Shown here: in pieces, positions 1-47,813 of the stretch
Layout: every line of letters starts with the position of its first letter
How positions within the stretch are numbered: position 1 is the stretch's first letter
From: Oscillospiraceae bacterium
GTDB taxonomy: Bacteria; Bacillota; Clostridia; Monoglobales; Monoglobaceae
Reading direction: 5' to 3'
DNA length: 47,813 bases
NCBI GenBank assembly: GCA_015068845.1
Contig: SVJR01000008.1
Coordinates: forward strand, 1-47,813
Notes under the pieces: generated by a model
Seen by the model: the letters and a program-made list of their open reading frames with translations, nothing else
Database searches by the model: none
Told to the model about the DNA's origin: nothing
Translations under genes and position numbers: made by a program

Positions 1-1
1 T

Positions 2-607
2 TCAGCTGTAAAGTTTGACTTTACAGCTGAAATTCTCAACCTTGGCGGCGGCTATGGTGTGAAATATGTGGAATCAGACCCCTATATTGATATTGAAGCC
101 AATATTGCCCAGGTTGCTGAAATGGTTAAATCAAAGTGCCGTGAGCTTGGAATTGATGTTCCGGCAATCAGAATGGAGCCGGGAAGAAGCATAGTTGCAG
201 ATGCCGGTCTCACCCTCTATACCGCAGGCAGCGTAAAGGTTATTCCGGAATATAAGAATTATGTTTCGATTGACGGCGGTATGACAGATAACCCAAGATT
301 TGCCCTTTATGGCTCGGAATATACCGTAGCTTTGGCAAATAAAATGAATGAGGAATGTGATTTTAACTGCTCAGTGGTTGGGCGCTGCTGCGAGTGCGGC
401 GATATAATTCAGGAGAATGTCAATCTTCCGTCCAGCGTAAAGCGTGGCGATATTGTTGCAGTAATGACAACGGGTGCATATAACTATTCTATGGCATCGA
501 ATTATAATCGTATTCCACGCCCGCCGATTGTTATGCTGACCAAAACCGGCGAGTATATAGCCGTAAAGCGTGAAAGCCTTGAAGATATAATTAAGAATGA
601 TTTGTAG
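2..607 (+). CDS. lysA: Diaminopimelate decarboxylase, C-terminal part (cut by window edge)
   Basis: PLP-dependent decarboxylase that turns meso-diaminopimelate into lysine, the last step of the lysine pathway. The frame is open from base 2, so the gene begins upstream of the window; about 200 C-terminal residues remain. Seen: the glycine-rich turn LNLGGGYG, the MEPGRSIVADAG stretch that holds the PLP phosphate, the DGGMTDNPR segment, the CCECGD motif whose Cys reaches across the dimer, and the GAYNYSMASNYN motif typical of LysA. Ornithine/arginine decarboxylases of the same fold lack this motif combination. A terminator follows at once, so this is the last gene of its transcript. Confidence 0.93.
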   Translation, partial: SAVKFDFTAEILNLGGGYGVKYVESDPYIDIEANIAQVAEMVKSKCRELGIDVPAIRMEPGRSIVADAGLTLYTAGSVKVIPEYKNYVSIDGGMTDNPRFALYGSEYTVALANKMNEECDFNCSVVGRCCECGDIIQENVNLPSSVKRGDIVAVMTTGAYNYSMASNYNRIPRPPIVMLTKTGEYIAVKRESLEDIIKNDL

Positions 608-611
608 AATT

Positions 612-640
612 AGAGCCCTTTTAAAATGAGGGCTTTTTCT
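612..640 (+). terminator. Rho-independent terminator after lysA
   Basis: Inverted repeat AGCCCT/AGGGCT with a short A/T-rich loop, followed by a run of T. It starts five bases after the lysA stop codon. Confidence 0.8.
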
Positions 641-687
641 TTTGTATAAATACTTTACAAATTGTAAAAAATATGGTAAGATAAATT

Positions 688-870
688 TGCGACTTAGTTT
701 AATATATTTCAATAGTGGTACGCATTTTTAGTTTGATAAAAATGCATGCTCTATTTTGCTTACCGCTATTGGGAGTAAAACTAAGTCGCATTAGGGAGTC
801 GTGCATTTTTTGTGCGTAGCTCCGGCTGCGCACTTTTTTTATGAAAATGCAAACTCCTGTCGTAGCGACA
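688..870. other. Multi-hairpin intergenic element (possible ncRNA or MITE-like repeat)
   Basis: Between lysA and the terminator at 884 lies a noncoding stretch with several nested perfect helices. TGCGACTTAGTTT (688-700) pairs with 778-790; CAATAGTGGTA (710-720) pairs with 761-771 with one G-T pair; GCATTTTTA (722-730) pairs with 737-745. A second part has GTGCGTAGC (812-820) against 825-833, flanked by AGGGAGT/ACTCCT, then a short TGTCG/CGACA hairpin at 858-870. The ends look like terminal inverted repeats, but no transposase gene is present. The strand and function are unknown. Confidence 0.5.
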
Positions 871-883
871 CCACACAAAACCA

Positions 884-918
884 AGAAAACCTCACCCGTT
901 GGGTGAGGTTTTCTCTTT
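884..918. terminator. Bidirectional terminator after the acyl-CoA synthetase gene
   Basis: A near-perfect stem, AGAAAACCTCACCC and its complement around a GTT loop, with A/T tails on both sides. It lies 13 bases past the stop of the minus-strand ligase gene. Confidence 0.85.
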
Positions 919-930
919 GTATTTAATTAT

Positions 931-3234
931 TTACTTACCCGAATTCTCCAAATCTTTGTTACGGATTTCAACACGGCGAACCTTGCCGCTGATTGTTTTT
1001 GGAAGCTCGTCAACAAAATCAACTATTCTGGGGTATTTGTAAGGAGCGGTATGTGTCTTTACATATTCCTGAATTTCCTTTTTCAGTTCATCTGTACCAA
1101 CAGTTCCTTTTACGAGAACTATTGTTGCCTTTACTATCTGACCTCTAACCTCGTCGGGTACAGCGGTGATTGCACATTCAAGAACATAAGGAAGCTCCAT
1201 AATAACGCTCTCGATTTCAAACGGGCCTATGCGGTAGCCTGAAGACTTGATAACATCGTCAATTCTTCCCACATACCAAAGATAGCCGTCTTCGTCCATT
1301 GTTGCCTGGTCTCCGGTGTGGTAGTAGCCGTCGTGCCAAACATCCTTGGTCTTTTCGTCGTCAAGATAGTAGCCGATGAACAAACCGCAGGGGGTGGTAT
1401 CCTTTGTACGGACACAGATTTCACCGGTATCACCAATCTGGCATTCCTTGCCATCAGGGTCAAGCAGAACAACATCATAAAGCGGTGAAGGTCTGCCCAT
1501 TGAACCGATTTTAGGTGTGGAACCAACAAAGTTGGCGATTGAAAGGGTGGTTTCGGTCTGGCCAAAGCCCTCCATTATTTTAAGACCGGTTGCCTTAAAG
1601 AACTGGTTGTAAACCTCGGGGTTAAGCGCCTCGCCTGCTGTTGTTGCGTATTCAATGGAGGAAAGGTCGTACTTGGACAAATCTTCTTTAATGAAGAAAC
1701 GGTACATTGTGGGTGGTGCGCAGAATGTTGTGATATTGTACTTTTTAAAGAGAGGAAGTATATCGTCCGGATGGAAGCGGTCAAAGTCATAAGTGAACAC
1801 GCCTGCTTCGCACAACCACTGTCCGTAAAGCTTGCCCCAGAGCGCCTTGCCCCAGCCAGTGTCTGAAATTGTGAAGTGCAGACCGTCGGGGTTGACATTG
1901 TGCCAGAACTTTGCGGTGGGATAGTGCCCTAAAGCATATTTGTATGAATGTGTGGCAATTCTGGGATAGCCTGTTGTACCTGAAGTAAACAGCATAAGCA
2001 TCGGGTCGTCACCACAGGGCGAGTTTTCTTTGCGGTTAAAATGTGTGCTGAAACGCTCCATTTCCTCGTTGAAGTCATACCAGCCGTCCTTTTTGCCTCC
2101 AACCAGAATTTTGAGCATTCCGGGAAATTCTGCGGCTGCCTTTTCTGCCTCGGTTGAAACATCACCGTCAGCGGTGCAAACAATAGCCTTAACGCCTGCT
2201 GCCTTATATCTATATTCAAAGTCGTGCTCAACCAGCTGGTTGGTTGCAGGAATTGCGATTGCACCAATCTTGTGAAGTGCCAGCATACAGAACCAGAACT
2301 GATAGTGGCGCTTGAGAACCAGCATAACCGTATCACCGCGCTTGATGCCGAGTGACTCAAAGTAGTTTGCGGTTTTTGCAGAATATTTTTTCATATCACT
2401 GAAGGTAAAGGCACGCTCGGATTTATCGTTACTTACCCACATCATAGCTACTTTGTCGGGTGATTTCTTTGCAATCTTATCAACACAATCAAATGCAAAG
2501 TTGAACTTATCATCATTTTTAAAGGTGATTCCGTTAAACACACCTTTTTCGTCAAGAGTGGTTTCGATGAAGCCGTCTGCAACAGTTTTTGCAGCTACCT
2601 TTGCAGCTGTTGCGGCTTTTGCAGCAATGAACGGTGCTTCGGGATATTCCTCGCTGAAGTGTCCGTCCTGAGGGTTGAGAACAACTGCGTGGAATTCGCA
2701 GCCGCCTTCGCTTACAGCAATCATACCGTGAGGAATAATACTGTTATAGAAGATGGAGTCACCCTCGTGAAGAATATCAATGTGATTGCCTACCTGAACC
2801 TTAAGCGAGCCTTTGACGATTACATCAAATTCCTGACCGTTGTGCGAGTTAAGCTTGATAGGGGTATTCTGTTCCTCTTCAAGATAAGGGAACTTAACAA
2901 GGAACGGTTCAGCAAGCTTATCCTTGAATTTGGGGGCAAGGTTGTTGTAAACAACACCCTGCTTTTTTATAATTTTAAGACCCTCGCCTTTACGGGTAAT
3001 GGCAAAGGAGGTAAGAGTCGAACTTGTACCCTCCAAAATATCAACAACTTCAACATTGCAAGCCTTAGCACACTTGTAAATAAAGGTAAAGCTGAAGTCT
3101 GTTTCGCCTTCTTCAAGGATTTTATAATCCTCAACTGTCACACCGGTGAGCTTTGCAAGCTCTTCCTGGGTGTAGCCTTTTGCTTCGCGCAGGTCCTTGA
3201 TTCTTCCTGCAACTTCTTTCAAATTGTAATCCAT
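931..3234 (-). CDS. HTH-cupin-AMP-forming acyl-CoA synthetase fusion
   Basis: A 767-residue three-part protein. Residues ~1-65 form an XRE-type helix-turn-helix (RIKDLREAKGYTQEELAKLTG); ~85-170 a cupin barrel; ~215-765 an AMP-forming acyl-CoA synthetase that makes acyl-CoA and pyrophosphate/AMP from a carboxylate, ATP and CoA. Seen in the ligase: P-loop LFTSGTTGYPR near 415, YYHTGD, the hinge GRIDDVIKSSGYRIGPFEIE near 660, and the catalytic lysine in PKTISGKVRR near 748. I place the start at the internal ATG behind AGAAAGGAGC rather than the ATG 11 codons earlier, which has no ribosome site. A T-box reading ATC (Ile) precedes it, so I infer a branched-chain acid, perhaps 2-methylbutyrate, as substrate. 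The real substrate is unproven. The HTH might let it regulate genes or be only a structural relic. Confidence 0.88.
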   Translation of the reverse strand: MDYNLKEVAGRIKDLREAKGYTQEELAKLTGVTVEDYKILEEGETDFSFTFIYKCAKACNVEVVDILEGTSSTLTSFAITRKGEGLKIIKKQGVVYNNLAPKFKDKLAEPFLVKFPYLEEEQNTPIKLNSHNGQEFDVIVKGSLKVQVGNHIDILHEGDSIFYNSIIPHGMIAVSEGGCEFHAVVLNPQDGHFSEEYPEAPFIAAKAATAAKVAAKTVADGFIETTLDEKGVFNGITFKNDDKFNFAFDCVDKIAKKSPDKVAMMWVSNDKSERAFTFSDMKKYSAKTANYFESLGIKRGDTVMLVLKRHYQFWFCMLALHKIGAIAIPATNQLVEHDFEYRYKAAGVKAIVCTADGDVSTEAEKAAAEFPGMLKILVGGKKDGWYDFNEEMERFSTHFNRKENSPCGDDPMLMLFTSGTTGYPRIATHSYKYALGHYPTAKFWHNVNPDGLHFTISDTGWGKALWGKLYGQWLCEAGVFTYDFDRFHPDDILPLFKKYNITTFCAPPTMYRFFIKEDLSKYDLSSIEYATTAGEALNPEVYNQFFKATGLKIMEGFGQTETTLSIANFVGSTPKIGSMGRPSPLYDVVLLDPDGKECQIGDTGEICVRTKDTTPCGLFIGYYLDDEKTKDVWHDGYYHTGDQATMDEDGYLWYVGRIDDVIKSSGYRIGPFEIESVIMELPYVLECAITAVPDEVRGQIVKATIVLVKGTVGTDELKKEIQEYVKTHTAPYKYPRIVDFVDELPKTISGKVRRVEIRNKDLENSGK

Positions 3235-3281
3235 TTTTTTTGCTCCTTTCTTTTCCGCATATATCACGGGTTTGAATAAAA

Positions 3282-3535
3282 CAAAAAACCCGTCTCAGAT
3301 TTTGAGACGGGTTATACAACTCGCGGTACCACTCAAATTGCGGAAATACTTTCCGCCACTTTGCAGGCTCTATCAAGCCCTTGCTTTAACGCAGCATTAC
3401 GGAAGGAGTCTACTTGTAAAATACTTTCGGTCCTCCAACTCGGAAGTGATGGGTCATTGGAATGCTTCACCGATGGCTTGCAGCAACCGCCAACTCTCTG
3501 TAGGATTCACAGCCCGACCGTCTTCGTCATAGTTG
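3282..3535 (-). promoter_or_regulatory. T-box riboswitch, predicted isoleucine specifier (ATC)
   Basis: The leader carries the T-box sequence GAGTGGTACCGCGAG (3320-3334) and an AGAGAG box in stem I. A 12-bp terminator stem ACCCGTCTCAAA/TTTGAGACGGGT-type repeat with a T run lies at 3282-3313. The stem I base pairs AACT..GAAG with CTTC..AGTT. By alignment to the usual pattern (specifier, A, five stem bases, GAG), the specifier is ATC at 3448-3450. Uncharged tRNA-Ile would favour read-through into the acyl-CoA synthetase gene. The element is closely similar to the T-box at 36407. Confidence 0.9.
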
Positions 3536-3559
3536 TTTTGTGATATTCAAATTACTGGT

Positions 3560-3588
3560 ATTATATACCCTTAAAAAAGATTTGTCAA
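3560..3588 (-). promoter_or_regulatory. Sigma-A-type promoter for the Ile T-box transcript
   Basis: Perfect TTGACA (3583-3588) and TATAAT (3560-3565) on the minus strand with a 17-base spacer, placed ~25 bases before the T-box. Confidence 0.85.
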
Positions 3589-3604
3589 TACTTTTTTAAA
3601 ATTT

Positions 3605-4114
3605 TTAATCCAATTCATAGCAGGCAAGAACCTTTGCGTAGTAGACGGTGTGTAAATCACCGCTTTTATACCACTTATCCATAACTTCGGGGTTCGTAGA
3701 CTCGGTTGTCATTTCGGTTTTTGCAATGACCTTACATTCAAATGCGATACCCTTGCACGCCACAACCGGAGTGGAAATCTCTTTTGCAGAAACAGTGGTT
3801 AAATTAAATTCCTTAATTTTGTCGCAATCCCTGCCGGACTTCTGTCCGCAACCGCCAAGCTCTTTTTGCATGGAGGAGTCAAGCGGAAATGTAAGGGTAA
3901 ACTCCATGGAGTTATCAAGGATTTCCTTTGTAAATCTGCTTTGTCTTACCATAACCTCGGCGGTGGGAATTCCCCATTGAAAACCAAATGTTCCCCATCC
4001 GATTGTCATTGTGTTTACTTTGCTTCCGTCAAAGGTGGTGAGGAAAGCACCCTTTGGCAGAATTTCCGCCGCTTTCTCTATGTATTCTGAGTATAAAGCC
4101 ATATTGATTTCCAT
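3605..4114 (-). CDS. Flavin reductase family protein (flavoredoxin-like)
   Basis: A 169-residue single-domain FMN-binding split-barrel protein of the flavin reductase/flavoredoxin type. It should bind FMN and pass electrons between a reduced nicotinamide or ferredoxin and an unknown acceptor. Seen: TTFDGSKVNTMTIGWGTFGF near the N-terminus, then MVRQSRFTKEILDNS, the usual FMN-contacting segments; no rubredoxin tail and no membrane segment. The start has AAAGGAG seven bases upstream. It is the last gene of the der-plsY-gpsA row, 25 bases after gpsA, so probably co-transcribed, though no functional link to those genes is known to me. Confidence 0.8.
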   Translation of the reverse strand: MEINMALYSEYIEKAAEILPKGAFLTTFDGSKVNTMTIGWGTFGFQWGIPTAEVMVRQSRFTKEILDNSMEFTLTFPLDSSMQKELGGCGQKSGRDCDKIKEFNLTTVSAKEISTPVVACKGIAFECKVIAKTEMTTESTNPEVMDKWYKSGDLHTVYYAKVLACYELD

Positions 4115-4138
4115 AACAATCTCTCCTTTTCTATATCC

Positions 4139-5152
4139 TTATATTGTATTCAGGAAACATTGTTCTGTTTCGTGTTTTTTTGTTCGCATCATAAGATTTT
4201 CAATTGCCTGCTTTGGTGTTTTGCCGTGGAACAGAACATCATAGGCCTCCGAAACAATGGGCATTTCAACGCCAAGCCTGTCGGCAAGCTCTTTTGCAGC
4301 CTTACAGCTTCTGACGCCTTCCACAACCATATTAACCTCTTTCTGAGCCTCATCAACAGACTTGCCCTGGCCGATAAGGATACCGGCACGGCGGTTGCGG
4401 GAATGCATACTTGTGCAGGTAACAATCAGGTCACCTATGCCAGAAAGTCCGGAAAAGGTCTCGGCCTTTGCGCCCATAGCAACGCCCAAACGGGTCATTT
4501 CAACAAGACCGCGGGTCATAAGTGCAGCCTTTGTGTTGTCACCGCAACCAAGACCGTCCAGAATTCCGCAGCAAAGGGCTATAACATTTTTAACCGAGCC
4601 GCCAAGCTCAACACCGATAATATCATCGTTGGTGTAGATGCGGAAGTTGCGGTTCATAAAGATTTCCTGTATAAGCATTGTTGTCTCGGTATCGTCTGCC
4701 GCAACGACATTGGTTGTTGGTATCCCACGCGATACTTCTTCGGCGTGACTGGGCCCCGACATAACAGCAATTTTGCAGTTAGGGAGCTCCTCTTTAAGAA
4801 CCTGTGAAATGGTGAGGTAGGTCTCCTCTTCAATGCCTTTTGAAATGTTCAGGATAATCTGACCGTCCGGAACAACCGCTTTTATGCGTTGCGCAACACC
4901 GCGTACCCCGTGTGAGGGAGTGGCGATAACGATTATATCTTGATTTTTACAGCAGTTTATGTCGGAAGTGATTAATATTTCCTCGGGAATAATGATGCCC
5001 GGCAGGCATCTTTTGTTTTCACGGGCAGATGAAAGCTCGCTGCACTCCTCGTCGGTAAATGACCACAGAGTAATGTTATGACCATTGCCTTTAAGTAAAA
5101 GTGCGATAGCCGTTCCCCAGCTTCCGCTGCCTAAAACACAAATATTTGACAT
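4139..5152 (-). CDS. gpsA: Glycerol-3-phosphate dehydrogenase [NAD(P)+]
   Basis: Reduces dihydroxyacetone phosphate to sn-glycerol-3-phosphate, the backbone for phospholipids; cytoplasmic. The 337-residue length fits the family. Seen: the N-terminal dinucleotide-binding motif VLGSGSWGTAIA, the VIATPSHGVR segment, NISKGIEE, the SGPSHAEEV loop, the catalytic lysine region GGSVKNVIALCCGI, and GLSGIGDLIVTC. The start chosen is the ATG behind TAGGAGGG, nine codons inside the longest frame, and it gives the standard MSNICVLGSG N-terminus. It follows plsY with an 11-base overlap of the longer frame only; the product of GpsA is the substrate of PlsY, so the pair makes lysophosphatidate. Confidence 0.95.
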   Translation of the reverse strand: MSNICVLGSGSWGTAIALLLKGNGHNITLWSFTDEECSELSSARENKRCLPGIIIPEEILITSDINCCKNQDIIVIATPSHGVRGVAQRIKAVVPDGQIILNISKGIEEETYLTISQVLKEELPNCKIAVMSGPSHAEEVSRGIPTTNVVAADDTETTMLIQEIFMNRNFRIYTNDDIIGVELGGSVKNVIALCCGILDGLGCGDNTKAALMTRGLVEMTRLGVAMGAKAETFSGLSGIGDLIVTCTSMHSRNRRAGILIGQGKSVDEAQKEVNMVVEGVRSCKAAKELADRLGVEMPIVSEAYDVLFHGKTPKQAIENLMMRTKKHETEQCFLNTI

Positions 5153-5162
5153 ATATGCCCTC

Positions 5163-5768
5163 CTAATTCTTTTTACCAAACGAAAGCTTGTTTTCGGTTT
5201 TATTAATAAGTCTTATAATGTTGCTTTTGTGCATATAAATCGCAAGAAGTGCCAGTATCCCCGAAAAGACAACAAAGTTGGTGTCCTGATGATGGAAAAC
5301 GACACTAAGAATAAAGAAAAGTGCTGCACCAAGAATGCTGCCAAGGGAAACATAGCGGGAAATCGCCATAATTCCTATTGCGATCAAAGCAACTGCAAGC
5401 CCGATAAAGGGTGACGCGAAGAGTATCGAAACGGTGGAAACAATAATTCCCTTTCCACCTTTAAAACGGAAGTAGAGGGGAAAATTGTGACCCAGAGCTG
5501 CACCGATTCCGGCAATATAGGTCGCATACGCGTTATCTTCGTGTAAAAGTCTTGCGATAAGTATAGCGATAACAGTCTTGAGTATGTCACCAATAACAAC
5601 CAATAATGCACCTTTTTTGCCAACCGTACGCAATGTGTTTGTCGCTCCGGCGTTTCCGCTGCCGTGGTTGCGGATATCATCGCCAATCATTATTTTTGAT
5701 ACAATGATTGAGGTGTTTATACTGCCTAAAAGATAGGCAATCACCAGTATAATCAGATTTTTAATCAT
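5163..5768 (-). CDS. plsY: Acyl-phosphate:glycerol-3-phosphate acyltransferase PlsY
   Basis: Integral membrane enzyme that moves an acyl group from acyl-phosphate to glycerol-3-phosphate, the first committed phospholipid step. 201 residues with about five hydrophobic segments. Seen: the family signatures LLGSINTSII, the active-site loop NHGSGNAGATNTLR, and GHNFPLYFRFKGGKG, which bind the phosphates. It sits between der and gpsA in a tight operon, an order common in Firmicutes. Confidence 0.95.
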   Translation of the reverse strand: MIKNLIILVIAYLLGSINTSIIVSKIMIGDDIRNHGSGNAGATNTLRTVGKKGALLVVIGDILKTVIAILIARLLHEDNAYATYIAGIGAALGHNFPLYFRFKGGKGIIVSTVSILFASPFIGLAVALIAIGIMAISRYVSLGSILGAALFFILSVVFHHQDTNFVVFSGILALLAIYMHKSNIIRLINKTENKLSFGKKN

Positions 5769-5786
5769 AAATTTGCTCCTTTATGT

Positions 5787-7112
5787 TTATTGCGGCTTTT
5801 CGCCCTTTTCACGAATAATAAACTTAATGGGCGTTCCGCGGAATCCGAATGCGTCGCGGATTTTGTTCTCCAGATACCTCACATAGGAATAGTGAGCAAG
5901 CTCAGCATTATTGACAAAAAGAACAAATGTGGGCGGCTTGATTGAAGCCTGAGTGCCGTAATAGATTTTAAGGCGTTTTCCTTTATCTGAAGGGGGCTGA
6001 ACCATTGCAATTGCATCGTTGATTACATCGTTCAAAAGACCGGTTGAAATGCGCTTTTTGTTTTCGCTGACGGCAAGGTCAATCATATCAAAAAGGCTGT
6101 CAACACGCTGACCGGTTTTTGCGGAAATAAATACCGATTCCGCATACATCATAAAGTTGAAGCCCTCAAGAAGTCTGTCCTTGAAGTTCTTCATTGTGTT
6201 GGTTTCTTTTTCAACCAAGTCCCATTTATTAACGGCAAATACCGCAGCTTTGCCTTGCTCGTGAACATAGCCGGCAATCTTGGTGTCCTGCTCGGTAACG
6301 CCCTCACTTGCATCAATCATTATAACACATACATCGGCACGGTCAATGGAGCCAAGTGCACGGACAACGCTGTATCGTTCAACTGTCTCGTCAATTTTTC
6401 CGCGTTTACGCATACCGGCGGTGTCAATGATTACATACTGTTTACCGTTTCGTTCGAGACGACTGTCAATAGCGTCACGGGTTGTACCGGCAATGTCGCT
6501 GACAATAACGCGTTCCTCGCCAAGCAGGCGGTTCACAAGCGAAGATTTACCTGCATTGGGCTTACCTACAATTGCAACATAGGTAATGTCCTCGTCTTCC
6601 TTAATGCCGTCATCTTCGGGAAAGTGGTCGCATATCATATCCAGAAGGTCACCAACGCCCATGCCATGAGAGGCGGAAATAAGTATCGGGTCGCCGATAC
6701 CCAGATTGTAAAATTCATAAGCCTCCATAGGCGGGTCGCCGGGGTTGTCAACCTTGTTGCAAACAAGGATAACGGGCTTTTTTGATTTTCTCAGCATAGC
6801 TGCGATATCTTTGTCGGCTGCGGTCATTCCGTCACGAACATTAACCATAAACAATATAACATCTGCAGTCTCAATGGCAAGGTTTGCCTGATTACGCATC
6901 TGGGAAAGAATGATATCCTTGCTGTCCGGCTCAATACCGCCGGTGTCAATCAGGGTAAACTCCCTGCCAAGCCATTCGGCATCAGCGTAAATACGGTCGC
7001 GGGTGATACCGGGGGTATCTTCCACAATGGCAATCCGCTTGCCGGAAATTTTATTGAACAAAGTGGACTTGCCAACGTTGGGTCTACCCACAATTGCTAC
7101 TATCGGTTTCAT
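5787..7112 (-). CDS. der: Ribosome biogenesis GTPase Der (EngA)
   Basis: Double GTPase needed for 50S subunit assembly. 441 residues, the normal size. Two tandem G domains are visible: GRPNVGKST near residue 9 with DTGG and NKVD, and GKPNAGKSS near residue 183 with DTAGMRKRG and NKWD, followed by the C-terminal KH-like domain ending in GTPIKFIIREK. I chose the ATG behind CGGAGAA, 11 codons into the longest frame, giving MKPIVAIVGRPNVGKST. First gene of the der-plsY-gpsA-flavin reductase operon. Confidence 0.96.
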   Translation of the reverse strand: MKPIVAIVGRPNVGKSTLFNKISGKRIAIVEDTPGITRDRIYADAEWLGREFTLIDTGGIEPDSKDIILSQMRNQANLAIETADVILFMVNVRDGMTAADKDIAAMLRKSKKPVILVCNKVDNPGDPPMEAYEFYNLGIGDPILISASHGMGVGDLLDMICDHFPEDDGIKEDEDITYVAIVGKPNAGKSSLVNRLLGEERVIVSDIAGTTRDAIDSRLERNGKQYVIIDTAGMRKRGKIDETVERYSVVRALGSIDRADVCVIMIDASEGVTEQDTKIAGYVHEQGKAAVFAVNKWDLVEKETNTMKNFKDRLLEGFNFMMYAESVFISAKTGQRVDSLFDMIDLAVSENKKRISTGLLNDVINDAIAMVQPPSDKGKRLKIYYGTQASIKPPTFVLFVNNAELAHYSYVRYLENKIRDAFGFRGTPIKFIIREKGEKPQ

Positions 7113-7145
7113 AATGTTTCTCCGTTTCTTTGTAAAGATATACAT

Positions 7146-7174
7146 ATTTTATCACAAAAAATGGGAAAATACAA
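7146..7174 (-). promoter_or_regulatory. Possible promoter of the der operon
   Basis: On the minus strand TTGTAT (7169-7174) and TAAAAT (7146-7151) are 17 bases apart, 34 bases before the der start codon. The -35 match is weak. Confidence 0.4.
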
Positions 7175-7235
7175 CTGTTTTTAAAGGATTTCGCAAGAAG
7201 TTGTATAATATTAACATTAAAGGGAGGTAATAACT

Positions 7236-7844
7236 ATGCCACAGATAAATAACGACAGTATGTTTAAGATTTCATACGGACTTTTTGTAATAACCGCAAA
7301 AGCGGAAAAGGACAACGGTTGTATTATCAATACAGTTCAGCAGGTAACTCAGGAACCGCTCAAAATCACGGTTGCGGTCAATAAGGATAACTACACCCAC
7401 GATATGATAAAGGAAAGTGGTATCTTCAATGTTTCGGTACTGACAGAATCAGTACCCTTTGATGTATTTGAACGCTTTGGCTTTGTCAGCGGAAGGGATA
7501 AAGATAAGTTCGAAGACTTTTCCGATGTTGCAAGAACAGAAAACGGACTTTTGTACTTAACAAAGTATTCAAATGCAGTGATTTCAGGAAAGGTGATTGC
7601 CGAGATAGATTGCGGAACACACACCATCTTTGTTGCTGATGTAGCGGAGGCGCTGAAGCTCTCTGATGAAAAAAGTGTTACCTATCAATATTATTTTGAT
7701 AACATCAAACCAAAGCCCGCTCAGAAGAAAAAGGGATATGTCTGCAAAATCTGCGGATATGTGTACGAAGGCGATGAACTCCCCGAAGACTTTATTTGTC
7801 CCTGGTGCAAGCATCCGGCATCTGACTTTGAACCGGCTGAATAA
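7236..7844 (+). CDS. Flavin reductase-rubredoxin fusion (high-molecular-weight rubredoxin type)
   Basis: 202 residues. Residues ~1-155 are a flavin reductase-type FMN domain (ISYGLFVITAK, NTVQQVTQEP, SVLTESVPFDVFERFGF). Residues ~163-200 are a rubredoxin with the two iron-binding knuckles CKICGYVY and CPWCKHPASDF. Proteins of this build (Hrb) carry electrons from NADH or ferredoxin to flavodiiron proteins that remove O2 or NO in anaerobes; that role is inferred here, as no flavodiiron gene is nearby. AGGGAGG precedes the ATG by eight bases and a TATAAT lies at 7204-7209. It stands alone, divergent from der. Confidence 0.88.
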   Translation: MPQINNDSMFKISYGLFVITAKAEKDNGCIINTVQQVTQEPLKITVAVNKDNYTHDMIKESGIFNVSVLTESVPFDVFERFGFVSGRDKDKFEDFSDVARTENGLLYLTKYSNAVISGKVIAEIDCGTHTIFVADVAEALKLSDEKSVTYQYYFDNIKPKPAQKKKGYVCKICGYVYEGDELPEDFICPWCKHPASDFEPAE

Positions 7845-7881
7845 TTAAATTTTTTAATAAAAATGTTTTTTAAAAACTTAC

Positions 7882-7910
7882 TTGACAAATAAATGTTAGT
7901 ATGTTAAACT
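7882..7910 (+). promoter_or_regulatory. Promoter for the Leu T-box/LeuA-like operon
   Basis: TTGACA (7882-7887) and TAAACT (7905-7910), 17 bases apart, with a TG one base before the -10 (extended -10). The T-box begins about 14 bases downstream. Confidence 0.75.
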
Positions 7911-7923
7911 ATTTCTTGTTATA

Positions 7924-8202
7924 AACGCAGTGATGCGGAATAGTATGCAGAATACTTTCGCCTATGAGAGAGATGCCGGGTGGTGTGAGGCATTGGGAGA
8001 GCTTTGCAGAACTCACCGCGGAGCGGCTGCCGTGAACTTTTGATTGTAAGGGCAGACGGGAACTCCCGTTACAGAGTTAAGATGTGTTTGCATCTAAGGG
8101 CATCCTGTATGGATGAAGAAGAGTGGTACCGCGGAAACATAAATTTTGAATTTAGCGTTTTCGTCTCTTTGAAGCAACAAGGAGACGGGAGCGTTTTTTT
8201 GT
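7924..8202 (+). promoter_or_regulatory. T-box riboswitch, predicted leucine specifier (CTC)
   Basis: The T-box sequence GAGTGGTACCGCGG lies at 8121-8134, the AG box GAGAGAG near 7965, and a fully paired 14-bp terminator stem AGCGTTTTCGTCTC/GAGACGGGAGCGTT followed by seven T at 8153-8200. The context GAACTCACCGCGGAG matches the common specifier-loop pattern, placing CTC (Leu) at 8012-8014; CCGC after it pairs with GCGG in the 5' strand. It fits the product below, which keeps a leucine-binding type domain. Confidence 0.93.
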
Positions 8203-8251
8203 TGGCTACGACAGTTTGATATAAAATGTAATTTGAAGGGAGTTTTCAAAA

Positions 8252-9640
8252 ATGAAAAAGATTAACATTTCAGACATTACTCTTAAAAAGCTTTCAGGGG
8301 AGCGGGAGGTTGCCCTTTTATTCCGTGAAAAAACAGCTGTTGCTGCCTGTGCGGACGCTCTGGGCGCAGATGCAGTTGAGCTTGCCCCGATAAAGAACTT
8401 GCGTGAAGATACTATTATATATAAAACAATTGCACAGAATGTTCAAAGTGCAGTACTCGCTATCCCTGTCGGTTTCAGCACTGAGGAGGTGCAGTCTGCC
8501 TGGGAATGCATTAAGGCTGCAAAAAAGCCTCGTCTCCAGATTGAACTTCCGGTATCTACCGTTCAGATGGAGTATACATATCATATAAAAGCGGATAAAA
8601 TGCTTGCGAAAATCGGCGAATTGATAAAGTTTGCAAAAGAGCTCTGCGACGATGTGGAATTTTCAGCACTCGACGCAACTCGTGCAGATGAGGATTTCCT
8701 CATTGCCGCTGTAAAAGAAGCAGAAGCAAACGGTGCCGGCACAATCACTGTTTGCGATGATGCAGGAGTATCACTGCCTGAGAATATTGCTGAACTGGTT
8801 GAGAAAGTGAAGGGCGCAGTTAGTATTCCCGTATGCGTTCAGATTTCAGACCGTATAAATATGGGCGTTGCTGCGGCTGTTGCGGCAGTATCAAAAGGTG
8901 CTGACGGACTCAAGTGTGCTATGGCGGGTAAAGATGTGCTTCTGACGGGTGAGATTTCAGATGCATTCAGCATTTGTTCTGCACAGATAGGTGCTGAAAT
9001 AAATCTTAACAGAACAAAAATTCATACAAGTATTGACGATATGCTTGCGAGCATTAATCACGATGCATACGAAACAGAAAGCTCTGTAAGCGAGAAAAAG
9101 AAGATTCTGCTCGACTCCGATGCAACATTGGCTCAGGTCGAACAAGCGGCAAGAATTTTGGGTTATGACCTTTCCGATTCAGATTGCGGTAATGTGTACA
9201 AAGCACTTCTTCAGGTTTGTGAAAAGAAGGATGCAGTAGGCGCAAAGGAGCTTGAAGCACTTATTGCAAGCTCTGCTATGCAGGCACCTTCAACATATCA
9301 TCTTGAAAGTTACACAATCAACAGCAGTAACCTTACCGGCTCTATGTCCCAGGTTACATTGAAGTGCAATGATGAGATTATTTCCGGTGTAAGCACCGGT
9401 GACGGTTCAATTGATTCTGCATTCCGTGCGATTGAACAATGTATAGGTTACCACTATGAGCTGGATGATTTCCAGGTTCAGGCAGTAACAGAAGGTAAAG
9501 AGGCATTAGGCTCTGCATTGGTAAGACTCCGCAACAACGGAAAGCTTTATTCCGGAAACGGTATCTCGACTGATATCGTTGCGGCGAGCATCAGAGCGTA
9601 TATCAATGCCCTGAACAAGATTATGTTTGAGGAGGAATAA
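8252..9640 (+). CDS. LeuA-like (2-isopropylmalate synthase family) protein lacking catalytic residues
   Basis: 462 residues. Residues ~1-275 resemble the DRE-TIM barrel and ~347-460 the LeuA C-terminal regulatory domain (TYHLESYTINSSNLTG to SGNGISTDIVAASIRAYI). The active site is gone: where LeuA has DTTLRDGEQ this protein has SDITLKKLSGERE, and where LeuA has the metal-binding HxHND it has VQISDRINMG. It should therefore not make 2-isopropylmalate. I infer a regulatory or scaffolding pseudoenzyme that may sense leucine. AAGGGAG precedes the ATG. It stands directly after a Leu T-box and ends one base before the next gene, whose ribosome site lies in its last codons (translational coupling). 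It could also have gained a new, unknown activity. Confidence 0.75.
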   Translation: MKKINISDITLKKLSGEREVALLFREKTAVAACADALGADAVELAPIKNLREDTIIYKTIAQNVQSAVLAIPVGFSTEEVQSAWECIKAAKKPRLQIELPVSTVQMEYTYHIKADKMLAKIGELIKFAKELCDDVEFSALDATRADEDFLIAAVKEAEANGAGTITVCDDAGVSLPENIAELVEKVKGAVSIPVCVQISDRINMGVAAAVAAVSKGADGLKCAMAGKDVLLTGEISDAFSICSAQIGAEINLNRTKIHTSIDDMLASINHDAYETESSVSEKKKILLDSDATLAQVEQAARILGYDLSDSDCGNVYKALLQVCEKKDAVGAKELEALIASSAMQAPSTYHLESYTINSSNLTGSMSQVTLKCNDEIISGVSTGDGSIDSAFRAIEQCIGYHYELDDFQVQAVTEGKEALGSALVRLRNNGKLYSGNGISTDIVAASIRAYINALNKIMFEEE

Positions 9641-9641
9641 G

Positions 9642-12101
9642 ATGAAAATTGTATTTTCAACTAAAAATGTAAATCGTGCATCCTTCCTTGATACCTGCCG
9701 GTATGCTTATGATTATGGGTTTGCAGGGTTTGAAATATATGATGCAATTAAAGAGCGCAGCCAGCATCACGACAGTATTCTGCGCCGTGACCGCATCGCT
9801 GACGCAAAGCGCAAGCTCATTAACCGAAATATATCAGTTTCTGCACTCCGGATACCTGAACCTGTAGAAAGCGATGAAGTGACTGCCGATATAATCTCAA
9901 AATATATAGATATGGCGGCAAATTCGGGCATTGAAAATATCATTGTTCGTGTTGAAGAAGAAACAGCATTTGATGCGCTGAACAAGAAGCTCTCGGATGC
10001 GATAAAGCGTGCCGAGAAAGCCGATGTGGGAATTTTGTTTGAAACAGTCGGCTACCTTTCTGACACCGAAAAGGTTGTAGACATAATAAACTTTTTCTCT
10101 TCTGCGGCAATCGGCGCATCGTGGAATGTACGGGGTACATATTTCGGTGCGGGCGAAACGGCGGAAACAACAATCAAAACCCTTGGCGCATATATAAAGT
10201 ATGTGCGACTGGGCGATATGAAAGACGGAAAGACCGTTTTAATCGGCGAGGGCGAATTGCCGGTTAAGGAATTACTCAACGCCCTCTCGTCGCTTAATTT
10301 CGACGGCTTTATCTGTGCGGCATGGAATGAGGAAATAAATGATGCAGATATTGTGCTGACACATTTTGCAAATTATATCTCAGCACTCCGCCGTGAGAAG
10401 AAGAGCTTCGAACACGCATACTACAACAGAGCAAAAACCGGCACCTTTGTTTGGAAAAAATATGATGTTATCGATGAAACCTTCTCAGGTGTTCTCGACA
10501 CAATGGTTGAAAAAAATCCCGATCAGTATGCATTTAAATATCCTACCCTTGATTATACAAGAACTTATGAACAGTTCCGCCGCGATGTTGATGAATGTGC
10601 AGCAGCTTTGATTTCTCTGGGGGTAAAAGCCGGTGACCATGTGGCTGTGTGGGCAACCAATGTCCCCGAATGGTTTATTGCTTTCTGGGCAACAACAAAA
10701 ATCGGTGCGGTACTGGTTACAGTGAATACGGCATATAAGATTCACGAAATTGAATATTTGCTGAAGCAGTCGGATACCCATACCCTTGTGATGATTGAAT
10801 ATTGCAAGGATATTAATTACAAAGAAATTATTCAGGAGCTTTGTCCCGAGCTTGAAAGCCTCGCACCTGGCCAGCCTTTATATTCGAAAAATCTGCCATT
10901 TTTACGCAATGTCGTAACAGTTGGATTTTCAATGCAGGGCTGCCTTACATGGGAGCAGATGCTTTCCCGTTCCTCGCTTATCCCCCGTGAAGAAGTACGC
11001 AGACGCGCATCTCTCGTTAAACCCGACGATGTATGTAATATGCAGTACACATCGGGAACAACCGGATTCCCTAAGGGCGTTATGCTCACCCATCGTAACA
11101 TAGTTAACAACGGTAAAACAATCGGTGACAGAATGGATTTGTCAACAGCCGACCGTATGATGATTCAGGTGCCTATGTTCCATTGCTTCGGTATGGTACT
11201 TTCAATGACATCGATGATGACCCACGGCGGAACCCTTTGTCCAATCCCGTATTTCTCACCTAAATCATCGCTTGCTTGCGTTAATGACGAGCATATAACC
11301 TGCTTCAACGGCGTTCCGACAATGTTTATTGCAATGTTCAACCATCCGGATTTTGCAAAGACAGATTTCTCGTATATGCGAACAGGTATTATGGCGGGTG
11401 CCAACTGCCCTGCAGATTTGATGCGCCGTGCCGCAGACGAAATGAATATGCGTGAAATTATATCCGTATATGGTCAGACCGAGGCTTCTCCCGGCTGCAC
11501 AATGGGTGAGGTTAACGAGGATATAGACCACCGTGTTGAAACAGTAGGCAGTCCGTTCCCCGGCGTTGAATGTAAGGTTATTGACCCCGAAACCGGCGAG
11601 GAACTCCCCGACGGCGAAAGCGGCGAATTTGTTGCTCGCGGCTTCAATATTATGAAGGGCTATTACAAAATGCCTGAAGCAACTGCACAAGCGATAGACG
11701 CTGACGGCTGGCTTCATTCAGGAGATATATGCTGTCGTACACCTGACGGCTATTACAAGGTAACGGGCCGTCTTAAGGATATGATTATCCGCGGCGGCGA
11801 AAATCTCTACCCCCGTGAAATTGAGGAGTTCTACCTGACCAATCCCAAAGTGCGTGATGTTCAGGTGGTTGGTGTTCCTGATGAAAAATACGGCGAAGAA
11901 TGTTGCGCCTGGATTATTCTGCATAAGGGCGAAACAGCTGACGAAAACGAAATGCGTGAATTCGGCAATGCGTATATTGCACGGCATAAGGTTCCCAGAT
12001 ACTTTATATTTGTCAATGAATTCCCGATGAATGCCGCAGGTAAAATTTTAAAATACAAAATGCGCGATGAATCCGTGGAAATTCTTGGACTGAAAAAATA
12101 A
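9642..12101 (+). CDS. TIM-barrel-acyl-CoA ligase fusion protein
   Basis: 819 residues. Residues ~1-255 look like the sugar phosphate isomerase/endonuclease IV TIM barrel (FLDTCRYAYDYGFAGFEIYD, LFETVGYLS, GEGELPVKELL). Usual metal ligands appear partly lost, since RLGDMKD stands where a His is expected. Residues ~275-819 are an AMP-forming acyl-CoA ligase: P-loop YTSGTTGFPKGVMLTH near 468, YGQTEAS, hinge GRLKDMIIRGGENLYPREIE near 708, catalytic lysine in NAAGKILKYK near 800. The ATG used lies behind GAGGAGGA, five codons into the longest frame. Coupled to the LeuA-like gene under a Leu T-box, so I infer activation of isovalerate or another branched acid. A fatty acid substrate cannot be ruled out. 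Confidence 0.85.
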   Translation: MKIVFSTKNVNRASFLDTCRYAYDYGFAGFEIYDAIKERSQHHDSILRRDRIADAKRKLINRNISVSALRIPEPVESDEVTADIISKYIDMAANSGIENIIVRVEEETAFDALNKKLSDAIKRAEKADVGILFETVGYLSDTEKVVDIINFFSSAAIGASWNVRGTYFGAGETAETTIKTLGAYIKYVRLGDMKDGKTVLIGEGELPVKELLNALSSLNFDGFICAAWNEEINDADIVLTHFANYISALRREKKSFEHAYYNRAKTGTFVWKKYDVIDETFSGVLDTMVEKNPDQYAFKYPTLDYTRTYEQFRRDVDECAAALISLGVKAGDHVAVWATNVPEWFIAFWATTKIGAVLVTVNTAYKIHEIEYLLKQSDTHTLVMIEYCKDINYKEIIQELCPELESLAPGQPLYSKNLPFLRNVVTVGFSMQGCLTWEQMLSRSSLIPREEVRRRASLVKPDDVCNMQYTSGTTGFPKGVMLTHRNIVNNGKTIGDRMDLSTADRMMIQVPMFHCFGMVLSMTSMMTHGGTLCPIPYFSPKSSLACVNDEHITCFNGVPTMFIAMFNHPDFAKTDFSYMRTGIMAGANCPADLMRRAADEMNMREIISVYGQTEASPGCTMGEVNEDIDHRVETVGSPFPGVECKVIDPETGEELPDGESGEFVARGFNIMKGYYKMPEATAQAIDADGWLHSGDICCRTPDGYYKVTGRLKDMIIRGGENLYPREIEEFYLTNPKVRDVQVVGVPDEKYGEECCAWIILHKGETADENEMREFGNAYIARHKVPRYFIFVNEFPMNAAGKILKYKMRDESVEILGLKK

Positions 12102-12114
12102 TAAAACTTGATAC

Positions 12115-12153
12115 AAAAAACTCGTCTCAAATTGATTTGAGACGAGTTTTTTA
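12115..12153. terminator. Bidirectional terminator between convergent genes
   Basis: Stem AAAAAACTCGTCTCAAAT and its complement around a two-base loop with T runs on both strands. It ends the ligase transcript and the minus-strand membrane protein transcript. Confidence 0.88.
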
Positions 12154-12582
12154 TTATTTAGAAGATTGGTCGTACAAAAATTCAGAAACGCTTTTGTTGA
12201 ATGATAAAAAGGTTATACATAATATGTCAGAAACTACACCGACTATGATAATTGCAAGATTTAATAAAGAGATTGTCTGCCCACTTGCTTCGGGAAGAAT
12301 AACAACCAGTAAAAACACCGACAGACAGGCGGTTGCCACAAACAACCATCTGACCCATTGGATACCCCTGATAAGTGCAACGGACATTGCAAATCGTACA
12401 ATGATGTTAAACAGATTAAAACTATATAAAATATTACTTAAAAGTGTCACGAGGAAGGTCAATATTGCTAAAGTATATACAATCATCTTGCCCTGAAAAA
12501 GTCTCTTTTCAGCGTTCTTTTTGTAGTCATCAATCATTTTCTGTTTGTCCTGCTCGGATATATACTCTTCGTTGTTATACAT
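12154..12582 (-). CDS. Small multi-pass membrane protein of unknown function
   Basis: 142 residues with no family I recognise. An acidic/basic N-terminal stretch of ~30 residues (NNEEYISEQDKQKMIDDYKK) is followed by about four hydrophobic segments: MIVYTLAILTFLVTLLSNIL, FNIIVRFAMSVALIRGI, WLFVATACLSVFLLVVIL, and LLNLAIIIVGVVSDILCITF. The start is the ATG with GAGGTG six bases upstream rather than the GTG three codons earlier that overlaps that site. Own promoter directly upstream; convergent with the ligase fusion gene. Confidence 0.65.
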   Translation of the reverse strand: MYNNEEYISEQDKQKMIDDYKKNAEKRLFQGKMIVYTLAILTFLVTLLSNILYSFNLFNIIVRFAMSVALIRGIQWVRWLFVATACLSVFLLVVILPEASGQTISLLNLAIIIVGVVSDILCITFLSFNKSVSEFLYDQSSK

Positions 12583-12600
12583 ATAGCTCACCTCAAGAAA

Positions 12601-12629
12601 ATTATAGCATATGTTTAATATTTTATCAA
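12601..12629 (-). promoter_or_regulatory. Promoter of the small membrane protein gene
   Basis: TTGATA (12624-12629) and TATAAT (12601-12606) on the minus strand, 17 bases apart. The leader would be only about ten bases long. Confidence 0.6.
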
Positions 12630-12696
12630 TATTTTTCTTTTCTGAAACTTGTCAAGTATTTCGGAAGAGCCGAATAGTTTGGATGCCAATATTTTT

Positions 12697-12867
12697 AGCT
12701 AAATTTTGCAACAAGTTGCAAAGCGAAATTATTGCTTCGCAATAGCTAAATTGTTTCTAACGAAACAGCTAAATTAAATTCGCTTTTTAGCTGACCGAAG
12801 GTCAATTTAGCTACGAAGTAATTTAGCGTGCATTAGCACATTTAGCTCGCGGAACGCGAATTTAGCT
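12697..12867. repeat. Array of short hairpins separated by AGCTAAATT/AATTTAGCT spacers
   Basis: Spacers AGCTAAATT stand at 12697, 12744 and 12767; past the centre the spacer is inverted, (A)ATTTAGC(T), near 12786, 12804, 12821, 12840 and 12859. Between the spacers sit small unrelated hairpins: TTGCAAC/GTTGCAA, ATTGC-TTC-GCAAT, GTTTC-TAAC-GAAAC, GACC-GAA-GGTC, TAC-GAA-GTA, GTGC-ATTA-GCAC and CGCG-GAA-CGCG. The left spacers can also pair with the right spacers, giving a ladder with hairpin side arms. No gene is seen in 12630-12909. Confidence 0.7.
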
Positions 12868-12909
12868 GAAAAAAAGACATTATTCTTTATCGAATAATGT
12901 CTTTTTTTC
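12868..12909. terminator. Terminator of the tRNA-Asn transcript
   Basis: A long stem AAAAAAAGACATTATTC with its complement and T runs on both strands, directly past the 3' end of the tRNA on the minus strand. Confidence 0.85.
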
Positions 12910-12985
12910 TGGCTCCCCCTGCTGGGCTTGAACCAGCGACATCATGATTAACAGTCATGCGCTCTACCGACTGAGCTAAGGAGGA
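12910..12985 (-). tRNA. tRNA-Asn (anticodon GTT)
   Basis: A full cloverleaf of 76 bases is seen on the minus strand. The acceptor stem is TCCTCCT/AGGGGGA, the D arm GCTC..GAGC, and the anticodon stem CATGA/TCATG with loop CTGTTAA (anticodon GTT). The T arm is GCTGG-TTCAAGC-CCAGC. Discriminator G and an encoded CCA end it. Confidence 0.97.
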
Positions 12986-13005
12986 ATATTCATTTAATAA
13001 TATTC

Positions 13006-13033
13006 ATTATATCCACTTTTAAAAAAAAGTCAA
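13006..13033 (-). promoter_or_regulatory. Promoter of tRNA-Asn
   Basis: TTGACT (13028-13033) and TATAAT (13006-13011) on the minus strand with a 16-base spacer, about 20 bases before the tRNA. Confidence 0.75.
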
Positions 13034-13101
13034 TAGCGAAAAATAAAAAGTTTTGTAAAAATAAGCAGAAAACCAAAAAATATGGCTTTCTGCTTGATAT
13101 A

Positions 13102-14469
13102 TTAGTTTCTTTCGTTTAATGGAATGTATTTGATGTGGTTTGAAACAGATTTATATGCGGGTCTGATTATTTTGTTTCCGTTTATCATTTCTTCAATACG
13201 GTGGGCACTCCAGCCTGCCACGCGGGCAATAGCAAAAATTGGGGTGTACAGTTCTTCGGGTAAATCAAGCATCGAGTATACAAAACCGCTGTAAAAATCA
13301 ATATTTGCACTGACGCCCTTGTAGATTTTTCGTTTCGATGCAATAACCTTTGGAGCAAGCTCGGCAATTTTTGTGTAAAGCTCAAATTCTTTTGTGCGGT
13401 TTTTCTCTTTTGAAAGAAGTCCTACATGCTCCTTTAGAATTTCAGAACGAGGGTCTGAAAGTGAATATACAGCGTGCCCCATACCATAGATAAGTCCGCT
13501 GCCATCAAAGGCTTCTTTACAGAGAAGCTTTTCCAGATATGCGCAAATTTCGTCTTCGTCCTTCCAGTCAGAGATGTTTTTCTTAATATCGTCAAACATA
13601 AGTTTAACTTTGATGTTTGCCCCACCGTGTTTCGGACCTTTAAGAGAACAAAGCGACGCCGCAATTGATGAATATGTGTCGGTGCCGGAGGAGGTTACGA
13701 CATGCGTAGTGAAGGTGGAGTTATTTCCGCCGCCGTGTTCTGCGTGAAGAACCAAAGCAAGGTCCAGAAGTTTTGCTTCAAGGGGTGTGTAGGATTTGTC
13801 GGGTCTGAGAATTCTGAGCAGATTTTCGGCAGTTGAAAGAGCTGTTGAGGGGCGGTGAATATATAGGCTTTTTCCTTTTGTAAAATGCTGATATGCGTTG
13901 TAAGCATAAACTGATAAAAGTGGAAAGTTTGCAATAAGCTGAATGCATTGCCTAAGATTGTTAGGGATACTTAAGTCGTTTGCGTTTTTGTCGTATGAAT
14001 AAAGTGTCAGAACGCTTCGGGCAAGGGAATTCATTATGTCAGGGTTAGGCGCCTTCATAATAACATCCCGGACAAAGTTTGTAGGTAAGGTTCGGTAGCT
14101 GTTGAGCATAGAAGTAAATTTTTCGAGTTCATCAACGGAAGGCAGCTCGCCAAACAAAAGCAGATAGACAGTTTCCTCAAAGCCAAAACGGTTGTCTGCT
14201 TCAAATCCGTTTACTATATCACGGACATTTATGCCTCTGTAATAAAGTTCACCCTCGCAGGGAACAGACTTGCCGTCAATAGTTTTTGATGAAATAATAG
14301 TTGAAATTTCTGTCAGTCCGGTAACCACGCCTTTGCCGTCAAGATCACGAAGGCCTCGTTTTACTTCGTAAACACTATAAAGGCTTGGGTCAATAGAGCT
14401 GTTTTTTACACATTTATCTGAAAGCTCATATATTTTATCTGATATATTAGAATAGTTGCGGATACTCAT
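13102..14469 (-). CDS. Citrate synthase
   Basis: Condenses acetyl-CoA and oxaloacetate to citrate, feeding 2-oxoglutarate and glutamate synthesis in anaerobes with a partial cycle. 455 residues, somewhat longer than the ~370-430 of many type II enzymes because of an N-terminal extension. Seen: catalytic histidines in HAEHGGGNNSTF and GMGHAVYSLSDPR, the catalytic Asp in ANIDFYSGFVY, and the C-terminal AHRIEEM with its Arg. The ATG has GGAGG seven bases upstream. It stands alone with its own promoter. A 2-methylcitrate synthase role is less likely because no propionate genes are near. Confidence 0.92.
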   Translation of the reverse strand: MSIRNYSNISDKIYELSDKCVKNSSIDPSLYSVYEVKRGLRDLDGKGVVTGLTEISTIISSKTIDGKSVPCEGELYYRGINVRDIVNGFEADNRFGFEETVYLLLFGELPSVDELEKFTSMLNSYRTLPTNFVRDVIMKAPNPDIMNSLARSVLTLYSYDKNANDLSIPNNLRQCIQLIANFPLLSVYAYNAYQHFTKGKSLYIHRPSTALSTAENLLRILRPDKSYTPLEAKLLDLALVLHAEHGGGNNSTFTTHVVTSSGTDTYSSIAASLCSLKGPKHGGANIKVKLMFDDIKKNISDWKDEDEICAYLEKLLCKEAFDGSGLIYGMGHAVYSLSDPRSEILKEHVGLLSKEKNRTKEFELYTKIAELAPKVIASKRKIYKGVSANIDFYSGFVYSMLDLPEELYTPIFAIARVAGWSAHRIEEMINGNKIIRPAYKSVSNHIKYIPLNERN

Positions 14470-14504
14470 TTAATTGCCTCCGTTTTACAATAGAAGTTAT
14501 ACAT

Positions 14505-14533
14505 ATTTTAACATAATATTTAAAATCAGTCAA
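14505..14533 (-). promoter_or_regulatory. Promoter of citrate synthase gene
   Basis: TTGACT (14528-14533) and TAAAAT (14505-14510) on the minus strand with a 17-base spacer. Confidence 0.7.
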
Positions 14534-14549
14534 TGTGCTCCAAGAGTAT

Positions 14550-14593
14550 AAAAAGCCTTAAAGTCTGATTAGACAGGCGTTTAAGGCTTTTTG
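14550..14593 (-). terminator. Terminator after the membrane acyltransferase gene
   Basis: AAAAAGCCTTAAA pairs with its complement 14580-14592, with a further GTCT/AGAC helix in the loop; a T run follows on the minus strand. Confidence 0.8.
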
Positions 14594-14617
14594 AATTTTT
14601 TGTAAATATTTTACAAG

Positions 14618-15628
14618 TCATCTGCGAAAGTGTCCTAAAAACATTTTGATTCTTGAGTATATAACAGATAGAAGAATTGAAACAATATATGCAGAGAAGA
14701 AGATGATTACAAATCTCACCGGAGTTGAGGTGATGTTCCAATGCTCCGCATCCATCAGGTGCTCTGCTTCAAAAATTACCAGACAGTGAATAAGGTAAAT
14801 GTAGAATGTGGCAGGAGATACAATATCTGCACCCTCGTGCTGATATTCGGGCATAAGAAGAAGCCACATAATTGATGCAAAGGAAGCAAATGCGATTTTC
14901 AGAACTTCTGTCCAGAATGAGTGGAACCAATTTAAAAATTCCATATATGCAATTCCTGAATAAAGTGCAGTGAAAACAAGACCCAGGATTATCCAGGTGC
15001 TTTTTGAACGCTTGAGCCTTTCAAGATTCATATCAAAGTTCAGACCCATGTAACAGCCGATAATCCAATAGATGAAGTAGCCCAAGAATATTCGGTCAGA
15101 ATAGCGGAAATCAAGCATAAGGTATTTTGATACAATGGTAATAATTGCGGCTAAAACAAGACCTACAACGGGCGAAATATTTCTGCAAAAATGATATGTA
15201 ATAGGTGCAATAAGATATAGTTGCATAATTATAATTACAAAATAGAAGGGCGCAGCAATTGTGCCAAGCGATAAATATTTAAAAAGCGCACCAAAGCTAA
15301 ACGGGAAATAATGTCTGTGAAACACAAAATAAAGATAATATATTGTTGCCATAATAAGATACGGAAAATATATTTTAGTAATACGTCGTTTTAAAAAAGA
15401 AAAATAATTAAAGCTTTTGTCGGTGTATGTATGTGTAAATTTGATACCGGATGAAATGATAAATGCAGGAACAACAAAAGTAATTGTGCGTGAGAAAATA
15501 AAAGATAAACCCGAAAGAAAAGAGCCTTTGGGATATCCGTTTATACTATCTGAGAGAACATGAATCATTATAACCAATAAACACAAAACCGATTCATAAG
15601 CTGAGATCTCGGAAAGCTTTCTTCTCAT
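14618..15628 (-). CDS. Acyltransferase family 3 membrane protein
   Basis: 336 residues, about ten hydrophobic segments, typical of the OafA/YrhL-like acyltransferase-3 family that O-acetylates or otherwise acylates sugars and cell-envelope polymers. Seen: the N-terminal YESVLCLLVIMIHV segment carrying the family histidine, an RRITKIYFPYL loop with the conserved Arg-rich stretch, and a C-terminal YIYLIHCLVIF segment. The acyl donor and acceptor cannot be read from the sequence, and there is no operon partner. AAAGGAA lies nine bases before the ATG. Confidence 0.8.
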   Translation of the reverse strand: MRRKLSEISAYESVLCLLVIMIHVLSDSINGYPKGSFLSGLSFIFSRTITFVVPAFIISSGIKFTHTYTDKSFNYFSFLKRRITKIYFPYLIMATIYYLYFVFHRHYFPFSFGALFKYLSLGTIAAPFYFVIIIMQLYLIAPITYHFCRNISPVVGLVLAAIITIVSKYLMLDFRYSDRIFLGYFIYWIIGCYMGLNFDMNLERLKRSKSTWIILGLVFTALYSGIAYMEFLNWFHSFWTEVLKIAFASFASIMWLLLMPEYQHEGADIVSPATFYIYLIHCLVIFEAEHLMDAEHWNITSTPVRFVIIFFSAYIVSILLSVIYSRIKMFLGHFRR

Positions 15629-15663
15629 ACAAATAAGTTCCTTTCATAAGTTTTAACATTAAT

Positions 15664-15692
15664 ATAATATAATAATAAATTAAAAAAGTCAA
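15664..15692 (-). promoter_or_regulatory. Promoter of the acyltransferase gene
   Basis: TTGACT (15687-15692) and TATTAT (15664-15669) on the minus strand, 17 bases apart. Confidence 0.6.
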
Positions 15693-15824
15693 CCTGTTCA
15701 ATTTTTTAAGTAAAATAGAAAAAATTACAATGTGTATTTAATGTGGCAAAGGTTAAAATATTACCGAAGACAGACAAACAGTTGCAAATTGTTTCTCTGG
15801 TAACGAAAGCGAGGTGAAATTCAA

Positions 15825-16037
15825 ATGTCAAACAACAATAACAGAAACAAGACAATGGTACCCGAAGCAAAGGCTGCTATGAACAGATTTAAGATGGAAG
15901 CTGCCAACGAAGTAGGTGTACAGCTTAAAGACGGTTACAATGGTGAACTCACATCAAGACAGGCGGGTTCTATCGGTGGCCAGATGGTAAAAAAGATGAT
16001 CAAAAAGTATGAAGAGGACTTAGCTAACGGTCAGTAA
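15825..16037 (+). CDS. Small acid-soluble spore protein, alpha/beta type
   Basis: A 70-residue DNA-binding spore protein that coats forespore DNA and protects it from UV and heat. Seen: the first helix VPEAKAAMNRFKMEAANEVG, which contains the GPR protease cleavage region (KMEAANEVG), and the second conserved segment LTSRQAGSIGGQMVKKMI. The N-terminus MSNNNNRNKT is Asn-rich, as is the mini-protein at 18009. GAGGTGA precedes the ATG. Family members are made in the forespore under SigG; an exact SigG promoter is not certain from reading alone. Confidence 0.95.
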   Translation: MSNNNNRNKTMVPEAKAAMNRFKMEAANEVGVQLKDGYNGELTSRQAGSIGGQMVKKMIKKYEEDLANGQ

Positions 16038-16069
16038 GCTAATATCCATCAGAATATTGATTGTTGTTT

Positions 16070-16110
16070 AAAATCCGCAAATCAATTTCAGGTTGGTTTG
16101 CGGATTTTAT
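16070..16110 (+). terminator. Terminator after the SASP gene
   Basis: Stem AAAATCCGCAAA (16070-16081) with its complement at 16097-16108 and a 15-base loop. It ends ~25 bases before the start of the PRC-barrel gene. Confidence 0.75.
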
Positions 16111-16134
16111 CGTATGAAAATCGGAGGTGCCTCA

Positions 16135-16605
16135 TTGGAAATCAGTTCAAAAAATTTAAAGGGATTTAAAGTTTATGACCACGAATCAAGCGAGCCCTGG
16201 GGCACAATAAAGGATGTTTGCTTTGACTGTAACCCGGCAAAGGTGAAGTGCTTTGTTGTTGAAACATTAAGTCTTGTTCCAATTGCAAAGATAGTAGAAT
16301 TTGGTCAGGTAAACAACATCATTAAAGGTGCAGTTGTGCTAAAAAAAGGTGCTATGGCAAAACCCTGTAAAGCATCTGGAATAAACGGTCAGCTGAGTTT
16401 TGATAATGTTGCAAAGGTCGCCTATGCAAACCATACCCGGACCCGGCTTCGGGATATACGGTTTGATTTCGAAACGGGCGAAATGACGGATTTGATAGTA
16501 TCAAAAAATATCCTTTCGCCACAAAACCACATCAAAGCAAATCAAATTGTTCTGAAAGAAAATACAGTTTATATGCAGAGCGAAGGAGGGAATGACAATG
16601 TGTAA
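16135..16605 (+). CDS. PRC-barrel-like domain protein
   Basis: 156 residues from a TTG start that has CGGAGGTG five bases upstream; an in-frame ATG seven codons earlier would place the ribosome site inside the gene. Residues ~5-60 match the PRC-barrel pattern (LKGFKVYDHESSEPWGTIKDV, KVKCFVVE), and a second similar half follows (RLRDIRFDFETGEMTDLIV), so it looks like two tandem barrels. Such proteins occur in sporulation and envelope loci of Clostridia. Its neighbours (SASP, SpoIVB, GerQ-like) suggest a spore role; the function is unknown. It overlaps the next gene by eight bases. Confidence 0.75.
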   Translation: MEISSKNLKGFKVYDHESSEPWGTIKDVCFDCNPAKVKCFVVETLSLVPIAKIVEFGQVNNIIKGAVVLKKGAMAKPCKASGINGQLSFDNVAKVAYANHTRTRLRDIRFDFETGEMTDLIVSKNILSPQNHIKANQIVLKENTVYMQSEGGNDNV

Positions 16606-16756
16606 CTTTTCACTGGGCGTTGTGATGGGAACTATAGTCGGCGCAAGCCTGATGCTTGCAGTTCATCCGATGAACAAAAGAGCAATGCGTAAAGCGTACC
16701 ACCGTGCCGGCAGAATGATGAATAAAGTAAACCACACAATTCGCGAGCTTGCATAA
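16598..16756 (+). CDS. 52-residue YtxH-like single-pass membrane protein
   Basis: A short gene with GGAGGG seven bases before its ATG; its first bases overlap the end of the PRC-barrel gene, so the two are translationally coupled. The peptide begins MCNFSLGVVMGTIVGASLML, a glycine-bearing membrane helix, and continues with a basic amphipathic tail (NKRAMRKAYHRAGRMMNKVN). This build is like small YtxH-type proteins. Function unknown; I infer a partner of the PRC-barrel protein at the membrane. Confidence 0.7.
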   Translation: MCNFSLGVVMGTIVGASLMLAVHPMNKRAMRKAYHRAGRMMNKVNHTIRELA

Positions 16757-16757
16757 C

Positions 16758-16795
16758 AAAATCATAACCACCAGTTACTGGTGGTTATGATTTTA
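16758..16795. terminator. Bidirectional terminator between convergent genes
   Basis: A 17-bp stem AAAATCATAACCACCAG with its complement around TTA, serving the 52-residue gene and spoIVB. Confidence 0.88.
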
Positions 16796-16799
16796 TTAA

Positions 16800-17870
16800 T
16801 TATTTTTCGGTTTCAGCCAGCATATTCTCAATAAAAATTCCGTATCCTCTCGTAGGGTCATTTACAAACACATGGGTCACAGCTCCCACGATTTTACCAT
16901 TTTGCAATATCGGGCTGCCCGACATTCCCTGAACAATTCCGCCGGTTTTATTCAGTAGTTTTTCGTCAGTAACCTTAATAATCATATTTTTTTGAGAGGA
17001 AATGGATTTTGGCAGAATTTTTGTTATCTCAATACTGAACTGTTCAACCTTGCTGCCCTCAATATTTGCGCGGATAAACGCTTTTCCGGTTTTAATCTCG
17101 TTTCGGTTTGCAATTGGAAGCGGTTCGGCATCAAATGCAAAACTGCTGTCGAGAAAACCGAATATTCCAAACTCACAGTTTTGACGGATTTTTCCAATTG
17201 CCGAACCGCTGTCCGAGAAAATACCGTTCAGTTCACCGGGAACACCTTTTTCGCCCTTGTCAACGGAAACAATAGTTGCACTCAGAACATCTCCGCTACC
17301 AACGGATAAAATATTTCCGGTTTCGGGGTCGCATATTCCGTGACCGAGCGCTGCAAAGGTCTTTGTTTTGGGGTCATAAAAGGTCATAGTCCCGATGCCT
17401 GAGACTGCATCTTTAACCCATGCGCCTATGCGAAAGACTTTGTCTTTGCCTGAAATTTTCGGCTTTAGAAGAACATCTATTTCTTTGGACTCGCGCTTTA
17501 TTTTAACGGTGGAACTTTTGCCTTTTGCGTTTACAATTTCCCGTTCTAAGTCTTCAACACCGGTAATTTTTTTATCGTTGAATTCCTGAATAAGGTCTCC
17601 GGGTTTTATCCCGGCATCTGCAACCGGTGATGAGAATGACCCATCAGCTGATGTTACATCCGCAGTGCTGACCACCAGAGCTCCGTCGGTACATAGCGAA
17701 ACACCGATACAGTTGCCGCCGGGAATAACTGTTCTTGCTTCCTGCGCCGAGACTGATTGTGTAAATTCAATGCTGTGGTTTTTACTTTCAGAAAAATTCT
17801 CTTCTGTTCCCGAAAATGAAAACAGGCAGGTTAAACACAGCAATAATGCCGCCAGTTTTTTGCCGTTCAC
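16800..17870 (-). CDS. spoIVB: SpoIVB serine peptidase
   Basis: Forespore-made serine peptidase that crosses into the intermembrane space and triggers pro-SigK processing by cleaving SpoIVFA. 356 residues: N-terminal hydrophobic signal/anchor (KLAALLLCLTCLFSFSG), PDZ domain ~70-160 (VADAGIKPGDLIQEFNDKKI), and an S55 peptidase domain with the catalytic His in AALGHGICD and catalytic Ser in GMSGSPILQNGK. The start is GTG with AAAGGGGG six bases upstream. In many spore formers spo0A follows directly; here spo0A is ~3.4 kb away on the other strand. Confidence 0.95.
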   Translation of the reverse strand: MNGKKLAALLLCLTCLFSFSGTEENFSESKNHSIEFTQSVSAQEARTVIPGGNCIGVSLCTDGALVVSTADVTSADGSFSSPVADAGIKPGDLIQEFNDKKITGVEDLEREIVNAKGKSSTVKIKRESKEIDVLLKPKISGKDKVFRIGAWVKDAVSGIGTMTFYDPKTKTFAALGHGICDPETGNILSVGSGDVLSATIVSVDKGEKGVPGELNGIFSDSGSAIGKIRQNCEFGIFGFLDSSFAFDAEPLPIANRNEIKTGKAFIRANIEGSKVEQFSIEITKILPKSISSQKNMIIKVTDEKLLNKTGGIVQGMSGSPILQNGKIVGAVTHVFVNDPTRGYGIFIENMLAETEK

Positions 17871-17966
17871 TAGATTCCCCCTTTCGTAAAGTTTAAATGT
17901 ATCCGGATACTAAAGTTAGTTTCTCCATAACGAAAGGGAATATAGTGTGTAAATCTTATATGTATA

Positions 17967-17997
17967 TTAAAAAAAGACCGAAAAGGTCTTTTTTTAA
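17967..17997 (-). terminator. Terminator after the Asn-rich mini-gene
   Basis: AAAAAAAGACC and its complement around GAAAA, with T runs on both strands. Confidence 0.8.
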
Positions 17998-18008
17998 TAT
18001 TAGTTCAT

Positions 18009-18122
18009 TTATCTGTTATTATTGTTGCTGTTTGACTCGTTGTTGCTGTTGTTATTGTTATTGTTATTATTGTTGTTATTGTTCTTGTTGTTGTTCTTGT
18101 TATCCTTGTTCTGATTTGACAT
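18009..18122 (-). CDS. Asparagine-rich mini-protein (37 residues)
   Basis: Minus-strand gene with AAAGGAG nine bases before the ATG and a terminator just past its stop. The product is almost only Asn with scattered Lys, Ser, Gln, Asp and Glu: it starts MSNQNKDNKN and ends SNNNR, with a central run of 12 Asn. Codons alternate AAC/AAT, so it is not a simple trinucleotide slip. The N-terminus is like the SASP at 15825 (MSNNNN). I infer a spore protein, perhaps a gamma-SASP-like amino-acid store, but no family can be named. The opposite strand gives a Cys-rich frame that I reject. Confidence 0.6.
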   Translation of the reverse strand: MSNQNKDNKNNNKNNNNNNNNNNNNSNNESNSNNNNR

Positions 18123-18277
18123 TTCAAATTCACTCCTTTGATTTTTTGTTAAATTCAAATTATTGAATTTATTTCATAAGTAGTATTGGTCGCAGCAAAA
18201 AAATTTATTCATTTTGTTTCAAAAAAATTAAAATTGCATATTATGTGTTATGGCAAATTTTAAAGAAGGGAATGTTT

Positions 18278-18901
18278 ATGTTGAGAAGATACGGATCAAA
18301 CAAACGCAACCCAAACCCGCCCTGGCCTAATGAACAGGCTGTTGTGGTCGTACCTCCGGGCGTCAATGCTGCAGCAGTGGGCAGACCGGACGAGGAAGTA
18401 CGAAGTATGCCGGGCGAAGAAAAAATAACAGTTTCGGATAGAGCGGAAATGATACATAATACCGACAATTTAGAGCAAAATGCAGTACAGAATTTCGAGG
18501 AATCCGAAATCGAAAACAGCGAAAGCTTTGAAGAACGAAATCAGCCGCTTAAAACTTATATTCCGGAAACAAGTATGCGGAATTCGGATTTGGTGCGGAA
18601 CAATCCTATGTCAGGTATGCGTGCAGATGTAAACCGAAGTTGTGGGATAATGTCTGCAAGCAGTTTCCTTTGCGGTCATACCGGCAAAATGGTAAGGGTT
18701 GAGTTCCTGTTCGGTGAAAACACGCATGTTGAAAAAACGGGAATTCTGCAAAGCGTTGGCAAGGATTTTATGGTAATTGCTGAGCCGGGAACAAAAAACA
18801 GTATTGTATGTTCGGTAAAAAATGTAAAGTTTATTAATATTTATAACTTAAATAACAAGATGAATTCAACCGGATACGGAATATCGTTTGATGGAATGTA
18901 A
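18278..18901 (+). CDS. GerQ-like spore coat protein candidate
   Basis: 207 residues. The N-terminal ~125 residues are low-complexity, rich in Asn, Pro, Glu and Arg (RYGSNKRNPNPPWPNE). The C-terminal ~65 residues form a compact domain, GKMVRVEFLFG, GILQSVGKDFMVIAEPGT, VKNVKFINIYNL. Its pattern resembles the C-terminal domain of GerQ/YwdL coat proteins, in which a short strand-rich module follows a disordered arm. The match is by eye and could be wrong. The ATG has AGAAGGG upstream, and a terminator follows the stop. Placed among sporulation genes. Confidence 0.55.
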   Translation: MLRRYGSNKRNPNPPWPNEQAVVVVPPGVNAAAVGRPDEEVRSMPGEEKITVSDRAEMIHNTDNLEQNAVQNFEESEIENSESFEERNQPLKTYIPETSMRNSDLVRNNPMSGMRADVNRSCGIMSASSFLCGHTGKMVRVEFLFGENTHVEKTGILQSVGKDFMVIAEPGTKNSIVCSVKNVKFINIYNLNNKMNSTGYGISFDGM

Positions 18902-18907
18902 CTGTAA

Positions 18908-18947
18908 AACAATAGGGATTTTTTTGTTAATCCCTATTGTTTTTTTG
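18908..18947 (+). terminator. Terminator after the GerQ-like gene
   Basis: AACAATAGGGATT with its complement at 18929-18941 followed by seven T. Confidence 0.85.
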
Positions 18948-18965
18948 TGTGTTTGGGAGTATAAT
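18937..18965 (+). promoter_or_regulatory. Possible promoter of murT-gatD
   Basis: TATAAT at 18960-18965 with TTGTTT 17 bases upstream (18937-18942); the -35 lies inside the preceding terminator stem. Confidence 0.5.
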
Positions 18966-19003
18966 AAACCATATATTGATACAAACGAAAAGGAGCTTTA
19001 AAT

Positions 19004-20341
19004 ATGCGAAAAATTCTTGCAATTTGGGCGGCAAAGCTTTCTGCTGTTGCAGGCAGACTTATGGGGAAAAAGTCATCCTCAACACCGGGTGCTATTGCGC
19101 TTAAAATTTGTCCCGATTTGATAAAACAACTGAAAAAGAATATAAAATACGATATTATAGCAACCTGCGGAACAAATGGCAAAACTACCACAAATAACCT
19201 TTTATATACTGCACTTACTCAAAACGGTTATAAGGTAGTATGTAACAGAATGGGTGCAAATATGCTCACCGGAGTTGCAACCGCGTTTGCTATGGAATGT
19301 AGCTGGCTCGGCAGACTCAAAGCGGACTATGCTTGCCTTGAGATTGACGAGGCATATACAGTAAAGGTGTTTGAACACATAAAGCCCGACTATGTTGTTG
19401 TAACAAATCTTTTCCGTGACCAGCTTGACCGTTATGGCGAGATTGAAACCACAATGGAGATAATGTCAAGGGCATTTAATAATTCGGACTTCCCTTGCCT
19501 TATTCTTAACGGCGATGACCCCATCAGTTCAGGCTTTGGCAGAGAATATAAGGGAACAGTTAAATACTACGGAATAAGCGAGCAGGTTTTGCCTCAGGAT
19601 AACGATATAAAAGAAGGCAGATTCTGTGCAGTTTGCGGAACTGAACTGAAGTACAATTACTGTCACTACAGCCAGCTTGGCGACTGGTTCTGCTCTGAAT
19701 GCGGTGCAAAACGCCCAGCAATCGATTTTGAAGCAACAGATGTAAGCCTTGCAAACGGACTTGGCTTTTCGGTGAATGGAAACAAATTCTCACTCAACTA
19801 CCGCGGCTTTTACAACATATACAATGTTCTGGCGGTTTACTCTGCCTTAAAGTGCATTGGTGTCAAATTTGAGTCGTTTAATACAGCTCTTGATGAATAC
19901 AAGCCCCAGATAGGCAGAATGGAAGAGATAAACCTTGGTAAACCGTTTATTCTCAATCTTGCCAAAAACCCTGCAGGCTTCAATCAGGCAATTTCGACGG
20001 TGCTTCAGGATACGAGAAGGAAGGATGTAATCATTGCTGTAAATGACAAGCCCAGTGACGGAACAGATATTTCGTGGCTATGGGATGTTGATTTTGAAAA
20101 GCTGGCGGAGTCCAACCTTAATATGCTTATGACATCAGGAATGCGGAGATATGATGTTGCACTCAGATTCAAGTATTCGGGAATAACGCCGGAGCTTATA
20201 GCTGAAAATATCCGTGAGGCCATTTTAGCCTGCCAAAGCTCCGAGGCAGAGGTTTGTTATGTGCTGGTTAACTACACAATGTTGTTTTCTACTGAAAATA
20301 TTATGCTTGAAATTCAAAAAGAACAGGGGAGGGATAAATAA
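19004..20341 (+). CDS. murT: Lipid II isoglutaminyl synthase, Mur ligase subunit MurT
   Basis: Activates the alpha-carboxyl of D-Glu in lipid II so that GatD can amidate it, a step in Gram-positive peptidoglycan. 445 residues: Mur ligase P-loop CGTNGKTTTNN near 55-65, LEIDEAYT, VVVTNLFRDQLDRYGE, a zinc ribbon with CAVCGTEL and CSECGAKR at ~208-235, and the C-terminal DUF1727 domain. AAAAGGAG precedes the ATG. The stop overlaps the gatD start by one base (TAATG), as expected for a two-subunit enzyme. Confidence 0.95.
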   Translation: MRKILAIWAAKLSAVAGRLMGKKSSSTPGAIALKICPDLIKQLKKNIKYDIIATCGTNGKTTTNNLLYTALTQNGYKVVCNRMGANMLTGVATAFAMECSWLGRLKADYACLEIDEAYTVKVFEHIKPDYVVVTNLFRDQLDRYGEIETTMEIMSRAFNNSDFPCLILNGDDPISSGFGREYKGTVKYYGISEQVLPQDNDIKEGRFCAVCGTELKYNYCHYSQLGDWFCSECGAKRPAIDFEATDVSLANGLGFSVNGNKFSLNYRGFYNIYNVLAVYSALKCIGVKFESFNTALDEYKPQIGRMEEINLGKPFILNLAKNPAGFNQAISTVLQDTRRKDVIIAVNDKPSDGTDISWLWDVDFEKLAESNLNMLMTSGMRRYDVALRFKYSGITPELIAENIREAILACQSSEAEVCYVLVNYTMLFSTENIMLEIQKEQGRDK

Positions 20342-21072
20342 TGAGTAATTATAATATAAAAATAATGCATTTATATCCCGACCTTCTGAATCTGTACGGA
20401 GACAAGGGTAATATTGCGTGTATGCAAAAGCGCCTTGAATGGCGGAATATTGATGCAGAAGTTATCAGAGTTATTGCTGAAACTGACGATTTTGACATAA
20501 GCTCGGCAGATATTATTTTTTTAGGCGGCGGTGCAGAAAGAGAAAATAAAATTGTATACGAAAAGCTCAAAAGCAAAAGTGCAGAGCTTTCGGGTTTTAT
20601 TGAAAACGGCGGTACATTAGTTGCAATGTGTGACGGCTTTGCAATGCTTGGTAGTTGTGTCAATGCTGATAGCGGTGAAACCGAAGGTCTTGGAATTATT
20701 GATATATCTACCATATATAGCAAAGATGCAAAAAAGGTGATAGGTAATGCGGTTATTGCCTGTGATGGTTTAGATATGCCGGTTGTGGGTTTTGAAAATC
20801 ATGGTGGTATGACAGATATAAAAAATCACACACCGCTCGGTAAGGTTATCAAAGGTGGCGGCGCGGACGGCAAAGGCGAGTTTGAAGGTATAGTTTATAA
20901 AAATCTAACCGGAACATACCTTCACGGTCCGTTGTTCCCTAAAAATCCCCATCTTTGCGACCGCATATTACTTGCGACACTTACCCATAAATATGGTAAT
21001 TTTGATGCACTCAATTTATTGGATGACAGTATCGAAATCAAGGCGAATGAATATATGATAAACCGCCCGTAA
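20341..21072 (+). CDS. gatD: Lipid II isoglutaminyl synthase, glutamine amidotransferase subunit GatD
   Basis: Class I glutamine amidotransferase that supplies ammonia to MurT. 243 residues. Seen: YGDKGNIACMQKR near the N-terminus, oxyanion-site FLGGGAE, the nucleophile Cys97 in VAMCDGFAMLG (the usual GGY(Q) after Cys is DGF here), GFENHGGMT, and the catalytic His in GTYLHGPLFPKNP. Directly coupled to murT. Only a weak stem with a T run follows (21072-21107), so the 3' end is not certain. Confidence 0.94.
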   Translation: MSNYNIKIMHLYPDLLNLYGDKGNIACMQKRLEWRNIDAEVIRVIAETDDFDISSADIIFLGGGAERENKIVYEKLKSKSAELSGFIENGGTLVAMCDGFAMLGSCVNADSGETEGLGIIDISTIYSKDAKKVIGNAVIACDGLDMPVVGFENHGGMTDIKNHTPLGKVIKGGGADGKGEFEGIVYKNLTGTYLHGPLFPKNPHLCDRILLATLTHKYGNFDALNLLDDSIEIKANEYMINRP

Positions 21073-21110
21073 GCCGTATAAAATATGGCTAAAACGCCTT
21101 TTTTTCAATA

Positions 21111-21150
21111 TTATGACATCATAATGTCAGGTACAACATATTGTGACAAC
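21111..21150. promoter_or_regulatory. Palindromic sites upstream of spo0A
   Basis: TTATGA-CA-TCATAA (21111-21124) overlaps GACAT-CATA-ATGTC, and a short palindrome TTGTGACAA follows at 21141-21149. The latter is near the 0A-box consensus TTTGTCRAA on its reverse strand (TTGTCACAA). They lie 60-100 bases before the spo0A promoter, where autoregulatory sites are known in other spore formers. The binding protein is inferred only. Confidence 0.35.
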
Positions 21151-21207
21151 TAACGACAGTGACCACAAAATATTATAAAAAATATGGAAATAAATAGGAA
21201 AAAATAC

Positions 21208-21236
21208 TTGACAAATATAAGAGCTAAGGTTATAAT
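21208..21236 (+). promoter_or_regulatory. Sigma-A-type promoter of spo0A
   Basis: Perfect TTGACA (21208-21213) and TATAAT (21231-21236) with a 17-base spacer, 41 bases before the spo0A ATG. Confidence 0.85.
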
Positions 21237-21277
21237 AAAACTGCAATTGGAAAAAAATGTAAAAAGGAGCCAGTAAA

Positions 21278-22081
21278 ATGGAAAAACAAATTAAAGTATT
21301 AATTGCAGATGCCGATACAAATTATGCCCAAAACCTGAGTCGCGAGATCTCCACAGATTTCAAAATTAAGGTATGCGAGATTGTCAGCAACGGATATCAG
21401 CTGATTGAAAGAGTGGATATATTGAAACCGGATGTTGTGATAATGGATGTAGTTCTTCCCAACATTGACGGAGTAGGTGTTCTGGAGAGATTCAAAAGCA
21501 AGCAAAGGGAATTTGATAATTTCACTATGCCGAAGGTAATTGTTCTTGCAACCTTCAAGCACGACAAAACAGCTCAGGAATGTATCAACCTTGGCGCAAG
21601 CTACTATATGGTCAAGCCTGTCGGACCGGATAACATCAGACACACGATAAAAAGACTTTGTAACCTGAATGAGGATAAGTTCAGTATGCTGGGAATCGGC
21701 AAGAAATACGAGATGAGCGAGACCATTGATGTTGAAACTATGGTTACCGAAATGATACATGAAATAGGAATTCCGGCACATATAAAGGGCTATCAGTATC
21801 TCAGACACGCCATTATGTTGGTGATTGAAAACCTTGATATAATTAATTCGATTACTAAAACTCTGTATCCTACGGTAGCGCAGGATTTCCGCACAACCTC
21901 AAGTCGTGTTGAACGCGCAATCCGCCACGCAATTGAAGTGGCGTGGGACAGAGGTGACCCCGATGTGCTGAGTGCAATTTTCGGTTATACCATTGCAACC
22001 TCAAAGGGCAAGCCCACCAATTCGGAGTTTATCGCAATGGTTGCGGATAAATTAAGACTTAGAATAAAGAATGCAAGCTAA
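21278..22081 (+). CDS. spo0A: Sporulation master response regulator Spo0A
   Basis: Two-domain transcription factor that starts sporulation when phosphorylated. 267 residues. Receiver domain ~5-125: acidic pair in LIADADTN, phospho-acceptor Asp57 in [31 protein letters not shown]-binding domain ~155-267 with the near-invariant Spo0A signature: [59 protein letters not shown] precedes the ATG. Monocistronic with a strong promoter and terminator. Confidence 0.98.
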
Positions 22082-22082
22082 A

Positions 22083-22112
22083 ATAAAAAGAGCCGTCAGG
22101 CTCTTTTTTATT
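22083..22112. terminator. Bidirectional terminator after spo0A
   Basis: AAAAAGAGCC-GTCA-GGCTCTTTTTT between convergent genes. Confidence 0.88.
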
Positions 22113-23229
22113 TAAAGTATTGATATATATAGCATTTCAGCATACCGTTGTAAACCTTGCGGCGTTTGTCGGCAAAGCTGCCGTAGAACTGTTCAAACTG
22201 TTCGTGCGAGGTAAGAATGAATTTCTTCATACCGGGGAACTCTGCAAATTTTCTGCCCATTGTGCGGTAAAGTCTTTCGCATTGCTTAGCATCGAGAAGT
22301 CTTTCTCCGTACGGCGGATTGCAGATGATAACGCCTTTTTCTTTTGAAGGTGTAAGCTTTGCAACATCGCAGACGCTGAATCTGATTTTGTCGGCAACAC
22401 CGGCATTTTCGGCGTTTTTCTTTGCTATTGCAATTGCTTCCGGGTCAATGTCGGATGCAAAAATCTCGGTTTTTGCAGAAGGATTTGCGTTTTCGCGGGC
22501 TTCTTCACGAGCATCAGCCCACATTTCTTTCGGGATATGGTTGCGCCAGGTTTCGGCAACAAATCTTCGCCTTATTCCGGGTGCAGTGTTGGTCGCATAA
22601 AGAGCAGCCTCAATTGGCAGCGTTCCACTTCCGCAGAACGGATCGATAAACATTCTGTCACCACGCCAGAAGCTCAGGTCAATCATAGAATATGCCAAAG
22701 TTTCACGCATAGGTGCAAGAACGCTCTTTTCACGGTAGCCGCGTTTGTAAAGATTTTCGCCGGTGGTGTCAATATAGATTGTCGCAACATCCTTCATAAG
22801 GGCAAACTGAATGGGGTAAAGCGGGCCGGTCTCCTCAAACCTTTCAATTCCGTAATGATTTGAAAGTCGAGTTACAATGGCTTTTTTAATTATTGACTGA
22901 CAATCCGGAACGCTGTGTAAAACCGATTTGACGCTGTGTCCCTTTACGGGAAACGCCGCATTCTTTTCGATAATGCTTTCCCAGTTTATTTTCTTTACTT
23001 TTTCAAACAGCTCGTCAAACGAGGTCGCGCGGAACTCGGCAAGCTTAATCATAATTCTCTCTGCGGAACGCAAATTTATATTCGCAAGGCAAATTGCTTC
23101 CGCATCGCCTTCAAAGGTAACGCTGCCGTCCTTTACTTCTTTTGTATCATATCCAAGATGCCGTACTTCGTTTGCGACAATCTGTTCTGTTCCCAAAAGT
23201 GTGGGTATGGTAAGTAGAAGTCTTTTCAT
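22108..23229 (-). CDS. THUMP-domain class I SAM-dependent RNA methyltransferase (RlmL/YpsC-like)
   Basis: Predicted 23S rRNA guanine-N2 methyltransferase of the RlmL N-terminal half/YpsC type. 373 residues. An N-terminal ferredoxin-like/THUMP part (TIPTLLGTEQIVANEV, FPVKGHSVKSVLHSVPDCQS) is followed by a Rossmann methyltransferase: FIDPFCGSGTLPIEAALYATN holds the SAM loop, FASDIDPEAIAIAKKNAE the acidic ribose contact, and IICNPPYGERL the catalytic NPPY motif. The ATG behind GGAGG is chosen, eight codons into the longest frame. Confidence 0.92.
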   Translation of the reverse strand: MKRLLLTIPTLLGTEQIVANEVRHLGYDTKEVKDGSVTFEGDAEAICLANINLRSAERIMIKLAEFRATSFDELFEKVKKINWESIIEKNAAFPVKGHSVKSVLHSVPDCQSIIKKAIVTRLSNHYGIERFEETGPLYPIQFALMKDVATIYIDTTGENLYKRGYREKSVLAPMRETLAYSMIDLSFWRGDRMFIDPFCGSGTLPIEAALYATNTAPGIRRRFVAETWRNHIPKEMWADAREEARENANPSAKTEIFASDIDPEAIAIAKKNAENAGVADKIRFSVCDVAKLTPSKEKGVIICNPPYGERLLDAKQCERLYRTMGRKFAEFPGMKKFILTSHEQFEQFYGSFADKRRKVYNGMLKCYIYQYFK

Positions 23230-23370
23230 TTTTTCCTCCAATAAAGAATTCAATAAAGATTTTCTTGTACTTAGTATAACATTTATCTTAGCTTTCCGTC
23301 AATATAAAACAGAGGTGTTAAACAAAACTTAATGAAAAGTTTACATTATATAATTTTCGGCAAAAAAACC

Positions 23371-23399
23371 TTGAAGTTTTTTGAAGAATGTGGTATACT
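23371..23399 (+). promoter_or_regulatory. Promoter of the SRP RNA
   Basis: TTGAAG (23371-23376) and TATACT (23394-23399) with a 17-base spacer and an extended -10 TG; the RNA begins 6 bases downstream. Confidence 0.75.
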
Positions 23400-23404
23400 A
23401 ATTT

Positions 23405-23685
23405 GTGCTATGTTAAATTGGGGTGTTAGCGGTACTCTGTAACCCACAATCCGCTACAGTGGGGATGAAAACTTGAGTTGAGGGGCAGGGATTGTCTTGT
23501 CGGTCTCGATTTTGGTTGATGTTGACGATTCGGTCCTGCGCAATTGAAACCTGTGAACCGTGTCAGGGCAGGAATGCAGCAGCACTAAGCAGTTCTTTTT
23601 GATGTGCCGTGGGGTCGCCGGGTCTGAGTCAGCCGGTCGAGCAGCGGAGGTGTTCTTGTTTCGAACTCAAGCACATAGCTTTTTT
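23405..23685 (+). ncRNA. ffs: Signal recognition particle RNA (large Firmicutes type)
   Basis: About 275 bases. Seen: the Alu-domain start GGTGTTAGCGGTACTCTGTAA, the segment GGTCCTGCGCAATTGAAACC, the SRP54-binding tip GTGTCAGGGCAGGAATGCAG with GCAGCACTAAG, and 3' bases (AGCAC, CATAGC) that pair with the 5' GTGCTATG, followed by a T run. The Alu domain puts it in the large Bacillus/Clostridium class. The order SRP RNA-dnaX-ybaB is a conserved one. The noncoding 23230-23404 holds only its promoter. Confidence 0.93.
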
Positions 23686-23717
23686 GATATTACTTTATTC
23701 GGAAAGGAGTTTCCCAA

Positions 23718-25316
23718 ATGGCTGAAAAGTATCAGGCGCTTTACCGAAAATGGCGACCCTTGGTGTTTGAGGATGTGGTTGGACAGGACCATGTGTCCGA
23801 TACCCTTAAAAACAGTATAACTTCGGGCAGAATTGCTCACGCTTATCTGTTTTGCGGTACCCGCGGTACGGGTAAAACCTCAAGTGCAAAGATTTTTTCA
23901 AGGGCGGTAAACTGCGAGAACGCCAAGGACGGAAACCCCTGCAACGAATGTGAAACCTGTCGCGGAATTATGGACGGAAGCATACTCGATGTTTACGAGA
24001 TGGATGCTGCCAGCAACAGCGGTATCGACAATATCCGTGAAATCCGTGACGAGGTAATATACAGCCCGACGGGCAGCAAGTACAAGGTTTATATCGTGGA
24101 CGAGGCGCATATGCTCACAACTGAGGCGTTTAATGCCCTTCTCAAAACCCTTGAGGAGCCGCCCGAGCATGTAATATTTATCCTTGCTACAACCGAACCC
24201 CACAAAATTCCGGCAACAATCCTTTCGAGATGCCAGCGTTTTGATTTCAGACGAATTGGTGTTGTTGACATCGAAAAAAGGCTTAATAAAATTATTGCGG
24301 CAGAGAATATAAAAATCACTCCCGATGCGGTGGAGCTTGTGGCAGAGCTTGCCGACGGTTCAATGCGTGACGGATTGAGTATCCTTGACCAGTGCGCGGC
24401 ATACGCTAAAGATGAGTTAAGATACGATGATATTGTTGATATTGTGGGAATTGCGGACAAGCGCATAATATTCCCGATAGCGGATTTCATTGCCGACTTC
24501 AATTCAGGTGAGGCGCTTAAAGCTACCGACGAATTTTTAAAGCAAGGCAAGGAAGCAACAGATTTCCTTGAAGAACTTATTTCACATTTCAGAGCCCTTA
24601 TGATCTGTAAAGCCACAGAATCTCCCGAAGGAATTTTGGAAAAGAGTGCCGAAATAACTGAGAAATATAAAGAACAAGCACAGAAGTTCAGCGTTGACAG
24701 ACTTCTTGGCGCAATTTCGCAGCTTAGCGATTTTCTGCTTCAGGCAAAAAAACTCTCCGCACCTGAGATTGCGGTTGAAATGGCGGTTGTTAAGCTCTGT
24801 GCAAAGGCAAATGCATCGGATGCAAGTGAGCTTGCGAACAGGCTTGCAGCTGTTGAAAAGGAACTGGAAGCAATAAAGGCAGGCGGCGTTACAGTTAAAC
24901 GGACACCGACTTCAAGGGCTGCGGCAAAAATCGAAACAACAGACGAGCCAAAGCCTGCGGCACCGCATATTGACGATGCCAAGCTCTGGACAAGATGGCG
25001 TGAGGCACTTACTCTGGTTAAAGACAGGAGCAAAAGCCTTTACACATTCCTGTTTAACGCCAAAGCTCTGTTCTTTGGTGACGAAGTTGAGCTTGTAATT
25101 GCAAGCGAGATGGCTTATAACAAAATAAATACTCCCGAAGGCAGACAATATCTTGAGGAATTATTCTCCTCAGTTCAGGGAACCCAGCTCCGTGTTACGG
25201 TTTCCGGCAAGGAAGGCCCTAAAAATCGGGAAGCGGAGGATGGCGGCGCATCAATTCTTGATATAGCCGCAAAGAAGGATTTGCTCGGCGAGAAAATGAC
25301 CGTTGTTGAAGATTAA
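23718..25316 (+). CDS. dnaX: DNA polymerase III subunit gamma/tau
   Basis: Clamp-loader ATPase and replisome organiser. 532 residues. Seen: MAEKYQALYRKWRPLVFEDV, Walker A GTRGTGKTSSAK near 45-56, a zinc module with CENAKDGNPCNECETC, Walker B VYIVDEAHMLT, sensor 1 LATTEPHKIPATILSRCQ, and RRIGVVDIEKRL. A Lys/Ala-rich linker (~385-425) leads to a tau C-terminal domain. AAAGGAG lies ten bases before the ATG, just past the SRP RNA. Confidence 0.96.
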   Translation: MAEKYQALYRKWRPLVFEDVVGQDHVSDTLKNSITSGRIAHAYLFCGTRGTGKTSSAKIFSRAVNCENAKDGNPCNECETCRGIMDGSILDVYEMDAASNSGIDNIREIRDEVIYSPTGSKYKVYIVDEAHMLTTEAFNALLKTLEEPPEHVIFILATTEPHKIPATILSRCQRFDFRRIGVVDIEKRLNKIIAAENIKITPDAVELVAELADGSMRDGLSILDQCAAYAKDELRYDDIVDIVGIADKRIIFPIADFIADFNSGEALKATDEFLKQGKEATDFLEELISHFRALMICKATESPEGILEKSAEITEKYKEQAQKFSVDRLLGAISQLSDFLLQAKKLSAPEIAVEMAVVKLCAKANASDASELANRLAAVEKELEAIKAGGVTVKRTPTSRAAAKIETTDEPKPAAPHIDDAKLWTRWREALTLVKDRSKSLYTFLFNAKALFFGDEVELVIASEMAYNKINTPEGRQYLEELFSSVQGTQLRVTVSGKEGPKNREAEDGGASILDIAAKKDLLGEKMTVVED

Positions 25317-25341
25317 AATCAGAAAGGATTTGTGATAAATT

Positions 25342-25701
25342 ATGGCAAAAGGCGGATTTCCCAAGGGTATGGGTAATATGGGCGGAATGGGCGGTAATAT
25401 GAACCAGATGCTCAAGCAGGCAAAAAAAATGCAGGAACAGATGCTTAAAATGCAGGAGGAGATGGAGGAAAAGGTCTACGAAGCTTCTTCCGGCGGCGGT
25501 GCCGTATCTGTTAAAATCAGCGGCAAGCGCGAACTTCAGGAAATAATAATCAAGCCCGAAGTGGTAGATCCCGACGATGTTGAAATGCTGCAGGATCTTA
25601 TTATGGCGGCAGTCAACGAGGGTATGCGCAAGGCCGATGCAAGTTCAGCTGACGAAATGAGCAAGCTTACCGGTGGTCTTAATATCCCCGGATTATTCTA
25701 A
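25342..25701 (+). CDS. YbaB/EbfC family nucleoid-associated protein
   Basis: 119-residue DNA-binding protein. A Gly/Met-rich N-terminus ([16 protein letters not shown]) is followed by the long helix [20 protein letters not shown] and the strand region [40 protein letters not shown]. It follows dnaX by 25 bases, the usual pairing. The recR gene that usually comes next is absent here. Confidence 0.93.
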
Positions 25702-25707
25702 AACCAA

Positions 25708-25742
25708 AGGCACTTTGTCGGTAAATTACCGGCAAGGTGCTT
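25708..25742 (+). terminator. Stem-loop between ybaB and the SulP gene
   Basis: GGCAC..GTCGGTA / TACCGGC..GGTGC stem-loop in the 70-base gap. No T run follows, so termination is uncertain; it may be an attenuating or mRNA-processing hairpin. Confidence 0.4.
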
Positions 25743-25771
25743 ATGTATGTAAAGAAAGGACTTGAATACAG

Positions 25772-27415
25772 ATGAAAAACTTTATGCCGATGCTTTTTAC
25801 GGATTTGAAAAACTATAACGGCAGCAAATTGATAAAGGACATTGTTGCAGGCATTATCGTTGCGATAATTGCCTTGCCGCTTTCGATTGCTCTTGCGATT
25901 GCATCCGGTGTTGGACCGGAGGCAGGTCTTTACACAGCCATTGTTGCAGGTCTTATTGTTGCAATCTTTGGCGGCAGCAGCGTTCAAATTACCGGCCCTA
26001 CAGCAGCATTTGCAACTATTGTTGCAGGAATTGTTGCCTCAAAGGGAATGGAGGGGTTAATTCTTGCTACGGTTGTCGCAGGTGTTCTGCTTATTATAAT
26101 GGGCGTTTTAAAGCTTGGCAATCTTATAAAGTACATACCATTTACCATAACAACAGGCTTTACATCGGGTATTGCTGTTACATTGGTTATCGGTCAGCTT
26201 AAGGATTTTTTCGGCATTTCATATAGCGAAAAGCCTATTGAGGCGGTTGAAAAGTTTATGTTGTTTACCGAAAATATTGGTACAGCAAACCTTGAAGCAA
26301 TTATTGTTGGCGTGGTTTGTCTATTTATACTTTTTGTTTGGCCTCATATTAAGTATGTCGAAAAAGTTCCAGCATCACTTATTGCTGTTCTAGCAGGTAT
26401 TGTAATGGTTTCGGGATTTAATATGAATGTAAATACAATTGGCGACCTATATTCTGTAAGTAGTGATCTGCCAAAGCTTACTATGCCCGGATTTTCACTT
26501 TCTGCTCTTATTGATATTTTCCCCGATGCGATTACCATTGCTCTTCTTGCAGGGATTGAGTCGCTGCTTTCCTGCGTAGTTGCAGACGGAATGGTAGGTA
26601 AAAAACACCGTTCAAATGCCGAGCTGGTAGGTCAGGGTCTTGGCAATATTGGCTCTGCACTTCTTGGCGGTATTCCGGCAACAGGTGCTATCGCAAGAAC
26701 TGCGGCAAATGTCAAGAACGGAGGAACCACACCGGTTTCTGCAATGGTTCATTCAATTGTTCTGTTGTTGATTCTTGTTGTTCTTATGCCTTATGCTGCT
26801 TTAATACCAATGCCGGCAATTGCTGCAATTCTTATCAGTGTTGCGTATAATATGTGCCAGTGGCGTCAGTTTGTGTATCTTGTTAAAACCTCGCCCAAGA
26901 GCGATATTATTGTGCTTGTGACTACATTCCTGCTGACTGTTATATTCGATTTGGTTGTTGCGATTGAGGTTGGTGTAATCCTTGCCTGCATTCTGTTTAT
27001 GAAGCGTATGAGTGACGAATCTGCCGTTACTGGCTGGAGATACATAAAGGACGAAAACGACCCCGAAACCCTGGGACTCCGTAAAATTTCAAAGCATATC
27101 CGTGTTTACGAATTCTGCGGACCTATGTTCTTTGCTGTTGCAAGTCAGATTTCGGAGATAAAACCGAAAGAGTTTACAAAATGTATGGTATTCAGGATGC
27201 GTTCGGTTCCTTCCGTTGATACAGATGCTTTGAAATCACTTAAGGAATTTATAATGAAGTGCCACGAGAACGGAATTACGGTTATATTCTCGCATGTAAA
27301 TGCTCAGCCTATGCGCGCTATGAGAAAGTCAGGAATTGTAGAGCTCGTTAATGAAGAAAACTTCTGTGCAAATATTGATGAAGCACTCAGCCGTGCCGAA
27401 AGTCTTGGTGAATAA
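25772..27415 (+). CDS. SulP family anion transporter with STAS domain
   Basis: 547-residue inner-membrane transporter. About 10-14 hydrophobic segments occupy residues ~20-410. Seen: the SulP signature region ASGVGPEAGLYTAIVAGLIV, SVQITGPTAAFATIVAG, and GIPATGAIARTAANVKNGG. A cytoplasmic STAS domain follows at ~440-540 (VYEFCGPMFFAVASQ, MRSVPSVDTDALKSL). Family members move sulfate, bicarbonate or organic anions; the substrate here is not readable. The ribosome site AAAGGA is about 11 bases from the ATG. It is followed, one base after its stop, by a HIRAN-TPR gene. Confidence 0.9.
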   Translation: MKNFMPMLFTDLKNYNGSKLIKDIVAGIIVAIIALPLSIALAIASGVGPEAGLYTAIVAGLIVAIFGGSSVQITGPTAAFATIVAGIVASKGMEGLILATVVAGVLLIIMGVLKLGNLIKYIPFTITTGFTSGIAVTLVIGQLKDFFGISYSEKPIEAVEKFMLFTENIGTANLEAIIVGVVCLFILFVWPHIKYVEKVPASLIAVLAGIVMVSGFNMNVNTIGDLYSVSSDLPKLTMPGFSLSALIDIFPDAITIALLAGIESLLSCVVADGMVGKKHRSNAELVGQGLGNIGSALLGGIPATGAIARTAANVKNGGTTPVSAMVHSIVLLLILVVLMPYAALIPMPAIAAILISVAYNMCQWRQFVYLVKTSPKSDIIVLVTTFLLTVIFDLVVAIEVGVILACILFMKRMSDESAVTGWRYIKDENDPETLGLRKISKHIRVYEFCGPMFFAVASQISEIKPKEFTKCMVFRMRSVPSVDTDALKSLKEFIMKCHENGITVIFSHVNAQPMRAMRKSGIVELVNEENFCANIDEALSRAESLGE

Positions 27416-27416
27416 A

Positions 27417-28169
27417 ATGAATTTGTCTGAATTTGACGCGTTTGTAACTATAACGGGGTTCAGCCACTATATCGTTCACGATAGAGTTGGTGAAGGCTAT
27501 GAGGTCCTTCTTGTCCGTGAACCCGAAAATCCGCACGATGAATATGCAATAGCGGTGTACTCCCGTGGCGGAAAAATAGGGTATGTTGCAAACAGGACGG
27601 ATACGGTACGCAAAGATACTATGAGTGCAAGACAGCTTGCCGCATTAATGGAGAGTAGTATAAAAGCAGAGATTGTGGAGTATACCTCTTATGACGCGCT
27701 GTGCAGGGTAAAAGGTGTGTATGATATTGACAAAATGTGCTTAAAGGCATCTGAGTATCTCAATAATCAACAATACGAACAGGCGCTTGAACTGTATTTT
27801 TTCTTAAATAATGTATACGATTCCGAAATGGTCAATCAGTACATTGCTGATTGCCTGATAAAGCTTGAAAGGTACGAGGAGTCAATTGAGTATATAGAAA
27901 AAGCTCTAAAAATTAATTCTCAAAACCCTACCACAAGAATGATGTATGGAGTTGCTTTGTTAAATACGGGTAGCTGTAAGGAAGCGTTGGGAATATTCAC
28001 AAGCTTACTTGAAAAATATAATAACCCTAAAGTATTTTGCGAAAGAGCGGTATGTTATATAAAAATTGGCGAGACCAAAAAAGCGAAAGCAGATATAGAA
28101 AAGAGTATTAAGCTTGACCCGAAAAATCTGCGTATTCAAAAAGTATGGAATGAAATTATGAGTTTATAA
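27417..28169 (+). CDS. HIRAN-TPR protein coupled to the SulP gene
   Basis: 250 residues starting one base after the SulP stop; the ribosome site can only be GGTGA inside the SulP 3' end. Residues ~8-65 match a HIRAN domain (FVTITGFSHYIVHDRVGEGY, VREPENPHDEYAIAVYSRGG, KIGYVANRTDTV), normally found in helicases and thought to bind damaged DNA ends. Residues ~110-245 are tandem TPR-like helices (YEESIEYIEKALKINSQNPT, AKADIEKSIKLDPKN). No enzyme domain. Stand-alone HIRAN proteins are poorly understood, and the link to an anion transporter is unexplained. Confidence 0.78.
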   Translation: MNLSEFDAFVTITGFSHYIVHDRVGEGYEVLLVREPENPHDEYAIAVYSRGGKIGYVANRTDTVRKDTMSARQLAALMESSIKAEIVEYTSYDALCRVKGVYDIDKMCLKASEYLNNQQYEQALELYFFLNNVYDSEMVNQYIADCLIKLERYEESIEYIEKALKINSQNPTTRMMYGVALLNTGSCKEALGIFTSLLEKYNNPKVFCERAVCYIKIGETKKAKADIEKSIKLDPKNLRIQKVWNEIMSL

Positions 28170-28171
28170 AA

Positions 28172-28207
28172 ACAAGAGCCAAAACTTTTTATAGTTTTGG
28201 CTTTTAA
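28172..28207. terminator. Bidirectional terminator between convergent genes
   Basis: AAGAGCCAAAACT / AGTTTTGGCTTTT with T runs, between the HIRAN-TPR and catalase genes. Confidence 0.88.
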
Positions 28208-28209
28208 TT

Positions 28210-28875
28210 TTAATTAAACGACGGCGGCTTAACCTCGGTGTCCTTAAACCCTTCACCGGGTGAGGGTTCTGACAAACTGAAATACATTCTTGCAGCCTTG
28301 GTTGTGCCAAAATCTTGGTTTGAACCGCTGTTTTGAACCTTGTTAAATGCTTCGCGGAACATTGCGTTGTGGGCTTCTTCGCGGTTGAGTAAAAAGTCGA
28401 TGGTTTCCTTGACTTTTTTATCATCAATCTGTCGGTAAAGATATTCATACACAACCTTTGCCCTTTGCTCTGATGCAATGTTTGAAAGCAGGTCGGCACA
28501 AAGGTCGCCCGTTACAGAAACATAGTCACTTGTCCACGAATAGCCTGAAGCGTTAATAAGACCGGGGTTCAGACCAAGCAGAACATGTGTCTGGATTTCT
28601 CCGGCCGGAACAGTCATTGCATCAACATCGTGCCCGTTCAGCATATTGATTGTCTGAGCAATCATTTCCATATGACTGAGTTCTTCGGCGGCAATATCCA
28701 AAAATAAATCCTTTATTTCAGGATCTTTTACCCGGAAACTTTGTGACATATACTGCATAGCAGCCTTCAACTCCCCGTTTGCGCCACCAAGCTGCTCCTG
28801 AAGCAGGGCGGCATACTGAGGATTGGGTTTTTCCACTTCTACAGGGTGAAAAAACTGTTTTTCGTGCTTAAACAT
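28210..28875 (-). CDS. Manganese catalase family protein (CotJC-like)
   Basis: Di-manganese ferritin-like protein that dismutates hydrogen peroxide; spore-coat CotJC belongs to the family. 221 residues. Seen: GGANGELKAAMQYMSQSF (first Glu ligand), DIAAEELSHMEMIA (ExxH), a second pair in IASEQRAKVVYEYL and LNREEAHNAMF (ExxH). The C-terminal tail SEPSPGEGFKDTEV is typical. The ribosome site is weak (AAGGCG) and lies in a stem-loop. In this spore former both a vegetative peroxide defence and a spore-coat role are possible. Confidence 0.88.
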   Translation of the reverse strand: MFKHEKQFFHPVEVEKPNPQYAALLQEQLGGANGELKAAMQYMSQSFRVKDPEIKDLFLDIAAEELSHMEMIAQTINMLNGHDVDAMTVPAGEIQTHVLLGLNPGLINASGYSWTSDYVSVTGDLCADLLSNIASEQRAKVVYEYLYRQIDDKKVKETIDFLLNREEAHNAMFREAFNKVQNSGSNQDFGTTKAARMYFSLSEPSPGEGFKDTEVKPPSFN

Positions 28876-28925
28876 AAAATCACACGCCTTTTTTTGTTAG
28901 TATTTCAAAAGAGTGTGATTTTTAT
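28876..28925 (-). other. Stem-loop just before the Mn-catalase start codon
   Basis: On the minus strand AAATCACAC pairs with GTGTGATTT, the latter ending one base before ATG, so the only Shine-Dalgarno-like bases (AAGGCG) are in the hairpin loop/stem. It may end the thiD transcript or limit catalase translation. Confidence 0.45.
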
Positions 28926-28934
28926 TACATTAAA

Positions 28935-29723
28935 TTACAATTTTATATTGTATGTGTGCTCCAAAGGCCCGGAGCCGTGACCAAGGTCCAGCTGTGCTTT
29001 GAGTGCCCCGGTGAGGTAGGTTTTAGCAGACTTAATGCTTTCGGCAAGCGAAAGCCCGTCTGCCAGTCCGCAGGCAATGGCAGAGGAAAGAGTACATCCG
29101 GTTCCGTGAGTGTTAGGGTTATCAATCCGTTCAGATGAAAACCATTCCGGTTTGCCGTTTTGGTAAAGCAAATCAGTTGCGTCGTTTACCAGATGACCGC
29201 CCTTTATCAGAATTGCTCCGGCAAAGTCCTTTGAGATTTTCTCGGCAGCTTTAATCATATCATTTTCGTTTTTGATGTCCATACCGCTTAATACTTCAGC
29301 CTCGGGAATATTCGGCGTAATGAGAGTAGCAAGCGGAAACAGTTTTTGGCAAAGAGCGTTTACCGCATCATTTTTCATAAGCGCACTGCCGCTTGTTGCA
29401 ACCATAACGGGGTCAACAACAATGTTTTTGGCACTATACTCTAAAAGCTTTTCGGCAATTACCCCAATTATTTCCGCAGAGGAAACCATACCGATTTTGA
29501 CGCTGTCCGGAAAAATATCGGTAAATATGCTGTCAAGCTGTGCCCCGACAAAATCCGGTTTAACTTCAAAAATACTTGAAACGCCGGTGGTGTTTTGTGC
29601 AGTGAGTGCGGTAATTGCACTCATTGCATACATTTTGTGTGCGGTTATTGTCTTTATATCCGCCTGAATTCCGGCACCACCGCTGGAATCCGAGCCCGCA
29701 ATTGTTAAAACCTTTTTAATCAA
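28935..29723 (-). CDS. thiD: Hydroxymethylpyrimidine/phosphomethylpyrimidine kinase
   Basis: Phosphorylates HMP to HMP-P and HMP-PP for thiamine synthesis. 262 residues of the ribokinase fold. Seen: TIAGSDSSGGAGIQADIKT at the N-terminus, ALTAQNTTGV, VDPVMVATSGSALM, TPNIPEAEVLSG, and the anion-hole/catalytic segment NTHGTGCTLSSAIACGLA. The start is TTG with AGGTGA five bases upstream, overlapping the end of the HAD gene by eight bases. Last gene of the thiamine operon. Confidence 0.96.
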   Translation of the reverse strand: MIKKVLTIAGSDSSGGAGIQADIKTITAHKMYAMSAITALTAQNTTGVSSIFEVKPDFVGAQLDSIFTDIFPDSVKIGMVSSAEIIGVIAEKLLEYSAKNIVVDPVMVATSGSALMKNDAVNALCQKLFPLATLITPNIPEAEVLSGMDIKNENDMIKAAEKISKDFAGAILIKGGHLVNDATDLLYQNGKPEWFSSERIDNPNTHGTGCTLSSAIACGLADGLSLAESIKSAKTYLTGALKAQLDLGHGSGPLEHTYNIKL

Positions 29724-30363
29724 TCAAATCACCTGCTTCTTTAAATGAATTTATATAAAAATCTGCTGTTCTTTTTAATTTTTCGATACACTTTTCTGAC
29801 GGGTCAAAAACCCCGCAAACCTTAAACCCTGCATCTTTTGCGGTTTGTGCTGCAAAGTGCGCATCTTCAAAAACCAAGATATTTTCGGGCACTTCCTGTA
29901 AAAACTCTGCCGCTTTAAAAAATATATCCGGCTCGGTTTTACTGTGCCCTACTTCGCTGCAGGTAAAAATCCGGTCAAAAAACTCATACGCCATACAGCG
30001 TTTAAGTGCCGCCTCAACAACATATCTTTCGCTTGCGGTTGCGATACACATTTTTATTTTCTTTTCTTTCAGTTGGGCTAAAAAATCCGACACACCGTGT
30101 TTGAGTACAGTAGTGTTAAAATAAAAATCGTCTACAATCGCAAAAATATCTTCAAGTATTTTTTCGGTCGGATAGGGGAGGGAGTATTCTTCTTTCAGGT
30201 ATACGGCAGCGTCCTCCATCATAAGTGTGTTTACTGCATCGCAAAGTCCTGGCTTTGCCTCAACCCCAACTGATTTAAGGTAGTCCTCGGCAAGCGTGTT
30301 CCAAATATACATTGAATCAAGGAGCGTACCGTCTAAATCAAAAATCACAGCATTGAAATTCAT
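29716..30363 (-). CDS. HAD-family phosphatase in the thiamine operon
   Basis: 215-residue haloacid dehalogenase-superfamily hydrolase with an alpha-helical cap, like beta-phosphoglucomutase-type phosphatases. Seen: motif I VIFDLDGTLLDS with the two catalytic Asp, motif II CIATASERYV, Lys in GHSKTEPDIFFKAAE, and motif III VFEDAHFAAQTAKDAG. It starts right after thiE ends and overlaps thiD. I infer a thiamine-phosphate or HMP-phosphate phosphatase because of this place; its substrate is not shown by sequence, and general housekeeping phosphatase is the alternative. Confidence 0.85.
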   Translation of the reverse strand: MNFNAVIFDLDGTLLDSMYIWNTLAEDYLKSVGVEAKPGLCDAVNTLMMEDAAVYLKEEYSLPYPTEKILEDIFAIVDDFYFNTTVLKHGVSDFLAQLKEKKIKMCIATASERYVVEAALKRCMAYEFFDRIFTCSEVGHSKTEPDIFFKAAEFLQEVPENILVFEDAHFAAQTAKDAGFKVCGVFDPSEKCIEKLKRTADFYINSFKEAGDLID

Positions 30364-30999
30364 TTAAATAACCTCACCAATTTTACTATACAGTCTTTTG
30401 CAAGTTCCTTCGATATCATGACTTGCATAAATTGCGGATACAAGTGCCACGCCGCAAATGCCGCTACCCTTAAGCTTGGTCAGATTTTCCTCGGTTATGC
30501 CGCCGATTGCAACAACCGGAATAGACACAGCCGCACATATTGCCTTCAAGGTTTCAAAGGAAACCGAATCAGCATCAAGCTTGGTGGAGGTGGAAAATAC
30601 TGCACCTACGCCAAGGTAATCTGCGCCCATCTTTTCAGCCAGAATTGCCTGTTCAACTGTCTGTGCCGAAACTCCAATAATCATATCCTCGCCGACAAGC
30701 TTTCTGACATCGGTGGTAAGCATATCCCTCTGTCCTACATGTATTCCGTCAGCCTTGCATTTTATCGCAATGTCTACATTGTCGTTGATGATAAAGGGAA
30801 CGGCGTATTCTTCGCAAAGCATCTTTACTTCAAATGCCTCATTGAGAAATTCGTCATACGAAAGCTCCTTTTCTCTAAGCTGAAGACAGCTGATACCACC
30901 CCTTAATGATTTTTCCACCTGCTCCGGAAGTGTTTCGCCATTCAGCCAACTTCTGTCTGTAACAGCATAAAGGCGGAGTGAGTTTTTATCGCACTTCAT
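30364..30999 (-). CDS. thiE: Thiamine phosphate synthase
   Basis: Joins HMP-PP and thiazole phosphate to thiamine phosphate. 211 residues, TIM barrel. Seen: LRLYAVTDRSW, GGISCLQLREKELSYDEF, PFIINDNVDIAIKCKADGIH, VGQRDMLTTDVRKLVG, IGVSAQTVEQAILAEKMGAD, YLGVGAVFSTSTK, and AIGGITEENL. I start at the ATG with AAAAGGGTG upstream rather than at the GTG three codons earlier. It overlaps thiM by 14 bases. Confidence 0.96.
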   Translation of the reverse strand: MKCDKNSLRLYAVTDRSWLNGETLPEQVEKSLRGGISCLQLREKELSYDEFLNEAFEVKMLCEEYAVPFIINDNVDIAIKCKADGIHVGQRDMLTTDVRKLVGEDMIIGVSAQTVEQAILAEKMGADYLGVGAVFSTSTKLDADSVSFETLKAICAAVSIPVVAIGGITEENLTKLKGSGICGVALVSAIYASHDIEGTCKRLYSKIGEVI

Positions 31000-31795
31000 A
31001 TTTTGCACCCTTTTCTAAAGTTTCTCCACTAAGTTTGTATAATTCATCAATTATTTTAGTCTTGTAGGTTGAATTTCCGTCATTTTCCGAAAACGCCATT
31101 TCTCCGCAAAGTCCCATTGCGCAAACGGCAGCAAGTGCGCCCGAAACCGGGGTGTCTGCAGCACATAAAAATGCCGGGAGAATCGCACTCAGCATACAGC
31201 CTGTGCCGCAAACCCTGCTCATTTCAGGCCTGCCATTTCGTACAGCGTATGCAGTATTTTCGTCAACAATAAGGTCAATTGCACCGGTAACAACAATTAC
31301 TGAACCGGTTTTTTTTGAAAAATCCCGTAAAAAATTAATTGCATCGTCAATATTATCTTCAATAACAGCATCAACCGCGTCTGCATCAACGCCGCGCGCC
31401 GCTCCGGCACCAAGGGCAAGAGCCTTGATTTCCGAGATATTTCCGCGGATAACTGTAAAATTTATTCCATCAATCAGTTTTTTTGCGGTTTCTGTCCTAA
31501 GCTTTGATGCACCGGCTCCAACCGGGTCAAGAATGCAGGGGTGACCAAGACTGTTGGCAATCTTTCCAGATTCAAGCATAGACCCAATTGTCCGCGTGTT
31601 GAGTGTGCCGATATTGATGTCAAGCGCATTGCAAATGGAGGTAATATCCCGCACATCTTCAATGTCGTCAGACATAATGGGCGAGCCACCGATTGCAAGC
31701 AAGGCGTTTGCACAGTCGTTTACCGTAACATAGTTTGTAATGCAATGTACCAGCGGTACGATTTTTCTTAAATTATCAAGTATATTTCCTATCAT
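30986..31795 (-). CDS. thiM: Hydroxyethylthiazole kinase
   Basis: Salvages thiazole by phosphorylating hydroxyethylthiazole. 269 residues, ribokinase-like. Seen: VHCITNYVTVNDCANALLAI, GGSPIMSDD, ILDPVGAGASKLRT, VIRGNISEIKAL, VIVVTGAIDLIVDE, and the catalytic-Cys segment RVCGTGCMLSAILPAFL. It lies 12 bases after thiW; thiW-thiM is a known thiazole-salvage pair. Confidence 0.96.
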   Translation of the reverse strand: MIGNILDNLRKIVPLVHCITNYVTVNDCANALLAIGGSPIMSDDIEDVRDITSICNALDINIGTLNTRTIGSMLESGKIANSLGHPCILDPVGAGASKLRTETAKKLIDGINFTVIRGNISEIKALALGAGAARGVDADAVDAVIEDNIDDAINFLRDFSKKTGSVIVVTGAIDLIVDENTAYAVRNGRPEMSRVCGTGCMLSAILPAFLCAADTPVSGALAAVCAMGLCGEMAFSENDGNSTYKTKIIDELYKLSGETLEKGAKYEVR

Positions 31796-31807
31796 TTTCT
31801 CACCACA

Positions 31808-32299
31808 TTATATAAGTTTTTCAAGAACTTTGGTTTTCTTTAAAGCAATCGCGATTACTGCTGCAATTATTGTTCCGCCTGCAGAGCTTATTAAAAAAGG
31901 TACTATGTATGCAAACAGTGCCGCTGATTTATTACCCATAATGAACAGTGCAACGGGATAAGCCAAAAGCCCACCCAAAATGCTTGTTCCAAGCAATTCG
32001 CCAATGCAGGCAGAGGGTATGTTTTTAAAGAATTTGAATAAAATCCCTGCAACCAATGCTCCACAGATACTTCCGGGAAAGGCAAGGAAGGTACCAAGCC
32101 CGAATGCAACACGGATTGTTGCGGCAACAAACCCCATAACAACACCGTACCACGGACCGAGAATAATGGCTGCAAGAACATTTACCAGATGTTGAACGGG
32201 ACTGCATTTTGAACCGAAAACGGGTATTGAAAATGTTGAACCTACTACGGCAAGAGCTATAAGCAATCCTGCAATAACTAATTTTTTTGTGTTTTTCAT
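31808..32299 (-). CDS. thiW: ECF transporter S component ThiW (thiazole uptake)
   Basis: Substrate-binding membrane subunit of an energy-coupling factor transporter, predicted to bring in the thiazole precursor. 163 residues, about five or six membrane helices. Seen: KLVIAGLLIALAVVGSTFSI, KCSPVQHLVNVLAAIILGPW (the usual QH-N-AAILGP motif), and FPGSICGALVAGILFK. The ATG with AGAGG nine bases upstream is used, not the start 27 codons earlier, which lies in the regulatory leader. No ECF ATPase genes are in the window, so it must use a shared module. Confidence 0.93.
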   Translation of the reverse strand: MKNTKKLVIAGLLIALAVVGSTFSIPVFGSKCSPVQHLVNVLAAIILGPWYGVVMGFVAATIRVAFGLGTFLAFPGSICGALVAGILFKFFKNIPSACIGELLGTSILGGLLAYPVALFIMGNKSAALFAYIVPFLISSAGGTIIAAVIAIALKKTKVLEKLI

Positions 32300-32329
32300 A
32301 TTGGAAAACCTCTTTCTGTATATTTTTTC

Positions 32330-32499
32330 GGGCTTTCCGTTGGCACAACAAAACTGCGTTCGCCAAAGGAACTCCCCCAAGATTTCGGTCGAAGGTCAAT
32401 TCCTTCCTCTCAATCTGAAACACAGACTCCCTCGCAGATTTGTTGTATTTATTAAAGATATTCCGGGCGTTGCCTGCGGCGCTCCCCACCTGCAAGCCC
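32330..32499 (-). promoter_or_regulatory. TPP-riboswitch-like leader of thiW, highly diverged
   Basis: In the 225-base gap between cytX and thiW the minus strand has a P1-like closing stem GGGCTT (32494-32499)/AAGCCC (32330-32335). It has TTGAGAGGAAGG-ATTGA-CCTTCGACC, which is very like CTGAGAGGAAG..CTTCGACCC of the true TPP element at 33794. It also keeps GCCAACGGA (32336-32344). But CCTGAT..GGATAATGCC is replaced by a longer arm (TTTGGC with a ~17-base loop) and the P3 arm is enlarged. It may be a decayed or re-tuned copy. A GGAAA/TTTTCC pairing next to the thiW ribosome site suggests translation control. Confidence 0.5.
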
Positions 32500-32524
32500 A
32501 TTGGAATACCCGATTGCAAAGAAA

Positions 32525-33697
32525 TTAGTTTTTGGCTATACTCTTTATTTTATCTGTAATTATGCAAATAATTACAACAATCAGCATAGCCGGCAGAGTA
32601 TACCCGGCAATTGTATCAATGTTCATAAACATCCGGTAAATCAAAAATCCGATAAACCAGATTATAAGATTTGTTGCATTAAATGCTCTATCCGCAAAGT
32701 CCTTTTTAAGGACGAAAAAGTCTGCAATCTGTATTGCAATCATAGGCGCAAATACCGAACCGATAAGATAGAGGAAGCCCTCAATCTTATTTATAGGTGT
32801 AAATATTGCAAGCACTACACCTAAAACGGTGACAAAAATTGCCGCAGGCTTCTCGCGTAGCTTTTCTGAAATACTGTTAGAACTTATTCCGGCAGAGTAT
32901 GCATCAAGGAAAGTAGTTGTAACGGTTGAGAATATAACAATTACAAGCCCGATTGCACCGAGCCCTGCTTTAAGCATAATGACTGCAATATCACCTTCAC
33001 CGGTAAAAATTGAAGCACCCATACCGATTACATACATCCAGACACTTGCAAAAAAGTATGTAATGCTGCTTGCAAGTGTTGCAGAAAACGGCTTTTTGGC
33101 GTTTCTTGTGTAATCGGAGATAAGCGGAAGCCACGAAAGAGGCATAGCGACCGAAAGCTCAACTGCTGCGCCGAAGGTAATGGTATCGGGCGCATAATAT
33201 GCAGTAACCCCACCTTTAAAAATTACCCGGCTTAAAATAACAGTAAGTACAAAAAGGGCTGTCATTGCAAACGTGTTAAGCCGGTCAAGATTTTTTATTC
33301 CGACCGAAATCCAGAGAATAATAAGAGCCCCGATAACTACGCTCCATATCCATTCGCCGCCGATGTTTGAAAGCGAGTGTGCCGCAGCCGCACCGTTTAC
33401 AATCATAATGGCGGTCCAGCCAATCAGCTGTAGGACATTAAGGCTTGAAAAGAGAAGTGACCCCTTTTTGCCAAACGACATTTTTACGGTTTCCATAGAA
33501 CTTTTGCCGGTTCTGCCACCAATCAATCCTGCGAAAAAAAGCAAAGCACAGCCAATTATGTGACCGATAATTATTGCGGCAAGACCTTTAAAAAGTCCAA
33601 GCGGTGCAAAAAGCGTACCGGTCAGGATTTCTGCAATTGAAATCCCTGCACCAAACCATATAAGCGAGTTTGAAAGCGTTGATGTTTTTCCATTCAT
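32525..33697 (-). CDS. cytX: Hydroxymethylpyrimidine transporter CytX (NCS1 family)
   Basis: 390-residue, ~12-helix permease of the purine/cytosine type, whose thiamine-linked branch is predicted to import HMP. Seen: LIWFGAGISIAEILTGTLFA, GHIIGCALLFFAGLIGG, and AMPLSWLPLISDYTRNAKKP, the last being typical for NCS1 permeases. AAAGGAG lies ten bases before the ATG. First gene of the thi operon behind a TPP riboswitch. The cell thus appears to salvage both HMP and thiazole rather than make them de novo; no thiC or thiG is seen here. Confidence 0.93.
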   Translation of the reverse strand: MNGKTSTLSNSLIWFGAGISIAEILTGTLFAPLGLFKGLAAIIIGHIIGCALLFFAGLIGGRTGKSSMETVKMSFGKKGSLLFSSLNVLQLIGWTAIMIVNGAAAAHSLSNIGGEWIWSVVIGALIILWISVGIKNLDRLNTFAMTALFVLTVILSRVIFKGGVTAYYAPDTITFGAAVELSVAMPLSWLPLISDYTRNAKKPFSATLASSITYFFASVWMYVIGMGASIFTGEGDIAVIMLKAGLGAIGLVIVIFSTVTTTFLDAYSAGISSNSISEKLREKPAAIFVTVLGVVLAIFTPINKIEGFLYLIGSVFAPMIAIQIADFFVLKKDFADRAFNATNLIIWFIGFLIYRMFMNIDTIAGYTLPAMLIVVIICIITDKIKSIAKN

Positions 33698-33742
33698 TTT
33701 TTAAAATCTCCTTTCAGTTATCCTGAAAGAAAATGCCTGCTC

Positions 33743-33881
33743 AAAAGAAAAAGCTGCATTGGAAACCCAAGGCAGCTTTGCAATAGCAAATTCATTTCCC
33801 TCCGTTGGCATTATCCAAATCAGGTTTACGGGTCGAAGTAAGCTAACTTCCTCTCAGCCTGCTTTTGCAAGCTCCCCAAAT
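33743..33881 (-). promoter_or_regulatory. TPP riboswitch with terminator
   Basis: Aptamer at 33794-33881 on the minus strand: GGGGAGC, GGCTGAGAGGAAG, CGACCCG, ACCTGATTTGGATAATGCCA, ACGGAGGGA, with a closing ATTT/AAAT stem. The expression platform at 33743-33780 is a terminator AAAGCTGC..GCAGCTTTTTCTTTT. Thiamine pyrophosphate should stop transcription before cytX. Confidence 0.96.
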
Positions 33882-33895
33882 ATTTAATTTTTTGT

Positions 33896-33924
33896 ATTAT
33901 ACACCCAAAAACTTGATTAGTCAA
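33896..33924 (-). promoter_or_regulatory. Promoter of the thiamine operon
   Basis: TTGACT (33919-33924) and TATAAT (33896-33901) on the minus strand, 17 bases apart, 14 bases before the TPP aptamer. Confidence 0.82.
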
Positions 33925-34000
33925 TAGCTTTTTTAGAATTAGCATTCCGAAATGGTTCATACTAATAAAAAAATAGCTAATTTATTAAGGAGCTTTTATT

Positions 34001-35302
34001 ATGAAAAAATCAGTATGGTCAGATATGATAAAATTACCTGAATTTAATACTCTGAACGGTGATGTTAAAACAGATGTGTTGATTATAGGCGGCGGCTTGT
34101 GCGGAATTCTGTGTGCATATTTTCTTGATAAAGCAGGTGTGGATTATGCTTTGGTTGAGGGCAGAGAAATCGCATCAGGAATAACAAAAAACACCACTGC
34201 CAAAATTACATCTCAGCACGGGCTTATTTATTCAAAACTGAGCAAAAGCTATAATGATGAAATAGCCGGGAAGTATCTTGAGGCAAATCAAAAAGCAATT
34301 AAACAATACGAAAAGTTATGTAAAAGCATTGACTGTGATTTTGAAAAAAATGTAGTTTATACTTATTCGTCGTCGGACCGAAGAATAATAGAGGAAGAGG
34401 TAAAGGCTGTGAATAGGCTTGGCTTTAAGGCAAGCTTTGCTGAAACCTCAGAGCTTCCGTTTGAAACTAAAGGTGCAGTACGCTTTCCCGACCAGGCGCA
34501 GTTTAATCCTCTTAAATTTATTGCCGAAATTTCAAAAAAACTTAATATATATGAAAATTCATTTGTGCGGGATATCACACCGACAGCCGCAATAACAAAC
34601 TATGGGAAGATTACTGCAAAAAAGATTATTGTTACAACACACTTCCCGTTTATAAATAAGCACGGCGGTTATTTTTTAAAGCTGTATCAGCATAGGTCTT
34701 ATGTTATTGCGTATAAAAATGCCGACGGTCCCGAGGAAATGTATGCGGACGAGGACAAAACGGGGATGTCTTTCAGAAAATACGGCAATTATCTGCTTAT
34801 AGGCGGCGGCGGACACCGTACCGGAAAACAGGGCGGTTGCTGGCAGGAGATAGAGAAATTTGCGCTTAAATACTATCCGGACGCAAAGGAATGTTACAGA
34901 TGGGCAACCCAGGACTGTATGAGCCTTGACGGTGTTCCGTATATAGGCCAATATTCAAAAAGAACTCCCGATTTATATGTTGCCTCAGGCTTTAATAAAT
35001 GGGGAATGACCTCCTCGATGGTGGCAGCAGAAATTTTGTGCGATATGGTTCAGGGAAAACAAAGCGACTTTGCAGAAGTATTTTCACCCCAAAGAAGTAT
35101 ATTAAAGCCGCAACTTTTGGTGAACAGCGCTGAAACAACAGTAAATTTACTGACTCCAACGGTAAAACGCTGTCCGCATCTGGGGTGTGCCCTCAAATGG
35201 AATAAGGCAGAACACAGCTGGGACTGCCCGTGCCATGGCTCAAGATTTGATGCCGAGGGAAAGTTGATAGATAATCCGGCTACGGGGGATACCCAGATAT
35301 AA
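34001..35302 (+). CDS. FAD-dependent oxidoreductase with C-terminal Rieske [2Fe-2S] domain
   Basis: 433 residues. The N-terminal ~370 form a DAO-type FAD oxidoreductase: dinucleotide fold DVLIIGGGLCGILCAYFLDKAG, IASGITKNTTAKITSQHG, and the C-terminal FAD contact DLYVASGFNKWGMTSSM. Residues ~390-425 are a Rieske cluster site with CPHLGCAL and CPCHGSRFD (2 Cys, 2 His). Such fusions are widespread in anaerobes and soil bacteria, with uncharacterised substrates, perhaps amines. AAGGAG precedes the ATG. Alone on its transcript. Confidence 0.88.
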   Translation: MKKSVWSDMIKLPEFNTLNGDVKTDVLIIGGGLCGILCAYFLDKAGVDYALVEGREIASGITKNTTAKITSQHGLIYSKLSKSYNDEIAGKYLEANQKAIKQYEKLCKSIDCDFEKNVVYTYSSSDRRIIEEEVKAVNRLGFKASFAETSELPFETKGAVRFPDQAQFNPLKFIAEISKKLNIYENSFVRDITPTAAITNYGKITAKKIIVTTHFPFINKHGGYFLKLYQHRSYVIAYKNADGPEEMYADEDKTGMSFRKYGNYLLIGGGGHRTGKQGGCWQEIEKFALKYYPDAKECYRWATQDCMSLDGVPYIGQYSKRTPDLYVASGFNKWGMTSSMVAAEILCDMVQGKQSDFAEVFSPQRSILKPQLLVNSAETTVNLLTPTVKRCPHLGCALKWNKAEHSWDCPCHGSRFDAEGKLIDNPATGDTQI

Positions 35303-35318
35303 AAATTTTATAAAATAC

Positions 35319-35346
35319 TTGAAATATAACAGAATTATGTTATAAT
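35319..35346 (+). promoter_or_regulatory. Promoter upstream of the HdeD-like gene
   Basis: TTGAAA (35319-35324) and TATAAT (35341-35346), 16 bases apart, with an extended -10 TG. Confidence 0.65.
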
Positions 35347-35353
35347 ATGTAAG

Positions 35354-35439
35354 CGTACCCTATCAATTTTAACTGGTACAGAAAGTTATTGTTTTGCGTC
35401 AAGGAGCAAACCTGTAAAAACAGATTTTTGCAATGACGC
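35354..35439 (+). other. Structured 5' leader of the HdeD-like gene
   Basis: Between promoter and gene are a GTACC/GGTAC stem (35355-35380) and a three-part hairpin: GCGTCA (35396-35401) with TGACGC (35434-35439), GCAAA with TTTGC, and CTGT with ACAG around AAAA. It encloses AAGGAG. I cannot assign it to a riboswitch class; it could be a regulatory leader or an unlinked small RNA. Confidence 0.4.
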
Positions 35440-35548
35440 TGGATTGCATACTTCTTGTTGTTGGGGTATATTGATTTTGCAAACGGTGGCGAAATTATTG
35501 TATGCGGTTTTAAAAGTGTATAGCCAGAGGAAGGACGGTAAGGTTTAT

Positions 35549-36109
35549 TTGAGAAACAAAGCGAATTCCGGAAAATCAAAGTTTTCGTGGGTGCAGGGAT
35601 GCTGGCTTGTGGTTAGTCTTCTCTTGTTTTGCGGCGGTATTTTTGCAGTGACCCGTCATGAAAGTAATCTTGTTATTCTTGCTAACCCCCTTGGCGGAAT
35701 TATGTTTTTGACCGGTGCAATCAATATTCTCGTGTGTGACATAAAAAATCACGATATTCACGGCGCGCGTTGGCTTATTGCGGATGGTGTGACAGCGTTG
35801 CTGCTTTCTCTGTTTCCGCTGTTTAATCAAATGGTCTGGCCCATTATGATACCTTTCTTTTTTGGTATGTGGGAGCTGTTTTCGGGTATTTTGAAGGTGA
35901 TGGATGCATCGGAACTTAAAAATGAAAAAATTCATTGCTGGAAGGCGTTTGCAGTTATCGGTTGGATAGAGCTGATGTCGGGAACGGCATCGCTTATTAA
36001 GCCGTTTGATGATTTGGTAGGATTTAACAGAGTTATTGGGATTATCTTTCTTGTTCAAAGCTGCGGCTTTCTTTTGAAAACAATTTCATACAAAGACCTT
36101 ACGGAATAA
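35549..36109 (+). CDS. HdeD/DUF308-like membrane protein
   Basis: A frame open from 35444, but no good start there; I prefer the TTG at 35549 behind GAGGAAGGACGGTAAGG, which gives 186 residues. About six hydrophobic segments: VQGCWLVVSLLLFCGGIFAV, LVILANPLGGIMFLTGAINI, WLIADGVTALLLSLFPLF, MVWPIMIPFFFGMWELFSGI, AFAVIGWIELMSGTASL, and VIGIIFLVQSCGFLL. The paired helices with a Gly-rich turn fit the HdeD/DUF308 family, whose members are linked to acid stress in enterics. The role here is unknown. Start uncertain, product class fairly sure. Confidence 0.65.
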   Translation: MRNKANSGKSKFSWVQGCWLVVSLLLFCGGIFAVTRHESNLVILANPLGGIMFLTGAINILVCDIKNHDIHGARWLIADGVTALLLSLFPLFNQMVWPIMIPFFFGMWELFSGILKVMDASELKNEKIHCWKAFAVIGWIELMSGTASLIKPFDDLVGFNRVIGIIFLVQSCGFLLKTISYKDLTE

Positions 36110-36150
36110 AAATCGGGTCAATGCAATGCATTGACCCGATTCGTTTGTTT
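36109..36150 (+). terminator. Terminator after the HdeD-like gene
   Basis: A near-perfect 31-base palindrome AATCGGGTCAATGCA with its complement (36111-36141), then T-rich sequence. Confidence 0.75.
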
Positions 36151-36153
36151 TGT

Positions 36154-36324
36154 GCAAAAGTACTGATAAGATATTCAACCTTTTCAATCAGCGAGATATG
36201 TTACAGATCCGGTTTTCAATCAATGGCTTATTTCTCAAAGCTTTTTAAAAACAGGTTTTCTCAATCGCCGAACAGTTTTCGCAGCGCAAATATTGCCTTG
36301 AATACTGCTAATGACAGGGTATGA
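36154..36324 (+). pseudogene. Remnant of an AraC-family regulator (C-terminal HTH only)
   Basis: The frame encodes STFSISEICYRSGFQSMAYF followed by SKLFKNRFSQSPNSFR, the second helix-turn-helix of AraC-type regulators including the F-x-x-x-F-K core, then stops about 13 residues later. There is no effector domain, no first HTH and no ribosome site, and the upstream part runs into the terminator palindrome at 36111. It is a decayed gene fragment. Confidence 0.7.
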
Positions 36325-36363
36325 TTTTTGTGGAAATATGTTGAAAAAATAATGTGAAATCTA

Positions 36364-36392
36364 TTGACAACGCCGAAAATGAGTGGTATAAT
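36364..36392 (+). promoter_or_regulatory. Promoter of the Leu T-box/VOR operon
   Basis: TTGACA (36364-36369) and TATAAT (36387-36392), 17 bases apart, with an extended -10 TG; the T-box begins 15 bases downstream. Confidence 0.88.
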
Positions 36393-36406
36393 ACAAAGAA
36401 TTGAAA

Positions 36407-36676
36407 AGCTATGACGAAGAAGGTACGGAGCGTGCGGCTTCACAGAGAATCGGTGGGTGGTGCAAACCGATAGCGGTAGTTTCAATGTACCCCTCACTTC
36501 CGAGCTGAAGGTCAGAAAGCCAAAGCCTTGGTCAGTAGATACCTTCCGTAATTGCTGCGTTAACTGCAAAGGTCTTGATAGAGTCCGGCGAGTGGCGGAG
36601 GTTTTCCGCAATTTGAGTGGTACCGCGAGTGTTTTCACCCGTCTCAAAGCTTTTCTTTGAGACGGGTATTTTATTA
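36407..36676 (+). promoter_or_regulatory. T-box riboswitch, predicted leucine specifier (CTC)
   Basis: T-box sequence GAGTGGTACCGCGAG (36615-36629), AGAGAA box near 36445, and terminator ACCCGTCTCAAAG/TTTGAGACGGGT (36637-36667) with a T-rich tail. The stem I base pairs AGCT..GAAG (36407-36419) with CTTC..AGCT (36497-36505), which puts the specifier CTC at 36493-36495. It is nearly the same element as the one at 3282-3535; within the specifier pattern CCC-NTC-ACTTCCGAG they differ by one base (C here, A there), changing Leu to Ile. Confidence 0.92.
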
Positions 36677-36713
36677 TAAAAGTCCAATTTTTTACTTAAA
36701 CGGAGAATTATTG

Positions 36714-37382
36714 ATGAAATACAGCTACAAACGAATAACCTTACTGGCAGGCCATTATGGCAGCGGTAAAACAAATATTGCCGTAAATATGGCATTTGAC
36801 TTAAAAAAACAGTATAACAGCGTTACGATTGCCGACCTTGACATAGTAAATCCGTATTTTAGAACAAAAGACAGCCAGACCGAGCTTGAGGCAGAGGGAA
36901 TAAAACTGATTTGTTCGGAATATGCAAATACCAATGTCGATATACCTGCCCTTCCGCAGGATATGTATTCGGTAATTGACGACCAAAGCCGGTATGCGGT
37001 TATTGATATAGGCGGTGATGACCGCGGGGCCTATGCGTTGGGCAGATACTCCGATGGAATTTTAAAGGAAGATAACTATGATATGCTGTTTGTTATCAAC
37101 TGCTATCGACCTCTTACCCGTGACGCTATGACAACTCTTGAGGTTATGCACGAGATTGAAATGGCGGGGAAAATCAAATTTACCGGTATTGTAAATAACT
37201 CAAACCTTGGTGAAGAAACAACAGCAGACGATGTGCTGAGTTCTCTTGATTACGCATCAAAGGTTTCAAAGGAGACGGGTCTGCCAATCAAGGCGACCTG
37301 TGTGAAACAGGAACTTATTGATGAACTGTCGGAGAAAATTCCGGATTTGTTTGCTTTAAAGTTACAAAAAAAGATTATTTAA
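36714..37382 (+). CDS. P-loop ATPase (ParA/MinD/CobQ type) in the oxidoreductase operon
   Basis: 222 residues. Walker A LLAGHYGSGKTNIAVNMAFD near the N-terminus, an IADLDIVNPYFR switch-like Asp segment, DIGGDDRGAYALGRY, and VINCYRPLTRDAM. The fold is that of SIMIBI-class NTPases. The ATG follows CGGAGA and lies 38 bases past the T-box terminator; a longer frame from 36657 would start inside the terminator. As first gene before the ferredoxin and 2-oxoacid oxidoreductase genes, it may be a metallocluster maturation or assembly ATPase; that is inference. Confidence 0.8.
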   Translation: MKYSYKRITLLAGHYGSGKTNIAVNMAFDLKKQYNSVTIADLDIVNPYFRTKDSQTELEAEGIKLICSEYANTNVDIPALPQDMYSVIDDQSRYAVIDIGGDDRGAYALGRYSDGILKEDNYDMLFVINCYRPLTRDAMTTLEVMHEIEMAGKIKFTGIVNNSNLGEETTADDVLSSLDYASKVSKETGLPIKATCVKQELIDELSEKIPDLFALKLQKKII

Positions 37383-37400
37383 TGTGAAGGAGAGATAAAT

Positions 37401-37607
37401 ATGGCAAAGCTTACATTTAAAACAGATAGCTGTAAGGGCTGCGGACTTTGTGTGGACGCGTGCCCGAAGCAGGTTCTGGAGCTGGCAAAAGACAAAATAA
37501 ACAAAAAGGGACATCATCCCGTAGAGGCAGTAAACCCTGATGCTTGTATCGGCTGTGCATTCTGCGCAACAATGTGTCCTGATTGCATTATCACGGTAGA
37601 AAGGTAG
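37401..37607 (+). CDS. 2-oxoacid:ferredoxin oxidoreductase, delta (4Fe-4S ferredoxin) subunit
   Basis: A 68-residue double [4Fe-4S] ferredoxin with two cluster motifs, CKGCGLCVDACP and CIGCAFCATMCPDC. It carries electrons between the TPP site of the beta subunit and external ferredoxin. AGGAGAG precedes the ATG. It lies nine bases before the alpha-subunit gene, in the KorDABC/VorDABC order. Confidence 0.94.
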   Translation: MAKLTFKTDSCKGCGLCVDACPKQVLELAKDKINKKGHHPVEAVNPDACIGCAFCATMCPDCIITVER

Positions 37608-37616
37608 GGAAAAATA

Positions 37617-38681
37617 ATGTCAGATAAAGTTTTAATGAAAGGCAACGAAGCTATTGCTGAAGCTGCCATAATTGCAGGATGCCGTCATTATTTCGGTTAT
37701 CCTATCACCCCACAGACAGAAATTGCGGCATATATGGCAAAAAGAATGCCCAAAATCGGCGGAACATTTCTTCAGGCAGAAAGTGAAATCGCTGCAATAA
37801 ATATGGTGTACGGCGTTGCATCAACAGGTAAAAGGGTAATGACCTCATCGTCAAGCCCCGGTATCTCACTTAAGGGCGAAGGTCTTTCGTACCTTGCCGG
37901 TGCCGACCTCCCGTCACTTGTAATCAATGTTCAGCGTGGCGGCCCCGGTCTCGGTGGTATCCAGCCCTCACAGTCAGACTACTTCCAGGCAACCAAGGGC
38001 GCAGCTCACGGCGACTTCAGAATGATAGTTCTTGCTCCCAGCTCCGTTCAGGAAATGGCTGATATGACAGTTAAGGGCTTTGAACTTGCTGATAAGTACA
38101 GAATGACAGCAATGGTTCTGGCTGATGGTACAATGGGTCAGATGATGGAGCCTGTTTCTCTTGATTATGAGATTGGTGCGACCGTTGAAAAGCCCTGGGC
38201 AACAACCGGTACAAAGATGGAAAGACCCCACAATATCGTGAACTCTCTGTTCCTCGAGCCCGATGCGCTTGAAAAGTCAAACTTTGCTCGCTACGAAAGA
38301 TATAAAGAAATCGAAGAAAACGAATGTATGTACGAAGAGTATATGATGGACGATGCAGAAATTTGCGTTACAGCATTCGGTATTGCTGCCCGCGTTTCAA
38401 AGAACGCAATCAATGCGGCACGCGAAATGGGTATCAAGGTAGGCCTTATCCGTCCTATCACACTCTGGCCGTTCCCCGCAGCTCCTTATAAGAAGGCGGC
38501 AGACAAGGTTAAGGAAATTATTTCTGTTGAACTTTCAATGGGCCAGATGATTGAGGATGTACGCCTTGCATCTGAATGTAAAGTTCCCGTTACACTCTGT
38601 AACCGTGTGGGCGGTATGATTCCCTCACCCGAACAGGTGCTTGACGCAATAAAGAAAGCAGCAAACGGAGGTGCAAAATAA
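37617..38681 (+). CDS. vorB: 2-oxoacid:ferredoxin oxidoreductase, alpha subunit (VorB/KorA type)
   Basis: 354-residue alpha subunit, covering the pyrimidine-binding and transketolase-C-like domains. Seen: YFGYPITPQTEIAAYMAKRM, QAESEIAAINMVYGVASTGK, TSSSSPGISLKGEGLSYLAG, and RGGPGLGGIQPSQSDYFQ. The family acts on branched 2-oxoacids or 2-oxoglutarate, and can run toward oxidation or reductive carboxylation. Sequence alone does not separate VOR from KOR; the Leu T-box and the aminotransferase downstream favour branched-chain substrates. It overlaps the next gene by one base. Confidence 0.88.
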   Translation: MSDKVLMKGNEAIAEAAIIAGCRHYFGYPITPQTEIAAYMAKRMPKIGGTFLQAESEIAAINMVYGVASTGKRVMTSSSSPGISLKGEGLSYLAGADLPSLVINVQRGGPGLGGIQPSQSDYFQATKGAAHGDFRMIVLAPSSVQEMADMTVKGFELADKYRMTAMVLADGTMGQMMEPVSLDYEIGATVEKPWATTGTKMERPHNIVNSLFLEPDALEKSNFARYERYKEIEENECMYEEYMMDDAEICVTAFGIAARVSKNAINAAREMGIKVGLIRPITLWPFPAAPYKKAADKVKEIISVELSMGQMIEDVRLASECKVPVTLCNRVGGMIPSPEQVLDAIKKAANGGAK

Positions 38682-39436
38682 TGGTAGTTTTTGAAAAACC
38701 AAAGGCTCTGGCAGATGTCCAGATGCACTACTGCCCCGGCTGTACCCACGGTATTGTTCACCGTCTGGTAGCTGAGGTTATAGATGAGCTTGGAATCGAA
38801 GGCAAGACAATAGGTGTTGCACCTGTTGGCTGTTCGGTTATGGCGTACAATTACTTTAACTGTGATATGATTGAAGCAGCACACGGTCGTGCTCCGGCTG
38901 TTGCAACAGGTGTTAAGCGTTCAGACCCAGAGAACCACATTGTTTTCACATACCAGGGCGATGGCGACCTTGCATCAATTGGTATGGCAGAAACTGTTCA
39001 TAGTGCTGCAAGAAACGAAAATATCACCGTTATCTTTATCAATAACGCAATTTACGGTATGACAGGCGGTCAGATGGCACCTACATCACTTCCCGGTCAG
39101 GTAACACAGACTTCACCTTACGGTAGAGATACAGATGCCTGCGGTTTCCCGATAAGAGTATGCGAAATGCTCTCAACCCTTGATGGCCCCGAATACCTCG
39201 AAAGAGTTACCGTAAACAATGTAAAGAATGTCAAGAATGCTAAAAAGGCAATCAAAAAGGCATTCCAGAACCAGATTGACGGCAAGGGCTTCTCTCTTGT
39301 TGAGGTCGTTTCAAGCTGTCCCACAAACTGGGGTATGACACCTCAGGATGCTCTCAAATGGATTGATGAAAAGATGCTGCCCTATTACCCGCTTGGCGTA
39401 TACAAGGACCGCAGCGCAGAAAAGGAGGCAGAATAA
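38681..39436 (+). CDS. 2-oxoacid:ferredoxin oxidoreductase, beta (TPP-binding) subunit
   Basis: 251 residues. The CPGCTHGIVHRLVAEVIDEL start, VAPVGCSVMAYNYFNCD, and the TPP-Mg motif GDGDLASIGMAETVHSAARN with NNAIYGMTGGQMAPTS are visible. It binds thiamine pyrophosphate, cleaves or forms the 2-oxoacid C-C bond and hands electrons to the ferredoxin subunit. Coupled on both sides: TAATG with the alpha gene and with the gamma gene. Its need for TPP ties it to the thiamine salvage operon in this window. Confidence 0.93.
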   Translation: MVVFEKPKALADVQMHYCPGCTHGIVHRLVAEVIDELGIEGKTIGVAPVGCSVMAYNYFNCDMIEAAHGRAPAVATGVKRSDPENHIVFTYQGDGDLASIGMAETVHSAARNENITVIFINNAIYGMTGGQMAPTSLPGQVTQTSPYGRDTDACGFPIRVCEMLSTLDGPEYLERVTVNNVKNVKNAKKAIKKAFQNQIDGKGFSLVEVVSSCPTNWGMTPQDALKWIDEKMLPYYPLGVYKDRSAEKEAE

Positions 39437-39969
39437 TGAGTACAACACAGATGCTTATTGCAGGCTTTGGTGGTCAGGGAATTCTGTTCGCAGGTAAATT
39501 CCTTGCATACAAAGGCCTTGTTGAAGAAAAAGAAGTAAGCTGGCTTCCCTCATACGGTCCCGAAATGCGTGGCGGTACTGCAAGCTGCAGCGTTATCATC
39601 AGTGATGAGCCTGTAGGTTCGCCTATCGTATCAACTCCTGATGTGCTGGTTGCTATGAATCTTCCCTCGCTTGATAAATATGAAGCAACAGTTGCTCCCG
39701 GCGGCAAGATTTTTGTAGATTCAACCCTGATTGAAAGAAAGGTAAACCGCACAGATGTTGAGGTTTACTATATCCCTGCAACAAGGCTTGCGTCCGACAA
39801 CAATATGCCCACACTTGCAAATATGATTATTGCCGGTAAGCTTTTGAGCGTTACAAACGGATTTTCAGACGAAGGCATAAACGCCGCACTCAAAAAGGTA
39901 ATTTCTGCAAAGCGTGCAGATATGCTTGAGACAAACCTCAAGGCAATGCAGATTGGTGCAGAAAACTAA
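39436..39969 (+). CDS. 2-oxoacid:ferredoxin oxidoreductase, gamma subunit
   Basis: 177-residue gamma domain. Seen: [60 protein letters not shown]. It completes the A/B/C/D set with the three genes upstream. Coupled to the beta gene by a one-base overlap. Confidence 0.93.
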
Positions 39970-39990
39970 TTTTCAAAGGAGACAGTTAAA

Positions 39991-41055
39991 ATGGAGATAA
40001 AAATTACAAAAACAACAGCTCCCAAGGAACATCCTGAAAGCTCAACTCTGGGCTTCGGTCAGTTCTTTACCGACCATATGTTCGTAATGGACTATTCAAG
40101 AGAAAAGGGATGGTATGATGCAAGAATTATTCCCTTTGGTAAGTTTGAAATCCATCCTGCATCAACAGTTCTTCATTACGGCTCAGAAATTTTTGAAGGA
40201 CTCAAGGCATACCGCCGTGAGGATGGAAAGGTTCAGATGTTCAGACCCATCGAAAACATCCGCAGAATGAACCGCTCTGCTGAAAGACTTTGCTTGCCCC
40301 AGATTGACGAGGCAATGGCTATGGAAATTCTCGAAACCTTTGTTGCGTTCGAGCAGGACTGGACACCTTCAGCTCCCGGAACTTCACTCTACCTCAGACC
40401 CTTTATGTTCGGTAACGACGAAACTCTGGGCGTTCACGCAGTTCATAATGCAACATTTATGATTATTGCATCACCGGTAGGTAGCTACTACAAAGAGGGA
40501 ATCAACCCGGTTAAGATTATGATTGAAGCAGAGGATGTCCGTGCAGTACGCGGCGGTACAGGCTATGCAAAGTGCGGCGGTAACTACGCGGCAAGTAACC
40601 GTGCCGGCGAAAGAGCAGAACAAAGCGGCTATTCACAGGTTCTCTGGCTCGACGGCGTTGAAAGAAAGTATATCGAAGAAGTTGGCGCAATGAATGTTAT
40701 GTTCAAGATTAACGGTGAAATCATTACCCCTGCGCTGACCGGTTCAATTCTTCCCGGTATTACCCGTATGTCATGTATTGAGGTTCTCAAAAAGGAAGGT
40801 TATAAGGTATCAGAACGCCTTCTCAGCATTGACGAGCTTGCAAAGGCTATGGCTGACGGTACTTTGGAAGAGGCTTGGGGTTGCGGCACAGCGGCAGTTG
40901 TATCACCTATCGGCGAGCTTCGCTACAAGGACGAAGTATTTACCGTTAACAATGGCGAAATCGGTGAAGTAACCCAGCATCTTTACGATACGCTTACAGG
41001 AATTCAGTGGGGCAAGCTTGAAGACAGCTTTGGTTGGACTCATCCCATAAAATAA
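39991..41055 (+). CDS. ilvE: Branched-chain amino acid aminotransferase
   Basis: PLP enzyme of fold type IV that swaps the amino group between glutamate and the branched 2-oxoacids, giving Leu, Ile and Val. 354 residues, the length of the larger BCAT class. Seen: VLHYGSEIFEGLKAYR, RMNRSAERLCLPQ, the PLP-lysine segment GYAKCGGNYAASNR, VEEVGAMNVMF-like EEVGAMNVMFKINGE, and TPALTGSILPGITRMS. It follows the oxidoreductase by 21 bases with AAAGGAGA upstream, the next step for its 2-oxoacid product. Confidence 0.95.
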   Translation: MEIKITKTTAPKEHPESSTLGFGQFFTDHMFVMDYSREKGWYDARIIPFGKFEIHPASTVLHYGSEIFEGLKAYRREDGKVQMFRPIENIRRMNRSAERLCLPQIDEAMAMEILETFVAFEQDWTPSAPGTSLYLRPFMFGNDETLGVHAVHNATFMIIASPVGSYYKEGINPVKIMIEAEDVRAVRGGTGYAKCGGNYAASNRAGERAEQSGYSQVLWLDGVERKYIEEVGAMNVMFKINGEIITPALTGSILPGITRMSCIEVLKKEGYKVSERLLSIDELAKAMADGTLEEAWGCGTAAVVSPIGELRYKDEVFTVNNGEIGEVTQHLYDTLTGIQWGKLEDSFGWTHPIK

Positions 41056-41056
41056 A

Positions 41057-41860
41057 ATGGTAAACGGATATTATGTAATAGATGCACATTGCCACATCTA
41101 TCCCGAAAAAATAGCCGAAAAAGCAGTTGCGGCAACTGATAAGTTCTACGGAACAGTTGCCTACGGAAAAGGTACGGTCAGTCACCTTGTGACTTCTTAT
41201 AAGGAACTGGGGATTGACCACGCTCTTGTCCAGTCTGTTGCAACCACAGCCCATCAGGTAAAAAGCATAAACGAGTTCATCGCAAATGAGGTGAAGAATA
41301 GTTGTGGCTTTCTGACAGGTTTTGGAACCTTGCATCCCGACAGCAACGATATCCCCGGTGATATTGAGCATCTGATGGAAATGGGATTAAAGGGCGTAAA
41401 GCTTCACCCCGATATCCAAAAGTTTCAGGTAGATAAAGGCAATCTCCTCAAAATATACGAATACTGCGAAAAAAAGAATTTGCCAATCCTGATGCACACA
41501 GGTGACTACCGTTATGACTATTCCAATCCGAATCGTGTTCTGCCGGTGCTTAAGGCATATCCTAAGCTTACTGTGATAGGTGCACACTTTGGCGGCTGGT
41601 CAATATGGGAGGAAGCTTGCGAAAAGTATGCCGGACTTCCCAATTTCTATGTTGATTGCTCATCAAGCTTTAGCTTTGAAAATAGTGTAGACTATAAAAG
41701 GCTTATTTTCAGATACGGAACAGACAGAGTGCTGTTTGGAACGGATTACCCTATGTGGTCAGCTGAGGAGGAACTTAAAAACTTCTTTGCAATGAATCTG
41801 GGCGATGGTGCAAATCGGAAGATTTTAAGTGACAATATAAAAAAACTGTTGAAACTATAG
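41057..41860 (+). CDS. Amidohydrolase-2-like metal-dependent hydrolase
   Basis: 267-residue TIM-barrel hydrolase. Seen: DAHCHIYPEK (HxH metal site), GVKLHPDIQKF, LMHTGDYRYDY, VIGAHFGGWSIWEEA, and LFGTDYPMWSAEEEL with the catalytic Asp. The family includes decarboxylases and lactone or amide hydrolases. It begins one base after the ilvE stop, so it is translated from the same message. A role in branched-chain acid metabolism is likely by context, but the reaction is unknown. Confidence 0.8.
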   Translation: MVNGYYVIDAHCHIYPEKIAEKAVAATDKFYGTVAYGKGTVSHLVTSYKELGIDHALVQSVATTAHQVKSINEFIANEVKNSCGFLTGFGTLHPDSNDIPGDIEHLMEMGLKGVKLHPDIQKFQVDKGNLLKIYEYCEKKNLPILMHTGDYRYDYSNPNRVLPVLKAYPKLTVIGAHFGGWSIWEEACEKYAGLPNFYVDCSSSFSFENSVDYKRLIFRYGTDRVLFGTDYPMWSAEEELKNFFAMNLGDGANRKILSDNIKKLLKL

Positions 41861-41865
41861 TTTAT

Positions 41866-41904
41866 AAAACAGCTTTCTGCGGAAAGCTGTTTTATTTTTT
41901 TGTT
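41866..41904 (+). terminator. Terminator of the VOR-ilvE operon
   Basis: AAAACAGCTTTC-TGCG-GAAAGCTGTTTT followed by a T run, right after the amidohydrolase gene. Confidence 0.88.
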
Positions 41905-41937
41905 TCTGTCAATAATTGTACTGAGGTGATAAGCTTT

Positions 41938-42105
41938 ATGAAGATTACAAGGTATGTAAACGGCAAAAGAACAACAAAACCCTTTGATGACAGTACGGTT
42001 ATTGAAAAAGCGGAAATTTCAAGTGTAATAAGCAGAGTAAACCACAGACTGTCGGGCTTGCAAACAGAAACAAATTCAAATATCAGCGGAGCAGAAGATG
42101 AATAA
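41938..42105 (+). CDS. 55-residue protein coupled to the serine recombinase (possible recombination directionality factor)
   Basis: Too short for routine gene calling, but GAGGTGATAA precedes its ATG and it overlaps the recombinase start by eight bases. The peptide begins MKITRYVNGKRTTKPFDDST, is charged, ends acidic (SGAEDE) and has no membrane segment or zinc motif. I know no family. Small proteins beside serine integrases are often directionality factors that permit excision; this is inference from place and size only. Confidence 0.6.
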   Translation: MKITRYVNGKRTTKPFDDSTVIEKAEISSVISRVNHRLSGLQTETNSNISGAEDE

Positions 42106-43453
42106 GATTGCTGCAATCTATATCAGAGTTTCCACGGATGCGCAACGGGAAGAAGGATATTCAATTGATGCTCAAAAGGAAATGCTTACGGCATACTGCG
42201 TGTCAAAAGGCATAAAAAAATATGAGTATTATATTGATGGTGGATTCAGTGGCAGCAATATTGAACGCCCGGAGTTGAAACGCCTTATTGAAGATGTTAA
42301 AAAGGGCAAAATAGGTTGCGTTCTTGTGTATAAGCTTGATCGCCTTTCCAGAAGCCAAAAGGATACTTTATACCTCATAGAAGATGTATTTAATCCTCAT
42401 AATGTTGACTTTATCTCTCTTAACGAAAGTATGGATACATCAACCCCTCTTGGTCGACTGATGCTCGGAATTCTTTCAGCATTCGCGCAATTGGAGCGTG
42501 AAAATATCAAGGAACGAACCAGTATGGGTATGAAGGAGCGGGTCAAGGAAGGCTACTGGATGGGCGGCGGCAGAGTTCCGTTTGGCTATGATTATGACCA
42601 AAGCCGAGGCATTCTTGTCCCCAATCGTGATGCCGAAACTGTCAGGAGAATATACGAGCTGTACCTTGACGGCTATTCGCTTAATTCGATTGCCAGAATG
42701 CTCGGGCTAAGATACGAAAAGCTTGCCCGGCAAATACTGATGAGGAAAAGTAATGCCGGATACATTGTCTATAACGGCGAGGAATATAAGGGCAGACACG
42801 AGGCTATTGTCAGTCTTGAAACCTACGAAAAGGCAATGCAAAAAATGCAGGAGCGTTCGGGGAAATTCAAAGGCAGCACGCAAAACCTCCTGACGGGGCT
42901 TGTCAGATGCGGGATATGTGGCGCAAAAATGCGATACCAAAGGTGGGGAAAGCAGGGCTACCGGCTTGTGTGCTATTCAAAGGATAAAAGTAAGCCCCAT
43001 CTTGTGAAAGACCCGGACTGCACCAATGGCGGAATATGGGCGACCGAACTTGAAAATGTGGTTAAGGAAGACCTTTTCAGTATTGGAGTAAAGACACAAA
43101 ATAATAAAAAAGTTGACGAAAAGGATGTCCTTGAAATACTGAAAGAGAACGAGGCAAAGATTACGGAAAAACTCAAACGCCTTTACAATCTCTATGCCGA
43201 AGCGACAGACGATGCTTTGAAGGAAACGATTGCGGAAGCTAAAAAAAGCCTGAGCGAACTTCAAAGCCAGATAAGCCGCGAAGAAAAGCAAAAAATTCTT
43301 TCCCGAAACCGCCGTGAAATAAAAAAACAGCTTTCCACATTAAGAGAAAGCTGGGGATATATGACCGACAGAGAAAGGCGCAAAGTAGTGGAGAGCTGTG
43401 TTGAGGAAATTACCGTCGCAAATGAAGATGTTGAGATTTACTACAAATTCTGA
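42098..43453 (+). CDS. Large serine site-specific recombinase (SpoIVCA/phage integrase type)
   Basis: 451 residues. Resolvase domain ~1-150: IYIRVSTDAQ with catalytic Ser12, KLDRLSRSQKDTLYLI, ILSAFAQLERENIKERTSMG. Recombinase domain ~160-260 (GYDYDQSRGILVPNRDAETV). Zinc ribbon from ~270 (CGICGAKM with later Cys pair), then a coiled coil (~345-420) as in integrases that choose attachment-site pairs. Its stop codon is 18 bases from the point where the facing sigG sequence is broken. This is how skin recombinases such as SpoIVCA stand beside the sigK 5' half. No other phage genes are near. Confidence 0.94.
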   Translation: MNKIAAIYIRVSTDAQREEGYSIDAQKEMLTAYCVSKGIKKYEYYIDGGFSGSNIERPELKRLIEDVKKGKIGCVLVYKLDRLSRSQKDTLYLIEDVFNPHNVDFISLNESMDTSTPLGRLMLGILSAFAQLERENIKERTSMGMKERVKEGYWMGGGRVPFGYDYDQSRGILVPNRDAETVRRIYELYLDGYSLNSIARMLGLRYEKLARQILMRKSNAGYIVYNGEEYKGRHEAIVSLETYEKAMQKMQERSGKFKGSTQNLLTGLVRCGICGAKMRYQRWGKQGYRLVCYSKDKSKPHLVKDPDCTNGGIWATELENVVKEDLFSIGVKTQNNKKVDEKDVLEILKENEAKITEKLKRLYNLYAEATDDALKETIAEAKKSLSELQSQISREEKQKILSRNRREIKKQLSTLRESWGYMTDRERRKVVESCVEEITVANEDVEIYYKF

Positions 43454-43758
43454 TTTCCCATAAGGACATTTATTGGCACAGCGTAAGTAGAAAATTTAAC
43501 GCCGTGGGATGTGTCAAAGTTATCAAGTGCTTTGATGAGTCCGATGCACCCTACTTGAAATAAATCATCAATGTTCTCGTTTCGGTTCGAAAATCTCTGT
43601 AAAACGCTCAGAACAAGTCTGAGATTGCCGTATATAAACTCCTGTCTTGCAGAGGTGTCGCCCTTTTGGATTTTTTCAAAAAGCTCTCTTTTCTGTGCTT
43701 CGTTCAGAACGGGGAGCTTTGATGTATTTACTCCGCATATATCAACTTTGTTAATCAA
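43441..43758 (-). pseudogene. sigG: 5' part of sporulation sigma factor gene sigG, interrupted
   Basis: From a TTG start with AAGGGGG eight bases upstream, the frame reads INKVDICGVNTSKLPVL, then GNLRLVLSVLQRFSNR, DDLFQVGCIGLIKALDNFD and KFSTYAVP, a clear match to SigG, the late forespore sigma factor (~260 residues). After ~95 codons the match ends: SigG continues with MIIGEIRRYLRDNN, but this frame gives ten unrelated residues and stops. The product would have region 2.2 for core binding but no region 2.4, 3 or 4. The break coincides with the end of a serine recombinase gene. The 3' half is nowhere in the window. Confidence 0.85.
43465..43480. other. Putative attachment junction in sigG
   Basis: SigG-coding sequence is intact (minus strand) up to GTGCCAAT (43472-43479) and foreign immediately after. 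A shared core at or near GCCAAT is expected if a serine recombinase joined two sites here. The exact crossover dinucleotide cannot be fixed without the partner site. Confidence 0.55.
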
Positions 43759-43897
43759 CTTTTTGACCCCCTTTTTATTTTCCATAATATTATCTCACAA
43801 ACAGACTATGGATATACAGAAAAATAATTCCGTGTCTGAGAAATCATAAGTTAAACCTCGAGTGCATAAAGTAGTTTTAAAAAGGGGGAATTATCCG

Positions 43898-44137
43898 GTG
43901 AAATGCAGCTTAAACGAACTTAAAACAAAGGAAGTAATAAATGTTTCAGACGGAGCCAGATTGGGCTTTGTGTCGGACGCTTTGATAGACCTCGAAAGTG
44001 GCAGACTGACTGCTCTTGTTGTGCCTGGCGCATACAGACTGATGGGCTTTCTTGGTAAGGAGGAAGATATTGTGATAAGGTGGGAAAAAATTAAAAAAAT
44101 CGGTGATGATATTATAATTGTTGATGATGTGTCGTAG
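43898..44137 (+). CDS. YlmC/YmxH family sporulation protein (PRC-barrel)
   Basis: 79 residues from a GTG start with AAAAAGGGGG eight bases upstream; the longer open frame has no ribosome site. One PRC-barrel: LNELKTKEVINVSDGARLGF, DALIDLESGRLTALVVPG, and EDIVIRWEKIKKIGDDIIIV. YlmC/YmxH genes usually lie just downstream of sigG in spore formers; here the gene is divergent from the broken sigG piece, 139 bases away, which suggests rearrangement at this locus. Confidence 0.85.
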   Translation: MKCSLNELKTKEVINVSDGARLGFVSDALIDLESGRLTALVVPGAYRLMGFLGKEEDIVIRWEKIKKIGDDIIIVDDVS

Positions 44138-44173
44138 TTTTTACATATTTTCTACATTATTTAGCAAAAATAC

Positions 44174-44202
44174 TTGAAATATTTTTTTATGAATGTTATA
44201 CT
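44174..44202 (+). promoter_or_regulatory. Promoter of pncB
   Basis: TTGAAA (44174-44179) and TATACT (44197-44202), 17 bases apart, with an extended -10 TG. Confidence 0.75.
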
Positions 44203-44250
44203 AATTCTGTATTATTATGTCTAAAAACAAAAGAAAGGCTATGGTGATTT

Positions 44251-45681
44251 ATGAATAATACTTTGCTTACCGATTTTTACGAAATAACCATGGCAAACGG
44301 CTATTTTAAAAACAATATGCAAAACGAAACTGCGTATTTTGATATGTTTTTCCGTAAAGTCCCCGATAATGCCGGCTTTGCAATTATGGCAGGCGTTGAA
44401 CAGGTAATTGAATATCTTGAGAATCTCAAATTTGAAGACGAGGATATTGAGTTTCTCCGTAAAAAAGGTATATTCAGTGAAGAATTTCTTGATTACCTTG
44501 CAAACTTCAAGTTTGAGTGTGATGTATGGGCAATCCCTGAGGGTACACCTATTTTCCCGAATGAACCCATACTGACTGTTCGCGGCCCGTTGATTCAGGC
44601 GCAGTTTATTGAAACGATGATACTTCTTACGGTCAATCATCAAAGTCTGATTGCAACCAAGTGCAATCGTATTGTCCGTGCGGCAGAAGGCAGACCTGTT
44701 ATGGAGTTTGGTTCACGCCGTGCTCAGGGTACCGGTGGTGCAGTTCTTGGCGCAAGAGCCGCATATATCGGCGGTGCGGCAGGTACTGCATGCACGGTTA
44801 CGGACAAGCTTTACGGTGTTCCGGCTCTTGGTACAATGGCACACAGCTGGATTCAGTCCTTTGACAGCGAGTATGAGGCGTTTAAGGCATACGCCATTTG
44901 TTATCCTAACAACTGCACACTTTTGATTGATACCTACAATGTTCTGAAGTCCGGTGTTCCCAACGCAATAAAGGTTTTTGACGATGTTTTAAAGCCTATG
45001 GGAATTCGTCCTCAGGGCGTAAGAATAGATAGCGGAGACATTACCTATTTGACAAAGCAGACCCGAAAGATGCTTGATGCCGCAGGGTATGAAGATGTAA
45101 AAATCGTTGTTTCTAATTCTTTAGACGAGCATATTATCAAGGATATTTTAAAGCAGGGTGCTTGCATTGATTCTTTTGGTGTTGGCGAAAGACTGATTAC
45201 ATCAAAATCCGAGCCGGTTTTCGGCGGTGTTTACAAGATTGTTGCACTTGAAAGAAACGGTGAGATGATACCTAAAATCAAGATAAGCGAAAATGTTGCC
45301 AAAATTACCAACCCGTGCTTTAAAAAGGTATACAGACTGTTTTCAAACGAGAGTGGCAAAGCCATTGCCGATGTGCTGACACTTGCTGATGAAGTGATTG
45401 ACGACAGCCGTGAATACGAAATTTTTGACCCAGACCATACTTGGAAGCGCAAAACTCTTACTAACTTTACGGCTGTTGAGCTTCAGGTTCCCATATTTGA
45501 AAAGGGTAAATGCGTTTATAAATCTCCATCACTTAAAGAAATTCGCAATTATTGTGAGGAGCAGCTTGACAAAATTTGGGATGAGGTCAAGCGCTTTGAA
45601 AACCCGCACGAATACTATGTTGATTTATCCCAAAAGCTTTGGGACATCAAATATAAACTATTGTCGGATTATCGGGGATAA
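44251..45681 (+). CDS. pncB: Nicotinate phosphoribosyltransferase
   Basis: Makes nicotinate mononucleotide from nicotinate, PRPP and ATP, the entry of NAD salvage. 476 residues. Seen: LLTDFYEITMANGYF at the N-terminus, FRKVPDNAGFAIMAGVEQ, EFGSRRAQGTGGAVLGARAA, the catalytic-His segment GTMAHSWIQSFDSEYEAF, VRIDSGDITYL, and SFGVGERLITSKSEPVFGGV. The phosphate-binding loops are complete. The next gene makes its PRPP substrate. Confidence 0.96.
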   Translation: MNNTLLTDFYEITMANGYFKNNMQNETAYFDMFFRKVPDNAGFAIMAGVEQVIEYLENLKFEDEDIEFLRKKGIFSEEFLDYLANFKFECDVWAIPEGTPIFPNEPILTVRGPLIQAQFIETMILLTVNHQSLIATKCNRIVRAAEGRPVMEFGSRRAQGTGGAVLGARAAYIGGAAGTACTVTDKLYGVPALGTMAHSWIQSFDSEYEAFKAYAICYPNNCTLLIDTYNVLKSGVPNAIKVFDDVLKPMGIRPQGVRIDSGDITYLTKQTRKMLDAAGYEDVKIVVSNSLDEHIIKDILKQGACIDSFGVGERLITSKSEPVFGGVYKIVALERNGEMIPKIKISENVAKITNPCFKKVYRLFSNESGKAIADVLTLADEVIDDSREYEIFDPDHTWKRKTLTNFTAVELQVPIFEKGKCVYKSPSLKEIRNYCEEQLDKIWDEVKRFENPHEYYVDLSQKLWDIKYKLLSDYRG

Positions 45682-45759
45682 CTTCTGCTGTTTGTATATA
45701 ATTTAAAGTTTTATATAAATATATTTCATTGTAACAATATAAACCAAAGGAGAAAATAT

Positions 45760-46890
45760 ATGAAATCAACAATTGAATCCTACAATCTTGGTCGACTTGG
45801 CGTTATCGGAATGACAGGCTGTGAAAGCTTTTGTGAAAAGGTAGATTATTACCTCAAAACCTTTAACGCAGACGATGTAAACAATCTTGGTACATTCCTT
45901 TTGCCGGTTAAGCTTTCGAGATTCGGTACAGGTGAAGCAAAGGCTACCCTGCTTCACTCTGCAAGAACTTACGATGTTTATATTATTGTAGACTGCTTCA
46001 ATTACGGTGAGACCTACAAGCTTTACGGCACCGATGTTCCTATGAGTCCGGATGACCACTATCAGGACCTCAAGCGCGCAATTTCTGCAATTGGCGGCAA
46101 GGCAAAGCGCATCACTGTTATTATGCCTATGCTTTACGAAGGCCGTCAGCACAAGCGCTCATCAAGAGAATCGCTTGACTGTGCAATGGCACTTCAGGAG
46201 CTTTGCAATATCGGTGTAGATAACATTATTACATTTGATGCACACGACCCCAGAGTTCAGAATGCAGTTCCGCTCAAGGGCTTTGAAAATGTAATGCCTA
46301 CATACCAGATGATAAAGGCATGTCTCAAGTATGATAAGGATGTTATTTTAAACAAGGAAAACACCTTGATTATTTCTCCTGATGAGGGCGCAATGACAAG
46401 ATGTATGTACTATTCCTCTGTTCTTGGTATGGACCTTGGTATGTTCTACAAGCGCCGTGACTATTCAAAGGTTGTAAACGGAAAGAATCCTATAGTTGCC
46501 CACGAATTTTTGGGTAGGGATATTGACGGCAAGAATGTTATCGTTGTTGATGATATGATTTCTTCGGGCGACTCTATGATAGATGTTTCAAAGGAACTGA
46601 AAAAGAGAAAAGCAGCGAGGGTATTTGTATTTTCAACCTTTGGCTTATTCACCGAAGGCTTTGAAAGATTTGATAAAGCGTATGAGGAAGGCTTGGTTGA
46701 AGGCGTGTTTACAACAAACCTTATCTATACAAAGCCTGAACTCCTTACAAAACCCTGGTATCATCAGGTTGATATGAGCAAGTATATTGCGCTTCTTATC
46801 AGCGAACTGAATGCAGAGCATTCAATCAGCGACCTTCTTAATCCTATCAAGAGAATTGAAAAGATTCTGGAAAAATATAAGAATATATAA
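45760..46890 (+). CDS. prs: Ribose-phosphate pyrophosphokinase (divergent, long form)
   Basis: Makes PRPP from ribose 5-phosphate and ATP. 376 residues, about 60 longer than the standard ~315. Seen: MPMLYEGRQHKRSSRESLDC in the catalytic/flexible region, the DAHDPRVQNAVP loop in place of the usual DLHxxQIQGFF, ISPDEGAMTRCMYYSSVLGM, and the PRPP loop NVIVVDDMISSGDSMIDV. A divergent branch seen in Clostridia. AAAGGAGA precedes the ATG. It follows pncB by 78 bases, so co-expression for NAD salvage is likely. Confidence 0.9.
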   Translation: MKSTIESYNLGRLGVIGMTGCESFCEKVDYYLKTFNADDVNNLGTFLLPVKLSRFGTGEAKATLLHSARTYDVYIIVDCFNYGETYKLYGTDVPMSPDDHYQDLKRAISAIGGKAKRITVIMPMLYEGRQHKRSSRESLDCAMALQELCNIGVDNIITFDAHDPRVQNAVPLKGFENVMPTYQMIKACLKYDKDVILNKENTLIISPDEGAMTRCMYYSSVLGMDLGMFYKRRDYSKVVNGKNPIVAHEFLGRDIDGKNVIVVDDMISSGDSMIDVSKELKKRKAARVFVFSTFGLFTEGFERFDKAYEEGLVEGVFTTNLIYTKPELLTKPWYHQVDMSKYIALLISELNAEHSISDLLNPIKRIEKILEKYKNI

Positions 46891-46907
46891 GACCTACGAG
46901 GTACTAA

Positions 46908-47720
46908 ATGATTAGATTACAGAAATTTCTTGCAAATGCAGGAGTTGCGTCAAGACGCGGTGCGGAAAAGATTATTGCCGAGGGCAGAGTTTCGGTCAAT
47001 GGCGAGATTATCCGAGAGATGGGCGTCCAGATTGACGAAAATTACGATACGGTTGAGCTTGATGGTGAGGTTATTAAAAATGCCGAAAAGAAAGTCTATA
47101 TAATGCTTAATAAGCCGGTAGGCTTTATCACAACTGTGTCGGACGATAAAGGCAGACCAACTGTTATGGAGCTTGTTTCGGATATTTCCTCAAGAATCTA
47201 TCCGGTAGGAAGATTAGATTACGATACCGAGGGGCTGCTCCTTATGACCAACGACGGCGACCTGACATATTGCATAACACATCCTAAACACGATATTGCA
47301 AAAACTTATGTTGCGGAAGTTACTGGCGATGTTAGTATGGATACGATTATTCAGCTTCGTCGCGGCGTTGTGCTTGACGGTCAGAAAACCAGCCCGGCAG
47401 AGGTGGAAGTGGTGGGTGCAACCCAGTATGGCACCAAGGTTGAAATTACAATCCATGAGGGCAGAAACCGTCAGGTAAGACGAATGTTTGAAGCTTTGGG
47501 TTGTGTTGTAAAAAAGCTTAAAAGAACAAAGGAAGCCGGACTCGTACTTGGACATTTGCCACTTGGCAAGTGGCGTAAACTCAGTGAATCCGAAGTGAAT
47601 ATGCTGAAGAAAATTGAGTCGGCAGGTTCGGCGAAAGTGAAGTCCGTAAAATCTACAAAGACAGCCAAGCCTTTTAACAAAAGTACACGGCGCAAAAATA
47701 CATCCCAGAAGAGCAGGTAA
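46908..47720 (+). CDS. 23S rRNA pseudouridine synthase RluB-like
   Basis: 270 residues. N-terminal S4 RNA-binding domain (IRLQKFLANAGVASRRGAEK), then the RsuA/RluB/E/F pseudouridine synthase core: VYIMLNKPVGFITTVSDDKG, the catalytic Asp in YPVGRLDYDTEGLLLMTNDG, HPKHDIAKTYVAEV, and the end motif IHEGRNRQVRRMFEALGCVV. The C-terminal ~35 residues are a Lys/Ser-rich tail (KSVKSTKTAKPFNKSTRRK), as often in rRNA modification enzymes. Starts 17 bases after prs. Confidence 0.93.
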   Translation: MIRLQKFLANAGVASRRGAEKIIAEGRVSVNGEIIREMGVQIDENYDTVELDGEVIKNAEKKVYIMLNKPVGFITTVSDDKGRPTVMELVSDISSRIYPVGRLDYDTEGLLLMTNDGDLTYCITHPKHDIAKTYVAEVTGDVSMDTIIQLRRGVVLDGQKTSPAEVEVVGATQYGTKVEITIHEGRNRQVRRMFEALGCVVKKLKRTKEAGLVLGHLPLGKWRKLSESEVNMLKKIESAGSAKVKSVKSTKTAKPFNKSTRRKNTSQKSR

Positions 47721-47726
47721 AGAGTT

Positions 47727-47813
47727 ATGAATGAATTAACAGCAGATGTGGTTGTTATTGGCGGCGGTGCTGCCGGTATGATGGCTGCAGGGACAGCGGC
47801 AAGTCGAGGCAGG
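47727..47813 (+). CDS. HI0933/BaiN-like flavoprotein, N-terminus (cut by window edge)
   Basis: 29 codons remain: ADVVVIGGGAAGMMAAGTAA is the FAD-binding GxGxxG fold, with the AAGTAASRG style of the YhiN/HI0933 (BaiN-like) family. It starts six bases after rluB. Other FAD oxidoreductases begin similarly, so the family call is tentative. Confidence 0.65.
   Translation, partial: MNELTADVVVIGGGAAGMMAAGTAASRGR

Follow-up and report, generated by a model that had tools for sequence, protein, structure and literature searches.

What might a homologue of isopropylmalate synthase (LeuA) that lacks the catalytic signatures of the family be doing downstream of a leucine T-box leader and directly upstream of an acyl-CoA ligase gene? 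This question is raised by the 47,813-nucleotide contig from an Oscillospiraceae bacterium analysed here and referred to below as the window. The homologue is termed pLeuA, and the features discussed are collected in Table 1.

Loss of the LeuA active site

The pLeuA reading frame opens with an ATG at 8252, closes with a stop codon at 9638-9640, and encodes a protein of 462 amino acids that contains the two expected Pfam domains, HMGL-like (E-value 1.4e-27) and LeuA_dimer (E-value 2.2e-32). The match to the TIGR00973 equivalog, at 220.3 bits, lies below the cut-off of 598.7 and falls into two pieces without the middle, and all PRK00915 models score far under their cut-offs. The active site was probed by alignment to five canonical LeuA sequences from the same order and to E. 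coli LeuA. In these alignments KKLSG occupies the position of RDGEQ and QISDR that of HCHND, bearing out the claim of a preliminary description, also right in placing the gene at 8252-9640, that the RDGEQ and HxHND signatures are lost. Two losses go beyond those already described: only AG-KD remains of the NGxGERxGN motif, and the FAHxxGIHQ segment of subdomain II has gone with a deletion of approximately 33 residues. Among 80 relatives of pLeuA, none keeps the metal-binding Asp of RDG, either His of HxH, or the His of subdomain II, and the FAHxxGIHQ segment is deleted in all 80. The overall fold is retained in the AF2 model, in which the barrel superimposes on Listeria LeuA (3ewb) with a Z score of 33.6 and an rmsd of 1.9 over 258 residues. 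Matches to the whole chain are M. tuberculosis LeuA entries, including the leucine-bound structure 3FIG; their large rmsd reflects a different arrangement of the domains in the model. Judged from its sequence, pLeuA is almost certainly dead as an isopropylmalate synthase.

A scan of public genome contigs with pLeuA returned 62 loci, mostly from MAGs named Clostridia or Oscillospiraceae and from the ruminant gut. Full-length pLeuA is present in 45 of the 391 genomes of a class sample, at 35-85% identity and under 19 family labels. The family comprises two subtypes, type 1 (that of the window; 64-85% identity) and type 2 (about 40%), with identical losses in both. Phylogenetic analysis places all pLeuA sequences in one clade (support 100/100) beside Clostridial LeuA. 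A CimA origin, and with it an isoleucine-type sensor, was also considered and rejected, as the tree sets the pLeuA clade apart from CimA-like and yeast-type LeuA sequences. One 256-kb contig carries pLeuA and the ligase fusion twice, with equal scores and in opposite orientation (L049 and L050), reflecting either a recent duplication or an assembly artefact.

Table 1. Positions of the features discussed, in window coordinates
Feature	Position	Strand	Basis
HTH + cupin + MbcS-like acyl-CoA ligase	931..3267	-	Pfam and NCBIfam
Second T-box, Ile specifier AUC, upstream of the HTH-cupin-ligase gene	3300..3539	-	RF00230, 99.7 bits
Leu T-box leader, specifier CUC (GAA-CUC-A-CC), upstream of pLeuA	7921..8171	+	Rfam RF00230
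pLeuA, predicted catalytically dead LeuA homologue	8252..9640	+	Pfam domains, alignments, AF2 model (pLDDT 81)
DITLKKLSG (residues 8-16), replacing catalytic DTTLRDGEQ	8273..8299	+	Alignment to five Clostridial LeuA and E. coli LeuA
QISDR (residues 197-201), replacing metal-binding HxHND/HxHDD	8840..8854	+	Alignment
LeuA_dimer regulatory region of pLeuA	9242..9640	+	Pfam PF08502, AF2 secondary structure, residue mapping
Shine-Dalgarno-like GAGGAGG of the ligase gene, within the last pLeuA codons	9629..9635	+	Read directly
Xylose-isomerase-like TIM-barrel domain of the partner	9642..10406	+	Pfam AP_endonuc_2; alignment of three groups
Acyl-CoA ligase domain of the partner, NMQYTSGTTGFPKG and NAAGKILKYK intact	10482..12101	+	Pfam AMP-binding (E-value 3.2e-96); conserved motifs
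2-Oxoacid:ferredoxin oxidoreductase, subunit alpha (VorB)	37617..38681	+	NF005507, 542.7 bits (cut-off 399)
2-Oxoacid:ferredoxin oxidoreductase, subunit beta	38681..39436	+	TPP_enzyme_C
2-Oxoacid:ferredoxin oxidoreductase, subunit gamma	39436..39969	+	POR PF01558
Branched-chain amino acid aminotransferase (IlvE type II)	39991..41055	+	TIGR01123, 394.5 bits (cut-off 250)
BCAT/amidohydrolase junction; cassette site in four congeners	41055..41057	+	Synteny with L112, L113, L114 and L117

The ligase fusion and the T-box leaders

The gene following pLeuA (9642-12101) encodes an AMP-binding acyl-CoA ligase with intact ligase motifs, preceded in the same chain by a xylose-isomerase-like TIM barrel. 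The GAGGAGG sequence lies 6 nt from the ATG of this gene at 9642, and the two genes appear to be translationally coupled. E460 and E461 count among the residues of pLeuA conserved specifically in its clade, but their conservation may be a product of this Shine-Dalgarno sequence instead. The fusion stands directly after pLeuA in all 45 class genomes that carry pLeuA. Similarly, at 76 loci the two genes share one strand and in most cases overlap or lie no more than 11 nt apart (extremes -122 and +147), with gap lengths that rest on a mechanical choice of start codon. An 843-aa form of the fusion is also found without pLeuA in many other genomes, suggesting that pLeuA is an add-on to an older fusion. 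Fusions of this kind at L168-L177, from many Clostridia genomes, have the presumed metal ligands of the barrel intact. Alignment of the fused barrels indicates that the presumed ligands E, D, H, and E are intact in type 2 and stand-alone fusions; at these positions the type 1 barrel of the window has E, N, R, and A, and it is consequently not classed as an isomerase. The AF2 model of the fusion has a pLDDT of 46, and no structural reading was taken from it.

The leader upstream of pLeuA scores 126.2 bits against RF00230 (gathering threshold 93), and its CUC specifier is given by the Rfam alignment. A T-box antiterminator precedes pLeuA in 61 of 65 type 1 loci. Of these 61 T-boxes, 51 have a CUC specifier by pattern, eight have CUC and one CUG by eye, and one was left without assignment, so that a leucine specifier precedes pLeuA in about 60 of 65 close relatives. 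As CUG likewise encodes leucine, it is the amino acid that is conserved and not the triplet. Where type 2 loci have a T-box (three cases), its specifier is also CUC. The leucine T-box noted just before the gene in the preliminary description is thus real, and the coupling to an acyl-CoA ligase fusion noted there is confirmed by Pfam, the intact motifs, and the pairing in the class genomes. Its broader view, that the gene encodes a ligase-coupled pseudoenzyme in which a regulatory domain of the leucine type is preserved, receives strong support from the alignments, the pairing, and the dN/dS values given below.

T-boxes with other specifiers also occur in the window and at related loci. An AUC specifier precedes the HTH-cupin-ligase gene at 21 of 27 loci, and the product of this gene (931..3267 in the window) is probably the 2-methylbutyrate ligase of an isoleucine branch. 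At L115 and L171 two adjoining genes beside VOR encode the HTH-cupin part and the ligase separately. At L036 (4921-7046) a Phe (UUC) T-box is followed by phenylacetate-CoA-ligase-like and ACT-pair genes just upstream of pLeuA, a phenylalanine arrangement that follows the same logic as the leucine cassette. Phenylacetate-CoA-ligase-like and ACT genes adjoin pLeuA at L119 and L046 as well. Additionally, a T-box with an apparent Tyr (UAC) specifier lies upstream of a sodium-solute-symporter-like gene at L005 (13525-13777, minus strand).

Candidate genes for leucine synthesis

The ligase, a VOR-type oxidoreductase, and a branched-chain aminotransferase are all present in the window, and together they suggest a route to leucine. 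First, isovalerate, the substrate predicted from the T-box and the operon, would be converted to isovaleryl-CoA by the fusion ligase. Next, the VOR-type oxidoreductase (37617-39969) would catalyze the reductive carboxylation of isovaleryl-CoA to 4-methyl-2-oxopentanoate. Finally, the aminotransferase (39991-41055) would convert 4-methyl-2-oxopentanoate to leucine. It is very likely that leucine is made from a branched-chain acid.

The distribution of the canonical pathway was assessed by three of its enzymes, IlvC, LeuA, and LeuC. Among 40 relatives, IlvC is found in none of the 15 genomes with pLeuA versus 16 of the 25 without it. In the class sample IlvC is present in 6 of 45 pLeuA genomes versus 201 of the 346 others (Fisher 6e-9, with relatedness ignored); pLeuA and IlvC are not strictly exclusive, as six pLeuA genomes hold both. 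In the genus of the window, whose own MAG is 79% complete, no LeuA was seen over the cut-off and no LeuC-sized protein was found, as the aconitase family members there are all aconitase-sized (640-690 aa). The presence of VOR and the aminotransferase, combined with the loss of IlvC, LeuA, and LeuC, provides a metabolic reason for a leucine sensor at this locus.

The gene order KORa-KORb-KORg-BCAT-pLeuA-ligase is found in four congeners (G002, G003, G004, and G007) and at L058, L180, and L184, and KORabg-BCAT-pLeuA-ligase operons also occur in other families. Window positions 36657-47720 are syntenic with L112 at 79-100% identity. In L112 a type 2 pLeuA-ligase cassette (7387-11316) sits exactly between the BCAT and amidohydrolase genes, where the window has no cassette; the window genome has instead, at 7921-12101, a cassette of type 1 under a Leu T-box of its own. 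We read this arrangement as one cassette having displaced the other in the same role, a replacement that may have run in either direction. Two further genes lie in this region. A large serine recombinase gene (42098-43453) occupies the corresponding syntenic position in three congeners (71-79% identity), as though it had been stably retained and had not moved recently. In the window, as in many relatives, the VOR operon is immediately preceded by a gene for a ParA/NUBPL-like P-loop ATPase (36657-37382).

Role of pLeuA and comparison with known systems

Residue mapping identifies G420 of pLeuA (codon 9509-9511) as the equivalent of G462 in E. coli LeuA, where the substitution G462D yields a feedback-resistant, leucine-insensitive enzyme (PMC5595793). 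This glycine is kept in all 65 type 1 and in 12 of 13 type 2 relatives. Identified by similarity and with the feedback glycine present, the regulatory domain is probably of the leucine-sensing LeuA type. A sequence search of solved structures with this domain alone returned no match. The regulatory domain is also the most conserved part of pLeuA, with an entropy of 0.37 versus 0.87 for the barrel, and its constrained motifs are GDGP[IV]D, EG[KR][ED]A[LM]G, and STDI. The median dN/dS of pLeuA is 0.07 (16 pairs, median dS approximately 1), consistent with purifying selection, and amounts to 0.035 in the regulatory domain and 0.084 in the barrel.

We favor, as a probable reading and in line with the inhibitory leucine sensor suggested in the preliminary description, that pLeuA is a leucine-sensing regulatory partner of the adjoining ligase, with leucine binding and formation of the complex both predicted from sequence. 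When leucine is scarce, uncharged tRNA-Leu would open the T-box, and pLeuA and the ligase would be made. When leucine is plentiful, it would bind the regulatory domain of pLeuA and the ligase would be shut down. Leucine would therefore exert control at two levels, with the T-box governing expression and pLeuA governing activity.

The low dN/dS of the barrel could also reflect a new enzyme, in which the barrel has exchanged LeuA chemistry for another reaction of the same pathway that draws on the conserved residues left in its pocket. Residues D141, R144, D169, S102, M106, and Y108 are conserved with canonical LeuA, and T166, C168, and K221 are clade-specific residues within the barrel. However, the metal-ligand positions show no conserved substitute across the pLeuA clade, and of the 23 residues conserved specifically in the clade, 18 fall within the linker and regulatory part, from residue 311 onward. 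The proposed route from isovalerate through isovaleryl-CoA and 2-oxoisocaproate to leucine is, furthermore, complete, with no step missing for such an enzyme to fill. This makes a new activity unlikely.

The obligate pairing and translational coupling with the ligase would equally suit a structural subunit or scaffold that contributes to ligase stability or to assembly with VOR and has no response to leucine. Since the 843-aa fusion exists without pLeuA, a stabilizing role could have passed to a partner. A mere scaffold would not need the regulatory domain with its feedback glycine, yet this is the most constrained part of the protein, and a purely structural role is accordingly judged improbable.

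Leucine sensing could, in turn, have an outcome other than feedback inhibition of the ligase: pLeuA could activate, or its target could be VOR or the pseudo-isomerase barrel. Sequence gives no indication of the sign of the effect, and the type 1 fused barrel, having lost its metal ligands, may be a docking target. Nevertheless, through LeuA-type domains the end product normally inhibits the committed first step of its pathway, making inhibition of the ligase the natural guess, and the pLeuA gene is coupled to the ligase and not to VOR at loci where VOR sits elsewhere. Activation or a different target is thus considered quite improbable. Decay of a LeuA pseudogene carried along by the operon, to which the loss of the catalytic residues and of other leucine genes might have pointed, is refuted by the selection and distribution data, as the frame is open in more than 60 public loci and 45 class genomes, dN/dS is approximately 0.07, the family forms one old clade, and the T-box is maintained.

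The sensor reading, in which pLeuA controls the ligase, can be extended: the dead committed enzyme of the lost pathway would gate the first enzyme of the replacement pathway through its leucine-sensing domain, and in the lineage of the window the second dead barrel, carried by the ligase, may serve as its docking surface in a two-pseudoenzyme switch. This extension is plausible and is offered tentatively. The window and its relatives suggest an unusual evolutionary move, in which a pathway is lost but its first enzyme, though dead, is retained as the feedback sensor of the replacement pathway.

Similar to LeuA itself (TIGR00973; E. coli; M. tuberculosis 1SR9/3FIG), pLeuA has the same domain order, a TIM barrel, and a regulatory domain with the feedback glycine. 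In contrast to LeuA, it has neither the metal site nor RDG, the subdomain II segment is deleted, and production of isopropylmalate is not expected.

The pathway proposed for the window resembles chemistry described in rumen bacteria. The carboxylation of isovalerate to leucine is known from these organisms, as stated in the part of PMC7356843 that cites Allison 1962 and 1966, and the corresponding conversions of 2-methylbutyrate to isoleucine and of phenylacetate to phenylalanine are likewise mentioned there with references. All three have been known since the 1960s. Both pathways convert an acid through its acyl-CoA and a 2-oxoacid into an amino acid, and both involve ruminant-gut organisms; the rumen pathway was described as chemistry. 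The loci described here provide a candidate gene set, with matching Leu, Ile, and Phe T-boxes, for this old rumen carboxylation chemistry. Literature searches, with subscription papers outside their scope, found no paper on this gene set or on a LeuA-derived regulator, and nothing on a LeuA pseudoenzyme or on the combination of a T-box, phenylacetate-CoA ligase, and leucine.

The PaaK/ACT operons share with the pLeuA-ligase pair the placement of an acid-CoA ligase beside a protein of an amino-acid-binding type, in L036 under a Phe T-box. They differ in that the partner is an ACT pair and not a dead LeuA, and in that the ligase belongs to another subfamily.

The closest known parallel in logic is provided by HisZ, a catalytically dead histidyl-tRNA synthetase paralogue that regulates the short form of HisG, for which both the complex and the regulation are proven. 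HisZ has a different fold and derives from a different enzyme class, and for pLeuA the complex and the regulation are predicted. Like HisZ, pLeuA combines active-site loss in a conserved paralogue with linkage to its proposed target enzyme, and in both cases the dead paralogue of an amino-acid-handling enzyme would act as the regulatory subunit of the first enzyme of synthesis.

Follow-up and report, generated by a model that had tools for sequence, protein, structure and literature searches.

Split sigG genes and their serine integrases in Clostridia: a probable programmed rearrangement of a forespore gene

The gene of the sporulation sigma factor SigG is cut into two separate halves in the bacterium studied here and throughout its genus, and recombination in silico between the sites at the two cut ends restores the reading frame. 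The stretch of DNA analysed (the window, 47,813 bp) is contig C9 of a 1.30-Mb bin that is 79% complete and consists of 45 contigs. Most probably, sigG serves as the attB of a phage-derived integrase, and its halves are joined in the forespore as a programmed event and set apart again after germination. The initial annotation had proposed that sigG is split by a site-specific recombinase and can be restored in the fashion of the skin element. This proposal is supported by the finding of the 3' half, by the association of the recombinase with the split and by co-varying arms with a CC core, which join the halves in frame in 44/44 pairs.

The gene of the large serine recombinase (integrase) occupies positions 42098–43453 of the plus strand. 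Its product contains the Resolvase catalytic domain, the Recombinase domain and the zinc beta ribbon Zn_ribbon_recom (Pfam PF00239, PF07508 and PF13408), which are the features of large serine recombinases, and matches the integrase family phrog_95. The catalytic RVS-type motif is found in all 91 related recombinases. The recombinase gene is convergent with sigG and ends where the element-side arm of attL begins. This arm (positions 43454–43474, about 21 bp) has its inverted-repeat partner beside the 3' half at about C23:2113–2133. The sigG 5' half (region 2 side) lies on the minus strand at 43475–43785 and is open from the ATG at 43785 to the CC crossover dinucleotide. The native sequence stops at this CC (plus-strand GG, 43475–43476), at codons AVP|M; past it, ten foreign codons are followed by a stop at 43441. 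The whole minus-strand frame 43441–43785 corresponds to the N-terminal half of SigG with 168 bits over profile positions 3–97 of 258 in NF006071, for which the cut-off for a whole SigG is 372 bits. By this model the target gene is sigG. The broken sigG adjoining a recombinase, as described in the initial annotation, is thus confirmed together with the convergence of the two genes, and two details are refined: the TTG proposed as the start is not the sole option, since the ATG at 43785 fits too, and the edge lies at 43475 instead of 43472. The recombinase stop codon is separated from the break by 21 bp.

A small ORF of 59 aa (41926–42105, plus strand) overlaps the start of the recombinase gene. 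Members of the same small-protein family are found upstream of the recombinase in 79/91 loci by a permissive iterated search, and no Pfam family matched the 59-aa ORF. That it may be the directionality factor of the integrase is a guess. Inspection by eye of the region upstream of the recombinase operon revealed nothing convincing as a sporulation-type promoter.

The sigG 3' half, for which the initial annotation had suggested a search of the whole genome, is present in contig C23 of the same bin (G000; about 1623–2112, minus strand) and begins at the same codon at which the 5' half ends. The bin (79% complete) yielded no further sigG of full length; its other sigma matches score lower and, from their scores and lengths, are read as SigF, RpoD and SigE. 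The suspicion that the 5' half might be a dead fragment, to be raised by a complete second copy or by a missing 3' half, finds no ground here and is rejected, since the joined frames are open and pN is low. Many independent assemblies show the same junction, which makes a join error of the assembly at the break very unlikely. ARAGORN found no tRNA genes at the start of C23 (locus L007). A small ORF adjoining the 3' end of sigG (L007:1013–1423) resembles by eye a DUF559-type nuclease-like protein.

The sigG search covered 60 genomes, including nine of the window's genus and 28 others of the family. The gene is split in 9/9 genomes of the genus, with the 3' half starting at codon VPM in all nine and the 5' half whole in seven, truncated in G002 and not found in G001. 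In each of the 28 other genomes of the family sigG is full-length, one of these copies containing an internal stop. The recombinase was detected in 7/9 genomes of the genus versus 0/28 of the rest of the family (E up to 1e-60; Fisher p 3.5e-6). Its orthologues adjoin 7/7 of the 5' halves fetched and form one clade in the recombinase tree with a support of 100/100.

The genes beside both junctions in the genus look like ordinary chromosome. A DMT-type transporter gene (named by eye, with a match to NCBIfam TIGR00950 below the cut-off) adjoins 9/9 of the 3' halves, whose element side carries trkH and trkA in 4/9 genomes; the element side of the 5' half carries an amidohydrolase gene, BCAT and korB (these two in 6/7) and korABC, all named by eye. 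No phage genes were seen among the ORFs named by eye beside the junctions. The suggestion that the arrangement repeats the skin trick holds for the split by a recombinase and for the restorable frame; a compact skin-like element is not supported in the window's genus, as ordinary-looking chromosomal genes flank both junctions.

Where both halves were found in the genus, they always reside on different contigs. In G006 the contig of the 5' half extends for about 138 kb on the element side and 39 kb on the other side without the 3' half, and that of the 3' half extends for about 37 and 58 kb from it; because these flanking stretches lack the other half, the two are at least 77 kb apart. GC skew assigns the 5' half to the lagging strand in 7/7 cases and the 3' half to the leading strand in 8/9 (the signal is weak in L046). 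Two arrangements fit this: inverted halves within a single chromosome arm, or direct halves with one on each arm. Neither a joined sigG nor an attP was seen in any genome of the genus.

The carriers of the split gene retain genes of spore formation. Those of SASP were found in 7/9 genomes of the genus (in the window at 15846–16022) and in 30 of the 36 genomes searched. The six genomes without a SASP match include two of the genus and G400, which has a split sigG and is 95% complete; absence from incomplete bins says little. The window also encodes SpoIVB, Spo0A and YlmC/YmxH.

In the class as a whole, a close recombinase was detected in 10 of 391 genomes, and sigG is cut at the same codon in 10/10 of them; only the 3' half was found in the carriers G053 and G216. 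A scan of species genomes yielded 214 recombinase relatives. Dozens of other Clostridia combine such a relative with the same split, two of them with contigs of chromosome-like size (4.006 Mb in G474 and 3.213 Mb in G470). Among the best 80 of the 214 loci, a sigG half lies within the fetched stretch in 55, and the recombinase stands without one in 25, several of these on short contigs. In 15 of these 80 loci the recombinase gene stops no more than 150 bp from the sigG 5' edge, each time in convergent orientation; in 27 it stops equally close to the 3' edge, each time in co-directional orientation. The recombinase adjoins sigG in the window's genus and is unlinked to it in some other lineages.

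Of the 48 genomes with such relatives that were searched, 39 hold both halves at separate places (G455 with a partial 3' match), five show one half, and two (G435 and G445) have an intact sigG plus a half or both halves; G444 and G453 have the recombinase and gave no sigG match at the cut-offs used. The bins of G435 (L264) and G445 (L265) may contain the intact gene through contamination or as a true second copy. The genus of Agathobaculum sp. Marseille-P7918 shows the association as well: only G471 and G481 among its 25 genomes have an intact sigG, and the recombinase occurs in 15/18 genomes tested, all 15 with a split sigG. The three without it are G471, G481 and G483, in the last of which only the 5' half was found. 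One locus with a recombinase and a sigG 3' half (L151, JAISZW010000141.1) is titled as a methanogenic archaeon, which is most likely a binning mistake.

The geometry of the two halves varies among these relatives. Seven pairs found on the same contig are direct and 2.5 to 170 kb apart: about 15–25 kb in G431, G424, G428, G423 and G451, 170 kb in G460, where the insert is a large prophage, and about 2.5 kb in G429 (L128, WRAX01000001.1, about 8401–10946), the smallest sigG insert. The L128 insert holds genes for tRNA-Thr and tRNA-Trp, both of which would be removed by excision. The halves are inverted over 41 kb in G458 and over 757 kb in G474, in the latter spanning a change of GC-skew sign between the sampled positions 1.9 and 2.1 Mb. 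In G470 the halves are direct with reversed order, so that their join would release a 112-kb circle bearing sigG. A contiguous direct insert is thus found in the seven same-contig relatives and not in G458, G474 or G470. From their size, the 4.006- and 3.213-Mb contigs are taken to be whole chromosomes.

The 23 distinct element-side arms of the 5' edge pair as reverse complements with the 44 distinct arms of the 3' edge, and the site combined from both reads approximately TTTCGACnnnnGACATTCATn-CC-nATGAATGTCnnnnGTCGAAA. The arms are conserved across families over about 21 positions with 1.03 and 0.99 bits per position (47 and 49 rows); farther out the values drop to 0.11 and 0.13. With a profile built from 3'-side arms alone, the 5'-side arms reach a mean of 21.5 bits, and random stretches of the window give -27.1 bits with a standard deviation of 9.7; the lowest 5' arm, with 2.1 bits, falls below the 99.9th percentile of random stretches (3.8). 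The set of arms includes genomes with the halves on separate contigs and eight with the recombinase beside neither half; G440 was excluded from the arm and join counts since its 3' edge is unreadable, which leaves 44/45 pairs. In 44/44 pairs both sides have CC as their central dinucleotide. CC is not self-complementary, and hence only the correct ends should join. The two arms of one genome match at 15.8/21 positions versus 12.6 for arms of different genomes, and the observed mean was reached in 0/10,000 permutations. Inheritance from different founding phages, rather than selection, could partly account for this likeness within genomes.

Joining attL with attR in silico leaves the sigG frame open in 44/44 pairs. 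The joined SigG of the window scores 455 bits with NF006071 and passes its cut-off of 372, which neither half does alone; it narrowly misses TIGR02850 (443.6 versus a cut-off of 457). Three of the four joined proteins tested pass NF006071 (G317 misses it) and none passes TIGR02850. Both halves are under purifying selection: silent sites within the genus are saturated (pS 0.77), whereas pN is as low as 0.09 in 21 pairs of 5' halves and 0.17 in 36 pairs of 3' halves. The highest pN/pS of any 3'-half pair, 0.57, is perhaps caused by ungapped pairing with a row that holds one extra codon.

The source of the recombinase appears to be phages whose attP fits sigG. A profile scan of the retrieved loci identified four IMG/VR contigs with an intact palindromic site of the sigG type just past the recombinase, and two of the four, on examination, carry phage replication, lysis or tail proteins; two attP consensus patterns had no exact match in IMG/VR. 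The complete phage Dulem virus 39 (PP511791.1) has an integrase with 44% identity and a similar palindrome just past its gene, as judged by eye and not scored. Unlike in this virus, no phage genes were noticed by eye beside the junctions in the window's genus, and the integrase there appears to be kept by the host. Location types (labels assigned manually) and phages are interspersed in the recombinase tree, which suggests several acquisitions from phages followed by domestication.

The orientation of CC in attP relative to the integrase gene differs between L192 on the one hand and L194, L195 and L199 on the other, and the same difference exists between hosts with the recombinase at the 5' half and those with it at the 3' half. 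A sigG half stands beside the recombinase in L354 (MT839977.1, titled Bacteriophage sp.) and in L191, L196, L197 and L198 from IMG/VR, so these records either include host flanks or are bacterial DNA. In phages L192 (L192:10980–11633) and L194, attP is followed on the side away from the recombinase by a gene for a protein of about 185 aa, which in the integrated state lies beside a sigG half; in G460 it lies at the 3' half, 170 kb from the recombinase at the 5' half. The gene is also found at L128:8442–8999, with further matches in L297, L120, L294, L295, L261 and L307, and is weakly similar, below the cut-off, to the homing-endonuclease repeat PF18780. It is possible that this protein is a second player or a marker of the other end of the element, and it is a further candidate for the directionality factor.

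These data can be combined in the following mechanism. The chromosomal sigG would serve as attB for a subfamily of phage-derived large serine integrases, and integration, or recombination of attP with attB between distant places of one chromosome, may have cut it at AVP|M. The products would be attL (the 5' half with a phage arm, beside the recombinase) and attR (a phage arm with the 3' half, here on another contig), and the hosts would have maintained the two halves as well as the two sites in functional form. The integrase alone would hold the split (OFF) state in growing cells. SigG acts in the forespore, and there the addition of a directionality factor, perhaps the small upstream protein, would allow attL to recombine with attR and rebuild sigG. 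After germination the integrase alone would recombine attP with attB and split the gene again. No rearranged DNA was seen in the genomes; we infer that recombination is ongoing, and likewise its timing, the cell in which it happens, the role of a directionality factor and the reset. The initial annotation had pointed out that a change in the forespore, the cell that survives, would be inherited or must be reversed; an integrase that runs the reaction back to the split state once the directionality factor is gone, as reported for the sigK element of C. difficile (PMC5025042), is a possible answer, and through the re-splitting a change made in the surviving cell would not be lost.

It is also conceivable that sigG varies by phase, i.e. 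that the integrase flips it in a few growing cells before asymmetric division and only these cells complete sporulation. This would agree with the inverted pairs (41 kb in G458, 757 kb in G474), which are placed as in invertible switches, and the present data do not indicate cell type and timing. On the other hand, the action of serine integrases is directional, the reaction of attL with attR requiring a partner (PMC5025042), the CC core is not self-complementary, and many pairs are direct, so that flipping would lose DNA in growing cells. We regard this explanation as unlikely.

Two-part sigma factors are known, SigO/RsoA of Bacillus subtilis being an example, and the halves of SigG might similarly be made as separate proteins that assemble into a working factor, the recombinase and its sites then being relics or concerned only with phage-like moves. 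The function of such proteins would by itself explain why both halves are open and under purifying selection, and the 3' half often has a possible start codon (ATG, GTG) at the cut. The 21-bp arms, however, lie outside the coding halves and would be needless for separate proteins, yet they are conserved and co-vary. Moreover, the tails with which the 5' halves end are unconserved and range from 3 to 195 codons, and the internal ATG of the 3' half has a Shine-Dalgarno-like motif before it in 4/49 cases versus 31/91 for recombinase starts, which is a weak test. A split protein is thus distinctly unlikely.

Very little credence can be given to passive insertion, with sigG as a mere landing site of phages and the carriers as lysogens that sporulate poorly or never; the halves would then still be there owing to the youth of the events or to excision on induction, which would free sigG from time to time. 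At least one insert is indeed a large prophage (about 170 kb in G460), phages with a sigG-type attP exist, the recombinase tree suggests repeated acquisition, and SASP was not found in 6/36 genomes. Against this stand the 44/44 open joined frames, the arms conserved across families, the saturated silent sites in the genus along with recombinases of a single clade (100/100), and the retained spore genes. Finally, an assembly or binning artefact has practically no chance of being the cause: most genomes are metagenome bins and the halves in the genus are never on one contig, but the same edge base occurs in many assemblies from different projects, in the 4.006- and 3.213-Mb contigs, which are about as long as a genome, and in records not titled as MAGs.

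A programmed join in the forespore, the explanation we prefer, has one demanding consequence. The rearrangement of sigG affects the cell that founds the next generation and therefore has to be undone later; just such a set-and-reset switch would be provided by a serine integrase whose directionality factor is timed. Chances slightly short of even are given to its boldest form, in which a domesticated integrase inverts or divides the forespore chromosome at each sporulation, assembles sigG and restores the order after germination. If this is true, the moved unit in the window's genus, in G474 and in G470 is a part of the chromosome and not a mobile element. The split is present in many gut Clostridia and could act over hundreds of kilobases or by inversion, and many gut bacteria probably must rearrange their own chromosome to form spores and then undo the change. 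The split may also lead annotation pipelines to call sigG missing or broken in sporulating species. Cultured relatives of Agathobaculum allow the mechanism to be tested directly.

In B. subtilis the skin element works with SpoIVCA, and spsM matters in the mother cell. No described sigG element was found in the open-licence PMC literature, which holds no preprints and few subscription papers. Like other elements that intervene in sporulation genes, the split sigG has a cut gene with both halves kept, a recombinase beside it, and attL and attR that restore the frame; a mother-cell target, the defining feature of skin and gin, is not what sigG offers.

As in skin, growing cells have a late sporulation sigma gene in two parts, one of which adjoins a large serine recombinase gene, and recombination of attL with attR restores the frame, here in silico. 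The direction of skin is set by a small partner: in C. difficile sigK, CD1231 alone integrates and needs CD1234 for excision (available parts of PMC5025042). Unlike skin, the split affects sigG of the forespore, which survives, and not sigK of the mother cell, which dies; the recombinase belongs to another subfamily and may be unlinked, the relatives include inverted or chromosome-scale pairs, and excision is known for skin and predicted here.

The gin element in gerE of Bacillus cereus ATCC10987 is a 28.6-kb discrete direct insert in one mother-cell gene, and it resembles the split sigG as a non-phage or reduced insert in a small sporulation gene, with a serine recombinase and a partner (GirC, GirX); wide conservation across lineages, as seen for sigG, is not described for gin in the accessible portions of PMC5595907. 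The SPbeta prophage sits in spsM of Bacillus subtilis and thus, like the G460 prophage, represents a temperate phage in a sporulation gene that is rebuilt by excision, in a different gene (PMC4191935, as far as accessible). In these partly accessible sources, the rearranged sporulation genes (skin, gin, SPbeta) are mother-cell genes with discrete inserts. The evidence supports the view that the split sigG works like skin, but with a target that acts in the forespore and with some variants whose join would invert the chromosome or divide it.
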